Origin: Bacilli bacterium
Lineage (GTDB): Bacteria; Bacillota_I; Bacilli_A; Izemoplasmatales; Hujiaoplasmataceae
DNA length: 52,616 nt
Reading direction: 5' to 3'
Assembly (NCBI GenBank): GCA_018399755.1
Contig: JAGYOE010000006.1
Span: forward strand, 1 to 52,616
Shown here: in pieces, positions 1-52,616 of the stretch
Position numbering within the stretch: the first letter of the stretch is position 1
Layout of the letters: each line of letters begins with the position of its first letter
The notes under the pieces: model-generated
The model's database searches: none
What the model was told of the DNA's origin: nothing
The model's input: the letters and a program-made list of their open reading frames with translations, nothing else
Translations under genes and position numbers: made by a program

Positions 1-63
1 GACCTATCCCAGGTCTAAAAAAAGTCAAAAAAACTTTTTCTCATAACCCAGGAGAAAACACAT
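1..63 (-). promoter_or_regulatory. Expression platform of the cobalamin riboswitch
   Basis: This is the leader between the B12 aptamer and the window edge. On the minus strand it contains AAAAAGT-TTTTTTG-ACTTTTTTT, a weak all-A/U hairpin with a U run. At 1-15 a second small hairpin has the stem GACCT/AGGTC. The AGGTC arm could also pair with the B12-box strand GACCT, so switching between these pairings is possible. The downstream gene start is not in the window, so whether control is transcriptional or translational is undecided. Confidence 0.4.
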
Positions 64-214
64 AGTTATAGGTAGGTCTACCGGCTCAACATCAATCTAC
101 TTTGCTACCTTCCCGCTTTCGCAGTGGTTAATTGCATTTCGTCAGTTTTACGGTTGCTGGGACAGCTTGAGACTTTAACTCAATTCCCTGTTATGTATAA
201 ATACACCTCTAACT
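64..214 (-). ncRNA. Cobalamin (B12) riboswitch aptamer
   Basis: Read on the minus strand, this leader has the conserved blocks of an adenosylcobalamin riboswitch. The order is an AGAGGTG-like start, AACAGGGAA, GCTGTCCCAGCAACCGTAA, CCACTGCGAAAGCGGGAAGG, and the B12 box GAGCCGGTAGACCTACC. The ends pair as a closing P1 stem: AGTTAgAGGT (205-214) with ACCTaTAACT (64-73). The controlled gene lies left of the window and cannot be seen. By family knowledge such genes are usually B12 or cobalt transport, B12 synthesis, or B12-independent isozymes. Confidence 0.92.
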
Positions 215-232
215 TGTATTCAATTTAATTCA

Positions 233-261
233 ATTATAAACCATGAAAAATTACTTGTCAA
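233..261 (-). promoter_or_regulatory. Sigma-A promoter for the cobalamin riboswitch transcript
   Basis: Perfect consensus on the minus strand: -35 TTGACA (256-261), 17-nt spacer, -10 TATAAT (233-238). The predicted start lies just before the aptamer P1 stem. It sits right after the radC stop, so the riboswitch gene is transcribed independently of radC. Confidence 0.85.
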
Positions 262-278
262 TTGATATTTAAAAACTT

Positions 279-953
279 TTATTTTTGTTCAAATTCATTT
301 ATTGAAAGATATGAATTGTTACCTATTATTATATGATCAAGAATACTAATCTGTAATAATTTTCCCGCTTTTTTCATTATTTTTGTTAAATCTAAATCTT
401 GTCTTGATGGATAGGGATCTCCTGATGGATGGTTATGAACTAAAATAACTTGAAAAGCCGAATATTTCACCGCAAATTTAAAGACTTCTCTAGGGTGGAC
501 TAAGCTTTGTGCTAACCCTCCTCGAAATATTTCTCTTTTTGCTATTAAATTTGTTTTTAAATCTAAATACAAAGCAATCAAGACTTCTTGTTTTAAATCT
601 TTTAAATCATAGTTTAACAAATCGTAAACAGCTTTAGGAGAACTTATTTGTAATTTATCCTCTTTATTCAATAACACCCGCTTACCAAGTTCTAATGAAG
701 CTAATATAGTAATGGCTTTTGTATTACCTATACCTTTAATATTTTTTAATTCAGAAATTGTTTTTTCTCTAAGTTCAGCTAATGAATTAAGTTCATTAAT
801 TACTCTTTTTGACAAATCAATAACTGATTCATTTTTTCTTCCTATTCGTAATATGATGGCTAATAATTCATAATTACTCAAACTCTCTGGTCCATATGCA
901 AGAAGTCTTTCGCGTGGTCTTTCGACTTTTGGCATATCTTTAATTAAATACAT
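279..953 (-). CDS. radC: RadC family JAMM-domain protein
   Basis: RadC family (JAB1/MPN/Mov34). It was historically called a DNA repair protein, but its biochemical role is unproven. The 224 residues are full length for the family. An N-terminal helix-hairpin-helix region carries IKGIGNTKA near residue 73. The C-terminal MPN domain has the metal motif HNHPSGDP at 173-180, followed by PSRQD with the further metal aspartate, so the metal site looks intact. The start MYLIKDMPK aligns with the Bacillus RadC N-terminus. Upstream, GGGTGAT is the only plausible Shine-Dalgarno and lies inside the 3' arm of the folC terminator hairpin. It is downstream of folC, and the B12 riboswitch promoter begins immediately after it. 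Confidence 0.93.
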   Translation of the reverse strand: MYLIKDMPKVERPRERLLAYGPESLSNYELLAIILRIGRKNESVIDLSKRVINELNSLAELREKTISELKNIKGIGNTKAITILASLELGKRVLLNKEDKLQISSPKAVYDLLNYDLKDLKQEVLIALYLDLKTNLIAKREIFRGGLAQSLVHPREVFKFAVKYSAFQVILVHNHPSGDPYPSRQDLDLTKIMKKAGKLLQISILDHIIIGNNSYLSINEFEQK

Positions 954-988
954 AAAAAAATCACCCAGTATAATACTACTCTGGGTGA
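952..988 (-). terminator. Rho-independent terminator after folC
   Basis: Minus-strand hairpin with stem TCACCCAG/CTGGGTGA (961-968 and 981-988), followed by seven U residues reaching the radC start codon. It closes the Nudix-valS-folC operon. The 3' arm doubles as the best Shine-Dalgarno candidate for radC. Confidence 0.85.
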
Positions 989-999
989 TTGTTTATTCT

Positions 1000-2268
1000 T
1001 TAATTCACTAATAACTTTCTTATTTCAGAGATAAAATATAAAGACCCTGTAATAATCAAAACATCTTCTTGTTGTAAACTGTTTTTTAACTTATAAAATA
1101 TTTCTTTATAATTTTTATGATAAGACTTTTTATAATGAGTTGATTCAAAATACAATTCTTCTGCATCAGCTCTTCTTTTATACTCGAATTCAGTAAAATA
1201 TAATTCATCACAGAAATTATCAAGTTCTTCAATCATCTGTTTATGTTGTTTATCCTTCATAACTGAAAAAAGACATTTAACATTCTTATCTTTAAAAATT
1301 GTTCTAACAGAATTCTTTAAAGCAATGATACCGCCAATATTATGGGCTCCATCAATAACAATTCTATCATTAAAAATCTCAAATCGCCCAGGCCATTTGG
1401 TATTACATAAACCATTTCTTATATTATTTTCTGATATTGTTAGATTATTGTTTAATCTCAATAACCTTATTACTTCAATTGCTAATACAGCATTTTTCAC
1501 TTGGTGTAATCCTGTGATATTAAGTTCATAAGTGTTATTTTGATATTTAAACTTCGTTTTAGTTTTAATATCAATATCATTTACTAAATCAAAATTAACA
1601 ATTTTAAGACGACTATTTTTATCTGATGTTACTTCATAAAATAATGGAAAAAGCTTTAAATTTTCAATCGCTGTTACTAAAGGAATGTTATCTTTTACTA
1701 TTCCAAGTTTATTTAATGCAATTGATTCCAAAGAATTTCCTAATTGCTTCATATGATCATAGGATATATTAGTTATTACTGATATCTCCGGAATAATCAC
1801 ATTAGTCGCATCTAATAATCCGCCTAAACCAACTTCAACAATAGCATAATCTACTTCTTGGTCACGAAAATATAGAAAGGCAATCACTGTTAAAACCTCA
1901 AAAAAAGTTAATATTTCTTCAGGATTATCTTTTTTTAATTTTTCAGATATATCATATAAAATATTTGTATATTTTACTAAAGAATCGTCTGAAATATTTA
2001 CTTGATTAATTCTAATTCTATCATTAAATTCAACAATATAAGGTGAGGTGTATAAACCCACCTTATATCCAGCATCTACAAGAATATTTTTTATAAAATT
2101 TGCGGTTGAACCTTTACCATTAGTTCCAGCTACATGTACTGACTTAAATTCTTTATGTGGATTGCCAAGCATAGCTAAAGCCTTGGTTATTCTTGTCAAA
2201 TCAAGCCTAGAACCAAATCTTTTAATATTTTCTATCCAATTTTGTGCTGCTTTTAAATTATTAAACAT
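1000..2268 (-). CDS. folC: Bifunctional folylpolyglutamate/dihydrofolate synthase
   Basis: Mur-ligase-type ATP-dependent enzyme that adds glutamate to folates. In organisms with folate synthesis it also makes dihydrofolate from dihydropteroate. The ATP-binding P-loop GTNGKGST is at residues 48-55, VEVGLGGLLDATN follows near residue 150, and the C-terminal domain has the IDGAHN block (near residue 305) typical of FolC. At 422 residues it is full length. The start is 1 nt after the valS stop with AAAGGG as ribosome site, so it is probably translationally coupled to valS and controlled by the valine T-box. valS-folC is a common gene pair in Bacillota. Confidence 0.95.
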   Translation of the reverse strand: MFNNLKAAQNWIENIKRFGSRLDLTRITKALAMLGNPHKEFKSVHVAGTNGKGSTANFIKNILVDAGYKVGLYTSPYIVEFNDRIRINQVNISDDSLVKYTNILYDISEKLKKDNPEEILTFFEVLTVIAFLYFRDQEVDYAIVEVGLGGLLDATNVIIPEISVITNISYDHMKQLGNSLESIALNKLGIVKDNIPLVTAIENLKLFPLFYEVTSDKNSRLKIVNFDLVNDIDIKTKTKFKYQNNTYELNITGLHQVKNAVLAIEVIRLLRLNNNLTISENNIRNGLCNTKWPGRFEIFNDRIVIDGAHNIGGIIALKNSVRTIFKDKNVKCLFSVMKDKQHKQMIEELDNFCDELYFTEFEYKRRADAEELYFESTHYKKSYHKNYKEIFYKLKNSLQQEDVLIITGSLYFISEIRKLLVN

Positions 2269-2269
2269 T

Positions 2270-4840
2270 TTAACCCTTTAAATCCGTTAAACGATTATTA
2301 GCATTTATATAACGCTTTTTATAAGCTTCTAGTTTATTCTTTTCTTCTGTAATTTTCATTTTTGGCGCTTTAGAAATAAAGTTATCATTATTTAACATTT
2401 TTTCGCAACGATTAATTTCATTTTCTAAAGTTTTTATTTCATTTCTAACCTTTTCAATTTCTTCATTAATATTTACTAATGAACCTAAAGGAATAGCAAC
2501 TTGAATATCATTTAAAATAATCGAAACAGCATTTGTTATTGAATCTAAATCCTGATTATAACTTAGAGACTTAGGATTCAAGAATTTGTTAATATATTTT
2601 TTATTACTATCTAAAAATTCTTGATTTTCTTTACTAGTGCTAATAAATATATCAATTGGTTTTGACCAGGCAACATGGTATTCATTTCTTATATTTCTGA
2701 TTTTTTTAATTAATTCAAAAAACCATTCTTTTTCTAAAACATTATCAAATCTAAAATTAGCCAGTTTTGGCCAACTATCAATCATAATTGAAATTTCTTT
2801 ATGTGGAAGTTGTTGGTATATTTCTTCAGTAACAAATGGCATAAATGGATGTAATAATTTAATCACTTTATCTAAAACATAGATTAATACTATCTTAGTT
2901 GATTTATTATCTGATAATTTTGTCATTTCAACATACCATGAAGCAAAGTCATGCCACGTAAAATTATAAATAAGTCTAGCTACTTCACTAAATTCATATC
3001 TATCAAAAAATTTATCAGTGTTTTCAATTAATAATTCTAGTTTTGTTAATATCCATTTATCCGCAAAATTTAAAACATTACTATCAATTTTAATATCAGA
3101 GTAATTTATCTCTTCTGTATTCATTATTACATAACGACTAATATTCCACAATTTATTAATAAAATTCCAACTTGATTCAACTTTTTCTTCTTCATATCTT
3201 AAATCAAGCCCCGGTGCGGAATTTGTTGTAATAAAATATCTTAATGAATCAGCACCATAATTATTAATAACTTCAATTGGGTCTACACCATTACCTAAAG
3301 ATTTGGACATCTTTCTTCCTTCCTCATCTCTTATTAACCCATGTAATAAACAATCTTTAAATGGGGTTTTATCTGTAAACTCAATTCCTTGAAAAATCAT
3401 TCTTGAAACCCAAAAGAAAATAATATCATAGCCAGTAACCATAACATCGTTTGGATAATAACGTTTATAATCGTTAGTTTCTTCTGGCCAACCTAGAGTT
3501 GAAAACGGCCATAAAGCTGATGAAAACCAAGTATCTAATACATCTTTATCTTGAATCCATCCACTTTCTTTAGGAGCTTCTTCACCAACATAAATTTCAT
3601 CATTTTTATACCATACTGGTATTCTGTGTCCCCACCATAATTGTCTAGATATGCACCAATCTTCAATACCTTCCATCCAATTAAAAAAGATTTTTCTAAA
3701 TCTTTCGGGAATAAAATTAACTTGATTCTTAGTTAAAGCATTTTTTGCTAAGCCATCCATTTTAACAAACCATTGTTTAGATAATCTCGGTTCAACTATT
3801 ACATCTGTTCTTTCTGAATGACCAACATTATGAGTTATAGGTTCAGTTTTTGAAATTAAATTATCTCTTGCTAAATCTTCTAGAATATCTCTTCTACAAT
3901 CGAATCGATTCATTCCTTCGTATTTATGTGCTAACTCATTCATTGTACCATCTGAATTCATACATAAAGGCATGTCTAAATCATGACGTTTACCTACTTC
4001 AAAATCATTAGGGTCATGAGCAGGAGTAACTTTTACAATACCTGTCCCAAACTCTTGATCAACAAATTTATCCGTAATAATTTTAATTTTTCTTTTTGTT
4101 GTTGGTATATAAACTTCTTTTCCTTGCAAATCTAAAAAACGCTTATCCTCAGGGTGAACCATTAATGCAGTATCACCAAACATTGTTTCTGGTCTTGTTG
4201 TAGCTATTTCAATATAATTATCTTCATTAACTATTTTATATTTTATATAATACAATGCGCCTTTAACTTCTTTATGTTCAATTTCAATATTTGATAAAGC
4301 TGTTTTAGCCTCAACATCCCAATTAATAATTCTTTCTCCTTGATAAATTAAGCCTTTATTGTATAAATCAATAAAAACTTTATTAACAGCTTTTGATAAA
4401 CCTTCATCTAAAGTAAAACGTTCTTTAGAATAATCTAAAGATAAGCCCATTTTTTCCCATTGATCACGGATGTATTTAGAATAATCTTCTTTCCATTTCC
4501 AAGCTATTTCTAAATATTTTTCTCGCCCTAATTCATAACGATTTATACCTTTATCTCTTAAAGATTGATCGACTTTAGCTTGTGTAGCAATACCAGCGTG
4601 ATCCATACCAGGCAAATATAAAGCGTCATATCCTTGCATTCTTTTTCTTCTAATAATCATATCTTGTAAAGTGTTATCCCAAGTATGCCCTAAATGTAAC
4701 TTTCCAGTTACATTTGGAGGAGGAATAACTATTGTAAATGGTTTTTTACTTAAATCACCACTAGAAAACAGGTTGTTTTTTAACCAAAACTCATATTTAC
4801 CTGCTTCTACTTCTTGTGGATTATATTTTTTCTCCATCAT
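2270..4840 (-). CDS. valS: Valyl-tRNA synthetase
   Basis: Class Ia aminoacyl-tRNA synthetase that charges tRNA-Val. The catalytic signature PPPNVTGKLHLGH lies near residues 40-52 and KMSKS near 510-514. The editing domain (TTRPETMFGDTA) lies between them. An anticodon-binding domain and the C-terminal coiled-coil arm (roughly the last 65 residues) complete a full-length enzyme of 856 residues. The start chosen is ATG at 4840, preceded by GAAGGGA at proper spacing. A longer in-frame TTG at 4855 lies inside that ribosome site and is unlikely. The first codons overlap the 3' end of the Nudix gene, so the two are co-translated. Confidence 0.97.
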   Translation of the reverse strand: MMEKKYNPQEVEAGKYEFWLKNNLFSSGDLSKKPFTIVIPPPNVTGKLHLGHTWDNTLQDMIIRRKRMQGYDALYLPGMDHAGIATQAKVDQSLRDKGINRYELGREKYLEIAWKWKEDYSKYIRDQWEKMGLSLDYSKERFTLDEGLSKAVNKVFIDLYNKGLIYQGERIINWDVEAKTALSNIEIEHKEVKGALYYIKYKIVNEDNYIEIATTRPETMFGDTALMVHPEDKRFLDLQGKEVYIPTTKRKIKIITDKFVDQEFGTGIVKVTPAHDPNDFEVGKRHDLDMPLCMNSDGTMNELAHKYEGMNRFDCRRDILEDLARDNLISKTEPITHNVGHSERTDVIVEPRLSKQWFVKMDGLAKNALTKNQVNFIPERFRKIFFNWMEGIEDWCISRQLWWGHRIPVWYKNDEIYVGEEAPKESGWIQDKDVLDTWFSSALWPFSTLGWPEETNDYKRYYPNDVMVTGYDIIFFWVSRMIFQGIEFTDKTPFKDCLLHGLIRDEEGRKMSKSLGNGVDPIEVINNYGADSLRYFITTNSAPGLDLRYEEEKVESSWNFINKLWNISRYVIMNTEEINYSDIKIDSNVLNFADKWILTKLELLIENTDKFFDRYEFSEVARLIYNFTWHDFASWYVEMTKLSDNKSTKIVLIYVLDKVIKLLHPFMPFVTEEIYQQLPHKEISIMIDSWPKLANFRFDNVLEKEWFFELIKKIRNIRNEYHVAWSKPIDIFISTSKENQEFLDSNKKYINKFLNPKSLSYNQDLDSITNAVSIILNDIQVAIPLGSLVNINEEIEKVRNEIKTLENEINRCEKMLNNDNFISKAPKMKITEEKNKLEAYKKRYINANNRLTDLKG

Positions 4841-5306
4841 AATTTTTCCCTTCAACTAAATTTAATTTATCGTTATAATAAGCTTCGATTATTTCAATTG
4901 TATCAATTGAATGAATTTGTGGTAAATTTTCATAATCAAAGTATTTTAATTCTTTTGATTCACTATCATTTATTTTTAAATCTGAAGATTTTAATTCTCC
5001 AAAAAAAGCAAAACTAATGATTCGGGCTCGGTCTTTTTTTCGCCATCTCATAAAAGGATTATTAAAAACACCTAAAAATCGGATTAATTCAACATCAAGA
5101 TTAGTTTCTTCCTTTACCTCACGAATAGCAGCTTGAGTAATAGTTTCTTCAATTTCAAGTAATCCTCCAGGTAATCCCCATAACAAATTATCGCTGCGCT
5201 TTTGTAATAATATTTGGTTATTATTATTAACAATCACAACCGCACACGCATTAACAATTATATTATCGTTTCCTACTTTTGCTCGTAAATCTTTAATATA
5301 GCTCAT
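4821..5306 (-). CDS. Nudix hydrolase, first gene of the valine T-box operon
   Basis: Nudix (MutT-like) pyrophosphohydrolase of 161 residues. The Nudix box G-x5-E-x7-RE-x2-EE-x-G runs from GGLLEIEETITQAA into REVKEETNLD near residues 47-68, with the catalytic RE and EE present. The substrate cannot be told from sequence; nucleoside-diphosphate derivatives are usual. AGAGGTGA precedes the ATG. It is the first gene behind the valine T-box and overlaps valS by 20 nt, so it should be induced by uncharged tRNA-Val. That placement is unusual for a Nudix gene. A second, only distantly similar Nudix gene lies at 41842-42318. Confidence 0.92.
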   Translation of the reverse strand: MSYIKDLRAKVGNDNIIVNACAVVIVNNNNQILLQKRSDNLLWGLPGGLLEIEETITQAAIREVKEETNLDVELIRFLGVFNNPFMRWRKKDRARIISFAFFGELKSSDLKINDSESKELKYFDYENLPQIHSIDTIEIIEAYYNDKLNLVEGKNYDGEKI

Positions 5307-5320
5307 AATTCACCTCTAAA

Positions 5321-5545
5321 ATAAAAAAATCGCCCAAATAAAGGACGATTATTAACCGTGGTACCACCTTAGTTCTAGATAACTAGCACTTAATATCTGT
5401 TAACGCCAGCTACGTTTTAGACTACTTATTTCATCTAAACTACTCCATGGCTACCTTCCTCACTACAGAAGTAAACTTACACCAACCGTTTACTCGCTTT
5501 TTTTCTGTGGGTGAGTACTCCTCCACTTCCCTGTATTTGTCTTGT
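5321..5545 (-). ncRNA. T-box leader, valine-specific
   Basis: tRNA-sensing leader on the minus strand. The T-box antiterminator sequence AAGGTGGTACCACGG is at 5356-5370. It is followed by a terminator with stem AATCGTCC/GGGCGATT (5329-5350) and a U run. The Stem I distal part GGTTGGTGTAAG is visible. In the specifier loop, GAAG-GTA-GCCATGGAG aligns with the GAA-AUC-ACUUCU-GAG pattern of isoleucine T-boxes, giving GUA (Val). It controls the Nudix gene, valS and folC. Its 5' part overlaps the last codons of the methyltransferase gene. Confidence 0.95.
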
Positions 5546-6209
5546 ATTTTACCAAAGGTTCTTCAAAATGTAAAGTAAATTCATTTATATTTTCAATAAT
5601 TATTATACCAGTATATTCATTTACATCAAAAAAACTCAGACCCAAATTATTACCAATTTTATTTACAAAATGACTGTATATATGAAAATTTAAACCTAAT
5701 TCATGATAATCTTGTTGTTTATAAAAAAAGTTTATCTTAGCTGTTTCATTGATAAAAAGCAAATCACCAATTATTATTTTACCAAATTTAGCTAAATTAT
5801 TTACCAATAAATTTATTAAATCTATTGTGGTTTTAAAATCAAAATGCATAAATAAATAGTTAATAATAATATAGTCAAATTTCTTGTTTTTAATATTCTC
5901 TGGTAGTCCTTTTAAAATATCGTGATAAATAAAAACAGCTTTAGATTGCTTTTTTTTAGCTATTTCAATCATCGCTCTTGAACGATCTACACCATATAAT
6001 GAAAACTTATTTGGATCAATTTTATCATAAAGTTTTGCGGTTCCACAACCCAAATCTAATATATTAACTTTTTTATCTTTTTCTAATAAATAATCTGTTA
6101 CTATATCTTGGATAGTTTTGTATCCAGAATATGGAAAAAGATTCTCTTTAACATCATTATCAACAAGCTTATCATATTCTTTAGCAATATGATCATAAAA
6201 ACTATTCAT
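5490..6209 (-). CDS. Class I SAM-dependent methyltransferase
   Basis: Rossmann-fold methyltransferase of 239 residues. Motif I ILDLGCGTAKL (about residues 50-60) binds S-adenosylmethionine. YGVDRS provides the acidic residue of motif II, and FDYIIINYLFMHF resembles motif IV. The substrate is unknown. The start chosen is ATG at 6209, with GAGGGAT five bases upstream and a 1-nt gap to the engB stop. An in-frame ATG at 6221 would place the ribosome site inside the gene. The last 17 or so codons overlap the 5' strand of the valine T-box Stem I, and a promoter for that T-box lies within the coding region. No terminator separates this gene from the T-box operon. Confidence 0.85.
   Translation of the reverse strand: MNSFYDHIAKEYDKLVDNDVKENLFPYSGYKTIQDIVTDYLLEKDKKVNILDLGCGTAKLYDKIDPNKFSLYGVDRSRAMIEIAKKKQSKAVFIYHDILKGLPENIKNKKFDYIIINYLFMHFDFKTTIDLINLLVNNLAKFGKIIIGDLLFINETAKINFFYKQQDYHELGLNFHIYSHFVNKIGNNLGLSFFDVNEYTGIIIIENINEFTLHFEEPLVKYKTNTGKWRSTHPQKKSE
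5546..5574 (-). promoter_or_regulatory. Promoter of the valine T-box operon
   Basis: -35 TTTACA (5569-5574), 17-nt spacer, -10 TAAAAT (5546-5551) on the minus strand. It lies inside the methyltransferase coding region. The predicted start falls at the 5' end of T-box Stem I. Confidence 0.65.
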
Positions 6210-6210
6210 A

Positions 6211-6798
6211 TTATCCCTCATTAATTTGATCTAAAATAATATCCCAAATTAAGTCATGATTGACTTTTGTTTGAATAGAGTATTTTAAAATTGTATCTTG
6301 TACTCTAGGATTAAGTTTCTTTTCAATTATTTGTTTTTGCTTTTTAATTTTATTATTAGATAGTTTATCTGCTTTTGTAAGTACAATTAAGATATTAAAA
6401 CCACAGCTTTTAAAATAATCATACATTAGTAAATCATCTTCATTAGGCTCTCTTCTTATATCCAATAATAAAACTGCTAAAGCAGGCAATCCTGATTGTA
6501 AATATTCATCAATCATCGTCGCAAATTTAACCATCTCAGCTTGATTAATTTTAGCATAACCATACCCAGGAATATCAACAAAATAAAATATATCATTAAT
6601 TAAGAAAAAATTAATTAATCTTGTTTTACCTGGTGTTTGTGAAACTTTAGCTATTTTTTTGCTATTTAATAACGAATTGATAAAAGAAGATTTTCCGACA
6701 TTTGATCTGCCTGAAAATACAATTTGTGGTAAGTTATCTTGTGGATAATTACTAGAATCAACCGCAGAAGTTATAAATTTCGCACTTGTAATTTTCAC
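6211..6798 (-). CDS. engB: Ribosome biogenesis GTPase EngB/YsxC
   Basis: Essential TRAFAC-class GTPase that acts in late assembly of the large ribosomal subunit. P-loop GRSNVGKSS is at about residues 30-38, G2 is in the KTRLINFF region, G3 DIPGYGYAK, and G4 TKAD. I chose GTG at 6798 (195 residues, the same length as Bacillus YsxC) because GGAGTGAT lies 7 nt upstream and VKITSAK aligns with the Bacillus MKVTKSE start. An ATG-started frame extends to 6834 but lacks a ribosome site. In Bacillus the gene follows lon; here it follows the two M16 peptidase genes. Confidence 0.95.
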   Translation of the reverse strand: MKITSAKFITSAVDSSNYPQDNLPQIVFSGRSNVGKSSFINSLLNSKKIAKVSQTPGKTRLINFFLINDIFYFVDIPGYGYAKINQAEMVKFATMIDEYLQSGLPALAVLLLDIRREPNEDDLLMYDYFKSCGFNILIVLTKADKLSNNKIKKQKQIIEKKLNPRVQDTILKYSIQTKVNHDLIWDIILDQINEG

Positions 6799-6845
6799 TA
6801 TATCACTCCAACTTTTATTATAACATTTTATCAAAAAATGTGTAA

Positions 6846-8111
6846 TTATTTATTAATATAGCAAGTAGAGAAAATACTTTTATCGCTAATAACTTCTTTA
6901 GTAATTAAAACATCTTCAACTTTAATATTTGAGATAACATCTAAATAATTATAAATATTAATATGCTTTAATATTAAATCTGAAAGAATATAATTGATTT
7001 TATAAACATTTTCAAAATAGCCAATATAATTCCCTATTCTGCTACGTTTATGAGCAAGAAAAATATCTTTTTCAATCGGTTCTAAATTATATAGCATCTG
7101 TTTAATATGCTTAATAAGTTTCTTTGGTTTATTTGATTCACTACCAATTGTAAAATATGCATAATTACCAGTTATTTTGACATAAGTTGAATACATATAA
7201 TTAATTAGGTTTTCGGTTTCTAAAAGTTGATAATTCTTTGAACTTTCTCCGAAATAATACTCAAAAAACAAAATTATTGCTAGTCTTTTTATATTTTTAT
7301 CTATATTTTTAAATATAGTTAAATCGATTTTAAGGCCAATCATTACATAATTAACTTTTTGATTAAGATTAGTCTTAACAAAATCTTTATTTGTACTAGA
7401 TTTATCATTAAATACTAATTTGGGTTTCATTCCATATATATTTGGTAGTTTATTGAAATTAGATTCTTTTATAACCTTTAAAATATCCTCTGGTTCAAAT
7501 GCTCCAGTTACTATTAAAGTCATATTGCTAGGTTGATAAAAATGGTTTATAGCTTGATTTAGTACTGTAAAATTAATTTTATTAACCGAATCTATTGTTC
7601 CGGCAATATCAACCCATACTTTATTATCTTGATACATCTGTTTAAGTAATTCATCATTAACTTGATTATACAAGTTATCTTCATACATTAAAATTTCTTT
7701 TTTGATAATATTTCTTTCTTTATTAATGGTTTTATCCGTAATCTTTACCTCAGAAAAATGTTTTAAGAAACGTCTTAATAATTCGATAAAATTTACTTGT
7801 GAATTAAAGTAATATTTTGTAACTTCTCTTGATGTATAAGCATTTATATCAGCATTCTTATCCGCAAATTCATCACTTAAATTAATATCATCATTTTCAA
7901 AATATACATGTTCTAAAAAGTGAGCCGTTCCTGCAGGCAAACTGTATTTTTTATTATCTAGAATATATTCTAGGTCTTGTCCACCAAAGTTAACTTGTAA
8001 AGCACAATAGTTGTCTATAAGCTCATTTTTAGGATGAATATATACTTCTAACCCATTATTCAATTTTTCATAATAAATAAATTCATCTTTAAGTAGTTTT
8101 GTTTTAATCAT
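6846..8111 (-). CDS. M16 family zinc metallopeptidase, catalytic (YmfH-like)
   Basis: Insulinase/pitrilysin family peptidase of 421 residues. The inverted zinc motif HxxEH is present as HFLEH at residues 64-68. NADINAYTS follows downstream, as in active M16 proteins. The C-terminal half resembles the non-catalytic M16 domain. It overlaps the preceding ymfF-like gene by four bases (ATGA), so translation is coupled. In Bacillus the ymfF-ymfH pair is similarly ordered, with one member keeping the zinc motif and the other not, which suggests a heterodimer. The substrate is unknown. No signal peptide is seen, so it is probably cytoplasmic. Confidence 0.9.
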   Translation of the reverse strand: MIKTKLLKDEFIYYEKLNNGLEVYIHPKNELIDNYCALQVNFGGQDLEYILDNKKYSLPAGTAHFLEHVYFENDDINLSDEFADKNADINAYTSREVTKYYFNSQVNFIELLRRFLKHFSEVKITDKTINKERNIIKKEILMYEDNLYNQVNDELLKQMYQDNKVWVDIAGTIDSVNKINFTVLNQAINHFYQPSNMTLIVTGAFEPEDILKVIKESNFNKLPNIYGMKPKLVFNDKSSTNKDFVKTNLNQKVNYVMIGLKIDLTIFKNIDKNIKRLAIILFFEYYFGESSKNYQLLETENLINYMYSTYVKITGNYAYFTIGSESNKPKKLIKHIKQMLYNLEPIEKDIFLAHKRSRIGNYIGYFENVYKINYILSDLILKHINIYNYLDVISNIKVEDVLITKEVISDKSIFSTCYINK

Positions 8112-9391
8112 TTTGTTTGTTCCTTTTTTGTATAACGATAAATTGTATCTAATACAAGTAATTTACAAGCATCTAATAAATCCTTTTTAGTAATATTAGA
8201 ATAGTTATTAATAGTTTTAGTTAAATCAAATGGTTGATTTTCTTCTATATCAGCTAAAATATGTAAATTTAACAGACCAACTAGATTATCAGCTCTTGAT
8301 TTGTATTGTTTAATTAAATACTCTTTTGCACGTTTAATTTCTGTTTCTTCTATTTTCCCTGCTTTAATATTATCTATCACTTTCTTAATTTCATTAATAG
8401 CTCTATCTTCATCAAGTGGTTCACACTCAAAATTAATATAGAAAATACCAGAGTCATGATTATAACTACTATAAACGTAATAAACCAAATTTAATTTTTC
8501 TCTGATAACTGAAAATAATCTCGATTTTGAATTTCCGCCAATAATAATATTTAAGATATTCATCGCAAAATATAGTTTTGAATTAAATTTAATATTTAGA
8601 AGATATCCTAAGTATATTCTTGAAATGCTTAAATCATCAGATTCAATTATTTCGTTAATATTACTTGTTTTTCTAAGCGAAAAGTTCAAATTAATATTTT
8701 CTAAGATATTATTATTAAGTTTTTTTGAAAATTTTCTTTGGATTATATTCTCAACTTCTAATTTATCAAAATCACCAATAACAAATATTTTTAACTGATC
8801 TTCTTTTAACATTTTATTATAAGTATCTGTTAAAGAATATTTAGTAACTTGACTAAGTTTTTCTTCTAAAGGGAAGATTTTTAGCCTCTGAATATTCTCT
8901 TTTAATATTGCTCTTTTAAAATTAATATAAGCATAAGTAGGTTTGTCTTGTTCATAAGTTTTAAGGATATCCTTTGCTTCATCTATTTGCTTGTTTGTTG
9001 CTTTTTGGGTTAGATAATTATTGTATTTTCTAGGATTGAAAACTAACTCGTTTAAAAATTGAAAAGCTGATTCTGTTAGATTTGGTTGGTTTTTTAAATA
9101 TTTTTTATTTATAAATTTTAAATAAAAATTATTACTTATAATATTTCCTCTACTATAAAGTTCTGATTTAAAAGTAGCCCCATATAACATATCTAAATGC
9201 AAATTAACTTTTGTTTTTGTTGGATATTTTTGCATATTATTTTCCAAAATTTCATTTAGCATATTTCTTTCATTAAATCTTTCGTAATTATATAAAGAAA
9301 TAAAGTTATATGCAATAACTATATGTTTATGTTTCTTTACTTGTATGTAATTTACTTCAATTCCATTAATTATTTTTTTATGAATTTCCAT
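8108..9391 (-). CDS. M16 family peptidase-like protein lacking the zinc motif (YmfF-like)
   Basis: M16-family homologue of 427 residues. It has the conserved C-terminal-type block GGNSKSRLFSVIREKLNLVYYVYSS but no HxxEH in its N-terminal domain, so it is probably non-catalytic and partners the adjacent active gene. The start chosen is ATG at 9391, behind GAGGAGAGA. An in-frame ATG at 9421 would put the first codons through the deoD terminator hairpin and is rejected. No promoter is visible between the terminator and the start, so expression may depend on read-through or on a promoter inside deoD. Confidence 0.87.
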   Translation of the reverse strand: MEIHKKIINGIEVNYIQVKKHKHIVIAYNFISLYNYERFNERNMLNEILENNMQKYPTKTKVNLHLDMLYGATFKSELYSRGNIISNNFYLKFINKKYLKNQPNLTESAFQFLNELVFNPRKYNNYLTQKATNKQIDEAKDILKTYEQDKPTYAYINFKRAILKENIQRLKIFPLEEKLSQVTKYSLTDTYNKMLKEDQLKIFVIGDFDKLEVENIIQRKFSKKLNNNILENINLNFSLRKTSNINEIIESDDLSISRIYLGYLLNIKFNSKLYFAMNILNIIIGGNSKSRLFSVIREKLNLVYYVYSSYNHDSGIFYINFECEPLDEDRAINEIKKVIDNIKAGKIEETEIKRAKEYLIKQYKSRADNLVGLLNLHILADIEENQPFDLTKTINNYSNITKKDLLDACKLLVLDTIYRYTKKEQTK

Positions 9392-9402
9392 TCTCTCCTC
9401 AA

Positions 9403-9426
9403 GAAAAAAGGATGTTTCCATCCTTT
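9403..9426 (-). terminator. Terminator after deoD
   Basis: Minus-strand hairpin AAGGATG-GAAA-CATCCTT, with a GNRA tetraloop (stem 9408-9414 and 9419-9425), followed by a U run. It starts a few bases after the deoD stop. Confidence 0.85.
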
Positions 9427-9428
9427 AA

Positions 9429-10136
9429 TTATTCTGCCATTTCTAAGGCGATTTTCATCATATTTGTAAAAGCAGTTTGTCGCTCTTCTGGTGTTGTAGA
9501 TTTGTTTGTTACTAATGAATCAGATACAGTTAATAAACAAGCAGCTTTTTTGCCTGTTACATTTGCGTTATGAAATAAAGCATATGATTCCATTTCTACT
9601 CCAAGTAATTTTTTTGCTTTTGCTTGTTTTAAAGTATCTTCAGGACTTTCTCGATAAAATACATCACTTGAATGAATAGTTCCAACATTAAGTGGTATAT
9701 TTAAATCTTCAGCTATTTCAACTAGTTTTTTATTTAACGTTTTTGATGCTGGTAATGTATCCCGTTTTTCCTTATTTTGTACAAATGCATAAGTTGATTC
9801 AGAATAAGCATCACTTGCTAAAATTGTATCATATAAGTTTAAGTCCTTTGAATATGCACCGCATGATCCAATTCTAATAATATTCTCTACATCAAAAAAT
9901 TTAAATAACTCATAAGAATAAATACCAATTGAAGGTTGTCCCATACCTGAACCCATTACTGATATTTTTTTACCATTGTAATAACCTGTATATCCAAACA
10001 TATTTCTAACTTCATTAAATTTAGTAACATTTTTCAAAAAGGTATCAGCTATATATTTAGCTCTTAGTGGATCGCCTGGCATCAATACTGTTTTAGCAAT
10101 ATCGCCTATTTCTGCCTTAATATGAGCAGTTGACAT
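9429..10136 (-). CDS. deoD: Purine nucleoside phosphorylase (DeoD type)
   Basis: Phosphorolysis of purine (deoxy)ribonucleosides to free base and (deoxy)ribose-1-phosphate. It is the hexameric bacterial DeoD type with 235 residues. Visible family blocks are MPGDPLRAKYIA near the N-terminus, RIGSCGAYS in the middle, GVEMESYALF binding the sugar, and the catalytic-aspartate region TVSDSL. The start is ATG at 10136, because GGAGG lies 8 nt upstream and the protein then begins MSTAHIKA like other DeoD. A longer frame from 10166 is rejected. It is in an operon with deoC and an unknown membrane protein, and ends at a clear terminator. Confidence 0.96.
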   Translation of the reverse strand: MSTAHIKAEIGDIAKTVLMPGDPLRAKYIADTFLKNVTKFNEVRNMFGYTGYYNGKKISVMGSGMGQPSIGIYSYELFKFFDVENIIRIGSCGAYSKDLNLYDTILASDAYSESTYAFVQNKEKRDTLPASKTLNKKLVEIAEDLNIPLNVGTIHSSDVFYRESPEDTLKQAKAKKLLGVEMESYALFHNANVTGKKAACLLTVSDSLVTNKSTTPEERQTAFTNMMKIALEMAE

Positions 10137-10137
10137 A

Positions 10138-10713
10138 TTATAAACCTCCTCTTTTAGCTTTTTCAATTAATTCCAAAGCTTTTTTATTATATACAATTGA
10201 AAAACGATAATACTCAGCTGAAAAAGTTGAATCAAAGGTGACTGATTTATTATTTTTATCAATTTTTTGCATATCAATTATAAATTTAGTTCCATATTTT
10301 ACACTAATACTAACTTGTTTTTGTTTACTTGAACGCTTTTGTCTAAATGCTTCTAAATATAATATATCATCTTGTATTATTAGTGCTGAGCGTTTTAAAA
10401 AATATCCTTGATAACTCTTTTCTAATAAAGGAATATATAAATCAATATCATCATATTTTTCTAAAGAATAATTATAGTATTTTTCCATTTGTTTTGCAGA
10501 ATATTTGGTAATAGAATAATCTCTTAAATAACTATAAAGCATAGAGATACCAATAATAATAAAAACTAATTCAACTGTTAAAATTCCAAATATAGATAAA
10601 ACAATTATAATCATTAAAGCTGAAATTAATGTGTAAAAGAAAATTCTTATTAAATTAACTTGACCAACTAATTTTTTAGTTTGAGCAAATATTTCTTCTT
10701 GTAATTTAGTCAT
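10138..10713 (-). CDS. Membrane protein of unknown function between deoC and deoD
   Basis: 191 residues, family not recognised. Two adjacent hydrophobic helices at about residues 22-42 and 46-62 suggest a membrane hairpin. A basic/aromatic soluble domain follows, with IIQDDILYLEAF and several Lys/Arg. The layout resembles small proteins with a membrane anchor and a YcxB/PH-like cytoplasmic domain, but that is only a resemblance. It begins at the end of deoC and stops 1 nt before the deoD start, so it is tightly embedded in the deoxynucleoside operon. A link to nucleoside metabolism is inferred from position only. Confidence 0.75.
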   Translation of the reverse strand: MTKLQEEIFAQTKKLVGQVNLIRIFFYTLISALMIIIVLSIFGILTVELVFIIIGISMLYSYLRDYSITKYSAKQMEKYYNYSLEKYDDIDLYIPLLEKSYQGYFLKRSALIIQDDILYLEAFRQKRSSKQKQVSISVKYGTKFIIDMQKIDKNNKSVTFDSTFSAEYYRFSIVYNKKALELIEKAKRGGL

Positions 10714-11369
10714 TAGTAATCAGAACCCATCTCATCATTCATGATTTTAACCCCACTGCTAGCGCCTATTCTTGTAGCTCCCGCTTCAACCATTTTCTCT
10801 AAATCAGCTTTTGAGCGAACTCCTCCAGCAGCTTTAACTTCTTTTCCATTTACATTTTCTTTCATTATTTTAACTGCTTCAGGAGTAGCCCCGCTACTTC
10901 CAAATCCAGTTGAAGTTTTAATAAATTCAGCATTTGTTTTACCAACTATATGACTTATTTTTTTGACTTCTTCATTATCTAGGTAACATATTTCTACAAT
11001 AACTTTAACTAATTTCTCACCAGCAGCTTTGCAGACTTGGTTAATTTCATCTTCTATGTAATCATATTCTCTATCTTTAAATTTACCAATATTTATTACC
11101 ATATCAATTTCATCAGCGCCATTTTTAACTGCATTTAAAGTTTCAAAAACTTTTGTTTCAGTAGTATTAGCCCCTAAAGGAAAACCAATTACTGTACAAA
11201 CTAAAACATCGCTATCACGCAGTTTTTTTTCTGCATAACTTACATGTGTAGGATTAATGCAAACACTTTTAAAATCATATTCCTTAGCTTCATCAATTAA
11301 TTTATCAATTTCTTTTTTCGTTCCAAACGCCTTTAAATAGGTATGGTCGATTAATTTGTTATATTTCAT
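10713..11369 (-). CDS. deoC: Deoxyribose-phosphate aldolase
   Basis: Splits 2-deoxyribose-5-phosphate into glyceraldehyde-3-phosphate and acetaldehyde. This class I aldolase has 218 residues, with the Schiff-base lysine in [15 protein letters not shown] (near residue 150). [27 protein letters not shown] and the C-terminal AAGGVRS/RIGASSG phosphate site are all present. AAAGGAGG precedes the ATG. With deoD below and deoB at 31982-33160, the deoxynucleoside catabolic route is nearly complete in this window. Confidence 0.97.
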
Positions 11370-11395
11370 AAAAACCTCCTTTATAATTACTTATA

Positions 11396-11424
11396 ATTAT
11401 ACATTATATCAATGTTTTAATCAA
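11396..11424 (-). promoter_or_regulatory. Promoter of the deoC-deoD operon
   Basis: -35 TTGATT (11419-11424), 17-nt spacer, -10 TATAAT (11396-11401) on the minus strand. The -35 begins directly at the U tract of the ileS terminator. Confidence 0.7.
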
Positions 11425-11458
11425 AAAAACAGTGCCGTAAGTCAAAAAGACTTCGGCA
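11423..11458 (-). terminator. Terminator after ileS
   Basis: Minus-strand stem TGCCG-AAGTC/GACTT-A-CGGCA with one bulge (11433-11458) and a seven-U tract at 11423-11429. Confidence 0.85.
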
Positions 11459-11466
11459 TGTGTTTT

Positions 11467-14205
11467 TTATAGTTTTGAAACAACTTCTTCGCATCTAGTA
11501 CATATTCCTTCATCGTTAACTTCATCAACAACTTGCCAACAACGATCACAAGTAGTTCCTTCAGCTGGCAATACATCAATTGAAATATCTGTTCCTTTAT
11601 AAGCTCCAAATCCAGAATCTAAAACTTCAAGTTTAGATACAATGAAAGCTTGTTTAAAATTAATGTTTAATTTATCAAATAATTCTTTTACTTTATCTTT
11701 AGGATATAGTTTAATATGTGCTTTTAAACTTTTTCCGATTATTTTATCGTTTCTTGCGTTTTCTAAGGCTTTAAGTACATCTTCTCTAAGTAACAAGAAA
11801 TCATTCATAAGTATTTCATTTTCAAAACTTAAGTTCTCAACTTTTGGCATATCTAATAGATAAACATCATCAAGTCTATCAATATTAGGAATATGAGAAT
11901 AAACCTCTGAAGTAGTATGTGGAATTAATGGGGCTAATAGATTTACTAAAGTATCTAAAACTTTAAAAATCACTGTTTGAATATTTCTTCTTTCTTGAGA
12001 ATTTGCTTCATCGATATATAATACATCTTTTGCTGGGTCTAAGTAGAAAGAAGATACAAAAGTTGCGAAATTAGTGATTTTACGATAAACGATATCAAAT
12101 TTAAACTCGTCATATGCTTCAATAACTTCTTTGATTAGCTTATTGTTTTTAACCAATACATACTTATCAAGATCATTTAACTTATTAAAGTCTTGTTTAT
12201 CTTTTTTATTATCATAATCAAATAAATTTCCTAATAAAAACTTCATTGTATTTCTTACTTTTCTATAAGATTCTGATACTTGCTTAATTAAATCATTAGA
12301 TAAACGAACATCAGCTTGGTAATCTACACTAGCAACCCATAATCTAAAAATATCAGAACCAAGAGTATTAGCAATTTTATTAGGATCTACAACATTACCT
12401 TGTGATTTAGACATTTTCTTGCCATCACCATCTAAAACAAAACCATGAGATACTAAGGTTTTATAAGGTGACTCTCCTTTTGTAGCTACACCGGTAATTA
12501 AACTTGAATTAAACCAACCGCGATATTGGTCAGAACCCTCAATATATATATCAGCTGGATAACCAAAACCTCTCTCTAGCATTCCGCCATGATGACTTGA
12601 TCCTGAATCAAACCAAACATCCATAATATCTGTTTCTTTCCTAAAGATATTATTTGGTGAATCTGGATGAGTATATCCTGGTGGCAATAATTCATTTACT
12701 TCTTTGGTATACCAAGCGTTTGATCCTTCTTTTTCAACTATTTTTGAAAAATAATCAATAACTTCAGGATCTAAAATCGCTGTCCCTTTTTCAGTATAAA
12801 ATGCCGGGATTGGTACTCCCCAAGTTCGCTGTCTTGAAATACACCAAGAACCACGATCTTTAATCATATTTGATAATCGAACACTACCCCATGATGGGTA
12901 CCATTTAATTGTTTGAATTTCTTTTAAAATTTCATCTCTAATAATTTCTATAGAAGCAAACCATTGTGGAGTTGCTCTAAAGATTACTGGTTTTTTTGTT
13001 CGCCAGTCATGTGGATATGAATGGGTCATATCAAACTTGCCTAATAATGACTTGGCTTCATATAAAGCATCAATAATTTCTGGATTTGCTTTATCAACAT
13101 AAAGACCAGCAAATCTTTCTCCTGCTTCTTCAGTCATAAGTCCTCTTTCATCAACAGGACAATATACTTTTAAATTATATTTCTGTCCAACAATAAAGTC
13201 TTCTTCACCATGGCCAGGAGCAGTATGTACTAATCCAGTACCATCTTCAGTAGTTACGTGATCACCAATAATAATTGGTGAAATTCTATCATATAAAGGA
13301 TGTTTATAAGTCATTCCTTCTAATTCCCAACCGAAGATATTTTGAATATTTGTAACCTTTTTCCAATCCAATAACTCTTTTAAAGCTTCTAATCTTTCTC
13401 TGCCAACCAAATAGAAATTGCCATTGGTTTTAATTAAAGTATATTCTATATCAGAACCAACAGCTATAGCTAAATTAGCTGGTATTGTCCAAGGTGTTGT
13501 AGTCCAAATAACAAACTTAGTGTTCTTTGGCAATTTATCTAATGTATCAACTGCATCCATTGCAATATAAATTGATGGTGAAACAACATCTTTATATTCA
13601 ATTTCTGCTTCAGCTAAAGCAGTTTCGCTTGATGGAGACCAATAAACTGGTTTTAAACCTTTATAGATTAAACCTTTTTTAACCATCTCATTAAATACAC
13701 GATATTGTGCAGCTTCATATTCTTTTTCCAAAGTGATATATGGATTGTCCCAATCACCTAAAATCCCTAAGCGTTTAAACTGAACCTTTTGAATCTCAAT
13801 TTGTTCTAAGGCATACTCTTTACAGAGATTTCTAAATTTAGCTAAATCCATCTCTTTACGATTAACCTTTTTGCTTTTAGATAAGGCATTTTCAATTGGC
13901 AAGCCATGTGTATCCCAACCTGGTAAATAAGGCGCATAAAAACCATTCATGTTTTTATATCTTACAATAAAGTCTTTTAAAATCTTGTTTAATGCATGAC
14001 CTGCATGAATTGAACCATTTGCATATGGCGGACCATCATGCAAAAAATATTTAGTTTTGCTTTTGTTTTTATTCAATACTTTCTCATATAGATTATTCTT
14101 ATCCCAATCTACTTGCATATCCGGTTCTTTTTTTCCTAAGTTTCCTCGCATAGGAAAATCCGTTTTGGGAATTAATAACGTATCCTTAAAATCTTTCTTT
14201 TCCAT
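11467..14205 (-). CDS. ileS: Isoleucyl-tRNA synthetase
   Basis: Class Ia synthetase of 912 residues that charges tRNA-Ile. PPYANGSIHAGH (residues 59-70) is the HIGH region, the CP1 editing domain carries WTTTPWTIPANLA, and GKKMSKSQGN is the KMSKS loop. The C-terminus ends in the zinc knuckle CDRC...CTRC, typical of the bacterial type-1 enzyme. AAGGAGG precedes the ATG. It sits downstream of sepF-yggT, the usual Bacillota position, but is transcribed from its own promoter through an isoleucine T-box leader. Confidence 0.98.
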   Translation of the reverse strand: MEKKDFKDTLLIPKTDFPMRGNLGKKEPDMQVDWDKNNLYEKVLNKNKSKTKYFLHDGPPYANGSIHAGHALNKILKDFIVRYKNMNGFYAPYLPGWDTHGLPIENALSKSKKVNRKEMDLAKFRNLCKEYALEQIEIQKVQFKRLGILGDWDNPYITLEKEYEAAQYRVFNEMVKKGLIYKGLKPVYWSPSSETALAEAEIEYKDVVSPSIYIAMDAVDTLDKLPKNTKFVIWTTTPWTIPANLAIAVGSDIEYTLIKTNGNFYLVGRERLEALKELLDWKKVTNIQNIFGWELEGMTYKHPLYDRISPIIIGDHVTTEDGTGLVHTAPGHGEEDFIVGQKYNLKVYCPVDERGLMTEEAGERFAGLYVDKANPEIIDALYEAKSLLGKFDMTHSYPHDWRTKKPVIFRATPQWFASIEIIRDEILKEIQTIKWYPSWGSVRLSNMIKDRGSWCISRQRTWGVPIPAFYTEKGTAILDPEVIDYFSKIVEKEGSNAWYTKEVNELLPPGYTHPDSPNNIFRKETDIMDVWFDSGSSHHGGMLERGFGYPADIYIEGSDQYRGWFNSSLITGVATKGESPYKTLVSHGFVLDGDGKKMSKSQGNVVDPNKIANTLGSDIFRLWVASVDYQADVRLSNDLIKQVSESYRKVRNTMKFLLGNLFDYDNKKDKQDFNKLNDLDKYVLVKNNKLIKEVIEAYDEFKFDIVYRKITNFATFVSSFYLDPAKDVLYIDEANSQERRNIQTVIFKVLDTLVNLLAPLIPHTTSEVYSHIPNIDRLDDVYLLDMPKVENLSFENEILMNDFLLLREDVLKALENARNDKIIGKSLKAHIKLYPKDKVKELFDKLNINFKQAFIVSKLEVLDSGFGAYKGTDISIDVLPAEGTTCDRCWQVVDEVNDEGICTRCEEVVSKL

Positions 14206-14224
14206 TGTTTTCCTCCTTGATATA

Positions 14225-14435
14225 GAAAAAACGTCCTAGAAAGGACGTCTTTAACGCGGTACCACCTTAATTCTAGCTTTCACTAGCACTTATAAATCGT
14301 TAACGCCGACATACGAGATTAACTACTAAATTTCATTAATCCAACTCATAGGTGATATAGATTTAATTGCTTGCTTTCAGCTGTTACAAGCTCTCTGTTA
14401 GTTAAATCCTTATTGTCCTATTCATCGTTTTATAC
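14225..14435 (-). ncRNA. T-box leader, isoleucine-specific
   Basis: Leader upstream of ileS on the minus strand. T-box AAGGTGGTACCGCG is at 14255-14268. The terminator stem ACGTCCT/AGGACGT (14231-14237 and 14242-14248) is followed by a U run. The specifier region reads AT-ATC-ACCTAT-GAG, with six bases between the ATC (Ile) codon and GAG, as in other T-boxes. It fills the 277-nt gap between ileS and yggT and should couple ileS expression to uncharged tRNA-Ile. Confidence 0.95.
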
Positions 14436-14441
14436 TAATTA

Positions 14442-14470
14442 ATTATACAAAAATTAAATCAAATTTGCAA
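14442..14470 (-). promoter_or_regulatory. Promoter of the ileS T-box transcript
   Basis: -35 TTGCAA (14465-14470), 17-nt spacer, -10 TATAAT (14442-14447) on the minus strand. Confidence 0.7.
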
Positions 14471-14482
14471 GTATAATTAAAC

Positions 14483-14758
14483 TCAAGTTAAAATTAAAAT
14501 AATTGTTGATAAAGCAGTATCAGCTGCACTAGCAACTAAACGCAAAATAAAGTAATAAATTAATAAACCAACCATTGGAGTAAAATCCATTCCTCCAAAA
14601 ACAAACCAACCTCTAAAAATACCTAGATAGGGGTTAACTATTGCTCTTAAGTACTGATAAAATTTAGATTTTACTAACGGAGTCCAAGACAAAATTATAT
14701 AAACAATCATTACATAGTAATAAATAGTAAGTAAATAATAAACATAAACTAAAAACAT
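14483..14758 (-). CDS. YggT/YlmG family membrane protein
   Basis: A 91-residue integral membrane protein with two hydrophobic helices (about residues 5-23 and 62-85). The connecting segment has the family signature SWTPLVKS...LRAIVNPYLGIFRGW...GGMDFTPMVGLLIYY. YggT/YlmG proteins occur next to sepF and ylmE in Bacillota and cyanobacteria and are linked to division or membrane-protein handling, but the exact function is unsettled. It starts 5 nt after the sepF stop and is the last gene of the operon. Confidence 0.9.
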   Translation of the reverse strand: MFLVYVYYLLTIYYYVMIVYIILSWTPLVKSKFYQYLRAIVNPYLGIFRGWFVFGGMDFTPMVGLLIYYFILRLVASAADTALSTIILILT

Positions 14759-14763
14759 ATCTA

Positions 14764-15084
14764 TTATAAGTCCTTCCTATACTCGTCAACAAATCTTTTT
14801 AAAGTTGGTCCTAATAAGTCACTTTTTTGAGCCATTAAATATATTTTATCTTGAATTTTTACAATTTCACCATCACAAGCATATAAAACCCCTGATAAAA
14901 ATATCAATACTTCATTTGCTTCAGAAATTAAAGCATCAGTAAAATTTAAAACAATTGGCTCTCGATGCATTATTAATTCTGCATACTTATAAATATTTTT
15001 ATTATCATTTACTTTAACAAAGGTAATATCATCAAATTCTACATCTGTAGGTTCAATCTTTTTTTTGCGACTAAATAGCCCCAT
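14764..15084 (-). CDS. sepF: Cell division protein SepF
   Basis: FtsZ-bundling and membrane-anchoring division protein. It has 106 residues, somewhat shorter than Bacillus SepF because the linker is reduced. The N-terminal MGLFSRKKK is the amphipathic membrane-binding start. The C-terminal beta domain includes IVLNFTDALISEANEVLIFLSG, matching the SepF region that binds the FtsZ tail. It is next to ylmE and yggT as usual, while ylmH and divIVA are absent from the cluster. ftsZ itself lies separately at 19826-20995. Confidence 0.92.
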   Translation of the reverse strand: MGLFSRKKKIEPTDVEFDDITFVKVNDNKNIYKYAELIMHREPIVLNFTDALISEANEVLIFLSGVLYACDGEIVKIQDKIYLMAQKSDLLGPTLKRFVDEYRKDL

Positions 15085-15085
15085 A

Positions 15086-15727
15086 CTATTCCTCCTCGAA
15101 TAAAAAACTACCGATTCTTAAATGAGTTGCGCCCATTTCAATAGCAACTTCAAAATCATTGCTCATGCCCATCGATAATTTTGTAACTTTATTATCGTTA
15201 TATTCACGATTAAATTCTTCTCTTAGTTTAAGCAAAACATTAAAGTTTTCTCTAATAATTTCTTTATCATCAGTATGTTTTGCCATACCCATTAATCCAA
15301 TTACTTTAATTTTATCATATTCTTTAATCTTATTGTAGAAATCTAATGCATTTTCTGGTTTCAAGCCATATTTATTAGGATCATTAGCAATATTTACCTC
15401 TAGAAAACAAGGTAAAGGTTTTTCTCTTCTTTTTTCAATTTCATCTGCTAAAGACATCCTATCTAATGAGTGTAATAAAGTGATTTTATTAATCATTTTT
15501 TTAACCTTTTTTGATTGTAAATGGCCTATAAAATGCCAATTAATAGCTTTATCTTGATGTTTCTCATATTTATCAAGAAATTTTTTAACTCTATTTTCAC
15601 CTAAATCTTTAATCCCAGCATTTACTAGTTCATTAATTTCTTTATCACCAACATATTTTGTAACTGCAATTAATGTTTGGTCTGTCATCAAATTTTCTAA
15701 ATAAGCTAAATTTTTTTGATTTAACAT
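15086..15727 (-). CDS. YggS/YlmE family PLP-binding protein
   Basis: Pyridoxal-phosphate homeostasis protein of the fold-type III family without known catalytic activity. At 213 residues it is of usual length. The PLP lysine is in LIAVTKYVGDKEI near residue 24. NWHFIGHLQSKKVK, EVNIANDPNKYGL and the C-terminal SMGMSNDFEVAIEMGATHLRIGS are all family blocks. It stops 1 nt before sepF, in the ylmE-sepF-ylmG order of Bacillota. Confidence 0.95.
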   Translation of the reverse strand: MLNQKNLAYLENLMTDQTLIAVTKYVGDKEINELVNAGIKDLGENRVKKFLDKYEKHQDKAINWHFIGHLQSKKVKKMINKITLLHSLDRMSLADEIEKRREKPLPCFLEVNIANDPNKYGLKPENALDFYNKIKEYDKIKVIGLMGMAKHTDDKEIIRENFNVLLKLREEFNREYNDNKVTKLSMGMSNDFEVAIEMGATHLRIGSFLFEEE

Positions 15728-15739
15728 TAAAACACTTCC

Positions 15740-15910
15740 TTAATTTATTTTTTTTCTGCTTAAAAATGATACTATACTTGAAAAGAATATTACATAGATA
15801 GCAAGTAATATCTCAACAAATTGATTTTCAATCACAAATGCAATTAATAAAACAACGATTATTAAATTAATAATTGTTAAAGCTATCGCAATTAATTTAT
15901 TTTTTAACAA
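15740..15910 (-). CDS. Small two-helix membrane protein, 56 residues
   Basis: Short frame starting at TTG (15910), inside the last codons of surE, with AAAGGTGA seven bases upstream. The product begins MLKNKLIAIALTIINLI. It has two hydrophobic helices (about residues 6-26 and 31-50) and a basic tail SRKKIN. The overlap with surE suggests translational coupling, and ylmE follows 12 nt later. No family is recognised. The size, topology and position recall small membrane ORFs in other Bacillota operons. Support is the ribosome site, the uninterrupted hydrophobic pattern and the snug fit between neighbours. Confidence 0.6.
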   Translation of the reverse strand: MLKNKLIAIALTIINLIIVVLLIAFVIENQFVEILLAIYVIFFSSIVSFLSRKKIN

Positions 15911-16628
15911 TATTATTCACCTTTTTTCTTAACTCATTTAAACCACTTTGGGTTTGGTTTGCGAATTTCAACGGTGTAATTGATATATATCCGTTATTAA
16001 CAGCGTATAAATCAGTTTCTTCTTTAAAATCCTCGTTTAAAAAATTGCGCTTAGTTACATAAAAGCCATTCTCTCGAACATAAAAATGTCTGGTCGGTCT
16101 AAATCCTAAATCGGTAATCATTATATCTTTAGATTTATTAAAATCACGAGAAACAAAATTAACATTTAAAAGATATTTTTTTGAAATTAAGTCATTATCA
16201 AAAATAAAATCCAGAACTTTTCTCAAATCTTTTTTTGCTTGTTTTAAATGATTGTAATCAGCCGATAAAGCAATTGCAGGTATCTTTGATTTTAAGGCCT
16301 CCATACAAGCTCCAACAGTTCCTGAATATACTGTATCAGCTCCAAGATTAAAACCGGAATTAATTCCTGAGATTACAACATCAGGTCTAATATTTATCCC
16401 GTGCAAAGCTAAGGACACACTATCAGCTGGAGTTCCTTCTACTGAATATATTTTCTCTCCATGCTCAAAAACTTTTACCTTATTCCAAAATATCCTTGAA
16501 ACTGAAGAACCTGACATATGTTTATTTGGCGCAACTAAATATACATCTCCATAATTTTTTAATACTTTATATAAGTATTGAATACCTTCTGCATTGTAAC
16601 CATCATCATTAGTAAGTAAAATCTTCAT
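15897..16628 (-). CDS. surE: 5'/3'-nucleotidase SurE
   Basis: Metal-dependent survival-protein E phosphatase that dephosphorylates nucleoside monophosphates. The N-terminal MKILLTNDDGYNAEGI holds the paired metal aspartates. SGSSVSR, VISGINSGFNLGADTVYSGTVGA and a C-terminal substrate region are present, so it is full length (243 residues). Its ATG overlaps the yhbY stop by one base. It may support nucleotide salvage alongside the deo genes, which is inference. Confidence 0.95.
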   Translation of the reverse strand: MKILLTNDDGYNAEGIQYLYKVLKNYGDVYLVAPNKHMSGSSVSRIFWNKVKVFEHGEKIYSVEGTPADSVSLALHGINIRPDVVISGINSGFNLGADTVYSGTVGACMEALKSKIPAIALSADYNHLKQAKKDLRKVLDFIFDNDLISKKYLLNVNFVSRDFNKSKDIMITDLGFRPTRHFYVRENGFYVTKRNFLNEDFKEETDLYAVNNGYISITPLKFANQTQSGLNELRKKVNNIVKK

Positions 16629-16918
16629 TATAGTCTTATCCGATCTTTTAATTTTGGATTCGCTTTATAAAGTAGTAAAACTCGTCCAATTCTATATACA
16701 ACATAAATACCAGCTTCAGTTAGATTATCAATTATTTTTTCATAAGAATCGGGACAGTTTTTCAAAACTGATACTCGACCAACTTCATGTTTTTCTAGAT
16801 TCTCTAGAATATTATTGATTACGCTATTTGTAATTCCAGCTTGTCCAATCTGAAACATGATATCTTTTTGATTAGCTAATCTTCTTAATTTTGCTTTTTG
16901 TTTTCCTTTTAAATTCAT
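16628..16918 (-). CDS. yhbY: YhbY/YqeI family RNA-binding protein (CRM domain)
   Basis: A 96-residue protein made of a single CRM domain. It starts with LKGKQKAKLRRLAN, carries the GQAGIT loop (about residues 24-29), and ends with VVYRIGRVLLLYKAN. Family members bind 50S ribosomal precursors. It lies between the magnesium transporter genes and surE. Confidence 0.93.
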   Translation of the reverse strand: MNLKGKQKAKLRRLANQKDIMFQIGQAGITNSVINNILENLEKHEVGRVSVLKNCPDSYEKIIDNLTEAGIYVVYRIGRVLLLYKANPKLKDRIRL

Positions 16919-16929
16919 TTTTTCACTCC

Positions 16930-18336
16930 TTAAAATAGCGGCAACAATATTGCCAAACTAATTGTGTAATAGATTGATAGTGTTATTATATCAGAAATTG
17001 TTGTAATAAACGGTCCAGATGCAACCGCAGGATCAATTTTTAATTTATTCATTATTATTGGGATTAATCCACCTAAAGTTGTCGAAACAACTAATGCTAT
17101 AAATATTGAACCAGTTGTTACAAACGCATAGATATAATCAACATTCTCCAAAAATCCTTTAGTAGATAAATTTGTTAATAAAATCATCCCAAATACAATA
17201 ACTCCGATTAATAAACCTTGCAATAAACCAGTTCTAATTTCTCTAACTATCATTTTAACCAAAACTGATTGTTTTATATTATCATTTTTTGATAGATATC
17301 GAATTGTAACCGCCAAACTTTGTGTACCAGTATTACCTGCCATATCTAAGATTAAAGGTAAGAAAACAGCTAATTTAGCCGCTAGTAATGGCGCAGAGCT
17401 TGATAAACTATCATCAAAAAAAGATAAGATAAATGATGTAATCATCGATAATAACAATAAAACACCAAGCCAAGGAATTCTACTCTTAACCGACTTAAAT
17501 ACTGTCGTAGTTGCTAGTTTATTATCAAAATCTGATAAACCAGCAAATCTTGTATAATCTTCTTCTTCAGCTAAAGCAATAATATCCATTAAATCATCAT
17601 GGGTAATTACACCAATTATTTGTTTTTCATGATTAATTATTGGCAAAGAAGACTCTTTAGTTTCTTGCATTATTTTAGCAACAGACTCTACATTATCCTC
17701 TGGATATACTTTAGGAAATCTAGTTTCTAAAATATCATTAATTAATTCATCAGCTCTAGCTACTATTAAATCTTTTAACTTAAGATAACCCACTAATTTA
17801 GCATTATCTAAAATATAGATAATTGAAATATAATCGGTTTTATGAGCTTTATCAATAATTTGCTTCATAGCTTCTTTAACTGAAACATTAATATCTAAAG
17901 TTAAGAAACTATCATTAATAAACGAGCCAATTTCATCTTCAGAATACTTCATAATTGAAAGTATTTGTTTTCTTCTAGTTTTATTGACTAAGTTTAGAAT
18001 CTCAATACCTTTTTTCTTTAAACCTTTGATTAAATCAACGCTTAAATCAAGGTCCATATTTGTAAATATTTTACTAACTAAATCCCTTGAAAAATAATCA
18101 ATAACACAATTTACTTCTTCAACTGTAAAATATTCAAAAATCTCTGCCAAGAAGTCATTTGGTAATGACTCAAATAATCTTTTTATTATTTCTTCATCTA
18201 AATCCAAAATCGCTCTAGATATATCATATGCATGATATTTATCCAAAAACAGATGTAAATCCTTTTCTTCGAGATGATTATTTATTAGATTTATAATTTC
18301 ATTTTTATAATCTTTAATTAAGGCTTCATTTTCCAT
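16930..18336 (-). CDS. mgtE: MgtE family magnesium transporter, copy 1
   Basis: Mg2+ channel/transporter of about 468 residues. It has an N-terminal helical superfamily domain (to about 130), two CBS domains (about 135-255, including LVGYLKLKDLIV and IIGVITHDDLMDIIA), and a C-terminal pore domain with about five membrane helices. The pore segment keeps the Mg-binding aspartate in KIDPAVASGPFITT. The cytosolic domains normally close the channel at high Mg2+. The start is either GTG at 18342 or ATG at 18336; AAGGTGAGG serves both, and I chose the ATG. The gene lies directly downstream of a paralogue. Confidence 0.93.
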   Translation of the reverse strand: MENEALIKDYKNEIINLINNHLEEKDLHLFLDKYHAYDISRAILDLDEEIIKRLFESLPNDFLAEIFEYFTVEEVNCVIDYFSRDLVSKIFTNMDLDLSVDLIKGLKKKGIEILNLVNKTRRKQILSIMKYSEDEIGSFINDSFLTLDINVSVKEAMKQIIDKAHKTDYISIIYILDNAKLVGYLKLKDLIVARADELINDILETRFPKVYPEDNVESVAKIMQETKESSLPIINHEKQIIGVITHDDLMDIIALAEEEDYTRFAGLSDFDNKLATTTVFKSVKSRIPWLGVLLLLSMITSFILSFFDDSLSSSAPLLAAKLAVFLPLILDMAGNTGTQSLAVTIRYLSKNDNIKQSVLVKMIVREIRTGLLQGLLIGVIVFGMILLTNLSTKGFLENVDYIYAFVTTGSIFIALVVSTTLGGLIPIIMNKLKIDPAVASGPFITTISDIITLSIYYTISLAILLPLF

Positions 18337-18350
18337 ATCCACACCTCACC

Positions 18351-19745
18351 TTAAGTTAAAGTTGTAATAAAAGCCGTTGCCAATCCAAAATAGATTAGCA
18401 ATGACAATATATCATTAATCGTTGTAATAAATGGTCCTGATGCTGTAGCGGGATCAATTTTTAAAGCATTAATAATCAATGGAACAAGTGATCCAGCAAG
18501 TGTCGCGACAATTAAAGCTATACTAATTGATAGCGAAATTACAAAAGCTAAATTAAGCCCTTCTAAAAAAACCTCTCCACGAATAAAATTAAACAGAATA
18601 ACTAATACAAACAACCCAACCCCAATAATCAAACCATTAATTAAACCGGTTAAAAATTCTTTAAATAGATGATTTAAAATATTTTTCTTCGTTTTTAATT
18701 GATTTGTCGCAAACAACCTAATAATTACCCCTAAGCCTTGAGTACTTGAGTTACCAGCCATATTTAATATCAGCGGCATAAAAACAGCTAAAGTTGTTAA
18801 AGCTTGCAATTCTTTCTCATAGTTTGTAATAATCGAAGATGTAATTAAATTAACAAAAAGCAAAACAACTAACCAAGGCAATCTTTTTTTTAGCGAAGAA
18901 AAAACCGTTTCATCTTCTTCGATATTAACATCAGTTAAACCTGCTAAATTTGCATAATCAGACTGAGATTCTTCATTTAATACTTCTACTATATCATCAA
19001 ATGAAACTATCCCAATTAATTCATTGTTATTATTGATTACCGGCAATAATTGAAAATCATAATTCTTCATAAGCTCAATTGCTTCTTCTAAATCAGTCGT
19101 TGGTAATAAATAAACTAAATTAGTTACCATAATACTTTCTACTGCCATATGCTTTTCATTGCCTTTATTTATTAATTCTTTTAAAGAGATTGTACCTACT
19201 AAATGATTATCATCATCAACAACATAAATATTATGAATATATTCAACATCAGGAGCAGCTTCAACTACCTTTTTGATAGCTTCTGATATAGTCAAATTAA
19301 CACTAATCTTAACTAAGTTAGTATTTAAAATTGAACCAACTAAATCATCATCAAAATTTAAATATGTTTTTATCGTTTTTCTTTTTTTAGGTTCTATTAA
19401 TGATAAATAATTTAACTGTTTATCTTTATCTTCAATCAATTCAATAATATCAATTAAATCATCGGTTTCCATACTTTCAAAAACATTAATTATAATTGTT
19501 ACATTCATTTCTTCAAGTAAATAAAAAGCATCCTCTGGTTCCAATTCTTCAAACACTTCAGTTAAATCAAGAATAGAAAGATATTTATATAATTTAGTTC
19601 TTAATAAAGGATCTAAATCAAGAAGGATTTTTGCAATTTCATAAGAATGAAATTTTGCTAATTTTTGGTTAATAACATCAGCTTTATTTTCATTTATTAA
19701 AATAGATTTAATTTCATTTAATAAAGCAGTATTTATATCTTCCAT
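18351..19745 (-). CDS. mgtE: MgtE family magnesium transporter, copy 2
   Basis: Paralogue of the following gene, 464 residues, with the same N-domain, CBS pair and membrane-domain plan. The CBS domains include LVGTISLKELIN and LIGIVSFDDIVEVLN. The pore motif KIDPATASGPFITTIND retains its aspartate. The two copies have diverged clearly in the N-domain, so the duplication is not recent. It is the first gene of the long operon that runs through surE, ylmE and sepF. No magnesium (M-box) riboswitch is visible in the 80-nt upstream gap. Confidence 0.93.
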   Translation of the reverse strand: MEDINTALLNEIKSILINENKADVINQKLAKFHSYEIAKILLDLDPLLRTKLYKYLSILDLTEVFEELEPEDAFYLLEEMNVTIIINVFESMETDDLIDIIELIEDKDKQLNYLSLIEPKKRKTIKTYLNFDDDLVGSILNTNLVKISVNLTISEAIKKVVEAAPDVEYIHNIYVVDDDNHLVGTISLKELINKGNEKHMAVESIMVTNLVYLLPTTDLEEAIELMKNYDFQLLPVINNNNELIGIVSFDDIVEVLNEESQSDYANLAGLTDVNIEEDETVFSSLKKRLPWLVVLLFVNLITSSIITNYEKELQALTTLAVFMPLILNMAGNSSTQGLGVIIRLFATNQLKTKKNILNHLFKEFLTGLINGLIIGVGLFVLVILFNFIRGEVFLEGLNLAFVISLSISIALIVATLAGSLVPLIINALKIDPATASGPFITTINDILSLLIYFGLATAFITTLT

Positions 19746-19764
19746 CTTAGGCTCCTTCTAATAA

Positions 19765-19793
19765 ATTTTATCATTATTTATATTAAAATACAA
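19765..19793 (-). promoter_or_regulatory. Promoter of the mgtE-mgtE-yhbY-surE-ylmE-sepF-yggT operon
   Basis: -35 TTGTAT (19788-19793), 17-nt spacer, -10 TAAAAT (19765-19770) on the minus strand, just after the ftsZ terminator. AGAAGGAG is the first ribosome site. Confidence 0.6.
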
Positions 19794-19799
19794 ACGAAT

Positions 19800-19828
19800 A
19801 ATAAAAAGACTGGTTTACCCAGTCTTTA
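19800..19828 (-). terminator. Terminator after ftsZ
   Basis: Minus-strand stem AAAGACTGG/CCAGTCTTT (19805-19813 and 19819-19827) with a U-rich tail. The 5' arm overlaps the ftsZ stop codon. Confidence 0.85.
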
Positions 19829-20995
19829 GTCTTTAAAAGAATTTTTTAACCAAGAAGGAACGTTAATTTCATCCTCTTTATCTTCTTCTTTTTCTTTTGC
19901 TTTATTTAGTATTTGTTTTTTCTGTTTTTTTGTTTTTTTATCCTTATGTTTTTTCTTCTTTTTCTTTGGAATTTCAATTTTTTCTTCTGGTTCTTCTTCA
20001 AGTGTCTTTTTATCGATTTTATCTTCTTTATTGAAAATAGGATCATCACTAAAACCAGTAGCAATTACAGTTACAACTAACTCATCATCTAAATCAGAAT
20101 TAATTGCTGAACCATAAATAATATTTATCTCAGTAGTTGAACTCTTATGAATTTCATCAATTACTTCATCCATTTCATAAAGAGATGCTTGAAAATTTGA
20201 TGTAATATTCACTATAGCATCTGTAGCGCCATTAATTGATGTTTCAAGTAATGGTGATCTAATTGCTTCTCTTGCAGCTTCTACTGCGCGATTAGGACCT
20301 TCTGCAACACCTATTCCCATAAGTGCTGTTCCCTTATCTTTCATTACCGTTTTAACATCAGCAAAGTCAACATTAACAACTCCAGGAATAGCGATAATTT
20401 CTGTAATACCTTGAACACCTTGTCTTAACACCTTATCCGCTTCTCTAAATGCATCTAAATAAGAAGTATTTCTATCAACTACATAGAACAACTTATCATT
20501 AGGTATAACAATCAAAGTATCTACATAAGGTTTTAAAGCTTCTAAACCTTCAAGGGCAACTGTTGATCTGCGTTTTCCTTCAAAGCCAAAAGGTTTCGTA
20601 ACTATACCAATAGTTAAACAACCCATTTCTCTTGCGATTCTAGCAACTATTGGCGAAGCACCTGTACCTGTTCCACCACCCATACCTGCAGTTATAAAAA
20701 CCATATCAGTTTCAGCTAACATTTCTCTAATTTCATCTTCTGATTCTTCTGCGGCTTGTCTTCCAACATCTGGATTAGCTCCAGCGCCTAAACCTCTTGT
20801 AAGATTTTTACCTAATTGTAAGCGAATATCAGCCTTCGATAATTTTAAAACTTGTGCATCAGTGTTCATTGCGACAAACTCTACGCCTTGAACTTCATTT
20901 TCAATCATTCTGTTAACAGCTGAACCGCCACCACCACCAACACCGATTACTTTAATATTTGGTTTTTGATTAAACTTTTCATCCATATTAAACAT
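19826..20995 (-). CDS. ftsZ: Cell division GTPase FtsZ with a basic C-terminal linker
   Basis: Tubulin-like GTPase that forms the division ring. The 389 residues include the GTP loop GGGTGTGAS (106-114), NTDAQ near 44-48, and the T7 catalytic loop with [11 protein letters not shown] (208-218). The linker from about 321 is strongly charged, with a nearly pure Lys/His/Gln block at 343-361. The tail [13 protein letters not shown] differs from the usual D-IPTFLR peptide but should be the site that meets SepF. GGAGG precedes the ATG. No ftsA or dcw genes are adjacent: tgt is upstream and mgtE downstream. Confidence 0.97.
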
Positions 20996-21067
20996 GGCTT
21001 ACCTCCGAAATTCTAACTTTATCTTATCACAAAAGATTAATATTATAAATACGTTATTTATAAAATG

Positions 21068-22755
<1,688 letters not shown>

Positions 22756-22779
22756 AATGTCCTCCTTTTTATCACTACC

Positions 22780-22808
22780 ATTTTACTAAATTTTAATGAT
22801 TTAAGCAA
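22780..22808 (-). promoter_or_regulatory. Promoter of pduL-tgt
   Basis: -35 TTGCTT (22803-22808), 17-nt spacer, -10 TAAAAT (22780-22785) on the minus strand, divergent from the queT promoter. Confidence 0.65.
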
Positions 22809-22815
22809 ACAATAG

Positions 22816-22843
22816 TTGTTATTTTAGCAAGATTTGCTATAAT
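22816..22843 (+). promoter_or_regulatory. Promoter of the preQ1 riboswitch-queT transcript
   Basis: -35 TTGTTA (22816-22821), 16-nt spacer, -10 TATAAT (22838-22843). Transcription would start a few bases before the riboswitch stem. Confidence 0.65.
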
Positions 22844-22855
22844 TATATATCGTAA

Positions 22856-22894
22856 TACGCAGTTCGAAAAATCCTGCGTAAAAAAACTAGGAGG
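22856..22894 (+). ncRNA. preQ1-I riboswitch
   Basis: A compact aptamer with stem ACGCAG/CTGCGT (22857-22862 and 22874-22879), a TTCGAAAAATC loop, and the A-rich tail AAAAAACTAGGAGG. This is the class-I preQ1 pattern, in which the tail pairs back with the loop. The tail contains the Shine-Dalgarno GGAGG of the next gene, so ligand binding should hide the ribosome site (translational control). It lies directly before a queuosine-precursor transporter, which supports the call. Confidence 0.87.
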
Positions 22895-22900
22895 AATATT

Positions 22901-23581
22901 ATGCCAAATGAATTAATATGGATAGTGTTTGCTATTACAAACTTTGCTTTTTTTCTATTAAGTTATAAACTTTTAGGGAGACTAGGTATATTTCTATGGA
23001 TTGTTTTAGCCACAATTTTAGCTAATATACAAGTTCTTGTGGTCGTTGACTTATTTACTATTGAAGCTAATTTAGGTAATATTTTATATGGAACGATATT
23101 TTTAGGAACTGATGTTCTAAATGAAATATACGGTAAAAAAGAAGCTAAAAAAGCTGTATTTATTGGTTTTGCGGCAATGTTTATCAGCGTTATTATAATG
23201 TTGCTAGCAATTCAGTTCACTCCAAATCCTGATGATTGGGCGATGCCACATCTAATTGAAATTTTTGGTTTTCTACCAATTGTATTTCTAGCAAGTATGA
23301 CAGCTTTTATTGTTTCTCAATTAGTTGATATTTATATTTTTTCAAAAATAAAAGAAAAACTACCAGAAACAAAGTTTCTATGGCTAAGAAATAATGGTTC
23401 AACACTTATTTCACAATTAGTAGATACTTTAATTTTTGTGCCAATAGCATTTGCTACTGTTTTTACAGCACCGATTATATTTAAGTTAATTTTATCAACC
23501 TATATAATAAAATTAATTGTTGCTATATTGGATACTCCAGTAATTTATATTTCCAAAAAAATTAAACCTTTAGAAAACTAA
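22901..23581 (+). CDS. YhhQ family queuosine-precursor transporter
   Basis: Integral membrane protein of 226 residues with about six hydrophobic helices, of the YhhQ/VUT-1 family that imports preQ0/preQ1. Family blocks are FLGTDVLNEIYGKKEAKKAVFIG near residues 67-89 and QLVDTLIFVPIAF near residue 166. The pair of acidic/Asn residues in DVLNE and the KK motif are typical. The preQ1 riboswitch over its ribosome site gives the regulation. It is transcribed alone on the plus strand and ends at a strong terminator. Confidence 0.92.
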   Translation: MPNELIWIVFAITNFAFFLLSYKLLGRLGIFLWIVLATILANIQVLVVVDLFTIEANLGNILYGTIFLGTDVLNEIYGKKEAKKAVFIGFAAMFISVIIMLLAIQFTPNPDDWAMPHLIEIFGFLPIVFLASMTAFIVSQLVDIYIFSKIKEKLPETKFLWLRNNGSTLISQLVDTLIFVPIAFATVFTAPIIFKLILSTYIIKLIVAILDTPVIYISKKIKPLEN

Positions 23582-23605
23582 AACCACCCGCAGGTGGTTT
23601 TTTTT
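23581..23605 (+). terminator. Terminator after the queuosine transporter
   Basis: Stem AAACCACC/GGTGGTTT (23581-23588 and 23593-23600), loop CGCA, then a further T run. It also lies at the end of the convergent queA gene and may act in both directions. Confidence 0.88.
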
Positions 23606-24629
23606 ATTTAATAAACATTGCATCTCCAAACGAGAAAAAACGGTAACGATTTTTTATTGCTTCTTCATAAGCATTGAAAATTATCGCTTTAGAAGCAAAT
23701 GCCGATACGAGCATTAAAAGTGTAGATTTTGGCAAATGAAAATTTGTTATTAAACCATCGATGGCTTCATATTCAAAACCTGGATAAATAAATATATCGG
23801 TAAAACCTGAATCAGCTTTAAAAACATTATATTTTTTGTAAACTGTTTCTAAGGTCCTTACAGTTGTAGTTCCAACCGCAATAATCTTTTTACCATTTGC
23901 TTTAGCTTTATTTAAATTATTTGCCGTTGATTTTGATAATTGATAAAATTCACTATGCATTTTATGATTTTTTACATCTTTAACATTAACTGGTCTAAAT
24001 GTTCCTAATCCTACATGTAATGTAAGGTATTCTATTTTAATTCCTTTAGTTTTAATTTTATCTAAAAGCTCTTCAGTAAAATGCAACCCTGCTGTAGGTG
24101 CGGCTGCAGACCCAACAACTTTCGAATAAACTGTTTGATATCGCTCTTTGTCTTGGAGTTGTTTATGTATATAAGGTGGTAAAGGCATTTCTCCTAATAA
24201 ATCTAATATATCTTCTAAATTACCTTGATAGATTAATTTAAAATGTCTAATCCCTTCAGCTAACACTTCAACACATTCAAGCTTAAGTTCCCCTTTTCCA
24301 AAACTAATAATTGTGCCTTTTTTTACTCGTCTTGCTGGTTTAACTAACGTTTCCCATAAATGGTTCCCGTATTGATTTAGCAACAAGATTTCTATATGAG
24401 CATTGGTTTTCTCTTTGATACCATGAAGTCGCGCTGGTAAAACTCTAGTATCATTTAAAACTAATATATCATCTTTTGCTAAATAGTTGATGATGTTTTT
24501 AAAATAATCATGATTTAATCCCTGATTATCCCTATTAACTATTAAAAGTTTAGATTCACTACGCTTATTTAAAGGCGTTTGCGCAATTAATTCTTCTGGT
24601 AAATCATAAATAAAATCTTTTGTTTTCAT
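23604..24629 (-). CDS. queA: S-adenosylmethionine:tRNA ribosyltransferase-isomerase
   Basis: Transfers and rearranges the ribosyl group of SAM onto preQ1-34 in tRNA, making epoxyqueuosine. Length is 341 residues, as usual. It starts [33 protein letters not shown] is near residue 55, and GSAAAPTAGLHFTEELL and TLHVGLGTFRPV in the middle. The C-terminal NFHLPKSTLLMLVSAFA is also present. It overlaps the ruvB stop by one base (ruvB-queA, as in Bacillus, where tgt follows; here tgt is in a separate transcript). Confidence 0.97.
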   Translation of the reverse strand: MKTKDFIYDLPEELIAQTPLNKRSESKLLIVNRDNQGLNHDYFKNIINYLAKDDILVLNDTRVLPARLHGIKEKTNAHIEILLLNQYGNHLWETLVKPARRVKKGTIISFGKGELKLECVEVLAEGIRHFKLIYQGNLEDILDLLGEMPLPPYIHKQLQDKERYQTVYSKVVGSAAAPTAGLHFTEELLDKIKTKGIKIEYLTLHVGLGTFRPVNVKDVKNHKMHSEFYQLSKSTANNLNKAKANGKKIIAVGTTTVRTLETVYKKYNVFKADSGFTDIFIYPGFEYEAIDGLITNFHLPKSTLLMLVSAFASKAIIFNAYEEAIKNRYRFFSFGDAMFIK

Positions 24630-25633
24630 TAAAACATTGCTCCTTGAAAAGATTTTTTTAAATGCTTATAAGCCTTTTCAGTAACAATTCTTCCCCTAGG
24701 TGTTCGACTAATAAACCCTTGTTGAATTAGATATGGTTCATAAACATCTTCTAAGGTAGTAGGATCTTCTGATATAGAAGTAGCAATTGTATCAATTCCA
24801 ACTGGACCACCCTGATATTTTTCAATTATCCCTAGCAAATACTCACGATCTTTATTATCTAAGCCCTTTTCATCTATTTTTAATTTATTTAATGCAGTAG
24901 TAGTTATATCAAAAGTAATAAAACCATTACCTAAAATATCAGCAAAATCTCTAACTCTTCTAAAAAGTCTATTTACTATTCTTGGAGTACCTCTACTTCT
25001 TTTAGCTAATTCTAATATTGCTTTTGCTTCTGCTTCACATTCATAAATGCCTGCTGTACGTTTACAAATAGTTTCTAAATCCTTAGTATTATAAAATTCA
25101 AGTTTGTGAACTATTCCAAATCTATCTCTTAAAGGTCCTGTTAAATCGCCAAATCTAGTAGTTGCACCAATAAGTGTAAAAGGAGACAAATCTACTCTAA
25201 TAGATTTAGCGCCTGAATCTTTTCCAACCACAATATCAATAACATAATCTTCCATAGAAGAATATAAAATCTCTTCTACAATTTTTGGCAATCTATGAAT
25301 TTCATCTATAAATAATACATCACCGGGTTCTAATGAAGTTAAAATCGCAGCTAAATCACCGGTCCTTTCAACAGTTGGACCACTAACAGATTTAATACTA
25401 ACTTCTAATTCATTAGCTATAACTTGCGCTAATGTTGTTTTGCCTAATCCTGGAGGCCCATAAAGCAATACATGATCTAATGATTCATTGCGTTTTTTAG
25501 CTGCCTGAACAGCAATTTGAATCATCTCTTTAACATCTTTTTGACCTATATAATCACTAAAAAATTTAGGACGCAAGGTAACGTCAATTTCTTCATCTAC
25601 TAATAAATCACTAGTAATTATTCTATTATCCAT
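24629..25633 (-). CDS. ruvB: Holliday junction branch-migration ATPase RuvB
   Basis: Hexameric AAA+ motor that drives Holliday junction migration with RuvA. The 334 residues include the Walker [12 protein letters not shown] (about residues 60-70), Walker [12 protein letters not shown], sensor GATTRFG and arginine-finger region GPLRDRFG. The C-terminal winged-helix DNA-binding domain has [10 protein letters not shown] and TPRGR. ruvA, normally just upstream, is absent here and must be elsewhere. AGAGGTGA precedes the ATG, with a good -10 (TATAAT) some 10 nt further up but no clear -35. Confidence 0.97.
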
Positions 25634-25698
25634 AATTCACCTCTTTTATATTATATCAATTTATAATAAAAATAACACCCCTATTTTAAGGTATATTA

Positions 25699-25727
25699 TT
25701 GATTATTAACTAGTATTATATTATAAT
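25699..25727 (+). promoter_or_regulatory. Promoter of the coiled-coil gene pair
   Basis: -35 TTGATT (25699-25704), 17-nt spacer, -10 TATAAT (25722-25727). GAGGAGAG follows before the ATG at 25758. It is divergent from ruvB. Confidence 0.7.
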
Positions 25728-26039
25728 TAAATTATAATATAGTCTGAGGAGAGTAAAATGGCAAATAAAGGCGATATCATAAAGAAATATTATAATGAAT
25801 ATCCTCAATTTCATGTCAATAATAACATCCGTTTAACACAATTAAAACGGAATTTTTCTTCTGACAAAAAATTGTATCGCGAACAAATAAACAGACTAAC
25901 TCATAAAATTACTAATATACAAAATAAACATAATATCGAATTAAAAAAAATACATCAAAAAAGTATTATTAAAAAGGCAAAAATACTTGAAAAATATAAA
26001 TCGATTAAAAATCAATTCGATGGTGAATTTTCAAAAGTC

Positions 26040-27717
26040 AAATAAACAATGAACATAAAATATTTGAAGATATTCTTGAACAATTTTGAAATTAAAACAA
26101 GATGCATTAGATATCTATTTACCAATTAACAAAACAAAATAACGAAAAATAGATAGAAGATATGAAAGTTCACCATATATTTATCGAAAAAGAAGAAAAA
26201 AATTAAAAAGTATTTAACTCACAATATGAAGATTTATCAGCTAAACTAAACAACAAAATGATTTGGACTATCGAAAAATCAAAAAAATGTATCATTCAAT
26301 TAAAAAATGATTTATCTAAAATTGATAAAGACGATTTAATATCTCTAAATCAAAAATTACCTGCAATCATTAACAGATCTTAGAGGAACTAGAAATGATA
26401 TTAATGTACTATTCAAAGAAACATCAAATAGTTTAGGTAAATACAGAAGAAAATATTTTAGTATTCGTGATATTAAACAAAAACCTTATTCTGACATTAA
26501 TCAAAAAGTTAATTCAAAAATTAATTAAACAGATTAGACTAGCCAATCAAAATAAAATTAAATATCAACGCATAATAAAAAGCGATTTTTTAGATTCTCA
26601 AAACAAACTATATCCACATATATTACAAGCCTATCCAAGACCATCGAAAAGATGACTTAGAAAAGTATATACTTCAAAGTTGAAACATTAGAAGAAAAGG
26701 CTAATTATTTAGTCAATAAAATCGAAAAAATTACAAATTATAATATCGCTACTTTATAAGCAGAATTAAGAAATAAAAATCGAAGCTTTTACTAGAAGCA
26801 GAAGAGATTAAATTTTTCTTATTCTGTACCTATGAAATATATAGAAAATGCTATAAACATTTACTCTAATTACAATTTCTATTTCAATCAAGGATTTGAT
26901 GATTTAGACAAATTATTATCGCAATTAATAGATTTTTCTCAAGAGTTCCAATGAAATTAGGGATGACGGAAATTCTTAATATTAAAAAAGATTTAGCAGA
27001 TTATCAAACTAATTTTCTATGTCTTATTAAAAATACATCTGAAAAATTATCTGATCTATATCATATTGATGATATTGTATCAAATCACTACTTTAGAATC
27101 AAAAAACAGACTTGAAATAGCTGAAATCAAAAAGAAATTATCAATGTTGATATTAAAGGTGATTATATAAAATACCTTGAATCATTAAACAGTGATTACG
27201 TTCTAGCAAACAAACAAGCTAAAACAAGACTAAAAAGAATTAATGTTCATAAATTATATTTTGATAAAACCTTGAAATTTATCAAACTGCTATTTTATGA
27301 CGAAGAAATTGAATCTGCAATACTTCACCAAATTTCAATCATGATATCAATGAAATGAAACTAACTCACATAATAGAGATTACTACGAATATTATCTAAG
27401 TCAACTCGATTTATTCTATGGACATCAAACAAACTTGCTAGAAGTTTTTATGTTAATGATGAAAGAACGCGTAAGTCAATCAATTAAAGCTCAAAATTAC
27501 CATTTAGCAAAAGGGTTTTTTGATTATGAAAAAAACACAAATCATAAAATTGATATTAAAGACCGTGCTCTATTAGAATATATTAACCTTAGTCAAAAAA
27601 ATATTGAACTTAACAATCAAGAAACCAAGAAATTCATTAAATATCTTTCTGACCAAGCAAAATCATATTCAACATTAACTTATTTAAGAAAAAACAAGAA
27701 TTAATTTATATAAACAA
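26040..27717 (+). other. Localised frameshift/nonsense tract inside gene A
   Basis: Apparent disruption sites from translating all three plus frames. Base loss is seen near 26040, 26086, 26605, 26649, 26783, 26944, 27130, 27330 and 27359. Base gain is seen near 26132, 26370, 26525, 26675, 26812, 27087 and 27690. In-frame stops are at 26150 (TAG), 26204 (TAA) and 26757 (TAA), each one transition from a Gln codon. Positions within a run are approximate. The stretch has no other credible gene on either strand; the short frames at 26467 and 27435 are pieces of A. Confidence 0.7.
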
Positions 27718-29151
27718 TTGAATAATAACTATTCTAAAAACTGCTATAATAAGTCCAAAAAATTATTGATAGTTTTCAAGAGAAATGAAGTTAAACATTA
27801 TAAGAAATTAAAACAAAAAGAATTTATTAATTTAAGAAGGCCAAAAACAAATAATTTTAAATTCGATATAAGAAGTGTAGGAAAAAATATTTTAAAAATT
27901 ATAACCAATATATATTACAAATTAGTTGATTATTCGTTCAATTATCAATGCAATATAAGCATTCAAAATTTAAATGATTTATATGATAATTTTATTTTCA
28001 AATATACTGAAAAATCAATATTTTTATTCGATAAAATTATAAAGAAAAAGCCATATAAAATTATTAATCTTATTAAAGATTATTTAATTTACACTATCGA
28101 ATCAATTGAATATTTAATTAAAAAGTTTAGTTTAATTATCGAAAATATCTCTAACCAAAAACTTGATAAACAAATAAAAGAAATTGCTTACTTAAAAATT
28201 AATTCAGACTATCAAAAAGATATAATCAATGAACAATTTGATAAAATTGCCGAAAAAAGCATAATCATCAGAGATAATTCTAAAAAACAACAAGATAAAT
28301 TAGAAAAACACGCATACTTATTAAATAAATACCTTGAAAAAAAAGTAATAAAACTTAACAAAAAATTCCTAAACACCAAATCTTTTAATGAAAATAAGAT
28401 TTTATTTGTAAAAAAACGCCTTACTAATTCCATTGAAAACAACGATGAATTGTTAATAAAAATGTTAAAAGATTTTGATAAATCTATTTATGAAACACAA
28501 ATGAATCTCAAAAAAGATTATAAATTACAAATGAAGTTACTAAAAAATCTTCAAACAAAGATTGATATTGATTTCTATTCCGAAAATAATTTCATTGAAA
28601 ACCTTTCTAAAGAAAAGCTAAACAACATCAACCTATTACAAAATCAATTAAAATCGCAATTAGATATAGTGCCTAATGAAAGGCAAAATATGTTAGCTAA
28701 TATAAATAATGATAAAGTTGCTTTTTTTAAACAACAACAAAAACAATTGTTAGCTAAATTCAGAGAAATTGAAAAGGAAAAATTCTCTCAAATCCCTAGT
28801 TTAGAAGATAAAATAAAAGCTTTAGAAGCAAATATAAAAACTGATTATCAACGTTTAAATGATAAGCACATTAACCTTGAAGAAAATTTCCTAAATCAAC
28901 ACACACTAATAAATGAAAAATATCAAGAAGCTTACAATAATTATATCAACAATAAAATTACTAAAGCTTCAAATTTAGAAAACGAATTAGATTCACCATT
29001 AAAAAATATTAATGATGTTCAAGCATCATTAATTAGCAGAACAAATATAATTTATACTGAAACTAAAAACAAAACAAATTTAACAGTCAAAAAAATATAT
29101 CATGACAAACAAAAATCAGAAAACAAACAAAAACGAATTATCAATTCTTAA
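27718..29151 (+). CDS. Open 3' part of coiled-coil gene A (C-terminal fragment)
   Basis: Uninterrupted frame of 477 codons, all coiled-coil-like, with heptad-style stretches such as KEKLNNINLLQNQLKSQLD and QQQKQLLAKFREIEKEKF. The nominal start is a TTG with no ribosome site, and the first in-frame ATG lies far inside. It is therefore better read as the intact remainder of gene A than as an independent gene. The N-terminal part is rich in Lys and aromatic residues, with a moderately hydrophobic helix-like zone near residues 55-70 but no clear membrane segment. It ends 13 nt before the start of gene B, and the stop codon abuts B's AAGGAGG. Confidence 0.55.
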   Translation: MNNNYSKNCYNKSKKLLIVFKRNEVKHYKKLKQKEFINLRRPKTNNFKFDIRSVGKNILKIITNIYYKLVDYSFNYQCNISIQNLNDLYDNFIFKYTEKSIFLFDKIIKKKPYKIINLIKDYLIYTIESIEYLIKKFSLIIENISNQKLDKQIKEIAYLKINSDYQKDIINEQFDKIAEKSIIIRDNSKKQQDKLEKHAYLLNKYLEKKVIKLNKKFLNTKSFNENKILFVKKRLTNSIENNDELLIKMLKDFDKSIYETQMNLKKDYKLQMKLLKNLQTKIDIDFYSENNFIENLSKEKLNNINLLQNQLKSQLDIVPNERQNMLANINNDKVAFFKQQQKQLLAKFREIEKEKFSQIPSLEDKIKALEANIKTDYQRLNDKHINLEENFLNQHTLINEKYQEAYNNYINNKITKASNLENELDSPLKNINDVQASLISRTNIIYTETKNKTNLTVKKIYHDKQKSENKQKRIINS

Positions 29152-29164
29152 GGAGGCTTTGTTA

Positions 29165-31945
29165 GTGAAAGATAAAGCTCAAGACAAAAACAAATATGAT
29201 ACTGATTATTATAAAAAGAAATTAGATAAATCATATTCAGATGAATTATCTTTTTTCGATAAGTTTTATAAAAAAATAAATAATATTGCAAAAAATAATC
29301 AACAAACAACCCTCAATAACCTTAAAGAATCCAAACAAACACTTGAAAACATCAAAAAAAAATCCAAGAAAACCATGGAATCAATAATTAATCATGATAA
29401 ACAAATGGTTATTGAAAAACAAAGAAAAATTCGCAATTCATTAACTGCTATTCATAATAATAACTATAAAATTTATAACTACGAAAAAGAAAATTTAAAC
29501 AAAAACGTATTTTCTTCCGAAAAATTCTTTGATAATATTATTAAATTTAATCAAGAATTTTTTGAATCTTATAAGTATTTTCTTAGTTCCAGTATTTCTG
29601 AAATTGATTCTTTTTATAGTTATTTAGAAGAAAAAAATAAAAGTTTTAATTATGTTATTAATAAACATTTCTCAGAAATTCAAGAAGAATTCGCTAATCT
29701 AAATGATAAAATTTCAAAAATAGACAAAGAAATAGAATCATTGATGCTCGCAAAAAAACAAAAAGATACAATCTTAGATGAGTTTTTTAATGTAGAAATA
29801 AAAAATTTAGTTGAAAACCAAATTAATTTTGCAATTAACCAAAATCCTTATTCTTCAGAAATAAATTTAATAACTGAAACTCAAGTTTATCAATATAATC
29901 AGTATAAAAAACATTTATTAAACCAAGAAAACAGATTAAAAGCTAAACTTGCGAATGAAATAAAAATCATATTTCAAGAACATTTTAACAATATCTATAA
30001 TAAAACCAATAATAATAATAAAGCACTTAACTATGCAAATAAAAAAACCAGTAATTTAGTTAAAAGAAATCTAGATATTTTATTTAATTTTAAAAAAAAC
30101 AATGTTAATAAACTATATCAATTAAAAAGATCCTTAAATCTATATTTAAATTTTTATAAAGTTGATCCTTTTTTGGGGCAATTATTTGTAGATAATCTTT
30201 CAAAATTAATCAGCGATGAAGTTGGTTTTACTAGATTATATAAAATGAATAAATCACAGATATATAATCTCTACTACACATATAAATTAGCTAAATTGAA
30301 TCAAGAAATTAAACTAATGGAATTTAATCTAATTCATTTTATTAAGAAAAAATTCATTGAAGAGGAAATTGATATTACAAATATTATTTTTGATATTAAT
30401 TCATTCATTTTAGATATTAAAGGAAACATAGTTACAACTAGAATAGTATTAAAAAGAGAACGTTTTTACCTTGAATACTTAGATAAATTATTTGAGATAC
30501 ACCTGCAAAATTTAATCGATAATGATAAACTAGATAGAAACTTCTTTTATAATTTTTTTGACTTAACAAATCAGTATATTAGAGATAAAAATAATCTTGA
30601 TATAAAACTAGTTTCAGCTAGTTCTGACATAAAATTAGCTTTGAAGGAAAGCTCAATTGAATCACTTCATTTTCGTAATTTATACGAAAATGAAAAAAGA
30701 CATTTATTAATTCAACAAAATCGTCTAAAATCAGAAACTAATATCAACAACGAATTTCTTCTTACAACATATAAAAATCAAATGCGTTTTGCGAAAGAAC
30801 AAATAAAACTTGCTGATGAAGAACTAAAACTTAGATTAAACTCAATTATTGAAACAATTAATAGTGAAAGAGAATATTTTTATAAATTAATTGCTGAAGA
30901 GATTAAAGAAAAAGAAAAAGCTGCAGACAGTAAATTTGCAACTTATCAGAAAAATATATACAACCTTATTAATGGGTTAGAAAACAATGATTCTAAAATA
31001 AGCAAGAATAAAATTCATAAACAACTTGAAAAATTAAGAAAAGAATACCGTAGAGAAATTGATCTTATTATAGAAAAATATATAGATGATAAGAAAATTT
31101 ATATTTATAATAAAAGATTACAAGAACTTGATATATATTTAGAAGACGCCTTCTCAAACGCTAGTAAATTATATGATGAAACATATGAAGAAATGGATAA
31201 AATATATCAACACGCAGAAGACAAATATCATAAGTTTAATAAAATAATTGACAAAAAAAGTTATCCTCTTGATGATGTTTTATTTATTAGCCTTAAAGAA
31301 ATAAAAGATCGTTTAAATAATCGTTTAAAACAAACTGAAATTGCATTATATGAAAAAATACAGGACAAACTTGATACTTTTAAATCTATCTACTTTAAAA
31401 TGCAAAATCAATTAAATTCAAACAATATAATGGATTTACTAAATCAATATCAAAAAGAAAAAACATATTTAAAAGATAATTATAACAATATATTAGAAGA
31501 AATAAATAAAAATCACTTAATTCAAATAGAAGAATATAATCAAGAAATTTTTGAACATCAAATAGAGTATAAAGAGATTAAACAAGAAATAATTAACAAG
31601 AAAAAGACCTTGATTAATAAAAAAACTTCTGAAAGAAATAAAAAAGATCATAATTTTAAAGATTTCCTTTTAACAATTAAAAATAATCACAAAAAAGACC
31701 TTGAAAATATAATTATTAGCTATTATCACCAAACTGAAGATAATAAAGTTTTCAATAAACAACTCAAAAATAATTATCAAAAACTACTTTATAACTATCA
31801 AAATTATATTAAATACAGTAAAAAAAGTAAAAATATTAGAAAATTAATAAAGAAAACATTAAAAGAAACTAGAAAAGAAAAAAAAGTTGTACTAAAAAAA
31901 TTAAATAAAGATAAAGCAAATATTAAACTTCTAAAAAAAAAGTAG
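29165..31945 (+). CDS. Giant coiled-coil protein B of unknown function
   Basis: 926 residues, full length, no recognised family. Composition is extreme (Lys, Asn, Glu, Ile dominate) and almost the whole chain is predicted helical/coiled coil. Only a central zone (about residues 310-440) has less regular sequence. The C-terminus is a polybasic tail of roughly 50 residues (KKTLKETRKEKK...). No signal peptide or membrane helix is seen. I chose GTG at 29165, because AAGGAGG lies 8 nt upstream. An in-frame ATG at 29102 is inside gene A and has no ribosome site. It is similar in style to gene A and shares its promoter. A structural or cytoskeletal-like role is conceivable but unproven. Confidence 0.8.
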   Translation: MKDKAQDKNKYDTDYYKKKLDKSYSDELSFFDKFYKKINNIAKNNQQTTLNNLKESKQTLENIKKKSKKTMESIINHDKQMVIEKQRKIRNSLTAIHNNNYKIYNYEKENLNKNVFSSEKFFDNIIKFNQEFFESYKYFLSSSISEIDSFYSYLEEKNKSFNYVINKHFSEIQEEFANLNDKISKIDKEIESLMLAKKQKDTILDEFFNVEIKNLVENQINFAINQNPYSSEINLITETQVYQYNQYKKHLLNQENRLKAKLANEIKIIFQEHFNNIYNKTNNNNKALNYANKKTSNLVKRNLDILFNFKKNNVNKLYQLKRSLNLYLNFYKVDPFLGQLFVDNLSKLISDEVGFTRLYKMNKSQIYNLYYTYKLAKLNQEIKLMEFNLIHFIKKKFIEEEIDITNIIFDINSFILDIKGNIVTTRIVLKRERFYLEYLDKLFEIHLQNLIDNDKLDRNFFYNFFDLTNQYIRDKNNLDIKLVSASSDIKLALKESSIESLHFRNLYENEKRHLLIQQNRLKSETNINNEFLLTTYKNQMRFAKEQIKLADEELKLRLNSIIETINSEREYFYKLIAEEIKEKEKAADSKFATYQKNIYNLINGLENNDSKISKNKIHKQLEKLRKEYRREIDLIIEKYIDDKKIYIYNKRLQELDIYLEDAFSNASKLYDETYEEMDKIYQHAEDKYHKFNKIIDKKSYPLDDVLFISLKEIKDRLNNRLKQTEIALYEKIQDKLDTFKSIYFKMQNQLNSNNIMDLLNQYQKEKTYLKDNYNNILEEINKNHLIQIEEYNQEIFEHQIEYKEIKQEIINKKKTLINKKTSERNKKDHNFKDFLLTIKNNHKKDLENIIISYYHQTEDNKVFNKQLKNNYQKLLYNYQNYIKYSKKSKNIRKLIKKTLKETRKEKKVVLKKLNKDKANIKLLKKK

Positions 31946-31972
31946 TAAATTTATTATAAATTTACTACTTTT
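31938..31972 (+). terminator. Bidirectional terminator between gene B and deoB
   Basis: Perfect 16-bp inverted repeat AAAAGTAGTAAATTTA / TAAATTTACTACTTTT with loop TTA. It contains the stop codon of gene B and has A and T tracts on both sides, so it can serve the convergent deoB transcript as well. Confidence 0.88.
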
Positions 31973-31981
31973 AATTAGTAA

Positions 31982-33160
31982 TTATTTAAGTAAAGGCATT
32001 AAACTCTCACCATATTCAGTGCCTTTTAAATCAAAATTATCAGCTATAGTTTCACCTATATCAGCAAAAGTATCGCTTATAGGTAAGTAACTACCTTTTA
32101 ACTTATGATTATAAATAAACAACGGAACATATTCTCTTGTATGGTCGGTTCCATGATGAGTAGGATCATTACCATGATCTGCAGTAATAATCAATAAATC
32201 TTCATCGCTAAGTTTATGCAACAGATTTCCTAAATCTTTATCAAATTCTTCCATTGCCTCTTTATACCCTAAAGAATCTCTTCTATGTCCATATAAAGCA
32301 TCAAAATCAACTAAGTTTGTAAATGTTAAACCAGTAAAGTCTTTATCTACTAAATCCATAACCCTTAACATACCATCATGATTTGATTTAATCCCGTAAT
32401 GATCAGTAATTCCTGAACCATTAAAGATGTCCTTAATTTTTCCAACAGAAATAACATCATAATCATTATCCTCTAAAATATTCAAGACAGTTTTAGATGA
32501 TGGTGACAGTGCATAATCATGTCTATTAGTAGTGCGTTTATAACCTTTATCTTTAGAACCAAGATATGGTCTAGCAATAATTCTACCAACTCGCCATTTT
32601 TCAACTAAAGTCATTTCTCTAACTTTTTCACAAATCTCATATAATTCCTCTAGTGGAATAACCTCTTCATGAGCTGCAATCTGCAACACGCTATCAGCGC
32701 TAGTGTAAACAATTAAAGCACCAGTTTCTTCTTGTTCAGGCCCTAATTCCTGAATAATTTCTGTCCCTGAAGCCGCTTTATTTCCGATAACTTTTCTTTT
32801 AGTTTCTGCTTCAATTTTTTTAATTAATTCATCAGGAAAACCAGATTCAGTAAATGTTTTAAAAGGTACTTCAGTTTTAATTCCCATTATTTCCCAATGA
32901 CCAGTCATAGTATCTTTTCCATTTGACAATTCAGCCATTTTAGTAGTATTTGCTAAAGGATTTTCTACAGGTTTAACTCCTTCTATTTCTGTTAAATTAC
33001 CATAACCAAAAGACTCTAATATCGGTAGTTTAATCCCGCCTACTGCTTTTGCAAGATTACCAATAGTATTAGCTCCTACATCATTAAAATCAGCGGCATC
33101 AGGCATCTCGCCAACTCCAACCGAATCAATAACAATTAAAAATACTCTCTTATATTTCAT
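31982..33160 (-). CDS. deoB: Phosphopentomutase
   Basis: Interconverts (deoxy)ribose-1-phosphate and (deoxy)ribose-5-phosphate, linking DeoD to DeoC. This metal enzyme of the alkaline phosphatase superfamily has 392 residues. The N-terminal VFLIVIDSVGVGEMPDA has the first metal aspartate, KDTMTGHWE the phosphorylated threonine, and ITADHGNDPTHHGTDHTREY the C-terminal metal cluster. GAGGGATAG precedes the ATG 1 nt after the xerD stop. In Bacillus deoB (drm) likewise follows xerD (ripX). Confidence 0.97.
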   Translation of the reverse strand: MKYKRVFLIVIDSVGVGEMPDAADFNDVGANTIGNLAKAVGGIKLPILESFGYGNLTEIEGVKPVENPLANTTKMAELSNGKDTMTGHWEIMGIKTEVPFKTFTESGFPDELIKKIEAETKRKVIGNKAASGTEIIQELGPEQEETGALIVYTSADSVLQIAAHEEVIPLEELYEICEKVREMTLVEKWRVGRIIARPYLGSKDKGYKRTTNRHDYALSPSSKTVLNILEDNDYDVISVGKIKDIFNGSGITDHYGIKSNHDGMLRVMDLVDKDFTGLTFTNLVDFDALYGHRRDSLGYKEAMEEFDKDLGNLLHKLSDEDLLIITADHGNDPTHHGTDHTREYVPLFIYNHKLKGSYLPISDTFADIGETIADNFDLKGTEYGESLMPLLK

Positions 33161-33161
33161 T

Positions 33162-34070
33162 CTATCCCTCTTTCTTTACTGCACGTGGATGTGCATTATT
33201 ATAAATACTTGTTAAATGTTTCTTTGATACATGTGTATAATTTTCTGTAGTTAATATATCTTCGTGTCCCAGTAATTCTTGAACAGTTCTTAAATTTGCC
33301 CCATTTTCTAGTAAATGAGTTGCATATGAATGCCTTAAAGTATGCGGAGAAACTACTTTTTTTATTCCAGCTTTTTGAGCTAATTTCTTTATCAATTTAA
33401 AAAAGCCTACTCTACTTAAGGGATTCCCAAATTTATTAACAAATAATATGTTCGCATTATTAGGATTTAATTCATTCCGCGAATTGACAATGTAATTTTG
33501 TAAAGCTAGTATAGCATTTTCATTTAAGGGAATTATTCTTTCCTTATTCCCTTTTCCTAAAATATTAACTAAGCCCTTATTTAAATGTAAGTCACTAATC
33601 TCTAAGTTTAACAATTCACTTACTCTTAATCCTGATCCATAGGCTAGTTCGATTAACGCCTGATTTCTTATGCTCAAATTATCATCATTTTCATAAGTAA
33701 GTTCAATCATCTTTTCCACTTCACTAAAATTAAGCACTGTAGGTAAAGTCTTTTTCGTTTTGGGCTTTTTTATCTTTCTTGATATATCTTGATCTACAAT
33801 ATTCTCAGTTGCTAAATATCGGTGAAACGATCTAATAGATGATAAGTTTCGGGTGATTGTAGAATTTGAATTGGCTTTTCTAATTAAACTTTTAGTATAA
33901 TTTTGAATGTGTTCTTTATTAATTCTATTTGGATTTTTAATATTATAGTTATCATTAATAAATTTTAAATACTTTTTTAAATCTCTCTCATAAGAATTAA
34001 TCGTATTTTTAGATAAGTTTTTAGTTATCTTTAAATAATATAAATATTCTTTTAAATAAGTCTTTAGCAT
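33162..34070 (-). CDS. xerD: Tyrosine recombinase XerD-like
   Basis: Site-specific recombinase that resolves chromosome dimers. The 302 residues split into a SAM-like core-binding domain (to about 100) and a catalytic domain. The catalytic set is R in GSGLRVSELL, K in ILGKGNKER, HTLRHSYATHLL, H in LLGHEDILTT and Y in ENYTHVSKKHL. The genomic pairing with deoB argues for XerD, but XerC cannot be excluded by eye. Two adjacent ATGs exist; the second (34070) has better spacing from AGGTGAT. Confidence 0.9.
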   Translation of the reverse strand: MLKTYLKEYLYYLKITKNLSKNTINSYERDLKKYLKFINDNYNIKNPNRINKEHIQNYTKSLIRKANSNSTITRNLSSIRSFHRYLATENIVDQDISRKIKKPKTKKTLPTVLNFSEVEKMIELTYENDDNLSIRNQALIELAYGSGLRVSELLNLEISDLHLNKGLVNILGKGNKERIIPLNENAILALQNYIVNSRNELNPNNANILFVNKFGNPLSRVGFFKLIKKLAQKAGIKKVVSPHTLRHSYATHLLENGANLRTVQELLGHEDILTTENYTHVSKKHLTSIYNNAHPRAVKKEG

Positions 34071-34078
34071 CATATCAC

Positions 34079-35188
34079 CTAAATTATATCCACAAAAACT
34101 TGATTTGATAGGTACATACCTTCTTTAGTAAATTTAAGGCGACCTTCTTCTATTTTCAATAATTTATTTTCTAGATGCTTTTTTAATTCAGGATATATTG
34201 TAAATACATCTTGGTTAAATTTTTCTTTATAAGCATCTAATTCGATTCCCTCAGTCTTTCTAAGCCCCACAAGTAAAGTTTCAAGTTGTGGATTAAAGTC
34301 TTCTAGTTGATGCATAGTTAAACTTTTATCTTCAATTTCTTTTAAATACTTAGATATCTTTTTAGGATTAATCATTCTGATATGATTAAATTGCGAACTA
34401 GCATATAAACCGATTCCAAGATATTCATCTAAATTCCAATATAACAAATTGTGTTTTGACTTATATTCTGGTAATGAGTAATTTGATATTTCATATTTTT
34501 CATAGCCAAAACTTATAAGTTTCTCATCAATTATTTCACCGAAATCTCTAGCCTTATCATCATCAAAATCCTCTACCTTATGTTTGTTGATTAAATAATT
34601 TAATACCGTTTTATCTTCTAAGATAAGTGAATAATAAGAAATATGATGTGGTTTAAATTCTGAAATAAAGTTTAAGTCTTTAAGTAAGTTTTCTTTAGTT
34701 TGTCCAGGAATAGCATATAAAAAATCTAGATTAAAATTTAGTTTAGACTTTTTTAATAACTCAATGGCATGAAATACTGTTTCAGGTTTATGTGTTCTAC
34801 CTAAAAAATTAAGTAAATTTTCATTTAAAGATTGCACTCCCATGCTAACTCTAGTGATATGATGTGTTTTTAACATAGTTAAAAATTTTTCAGTAATATC
34901 ATTAGGATTTGTTTCAATTGTAAATTCTTTAATACTATTCATATCCACAATTGTTTCTAATTCATCTAAAAAAGCCTCTATCAAATCATCGTCTAATGAA
35001 GATGGCGTTCCACCACCAATATAGATTGTTTCAATATGAGAGACTAAATCGCTGTAATATTCTAATTCTTTTACTAATGCTTTCATATACTCTTTTTTTG
35101 TATGATCACTTGTAACCATTTTACAGAAGTCACAATAAGTACAAATTTGATCACAAAAAGGAATATGTATATAAAGACCTTTTATCAT
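34079..35188 (-). CDS. hemW: HemW-like radical SAM protein
   Basis: Member of the HemN/HemW radical SAM family, 369 residues. CxxxCxxC at residues 12-19 (FCDQICTYCDFCK) binds the 4Fe-4S cluster. IYIGGGTPSSLD follows near residue 96, and GVQSLNENLLNFLGRTH is typical. HemW is a heme chaperone rather than coproporphyrinogen oxidase; annotation as HemN is a common error. TTGGTGATG precedes the start. It heads a small operon hemW-xerD-deoB. Confidence 0.93.
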   Translation of the reverse strand: MIKGLYIHIPFCDQICTYCDFCKMVTSDHTKKEYMKALVKELEYYSDLVSHIETIYIGGGTPSSLDDDLIEAFLDELETIVDMNSIKEFTIETNPNDITEKFLTMLKTHHITRVSMGVQSLNENLLNFLGRTHKPETVFHAIELLKKSKLNFNLDFLYAIPGQTKENLLKDLNFISEFKPHHISYYSLILEDKTVLNYLINKHKVEDFDDDKARDFGEIIDEKLISFGYEKYEISNYSLPEYKSKHNLLYWNLDEYLGIGLYASSQFNHIRMINPKKISKYLKEIEDKSLTMHQLEDFNPQLETLLVGLRKTEGIELDAYKEKFNQDVFTIYPELKKHLENKLLKIEEGRLKFTKEGMYLSNQVFVDII

Positions 35189-35251
35189 AACATCACCAAT
35201 TTTATGTTAACATAATCTTAATCATTTTAAAAGTAAGACGTTCATAAATTT

Positions 35252-35280
35252 AAAAAAAGCTATGAAAAAATTCATAGCTT
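35252..35280 (-). terminator. Terminator after lepA
   Basis: Minus-strand stem AAGCTATGAA/TTCATAGCTT (35257-35266 and 35271-35280) with a seven-U tract. It overlaps the lepA stop. Confidence 0.88.
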
Positions 35281-37099
35281 AATCATCTGATTCTAGAGAT
35301 AAAACTGTCATAAAAGCTTCTTGAGGGATTTCAACTGAACCTACACTTTTCATTCTTTTCTTTCCCTTTTTCTGCTTTTCAAGTAACTTTTTCTTTCTTG
35401 ATATATCTCCTCCATAACATTTTGATAATACATCTTTTCTTAAAGCCTTAATATTAGTTCTCGCGATAACTTTAGACCCCATAGCAGCTTGGATAGGTAT
35501 TTCAAACATGTGTCGTGGAATAATTTCCTTTAATTTTTGACAGATTTTTAACCCTCTTTCTCTAGCAAAATCTTTATGAACAAGAAAGGCAAGTGCATCA
35601 ACCGGTTCTGAATTTAATAAAATATCTACTTTAACTAAATCAGATTCTGTTAAACCAGTTAATTCATAATCAAATGATGCATAACCTTTTGTGCTTGATT
35701 TTAATCGGTTAAAGAAATCATAAACAATTTCTGAAAGTGGCATCTCATATATAATCTCTACCCTAATATCAGATTGATATTTCATATCTTTAAAAACGCC
35801 ACGTTTATATTGACAAATTTCCATAACATTTCCAACAAATTCATTTGGAGTTATAATAGTTGCTAAAACATAAGGTTCTTCGATTTTTTTTACCATCTGT
35901 CTTTCAGGCATTTTGGCGGGATTATCAATTTCTAAAACTTCGCCATTTTCCAAATAAACTAAGTAATTAACAGATGGAGCCGTTGTAATAAGATTTTGAT
36001 CAAATTCTCTTTCAAGACGTTCTTGAAAAATCTCCATATGTAACATTCCTAAAAATCCAACTCTAAATCCAAAGCCTAAAGCTTGAGAAGTTTCTGGTTG
36101 ATACTTTAAAGAAGCATCACTTAATTTAATCTTTTCGATTGAATCTTTTAAAGAGAGATAATCATCAGCTTCAACGGGATAAACACCTGAATATACCATT
36201 GGAGTTAATTCACGATAACCAGGTAGAGGTTTTTCTGCTGGAATTTTTAAATGTGTAATTGTATCTCCAACATGAACATTTTCAATATCTTTTATCACTG
36301 CAGAAATCCAGCCAACATCACCAGCTGCTAAATACTCTATTGGGAGTTCTTTAGGTGTATAAATACCTAAATCAACAACTTCATAAACTGATGTAGAAGC
36401 CATCATTTTGATTTTATCGCCTTTTTTTATAACCCCATTTTTTATCATTACTAAAGGAATTACTCCTCTATATGCATCATAAAAAGAATCAAATATTAAA
36501 GCTTGTAATGGTTTTTCTACATCACCATTTGGGGCAGGTACACGTTTAATAATCGCTTCTAATACATCATCAATACCCTTACCAGTTTTAGCTGATACTG
36601 GAATACATAACTCAGGATCAATTCCCAACATTTCTTCAAGAGATTTTTTAACACCCTCAACATCTGCACTCTCTAAATCAATTTTATTTATAACTGGAAT
36701 TATTTCTAAATCGTTATCTAAAGCTAAATATACATTAGCCAAAGTTTGTGCTTCAATTCCTTGGGTTGCGTCTACAACTAAAACAGCACCATCACATGCG
36801 GCCAATGAACGTGAAACCTCATAAGTAAAATCTACATGTCCAGGAGTATCGATTAAATTTAGCATATATTCAATTTTATCTTTAGCTGTATATTTCAATT
36901 TAACACTATTTAATTTAATAGTAATGCCGCGTTCTCTTTCTAAATCCATTGAATCTAGCATTTGTTCTTTCATATCACGTTTATCAACTGAATGAGTTGA
37001 CTCTAGAATTCTATCAGCTAAAGTTGATTTCCCATGATCGATATGTGCGATAATGGAAAAATTTCTAATTCTATTTTGTTTTCTTTCTTCTAACTTCAT
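35279..37099 (-). CDS. lepA: Elongation factor 4 (LepA)
   Basis: Ribosome-bound translational GTPase. The 606 residues include G1 [11 protein letters not shown] near residue 17, RERGITI switch I and DTPGHVDF G3. Domain II follows, and the LepA-specific C-terminal domain carries [31 protein letters not shown]-type sequence. I chose ATG at 37099, with GGAG 8 nt upstream, so that the protein begins [13 protein letters not shown]. An in-frame extension to 37138 would begin inside the rnpB terminator. Confidence 0.97.
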
Positions 37100-37118
37100 A
37101 TAAATTTCTCCATTTTTT

Positions 37119-37153
37119 AAAAAAAGCATATAATACAAAAATTATATGCTTTT
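37119..37153 (-). terminator. Terminator after rnpB
   Basis: Minus-strand stem AAAAGCATATAAT/ATTATATGCTTTT (37122-37134 and 37141-37153) followed by a U run, placed between the RNase P RNA and lepA. Confidence 0.85.
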
Positions 37154-37157
37154 TATA

Positions 37158-37498
37158 ATCAAGCCATCTATAAGCCATGTTCTGTAGCTATAAAAAGCCG
37201 GCAATCATTTATCTGCGGTTTCCCGCCAACCATTTAATTCATTTTTTAAATGGTCGTGCCCCTACCTTAATTTGGGTTTCTAGCTTGTGGGGTTTACCCG
37301 TTTCACCCATAGATATTCTCTATGATTCGTCACTGTGGCACTTTACGAATACTAAGACCTTAAAATCCTTTTCTTCGCCGTCACCTTTACGGTGCCTAAA
37401 CTTATTTTTTCGTTTAGCACAATCACTACAAACATCTCAGTTTGTGCTAGCATGGACTTTCCTAACGCTTAAAGCGCTCGATTACCCAATGGCTTGAT
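37158..37498 (-). ncRNA. rnpB: RNase P RNA (Bacillus type B)
   Basis: Catalytic RNA of RNase P on the minus strand. The outer P1 helix pairs ATCAAGCCAT with ATGGCTTGAT. Universal blocks are visible: GAGGAAAGTCC-like GTTAGGAAAGTCCATGCTAGCAC (P4/CR-I), AGTGCCACAGTGACGAA, GTGAAACGGGTAAACCCC, AGAAACCCAAATT-AGGTAGGGGCA, and ACAGAACATGGCTTATAGA near the 3' end. The pattern and spacing match the Bacillus-type RNA. It fills the 410-nt gap between pnp and lepA. A plus-strand frame here is coincidental. Confidence 0.97.
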
Positions 37499-37503
37499 AA
37501 TTA

Positions 37504-37512
37504 ATTATATCA
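37504..37512 (-). promoter_or_regulatory. Extended -10 promoter of rnpB
   Basis: TGATATAAT on the minus strand: -10 TATAAT at 37504-37509 preceded by TGn. The predicted start is at or just before the mature 5' end. Its TGA is the pnp stop codon. No good -35 is seen. Confidence 0.6.
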
Positions 37513-39627
37513 CTTTTTGATGTCATTTAATACAGCTTTGCGTGATAGGTCAACTCGTCCCCTATCATCAACTTTAATTACTTTTACTTCGATTGTATCG
37601 CCAACTTTAACAACATCTTCAACATTTTTAATGTGTTTGTTGTCAAGTTTTGATATATGAACTAGGCCTTCTTGTCCTGGCCATAATTCTACAAAAGCAC
37701 CAAATTTCTCAATTCTTTTTACTTTTCCAAGATATTTTTCGCCAATTTCAACTTCTCTAATTATGTCTTCTATTAGTTTCATTGCTTTATCAATAAAGTA
37801 ACTTTCTTCATGCATTAAAACTATTCTTCCATCTTGTTCTATATCAATTTTTACATCATTACATTGTTCAATTATATTAGTAATATTCTTTCCGCCAGTT
37901 CCAATTACATCACGAATCTTATCTGGAGAAATTCGCATAATTTTAACCTTAGGAGCAAATTTAGATAGTTCTTTTCTTGGTTCAGAAATTGTATTATTCA
38001 TATTCTCTAATATTTTTAAACGAGCTGATTTTGCTTGTGATAATGATTGTTTAAAAATATCTTTTGTAATTCCTGAAATTTTAATATCCATTTGTAATGA
38101 ACAAATCCCCTGTTCAGTTCCAGCAACTTTAAAGTCCATATCACCATAATGATCTTCTAAACCTTGAATATCAGTAAGTACAGTATATTTATCATCATTT
38201 TTAATTAGTCCCATAGCAATTCCAGCAACAGGCGCTTTGATTGGAACTCCAGCAGCCATTAATGCCATTGAACCAGCACAAATAGTTGCTTGTGAAGAAG
38301 AACCATTAGATTCTAAGATTTCCGATACAACTCTTACTGTATATGGAAACTCATCTTCATCAGGTAAAACTTGTAATAAAGCTCTTTCGCCTAAAGCACC
38401 ATGACCAATTTCACGTCTTCCTGGCCCACCATATCTACCAGTTTCACCTACAGAATATTGTGGGAAGTTATAATGTAACATAAATCTCTTATCTTCTTCA
38501 ACCCCAATATCATCTATGATTTGTGCTTCTCTTAAAGCCCCAAGGGTAACAGCAGCTAAGGCTTGTGTTTGACCTCTTGTAAACATAGCTGACCCGTGAG
38601 TACGATTGAAAATATCAATTTCAGATTCTAAAGCTCGTAATTCATCAGTTTTTCTTCCATCTGGTCTTATTTTATCTTCGGTAATAAGCCTTCTAACTTC
38701 TTTTACCTGAATTTCTTCTAATATTTGACTTGCATATTTAAGTTGTTCCTTTATTTCATCTTTTTCCATTTTTTCAGCTAAAATTTTTTCTTCTAATTCA
38801 GCAATAACAGCTTTTTCAATATCTTCAATAGTATTTTTTCTTTCAAGTTTATCAGCATTAGAAACTGCTTTAGTGATTCTGCCAGCTTCTAATTTTTCTA
38901 CTTTTTTGATTAAATCTTTAGAAGGTGTTTTTCTTTCAACTTCTATTCTTTCTTTTCCAACTTCAGCGATTATTTCTTCTTGAAAAGCAACTAATTCCTT
39001 GATTTTTTCATGGCCAAACATAATAGCATCTAGCATTATCTCTTCATCAACTTCTTTAGCTCCAGCTTCAACCATATTAATTGCATCTTTTGTACCAGCA
39101 ACAATTAAATCTATTTCAGATTCAACTAATTGTTCAGGTGTTGGATTTAAGATAAATTCACCATCAATTAAACCAACCATAACTCCAGCAACTGGTCCAT
39201 CAAAAGGAACTCCACCAATAGATAATGATAATGAAGCGCCAAACATAGCTGTCATTTCTGGCGTTTTATTTGGGTCAGAACTCATTACTGTATTGATTAC
39301 TTGAACTTCATTTCGAAATCCTTCGCCAAATAATGGTCTTAAAGGTCTATCAATAGCACGAGAAATTAAAGTTTCATGTTCAGTTGGTCTTCCTTCTCTT
39401 TTAAAGAAACCTCCTGGAATTTTCCCTGCAGAATATAATTTTTCTTGATAAATCACTAATAAAGGAAAGAAATTTAAATTTGTTGGTTCCTTTCCAATTG
39501 TAGAAGCTGAAAGTACAGCTGTATCACCATATTTTACCAAACAAGCTCCAGTAGCTTGTTTAGCCATATGACCGGTTTCAACTACCAATTCAGTTCCGTA
39601 AAAATCCTTTTTAAATACTTTTTTCAT
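37510..39627 (-). CDS. pnp: Polyribonucleotide nucleotidyltransferase
   Basis: PNPase, a phosphorolytic 3'-5' exoribonuclease of RNA decay. The 705 residues comprise two RNase PH domains (the second with [16 protein letters not shown] and [19 protein letters not shown]), a KH domain ([12 protein letters not shown]) and an S1 domain ([15 protein letters not shown]). Full length. GAGG precedes the ATG. It follows rpsO, as in most bacteria, but a terminator and its own promoter lie between them. Confidence 0.98.
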
Positions 39628-39670
39628 TTATTTACCTCATTTCAATATTTCGCTACACATCTAACTATAT

Positions 39671-39699
39671 ATTATAACACAGTTTCATTATTTTTTAAA
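39671..39699 (-). promoter_or_regulatory. Promoter of pnp
   Basis: -35 TTTAAA (39694-39699), 17-nt spacer, -10 TATAAT (39671-39676) on the minus strand, downstream of the rpsO terminator. Confidence 0.6.
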
Positions 39700-39709
39700 T
39701 ATAAAACAA

Positions 39710-39738
39710 ACAATAAGCACCCATTTAAAAGGGTGCTT
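39710..39738 (-). terminator. Terminator after rpsO
   Basis: Minus-strand stem AAGCACCC/GGGTGCTT (39715-39722 and 39731-39738), loop TTTTAAAT, then a short interrupted U tract (ATTGTTTG). It is probably a partial terminator that allows some read-through into pnp. Confidence 0.75.
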
Positions 39739-39743
39739 TATAG

Positions 39744-40013
39744 TTATCTTCTTAAGTTTAGTTTCTTAATTAAATCAGCATATCTTTCAAGTGATTTGCT
39801 TTTAAGGTAGTTCAATAAACTTCTACGTTTACCAACTTTTTTTAAAAGACCTCTTCTTGAATGATGATCATGTTTATGAATTTTCAAATGTTCGATTAAA
39901 AGATTAATTTCTTCTGTCAATAAAGCTACTTGTACTTCAACAGAACCAGTATCTCCTTCTTTAATTTGATATTCATCAACAATTTTTTTGATTTGATCTT
40001 GGTTTAAAGCCAT
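39744..40013 (-). CDS. rpsO: 30S ribosomal protein S15
   Basis: Primary 16S-binding protein of the small subunit platform, 89 residues and full length. The family signature [19 protein letters not shown] is at about residues 21-39, and [25 protein letters not shown] at 46-70. AGGAGGA precedes the ATG. Confidence 0.98.
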
Positions 40014-40094
40014 AAAGTTATCCTCCTTATTATATATACTTACCTAAGTCCAAAATAAACGCTGGAGACTCGTATATTCTAGTTATAGGCGCGA
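40014..40094 (-). promoter_or_regulatory. rpsO 5' leader, possible S15 autoregulatory structure
   Basis: The roughly 80-nt leader can fold with an outer stem GCCTA/TAGGT, an inner weak stem ACTAG/CGAGT and a stem AGTC(tc)CA/TGGACT. Together these make a three-way-junction-like shape before AAGGAGG. S15 represses its own mRNA in many bacteria by binding such junctions. The fold is hand-drawn and not verified. Confidence 0.35.
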
Positions 40095-40099
40095 AAAGA

Positions 40100-40128
40100 A
40101 TTATATCATATATTAAACCTAAATGCAA
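40100..40128 (-). promoter_or_regulatory. Promoter of rpsO
   Basis: -35 TTGCAT (40123-40128), 17-nt spacer, -10 TATAAT (40100-40105) on the minus strand. Confidence 0.7.
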
Positions 40129-40170
40129 GAAATAAACTAGTTTTTAAACAAAATATTTAAGCAAAAATAT

Positions 40171-41832
40171 CTAAGCAGAAATCATCTGTTTTAACTTATC
40201 AATAATTTTATAAAGTAAATAAGCTTTATATTTGCTATAAATCATCATATCTAGTTTTAGTTTATCCTTAGTGCTTTCATCATTATCATTAAATAATCTA
40301 AATATTTTGTATTCAGTTTTATCATCATTAATAGTCAAATCATTTATTTTTTCAAAATTGAACACTTTTGCAAGTTTAGATCTTGAATATGAGCCGGATA
40401 ATTTATTATCGTAAAAGTTATAAGTGCTTAAATCAACATTTTTTATATTATGATCTTTAAAAAACTTCGGATCAATTTTTAAAATGTCTAGAATATCTAC
40501 AACTCGCTCAATAATAATCTCTAATTTAGATTTTAAATGTGGAAATATCAATTTTGATCCTTGTAATATTTTAATTATCTGTGGTTTTTTATAAACTATT
40601 ATACTAGAATCATAGCGCAATACATCATTAACAAACTTTTCTGCAAATTCATTACGATTATCACTTCTTGACTCTTTAAAATTATGAATATAACTATCAC
40701 TATCTAAGTCAATTTTTTCATTTTCTTTTTGTGTAAAAAGCGAATACTGAAAAGAAATATTATCGAAAGGTTTTTCATGCTTAAACTTAGGAATGATAAT
40801 TGGCATATAACTTAAATCTAAAAATACCAAAGGATATTTTAAATGCGACAAGATAATATTAATTTTTTCTTTATTGATATAAGTAACATTATTATCTAAA
40901 CAATACCTTTGCATAAGTCGGTTCTTATTTTTTAACCAATCCATAGGTATATCTTCCATTTTAATATAACCTTCATTTAACAATTCATAAGTATCATGAT
41001 GTATATAGGTTTTTTTTAATTTTTCTTTAAATCCTAAATGTGGATTAAAATAATCAAAAATCGAATTTTCCTTTGGTAAATGGCTATAACAAAAATCAAC
41101 AAATTTACATTGTAATGGTTTACCCCTAAGACAAGCATTCCGTTCTAATTCACAAGGAGTAAAATCATTTAGTTCTATATGATTAATCATTCTAAATAAA
41201 GAAATTTCTATTTTTTTATCTAATTCATCTAAATTAGAAAAATCAAAGATATGATATAACTTATCAGTATAAGCCATCCCATCATGAACATATTCTTCAT
41301 TAATTAAAACAAAAAATAGATTAAAATCTTTTTTTGGAAAAATATTTTTATATAAATATTGCATAAAAGCATATTTTAAAATTACTTGTCCACTAATCTC
41401 ATTTTTCGCGAATAATTTATTTAATTTTTGTTGGTAATTAACTGAATTTTTACCAGACTTATCAAGTTGATAATATCCTTGAGAATTCTTTTTGAATAAT
41501 TGATGTGTATGACTAGCAAATTTGTATTTTAAATTTAAAAATTCTTTTGAAGAAGCGCTAATTAAAATATAAATATCTTTGTCATTAAATATAAAATCAA
41601 AATTTTCAGATAGAGTAAAATCATGGTGAAAATCATAAGTATAATTGATATCTTTAACATATGATAATTTTTCATAGTAGTTTAAGCCTAAAAATATATC
41701 TTTAAATTTAGAGATTGTTTTTTGGTAATAATTATTGTTTTTTAGTGAATCTGTAGGTGAATTAGCATCATTTAATGCAGCAAAGCGTCTACATCTTATA
41801 TAATTAAATAATTTATTAGCAGTTACTTCCAT
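40171..41832 (-). CDS. DUF2779-like nuclease-related protein with degenerate active site
   Basis: 553 residues. The N-terminal half has the layout of a PD-(D/E)XK-type domain ending in a four-cysteine cluster, C-ELERNA-C-LRGKPLQ-C-KFVDF-C (around residue 230), as in Cas4/RecB-like iron-sulfur nucleases. The second half matches the DUF2779 pattern (YPLVFLD...IPKF...P-F-I-FQYSL...SIIVYKK). Where DUF2779 proteins have FLDFET, this protein has FLDLSY, so the key Glu is missing and the exonuclease-like domain is probably inactive. Function is unknown. It is the last gene of a group with a Nudix protein and a membrane protein, 9 nt after the Nudix stop. Confidence 0.65.
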   Translation of the reverse strand: MEVTANKLFNYIRCRRFAALNDANSPTDSLKNNNYYQKTISKFKDIFLGLNYYEKLSYVKDINYTYDFHHDFTLSENFDFIFNDKDIYILISASSKEFLNLKYKFASHTHQLFKKNSQGYYQLDKSGKNSVNYQQKLNKLFAKNEISGQVILKYAFMQYLYKNIFPKKDFNLFFVLINEEYVHDGMAYTDKLYHIFDFSNLDELDKKIEISLFRMINHIELNDFTPCELERNACLRGKPLQCKFVDFCYSHLPKENSIFDYFNPHLGFKEKLKKTYIHHDTYELLNEGYIKMEDIPMDWLKNKNRLMQRYCLDNNVTYINKEKINIILSHLKYPLVFLDLSYMPIIIPKFKHEKPFDNISFQYSLFTQKENEKIDLDSDSYIHNFKESRSDNRNEFAEKFVNDVLRYDSSIIVYKKPQIIKILQGSKLIFPHLKSKLEIIIERVVDILDILKIDPKFFKDHNIKNVDLSTYNFYDNKLSGSYSRSKLAKVFNFEKINDLTINDDKTEYKIFRLFNDNDESTKDKLKLDMMIYSKYKAYLLYKIIDKLKQMISA

Positions 41833-41841
41833 AAAACCACC

Positions 41842-42318
41842 TTAAATTGAGTTTATTAAAGCTAAAAAATCACGTTGCATTATATTATATGCTTTAAAAT
41901 AATTTGATTCATGATTATCTAAAATTTGTAATGCTTTATCATAACTAAACCATTTTTTATGTAAATCAAAATTTATTTCTTCTTCGGTTAGTTGATAATT
42001 ATCTTTATCAAAACTTTCTATATTCAATTTAAAAAAATGACTTTCCCAATAAGAATCTGGATAATACTCTTTAATTACAATGGTTTTATTTTTGATTGTA
42101 GTTTCATAGCCAGTTTCCTCTTTTATTTCTCTAATTACACACGCTTCTGGAGTTTCGTTTCTTTCAGTTCTACCTCCAGGTAACATATAGAAATTTAAAC
42201 TAGCTGAATAAAGTAATAAAACTTGATTATTTTTAGTAATGATTCCTCTAGCTGAATAGTATTTATTATTACTAATATCTGTTTCCTTTAAATTATCTGC
42301 ATAGATTTCTAATATCAT
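41842..42318 (-). CDS. Nudix hydrolase
   Basis: 158-residue Nudix protein. The full Nudix box runs from GGRTERNETPEAC into REIKEETGYE (about residues 48-70), with catalytic REIKEE intact. The N-terminal half provides an extra strand pair (ARGIITKNNQVLLLY). The substrate is not predictable. It overlaps the preceding membrane-protein gene by 4 nt and is followed closely by the DUF2779-like gene, so the three are probably one transcript. Confidence 0.9.
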   Translation of the reverse strand: MILEIYADNLKETDISNNKYYSARGIITKNNQVLLLYSASLNFYMLPGGRTERNETPEACVIREIKEETGYETTIKNKTIVIKEYYPDSYWESHFFKLNIESFDKDNYQLTEEEINFDLHKKWFSYDKALQILDNHESNYFKAYNIMQRDFLALINSI

Positions 42319-42953
42319 AATACCCTCTCTAAGATACTAAATGTAGGTTTCCTAAATAGATCAACAAAGAAACCAATGAATAATAAAACAATTATTGTTG
42401 TTTCACCAATAAAAAAACTTTGCGATTGATGAGAAAAAATAAAGCCAAATATAATTGTTAATGAAAACGCAATAATTTCACCAACTAATTTTGCTTTACC
42501 AAAACTTATCTTTAAACGTCTGGCAATTGCTTGAATAAAATGTTCAAGCGCGGGTAAAGTATAACCACAATAAATAATAACATTTAATCCAATAGAAATC
42601 AAAATCATAGCTATTAATAAATATAGATAATTAAATAAAAACCCCAATTCTATAACACTTGGAACAAACAAAAGCGCAATATCTATTGCAAAGCCAATAT
42701 AAGTACTAATTAAAATAGGAATTATTATTTTATAATCTAATTTTTCAAAATTGATTAAATAAGCTAATAAAATTAAAATTATTGACAATAACGGAGATAA
42801 ATAGGTATATCTAATTGGAACGCCTTCATAAAAATTTCTTGCAAGGGCATCCCATGGTGCCATACCTAAATTTGTATTTTGGATTAAAGCAATGCTTAAA
42901 CCTAATAAATTTAAAGCCATAATGTAAAATATCAGCCTTTTATATCTTTTCAT
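42315..42953 (-). CDS. YczE/YitT-like integral membrane protein
   Basis: 212 residues with about five membrane helices, resembling the YczE family. The loop NTNLGMAPWDALARNFYEG after the first helix is the family hallmark. Function is not established. The start is ATG at 42953, because AAGGTGAAC lies upstream. A longer in-frame start at 42995 would translate through the lon terminator and is rejected. It heads the small operon with the Nudix and DUF2779-like genes. Confidence 0.8.
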   Translation of the reverse strand: MKRYKRLIFYIMALNLLGLSIALIQNTNLGMAPWDALARNFYEGVPIRYTYLSPLLSIILILLAYLINFEKLDYKIIIPILISTYIGFAIDIALLFVPSVIELGFLFNYLYLLIAMILISIGLNVIIYCGYTLPALEHFIQAIARRLKISFGKAKLVGEIIAFSLTIIFGFIFSHQSQSFFIGETTIIVLLFIGFFVDLFRKPTFSILERVL

Positions 42954-42969
42954 ATGTTCACCTTCACAA

Positions 42970-42993
42970 CAAAAAGCTATCCCGAAGGATAGC
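42970..42993 (-). terminator. Terminator after lon
   Basis: Minus-strand stem GCTATCC/GGATAGC (42976-42982 and 42987-42993) with a UUCG tetraloop and U5 tail. Confidence 0.88.
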
Positions 42994-42999
42994 ATTGGT

Positions 43000-45330
43000 T
43001 TAATCTACTAATGCAATTTTTATTACATCATCTAATTTTTTAGCATAATGAATAGTTAGTTTATCTCTTACTTCTTTTGGAATATCCTCAACATCTTTTT
43101 CGTTTCCCTCAGGAATAATTATTTCCTTCAATCCAGAACGACTTGCGGCAATTGATTTTTCCTTTAAACCACCAATTGGTAAAACTCTACCATTTAATGT
43201 GATTTCTCCAGTCATTCCCACGAATCGGTTTACCTTTTTATTAGCTAAGACTGATATTAAAGAAGTTGCAATTGTAACCCCTGCAGATGGCCCGTCTTTA
43301 GGAATAGCACCCTCAGGAACATGTATATGAAAATCATTTTTTTCTAGTAAATCATTATCAATTTTTAAGCGTTTTTGATTAGATTTAATATAAGAAAGAG
43401 CTGCCATGGCAGATTCTTTCATTACATCGCCTAAATTACCTGTTGAGACTAAGTTATTCTTTCCTGGGTAATAAGTTGACTCTACTTCTAAAGTATCGCC
43501 ACCAGCCATTGTATAAGCTAAACCAGTAACTACACCAATCATATTAGTTGATGGAATTTTATTGTTTTTATATAGACGTTTACCTAAAAATTTATGAACA
43601 TTATTTTGATTTACAGTAACTGAATCTTTCTTCTTAATTAATATTTCTTTAATTGCTTTTCTAACAATAGTTCCCAACAATCTTTCTAATTGTCTAACTC
43701 CAGCTTCTCTAGTATATTCTCTAATAATAGTTTTAATTGCTGAATCGGTAATTTGAAACTTTTTCTCATCTAGACCGTGATTTTTAATTTGTTTTTCAAT
43801 TAAAAACTTTTTAGCAATATGGAATTTTTCAATTTCAGTATAAGAACTTAAATCAATAACTTCCATTCTATCTCGTAATGGTGCAGGAATATTTTGAAGA
43901 TAGTTTGCTGTAGTAATAAACATTACTTGAGATAAATCATAGTCCTCTTCAACGTAGTGATCATTAAAATATTTATTTTGTTCAGGATCTAAAACTTCTA
44001 ATAAAGCTGAAGATGGATCATCTTTAGCATTAGCTGCTAATTTATCAATTTCATCGATTAAAAATACAGGATTAACAACTTTAGCTTTAATCATCCCATT
44101 TATTATTCTTCCAGGTAAAGCTCCAACATATGTTCTTCTATGTCCTCTAATCTCTGCTTCATCATGAACTCCACCCAAACTTGTTTTAACAAAGTTTCTA
44201 TTTAAAGCATTAGCAATAGACTTTGCTAGTGAAGTCTTTCCAACTCCTGGAGGTCCTGAAAGACAAAGAATCGTTTGTGGATTCTTACCAGTTAACATTT
44301 TAACTGATAGATATTCAATAATTCTATCCTTAACTTTCTTTAAACCATAGTGAGATTTTTCTAATTTTTCAACAGCAACATTAATATCCTTTTCGTCTTC
44401 TGTACTTTTAGACCAAGGAATAGATATTAATGTCTCAATATATGTTCTTGCGACATTTGATTCATTTGAATTAGGTGAAAGATATTCATATCTTTTTAGT
44501 TCTTTTAAAGCTTTTTCCTTAACATTTTCAGGCATATTTGATTCGTTAATCTCTTTTAAAAACTTATCATAATCACTTTGTTTAGAATCGCCTAATTCTT
44601 CTTGAATAGCTTTCATTTTTTGGCGCAAATAATATTCTTTTTGGTTTTGATCAGATGATTTTCTAACACTTTCATTTATTTTGTTTTCTATTGATTGTAA
44701 TTTTTTTTGCTTTTCAATATCTTCTAATAAATATTGAATACGTTTATTAACTGATAATTCAGTTAAATATTTAATCCTATCACTTTCAGATATTCTTAAT
44801 TCAGAAGCTATTAAATCCGATAATTTAGATGAAGTTATCCCATCTTTTAACGAATTTAACACCTTCTTTTGATCTCTAAACAAAAATTTAGCATTTTCTA
44901 CTATTTCTTTTGAAAGGATTTTCACCGAAACTTGTTGCTCATCAAAATCATCAGCTTCTGCTAAAACTGATGTAAATTCGATTTCATAATAAGGTTCTTT
45001 GATTATAATATCATCTAATTTAACTCTAGTAATTGGAGTAAATTTAATTTTGTAATTACCATTTGGTAATTTTATTTTAACTGCAATTTTAGCTAAAATC
45101 CCTATTTCTAGAAAATCAGAAAATTCCGGTTCTTCTATTTTGGGATTTTGTTGAAAAACTAAAAGCACATGTCCTTCACGATTTTCTTCAGCTTCATGAA
45201 TTGCTTTTTTTGTAAATTCTCGACCAATTTCAACTCTTATATCTGAAACAGGTAGAAAAATCACACCTCTAACAGCAATTACAGGCAGTTGATCAGTAAA
45301 TATCTCATTTGGATTATACATTTTTGTCAC
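43000..45330 (-). CDS. lon: ATP-dependent protease Lon
   Basis: AAA+ serine protease of 776 residues. It has an N-terminal substrate domain (LPVIAVRGVIFLP...), coiled-coil region, Walker A GPPGVGKTSLA (about residue 355), Walker B VFLIDEIDKL and arginine-rich sensor. The proteolytic domain has catalytic Ser in PKDGPSAGVT and Lys in GLKEKSIAASRSG. GAGGTGA precedes the ATG. A TAAAAT -10 is present upstream without a clear -35, and no CtsR or CIRCE operator is seen. It follows tig, the usual order in Bacillota, but clpX is absent between them. Confidence 0.98.
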   Translation of the reverse strand: MTKMYNPNEIFTDQLPVIAVRGVIFLPVSDIRVEIGREFTKKAIHEAEENREGHVLLVFQQNPKIEEPEFSDFLEIGILAKIAVKIKLPNGNYKIKFTPITRVKLDDIIIKEPYYEIEFTSVLAEADDFDEQQVSVKILSKEIVENAKFLFRDQKKVLNSLKDGITSSKLSDLIASELRISESDRIKYLTELSVNKRIQYLLEDIEKQKKLQSIENKINESVRKSSDQNQKEYYLRQKMKAIQEELGDSKQSDYDKFLKEINESNMPENVKEKALKELKRYEYLSPNSNESNVARTYIETLISIPWSKSTEDEKDINVAVEKLEKSHYGLKKVKDRIIEYLSVKMLTGKNPQTILCLSGPPGVGKTSLAKSIANALNRNFVKTSLGGVHDEAEIRGHRRTYVGALPGRIINGMIKAKVVNPVFLIDEIDKLAANAKDDPSSALLEVLDPEQNKYFNDHYVEEDYDLSQVMFITTANYLQNIPAPLRDRMEVIDLSSYTEIEKFHIAKKFLIEKQIKNHGLDEKKFQITDSAIKTIIREYTREAGVRQLERLLGTIVRKAIKEILIKKKDSVTVNQNNVHKFLGKRLYKNNKIPSTNMIGVVTGLAYTMAGGDTLEVESTYYPGKNNLVSTGNLGDVMKESAMAALSYIKSNQKRLKIDNDLLEKNDFHIHVPEGAIPKDGPSAGVTIATSLISVLANKKVNRFVGMTGEITLNGRVLPIGGLKEKSIAASRSGLKEIIIPEGNEKDVEDIPKEVRDKLTIHYAKKLDDVIKIALVD

Positions 45331-45370
45331 CTCTTTATATTAAACTTTCACTCTATATTTTAACATACAA

Positions 45371-45415
45371 TAAGAAAAAACCCTAATATTTTAACCGATA
45401 AACATTCAGGGTTTT
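45371..45415 (-). terminator. Terminator after tig
   Basis: Minus-strand outer stem AAAACCCT/AGGGTTTT (45377-45384 and 45408-45415) enclosing a weaker A/U inner stem and followed by a U tract. Confidence 0.8.
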
Positions 45416-45444
45416 TACTTTTTTAACAGCAATTTAATTATATA

Positions 45445-46755
45445 TTATTTAGCTTTTTTTTCAGTAACTACTTCAGCGTTATCAACTAAGAAATCAACAG
45501 TTTTACCATAGATGATTTCAACTTTAACAGCTGATTCAGGAATGGCTTGTTTAATTTGATCCATAGTTACATTTTGTGATTTGTATTGTTCTTGTAACTC
45601 ATCATATTTCGCCTTAACAGCTTCTTCATTAACTTCAAAATCTTCTTTCTTACCAATTTCATTAATAACTAATTGTTGAGAAATTGATTTTTCTGCTTGA
45701 GCTTCTAGTTCTTGTTTAAATTGTTCTTCAGTTTTACCCATATATTGTAAATATGTTTTAAAATCTAAACCGTATTGTTTAATTTGATTAACTTGAGCTT
45801 GATATAAACGATTTTTTTCTTCTTCAATCATTTCTTCAGGAATCTCAAAATCAGCATTTTCAGTTGCTTTTGTAACAACAGTTTGACGAATATGGTTTTC
45901 ATTTTGTTTTTCTTTTGCACCAACTAATTCTTTTCTTACATGTTCTTGGTAATCTTCTTTGGTTTCAATACCATCAATATCTAAGTCTTTAACAAATTCT
46001 TCATCAAATTCAGGAACTTTTCTAACTTTAATTTCATGTAATTTAGTTGCAAATGTTGCTTCTTTGCCAGCTAAAGATTCTTGTTGGTAGTCTTTTGGAA
46101 AAGTAACTACAATATCTTTTTCTTCTTCTGGTTTCATACCAATCATTTGTTCTTCAAAACCAGGAATAAAGTTACCTGAACCTATTTCTAACTCATAGTT
46201 TTCAGCTGAACCGCCTTCAAATTTTTCTCCATCAATTGATCCAGAGAAATCAAAAACAGCTGTATCACCTTTTTCAAGTTTTCCATCTTCTTTTACAATC
46301 ATCTCTGCATTTTGTTCTAATTTACGTTCAATCTCTGCTTTTACTTCTGAATCACTAACTTTTGCAGGAACAACTTCAACTTTTAAGTTTTTGTATTCAC
46401 CAAGTTCTACTTCAGGTCTTACTGCAACTGTAACACCATAAGTGAAATCTTCGCCTCTTTTAATCTTGTTAGGATCTAAGTCGATTTTCGGTTGAGCAAC
46501 AACATCAATTTTTTCATCAACAACTGCATTATAATATGTATCTTGTAATACATGTTGAATTGCTTCTTGATATAATGACTCTACTCCATATTTATTTTCA
46601 TAAACATGTCTAGGTGCTTTTCCTTTTCTAAAACCTTTAATTTCTACTTTCTCATTTTCAACTTTGAAAGCGTGATCAAGACCTTCTTCAAATTTTTCAG
46701 CAGGCACTTTTACGTCGAAACGTACCTTTGATCCTTTTAGCTTATCAATTGTCAT
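45445..46755 (-). CDS. tig: Trigger factor chaperone
   Basis: Ribosome-bound chaperone and peptidyl-prolyl isomerase. The 436 residues include the N-terminal ribosome-docking loop KGFRKGKAPRHV (about residues 39-50) and an FKBP-like domain around 150-240 (GDTAVFDFSGSIDGEKFEGG). The C-terminal helical arms follow. The start is ATG at 46755 behind GGAGG, giving MTIDKLKGS; a longer frame to 46785 is not needed. Its codons are richer in strong, regular usage than its neighbours, as expected for a highly expressed gene. Confidence 0.96.
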   Translation of the reverse strand: MTIDKLKGSKVRFDVKVPAEKFEEGLDHAFKVENEKVEIKGFRKGKAPRHVYENKYGVESLYQEAIQHVLQDTYYNAVVDEKIDVVAQPKIDLDPNKIKRGEDFTYGVTVAVRPEVELGEYKNLKVEVVPAKVSDSEVKAEIERKLEQNAEMIVKEDGKLEKGDTAVFDFSGSIDGEKFEGGSAENYELEIGSGNFIPGFEEQMIGMKPEEEKDIVVTFPKDYQQESLAGKEATFATKLHEIKVRKVPEFDEEFVKDLDIDGIETKEDYQEHVRKELVGAKEKQNENHIRQTVVTKATENADFEIPEEMIEEEKNRLYQAQVNQIKQYGLDFKTYLQYMGKTEEQFKQELEAQAEKSISQQLVINEIGKKEDFEVNEEAVKAKYDELQEQYKSQNVTMDQIKQAIPESAVKVEIIYGKTVDFLVDNAEVVTEKKAK

Positions 46756-46792
46756 TTTTTTAATACCTCCAATGTATTTTTTCACTTTTCAA

Positions 46793-46821
46793 ATTATAAC
46801 AAATATATAGGTATAAAGCAA
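46793..46821 (-). promoter_or_regulatory. Promoter of tig
   Basis: -35 TTGCTT (46816-46821), 17-nt spacer, -10 TATAAT (46793-46798) on the minus strand. Confidence 0.7.
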
Positions 46822-46830
46822 ATATTTAGA

Positions 46831-47745
46831 CTAAAAAATTTTGCCAAAGAAGCCTTTTAATCTACTAGGCATTTTTTTCATTGATTGTGCGATAACTCTT
46901 GGCAAGAGAATCATAGCTTCTCCAAAGGCAAGTTTTCTAATTTGGTTTTTATTTAAACCTTTTAAATCCATAAATAAATAATTACGACAAATTATTCCAA
47001 CCCTTAAAGAAAGTAACGCATTACCAATTCCTTGAGCAAAGGAGCCAGTAACAGTTTTTAATAATGGCATTTCTTTTAATGCATTTATTGAAGAAGAAGG
47101 AAAAATTTCTGAAAAATCCATTTCTTCTAAATTTTCTGCAATTATCGCTGTAGATAAAACATTTAAAGATAATTTACCTAAAGATAGATAACTAGGTCTA
47201 AAACCGCATTTAAAAACTAAGGATTTAATTAACTTCAGGTTGATTGTTATTACAGCTAAAGCATCTAATCTACCATTTTGTGATATAGCTGTCGAGATAT
47301 ACACTGTTTCAGCATGAGAAACAATCATTTTGTTTAACTCTTTTTTTATTGTTTTATCAAAAATATTAGATAATGCTCTTTTCAATTTTAAACTGTCAGT
47401 AATTGATAATTCAATTAGCCCTTTATCCTCATCACTTAAGTAATCTTCTTCTAGAAGGTTTTTAGCAACTTTTTTATACATTTTATAGTTTTTTCTTGCA
47501 TTTTGTTCTTCGGTAAATAAATGATCAATAGAAAAACTAGGTGATAAAAGAATAGTAAATATTGGTCTTATAAACAAGAAGAAAAACAAAACACCAGAAA
47601 CAACATAAAAAGCATACTCTAAATAAACATGAATTCTAGCAATTTTCTCTCCAAGATCTAATACGGCAGAAACAATAATTAATATAAGAAAAAATACTGA
47701 AGCAATTCCAATCACTATCCAAAAAGATTTTCCTAACTTTTTCAT
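46831..47745 (-). CDS. DUF697 (YcjF-like) membrane protein
   Basis: 304 residues with two N-terminal membrane helices (about 8-30 and 40-62) followed by a cytosolic helical region. The C-terminal DUF697-like block has ISQNGRLDALAVITINLKLI near residue 160 and SFAQGIGNALLSLRVG near 240. DUF697 proteins are often tied to GTPases or membrane stress, with no defined function. It overlaps ribF by 4 nt and is the last gene of the mutS2-truB-ribF group. Confidence 0.8.
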   Translation of the reverse strand: MKKLGKSFWIVIGIASVFFLILIIVSAVLDLGEKIARIHVYLEYAFYVVSGVLFFFLFIRPIFTILLSPSFSIDHLFTEEQNARKNYKMYKKVAKNLLEEDYLSDEDKGLIELSITDSLKLKRALSNIFDKTIKKELNKMIVSHAETVYISTAISQNGRLDALAVITINLKLIKSLVFKCGFRPSYLSLGKLSLNVLSTAIIAENLEEMDFSEIFPSSSINALKEMPLLKTVTGSFAQGIGNALLSLRVGIICRNYLFMDLKGLNKNQIRKLAFGEAMILLPRVIAQSMKKMPSRLKGFFGKIF

Positions 47746-48659
47746 AAATAGCTCCTTTTTACCATTTTTTTAGCTTGAGCAACATCCTTTTTAATTTGTC
47801 TAATCAATAAGTTTTTATTCGCGTATTTTATTTCTTCGCGTAGATAGTTTAAAAATTCAATAGTAATATATTTATCGTATAAATCATCATTTACATCAAA
47901 TATATAAGTTTCTAAACTAATTATATTATTTTTAAATGTTGGTCTCTTCCCAACATTAGTAACTCCATAATAAATTTTTTCATTTAAATAAATTTTTGTT
48001 AAATATACACCCATTGTAGGCAAATAATAATTAGTATAATCAATATTAGCTGTGGGAAAACCTAAATCTTTACCAATCCCTTTGCCTTTAATTACTTTTC
48101 CTTGAATTTGATAATTTCTTCCTAATAAATAATTTACCAGTTCTAAATCTCCATTATCTAAAGCTATTCTTATTTTGGTTGAACCAATTTTTTCGCTTTG
48201 GTAAGTTAATTCAGGTATTACAACGGTTTTAAATTCATCAAATTGGGTTAAATGAGATACATTCCCCAAACTCCTAAATCCATAAGTAAAATCAAAACCA
48301 ACAACTAGATAATCCATATTAATTAAAAATTGATATATAAACTCATCTGGTTCCATGCTAATTAATTGCTTGCTGACGCGGAAAACATAAAGTATATCCA
48401 CATCATATTTTTCTAAAATTTCTTTTTTATCTTCAATTGATGTTAGATAGTAAAAAGGTTTATTATTTAAATATTTGCTTATACTTTGGTCAAAAGTAAA
48501 AACAAGTAATTTCTTACTTGTTTGTTTTTTCAATTCTTGAGCTTTTTCAATCAATTTTTGATGAGCAATATGTAATCCATCAAAGAATCCTAAACAAGCA
48601 ATAGCATTCTTTTCTTCTATCTCATCATCAAAATTGATATATTTTACCTCTAACACCAT
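47742..48659 (-). CDS. ribF: Bifunctional riboflavin kinase/FAD synthetase
   Basis: Makes FMN and then FAD from riboflavin. The 305 residues have an N-terminal nucleotidyltransferase domain with GFFDGLHIAHQKLI (about residues 24-37) and a flavin-binding middle. The C-terminal kinase domain has GKGIGKDLGFPTANI (about 195-209). It overlaps truB by 10 nt; truB-ribF is a widely conserved pair. Confidence 0.97.
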   Translation of the reverse strand: MVLEVKYINFDDEIEEKNAIACLGFFDGLHIAHQKLIEKAQELKKQTSKKLLVFTFDQSISKYLNNKPFYYLTSIEDKKEILEKYDVDILYVFRVSKQLISMEPDEFIYQFLINMDYLVVGFDFTYGFRSLGNVSHLTQFDEFKTVVIPELTYQSEKIGSTKIRIALDNGDLELVNYLLGRNYQIQGKVIKGKGIGKDLGFPTANIDYTNYYLPTMGVYLTKIYLNEKIYYGVTNVGKRPTFKNNIISLETYIFDVNDDLYDKYITIEFLNYLREEIKYANKNLLIRQIKKDVAQAKKMVKRSYL

Positions 48660-49534
48660 TTCACCGACATTCTCATAACGTCTTTATCTTCATCATAATA
48701 ATAAATAGCTAGTACTTCTCCTTCATTTGAATAAATAATTGTATCAGTTTTTTTAGCAAACAAATCTAACTCTAAAAAACGACCATTTTCGATATAAGAT
48801 TTTGCTCTTTCATCAACAACTAATTTTTGCATATCTAAAAATTGGAAAGGTTCTAATACTTTTATTGAATTGGCTTTTAATTCTTCAATTGTATGAGCGT
48901 CTTCAATAGAAAAGTTTTCAATTTTAGTTCTTCTTAGTTCGCCTAAACAACCAAAATTATCAAGTTTTTTCCCTAAATCTCTTGCAATTGCTCTAATATA
49001 AGTTCCTTTAGAAACCTCTATATCAATTTGGAAGCGATATTCATTACCAGTTTCTAATTCTTTAAAGTTATCTATAGAAAAAACCTCAACTTCTCTTGGT
49101 TCTATATTATTAACCTGAATATCTTTTCTTGCTAATTCATATAGCTTAAATCCATTAACCTTAATTGCAGAAAAATTTGGCGGTGTTTGCATGGTTTTGC
49201 CTTCAAACTCTTTTAATTTTTCTTTAACTAATGATTCATTTATATCGGAAGCAACTTTTTGATTTACAACTTTACCAGTACAGTCATCAGAATCTGTTGC
49301 TTTACCAATAATTATTTCAGCAATATATTTTTTTTTGTTTTCAGAAAAATATTTCACTAGTTTTGTCGCTTTATTGACACATAGAACTAACACACCAGTA
49401 GCATTAGGGTCTAATGTGCCTATGTGACCTATTCTCCTTGTATCAAGGGCTTTTCTAGCGACATCAACAACATCATGTGATGTCAATCCTTTTGGTTTAT
49501 CGATAATAATAATTCCATTATCTGTATTTTTCAA
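48650..49534 (-). CDS. truB: tRNA pseudouridine-55 synthase TruB
   Basis: Isomerises U55 in the T-loop of tRNAs. Of the 294 residues, DKPKGLTSHDVV is near the N-terminus, and RRIGHIGTLDPNATGVL holds the catalytic aspartate (near residue 42). KGTYIRAIARDLG is in the second half, followed by a short C-terminal PUA-like region. AGAGGAGTTG precedes the ATG. It follows mutS2 closely. Confidence 0.97.
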   Translation of the reverse strand: MKNTDNGIIIIDKPKGLTSHDVVDVARKALDTRRIGHIGTLDPNATGVLVLCVNKATKLVKYFSENKKKYIAEIIIGKATDSDDCTGKVVNQKVASDINESLVKEKLKEFEGKTMQTPPNFSAIKVNGFKLYELARKDIQVNNIEPREVEVFSIDNFKELETGNEYRFQIDIEVSKGTYIRAIARDLGKKLDNFGCLGELRRTKIENFSIEDAHTIEELKANSIKVLEPFQFLDMQKLVVDERAKSYIENGRFLELDLFAKKTDTIIYSNEGEVLAIYYYDEDKDVMRMSVKWC

Positions 49535-49558
49535 TTACAACAACTCCTCTGTCTGAAA

Positions 49559-51874
49559 CTATTTAAAATATATAATCGTAACACCTTTACCACCTTCGTG
49601 TTCTCCACCCGATCGATAGTTTTTTATTTGTGGGTTTTCTTTAGCAAATTTTTCTACACCCTTTTTTAGGGCTTGTGTTCCAATTCCATGTACTATATAT
49701 GCAAACTCTAAATTGCTCAATAAACAATCATCTACAAACTTATCTAATTCTTCCATCGCTTCTACATAGCGTTTTCCATGTAAATCTAGTTCTACCTTAG
49801 GTGTTATTGTTTTAAGTGGTTGTGACTTTATTTTTGGTTTTTCAGTTTTTCCTTTGCCTAAATACTCCAAATCATCTTCTTTTGCAGTAATAGTTAAAAC
49901 TCCCATTTGAACCTCATATTCATTAGCTTTTAATTTCTTATTGACTATGCCATTCCTTTGATAAGGTAAAACTTTTACTCGATCGCCAATGGTTATTTTA
50001 TGATCACTTGTTTTTTCGTATTTAGTTTCATCATCTATAACATTTTTGCTTTTATGTTTAATTTTAGCTAATTTATGTTCCTTAAATTCTGCTTGAGATT
50101 TCAATTCATCTAATTCTTCTATTAAACTATTAACCTCTTCTAAAGCTTGTTTTTGTTTTTCGGTATTTTCTAGTTTTAATTTTTTTAATAATTGATTTTG
50201 TTCTTGTTTTTGCTTTTGTTTTAATTCTTCCAATTCTCTAGATTTTTTCTCAAGAACATCATTTTTATTTTCATACTCATTTATTTCGGCTTCTAAATTT
50301 TTGCTTTGATTTTCTAATTTATTAATCAATTTAGTAACATCAGTATCAAAACTTAATGAAACATTTTCTGCGTGTTTACAAACTTCATCATTAAGTCCCA
50401 ATCTTCTAGCGATAGAAATAGCATTTGAACTGCCAGGAACTCCAATTTTCAATTTATATGTTGGTTGTAAACTATCTAAATCAAATTCAACAGAAGCATT
50501 TACTGTATTAACAAGATTATAAGCATAAGTTTTTAATTCAGGATAATGGGTAGTAACCATTGAGTAAATCTTTAATTTTCTAATATACTCCATAATAGAA
50601 ATTGCTAAAGAAGCACCTTCTTTTGGGTCTGTCCCTGAACCAATTTCATCCAATAATACTAATGAGTTATCCGATACATTATCTAATATTCTAATAATAT
50701 TTCCAATATGTGATGAAAAAGTTGATAGAGATTGTTCAATTGATTGTTCATCCCCTATATCCGCAAATATATTTTCAAATACAACTATTTCTGAGTTATC
50801 ATTTACCGGAATTAAAAAACCAGACTGTGCCATAATTGCTAATAAGCCTAAAGTTTTTAGAGCCACAGTTTTTCCACCAGTATTAGGCCCAGTAATTATA
50901 ATATGATGATAATTGCCAAAAATAATATTATTACCAACAACTTCTTCTGGATCGATTAACGGATGTTTTGCGTTAATTAATTTAATTTTATCAGTTAATT
51001 TTGGTCTAGTAAAATTAAATTCTACAGCATATATTGCTTTTGCAAAAACAATATCAAGATAAGTAAAAATATCTAAATTTGATTTTAACTCATCAGTTTT
51101 TTTATTTACACTAGCAGTTAACTTTCGTAAAATCTTTTCGATTTCGCTTTCTTCATCTAATAATAAACTCTGTAATTGATTATTTAAATTAGAACAACTT
51201 AAAGGTTCAATAAAAACAGTTTCTTTACTAGCAGATTGATCATGAATAACACCTTTAAAAGAATTTTTAAATTCAGCTTTTACTGGTAAGACCAAACGAT
51301 TATTTCTAATTGTTATTATACTATCACTCAGTTTATTTGCTTCACTTTTTAAAAGCGAAGCCATTTTAGTATCAATTCTATCCTCAATTGTTTTAATTTT
51401 TTTGCGTATACTAGCTAAAGAAGGTGATGCATTATCATAAACTTCACCTTTTTTATCAATTACTTGGTCAATTTTAGATTTTAAATCACTCAAATTTTCT
51501 AAGCGTTGATAATATTCTTCTAAAGAAGTTATTTCAATTTCTAAAGCTTTAATTTTCTTTATGTATTGATTAGTTCTTTGTATAGCTTCTTGATGAGAAA
51601 CAATCTTCATTAATTCTTCTACAGTTAAAACAGACTCAATAACTGCTTTTCTTATAACTGAATTTATATCTAAAACACCTGTCAAAGGTGTAGAGTCAAA
51701 TCTAATTATCATTATTTTAGCTGTTTCAACTTCGCTTAACTCTTTATCTATAGTGCTTTTATTAGTTTTAGGTGATAATTTTTTAACTAAAGTTTTCCCT
51801 AAGTCGGTAACTGCATAATTGCGCAATAAATCTTTAATCTTATCAAATTCTAGTTTATTAATATCGGCTATCAT
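49559..51874 (-). CDS. mutS2: Endonuclease MutS2
   Basis: MutS-family protein acting on ribosome collisions and recombination intermediates rather than mismatch repair. The 771 residues lack the MutS mismatch-recognition domain. They have a helical core/clamp, the ATPase with GPNTGGKTVALKT (near residue 330) and VLLDEIGSGTDPKEGA, a long charged coiled coil (about 510-610), a KOW-like segment, and a C-terminal Smr domain with LDLHGKRYVEA and HGIGTQALKKGV. It is divergent from rnhC, the conserved MutS2/RNase HIII neighbourhood of Bacillota. GGAGAG precedes the start. Confidence 0.96.
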   Translation of the reverse strand: MIADINKLEFDKIKDLLRNYAVTDLGKTLVKKLSPKTNKSTIDKELSEVETAKIMIIRFDSTPLTGVLDINSVIRKAVIESVLTVEELMKIVSHQEAIQRTNQYIKKIKALEIEITSLEEYYQRLENLSDLKSKIDQVIDKKGEVYDNASPSLASIRKKIKTIEDRIDTKMASLLKSEANKLSDSIITIRNNRLVLPVKAEFKNSFKGVIHDQSASKETVFIEPLSCSNLNNQLQSLLLDEESEIEKILRKLTASVNKKTDELKSNLDIFTYLDIVFAKAIYAVEFNFTRPKLTDKIKLINAKHPLIDPEEVVGNNIIFGNYHHIIITGPNTGGKTVALKTLGLLAIMAQSGFLIPVNDNSEIVVFENIFADIGDEQSIEQSLSTFSSHIGNIIRILDNVSDNSLVLLDEIGSGTDPKEGASLAISIMEYIRKLKIYSMVTTHYPELKTYAYNLVNTVNASVEFDLDSLQPTYKLKIGVPGSSNAISIARRLGLNDEVCKHAENVSLSFDTDVTKLINKLENQSKNLEAEINEYENKNDVLEKKSRELEELKQKQKQEQNQLLKKLKLENTEKQKQALEEVNSLIEELDELKSQAEFKEHKLAKIKHKSKNVIDDETKYEKTSDHKITIGDRVKVLPYQRNGIVNKKLKANEYEVQMGVLTITAKEDDLEYLGKGKTEKPKIKSQPLKTITPKVELDLHGKRYVEAMEELDKFVDDCLLSNLEFAYIVHGIGTQALKKGVEKFAKENPQIKNYRSGGEHEGGKGVTIIYFK

Positions 51875-51939
51875 ATTTCACTCTCCGCACCTTCTATTTT
51901 ACCACATATTATGATAAAATAAAAAGGGGAGTTGAGAGA

Positions 51940-52616
51940 ATGAAGACCGTTTTAGAAATTAACAATAAATATCTTAAAAAATTAGTCGATTATTATAATC
52001 GATTTTCTGAAAAACCGAATACTCCTCATATAAAACACCTTTTTAAAGTGGATAATTTAACTATAACTGTTTACAATTCTAATAAAGTGGTTTTTCAAGG
52101 TGAAAACGCTGAAGAAGAATATGAAAAGTGGTTAAAAATTACTGGTACAAAACCAGAAATAACCAAAACAGCTAATTCTACTCTTTATCTTAATGAACAT
52201 TATAAAAAATGTGCAATTGGTACTGATGAGGTTGGTACTGGAGATTTTTTTGGCCCTGTTATTGTTTGTGCAGCTTTGGTTTGTCCAAGAAATTATCCAT
52301 TTTTAAATGAATTAAATATTCAAGATAGCAAAAACATGTCAGATAATTATATCAAACTAATAGCACCTAAACTAATTAATGAAATATCACATCATATTCT
52401 TATCTTAAATAATGAAAAATTCAATAATCTAACTGAAGAAGGTTATAATTTAAACAAAATAAAAGCTTATTTGCATAATCACGCAATTAAAAAAATGATT
52501 AACAAGAAAATAAAGTACGATGAAATCATTATTGATAAATTTTGTAGTAATGACAATTATTTTAAATATCTTAATAAACAAGACACAATCAAAGATATAT
52601 TATTAATTGAAAAAGC
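51940..52616 (+). CDS. rnhC: Ribonuclease HIII, 5' part only
   Basis: Cleaves the RNA strand of RNA-DNA hybrids. Open from ATG at 51940 (GGGGAG upstream) through the window edge, so the 3' end is missing. An N-terminal TBP-like substrate-binding domain (about residues 1-80, MKTVLEINNKYLKKLVDYY) is followed by the RNase H fold with GTDEVGTGDFFGPV near residue 93, which holds the first catalytic acidic residues. The segment QDSKNMSD near residue 128 and DEIIIDKF near 195 continue the catalytic domain. A possible -10 TAAAAT lies at 51915-51920. Confidence 0.95.
   Translation, partial: MKTVLEINNKYLKKLVDYYNRFSEKPNTPHIKHLFKVDNLTITVYNSNKVVFQGENAEEEYEKWLKITGTKPEITKTANSTLYLNEHYKKCAIGTDEVGTGDFFGPVIVCAALVCPRNYPFLNELNIQDSKNMSDNYIKLIAPKLINEISHHILILNNEKFNNLTEEGYNLNKIKAYLHNHAIKKMINKKIKYDEIIIDKFCSNDNYFKYLNKQDTIKDILLIEK

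Follow-up and report, generated by a model that had tools for sequence, protein, structure and literature searches.

Metagenome-assembled genomes are documented to contain chimeras and local assembly errors, through which public databases acquire incorrect proteins (Chen et al., 2020, PMC7111523). In long-read assemblies, indel errors fragment genes, and the resulting frameshifts are well known (Lorv and McConkey, 2025, PMC12007338). The locus described here lies in a window of 52,616 nucleotides, which is the entire contig JAGYOE010000006.1 (G000:C56) of an Izemoplasma-type draft genome. The draft consists of 1.23 Mb in 76 contigs, is 80% complete and has a contamination score of 0.06%. Because it is fragmented and incomplete, it is most likely a metagenome bin. 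One large gene of the window, termed A, is broken over about 1.7 kb, and this broken stretch is almost certainly not a biological feature.

Gene A runs on the plus strand from an ATG at 25758 to a stop at 29151. Its frame is open for 95 codons, is then broken, and is open again for the last ∼477 codons. The 3′ neighbor, gene B (29102–31945, plus strand), is intact, with 947 codons open from the ATG at 29102. Pfam and NCBIfam searches with A and B gave no match at E ≤ 0.01. A and B are adjacent very large proteins, and their pairing is conserved in this family; A was found in 28 of the 61 genomes searched (the window's own counted), typically as one frame of ∼1150 codons, and B in 35 of 61. A scan of genome contigs with the A alignment listed three relatives, Mycoplasmatota zrk2, Tenericutes GH50 and Ca. 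Izimaplasma Tobar14m-G21, with the window's own genome absent from the list; the same kind of scan with the gene B protein found no relatives. B of the genus member G003 (L039, 4022–6628) and A of the genus member G004 (L036) display a weak similarity of ∼20% over ∼845 residues (uncorrected tblastn), which may reflect coiled-coil bias or an old duplication.

Full-length A orthologues are 1145–1160 amino acids long, and A is intact in all four other genus members compared (G001–G004). In the nearest relative, G003, the gene lies in two pieces, on contigs that share a 556-base overlap with 97% identity, and it is open throughout. A comparison with sister genomes had been proposed as a check by the original prediction, and it does reveal an intact, single-frame A.

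Frame damage was counted by alignment of the window DNA from 25758 to 29148 to protein profiles of the A orthologues, with frame jumps allowed at a penalty. At rising penalty the gene shows 28, 24, 20, 18 and 17 jumps, the values 24 and 20 belonging to the middle settings. All of these fall between ∼26,025 and ∼27,800. The same frame-aware method finds no jumps in the A orthologues of G001, G002 and G004 and none in gene B. The clustering of the 24 jumps has P ∼7e-7 if jumps are uniform over A, and ∼1e-12 if uniform over A and B together. Within the patch the indel density is roughly 1.4 per 100 bases, with 12 insertions and 12 deletions at the 24 jumps. No homopolymer enrichment was found among the patch indels when it was looked for as a clue to sequencing chemistry; in this and in the equal split of insertions and deletions, the indels are unlike the typical nanopore pattern.

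The original prediction that A repeatedly loses frame between ∼26,040 and ∼27,690, with clean coding sequence on both sides, is thereby confirmed. Several of its details change. The number of indels is nearer 24 than the ∼16 first proposed (17–28 by penalty, robustly at least 17), and the left edge, placed at 26040, is refined to 26,025–26,045. Three nonsense codons had been claimed. The two in-path stops that remain at the stricter setting resolve, one setting further, into insertions and deletions that compensate each other, and the TAA closing the 95-codon open reading frame sits at the left junction; nonsense substitutions are therefore unneeded. The 477-codon segment is mostly clean as described, except that the junction zone takes in its first ∼25 codons (27718–∼27800), with further jumps possible there at the lenient setting. 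Gene B, described as unbroken over 926 codons, is indeed without jumps, but its open frame is longer, as given above.

Gains and losses of frame in the patch sum to the frame of the next open segment, as might be the case if programmed frameshifting were at work or if the segment were non-coding. Frame closure is nevertheless expected of any bridged gene that has a native 3′ part. Relatives encode the segment in a single frame with no jumps; the orthologues do not share the breaks, which had been named as the sign of a non-coding segment. A programmed or non-coding reading is therefore excluded for all practical purposes, with a vanishingly small probability left to it.

Parentage changes within gene A. 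The 5′ part (25758–26040) is a single open frame from the ATG, is clean, and is of native, G003-like type, with 72% amino acid and 79% nucleotide identity to G003 over 25758–26020, versus 33% and 54% to G004 and 31–35% amino acid identity to G004, G002 and G001 in all. At the left junction (26025–26045), frame-aware alignments place together the switch in parentage, the first frame jump and a shortening of ∼6 codons relative to the orthologues. The frame-broken segment (26040–27690), which holds the 24 jumps counted at the middle penalty, is G004-like. Its first half is 79% identical to G004 at the amino acid and 77% at the nucleotide level, versus 64% and 69% for G003; in its second half the amino acid identities are 64% to G004 and 43% to G003. 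A nucleotide search with the patch gave 75% identity to G004 over 1492 bases versus 69% to G003 over 1150 bases. In the right junction zone (27691–27830), 6–10 codons are missing relative to the orthologues, three to four extra jumps are possible, and parentage returns to G003-like. The clean 3′ part (27830–29151) has no jumps, and shows 50–62% amino acid identity to G003 versus 28–36% to the others (28–34% to G004 over 27830–29148).

Sites that match a single genus member give the same picture. Between 26021 and 27000 there are 41 such sites for G004 versus four for G001 and four for G002 (in that count, this part was not covered by the G003 row); from 27001 to 27690 there are 36 for G004 versus six for G003; and from 28501 to 29148 there are 55 for G003 versus four for G004. 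Gene B is 64% identical to G003 in amino acids versus 43–45% for the other genus members. The flanks of the window are also closest to G003, at 80% nucleotide identity over 15000–26020 and 82% over ∼36.7–45 kb, other relatives being at 70–78%. The limits of the G004-like segment coincide with the limits of frame damage. Judged by these sequence similarities, the patch is of another species-level lineage than both of its flanks. The donor was sought with the patch DNA in 34 family genomes and was not found among them, the best match being G004 at 75% nucleotide identity.

The patch in gene A is not alone. A further ∼236 kb of the draft genome was sampled as 15 stretches, of which one is all N. 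In several places of this sample long open frames collapse, and three of these places, at unrelated loci, were examined, which adds at least three more patches. The second patch, in C7 (L082, ∼15,480–18,060), covers three consecutive genes with ∼50 jumps in 2.6 kb. The adjoining ABC ATPase gene is clean, with 86% identity to G003; G003 is not the closest match of the patch itself. The third, in C5 (L080, ∼18,250–20,000), affects one gene, which has 78% identity to G001 and shows 26 jumps within 1.5 kb, while clean DNA adjoining it has 83% nucleotide identity to G003. These two pieces, the broken gene and the clean DNA, are found in opposite order, ∼3 kb apart, in all four relatives. The fourth, in C2 (L077, ∼9,210–11,180), holds in broken form a locus of ∼1.7 kb that includes an SRAP/YedK-like gene. 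The broken copy is ∼75% identical in nucleotides to G001 and G002, an adjoining clean copy is 76% identical to G003, and the copies are 67% identical to each other; relatives have only one copy of the locus. From their arrangement, the C5 and C2 structures look like misjoins. A fragmented PASTA-like protein in C1 (L076, 11700–12524) is a possible fifth patch.

A patch of low-quality sequence was among the options first considered. The kind of explanation was right but incomplete, as the patch is also chimeric, with G003-like flanks and a G004-like interior. Could the patch be the organism's own gene A in low-quality sequence, with no chimera? The indels and the retention of conserved residues would agree with this. 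The grouping of the patch with G004 and of both flanks with G003, the loss of codons at both edges and the structural misjoining of the C2 and C5 patches do not; such an origin is contradicted by the switch in parentage and is very improbable.

Between the frame jumps, the coding sequence is well preserved. Six orthologues agree at 104 columns of the patch, and the patch differs from them at only five, several of these beside a jump; the clean C-terminal part of A differs at eight of 35 family-invariant columns. Compared with G004, the patch has a proportion of non-synonymous differences (pN) of 0.19, which falls inside the 0.16–0.33 spanned by intact relative pairs over the same region. Since dS is near saturation among genus relatives, dN/dS adds little beyond the low pN. 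Indels without accompanying substitutions would be the product expected of sequence error.

These data bear on ordinary recent pseudogene decay and on localised hypermutation of A. Many indels in one spot might suggest either process, and both had been put forward, the former as recent decay with the 3′ parts still selected. But neither process alters parentage, and the same pattern is present at three other unrelated loci. Conserved sites have not changed alongside the indels, lesions do not extend beyond the foreign segment (all are within 26025–27800), and the orthologues are intact in all four other genus members compared. Decay with selected 3′ parts is contradicted by the few changes at invariant columns, by the differing parentage of the other patches and by the changes in length at the junctions; hypermutation is contradicted by the conserved residues, the similar patches elsewhere and the same changes in length. 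The codons of the patch are highly conserved after frame-aware alignment, and decay is therefore to be excluded; taken together, the two processes have an exceedingly low probability.

The switch in parentage is real in the sequence, and might point to true horizontal replacement of the middle of A from a G004-like donor followed by decay, which would yield a mosaic pseudogene. Yet ∼24 indels are accompanied by hardly any change at invariant sites, and the pN value is that of intact pairs. Homologous recombination would preserve length, yet codons are lost at both edges, and neither length nor frame is kept at the junctions; such a loss would be expected of an imprecise join. In addition, the other patches differ in affinity, and the order of joining is wrong in one of them. 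On this reading a true exchange of the A core between species would have been followed by indel-only mutation that struck imported DNA alone, at several loci in a single genome, a very improbable course of events.

The broken stretch of A is very probably an assembly artefact, an error-rich G004-like segment that bridges a gap in a G003-like contig. This reading is based on the intact orthologues, the local indels, the conserved residues between them, the parentage switch with loss of length at both edges, and the recurrence in C7, C5 and C2. Native A sequence from ∼26,035 to ∼27,800 would have been missing from the G003-like draft, and the gap would have been filled at low accuracy with the homologous gene sequence of another, G004-like species. 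The bridging material was perhaps long-read-like, e.g. a single long read or a small number of them, with no error correction or with little coverage, and the donor presumably co-occurred in the same sample. The join would have been imprecise, with a few codons lost at each edge. The recurrent patches are most simply explained by one cause, coverage gaps bridged by error-rich DNA of related organisms.

The value of the finding is a data-quality warning and not biology. At least four error-rich patches of mixed parentage within contigs were missed by the contamination score of 0.06%, and scans of the draft genome for pseudogenes, hypermutation or recombination would give false positives. Such patches can be quickly detected by frame jumps together with a parentage switch relative to sister genomes.

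As in the cases of Chen et al. (2020), chimeric DNA within an otherwise sound contig leads to incorrect protein-coding genes. The patch in gene A differs from these cases in that it is also dense in indels, derives from a related lineage and recurs at several loci. As with the errors treated by Lorv and McConkey (2025), intact genes are pseudogenised by frameshifts and false stops. Those errors are assembly-wide, whereas here foreign patches are sharply bounded, lack homopolymer enrichment and stand against a clean background.
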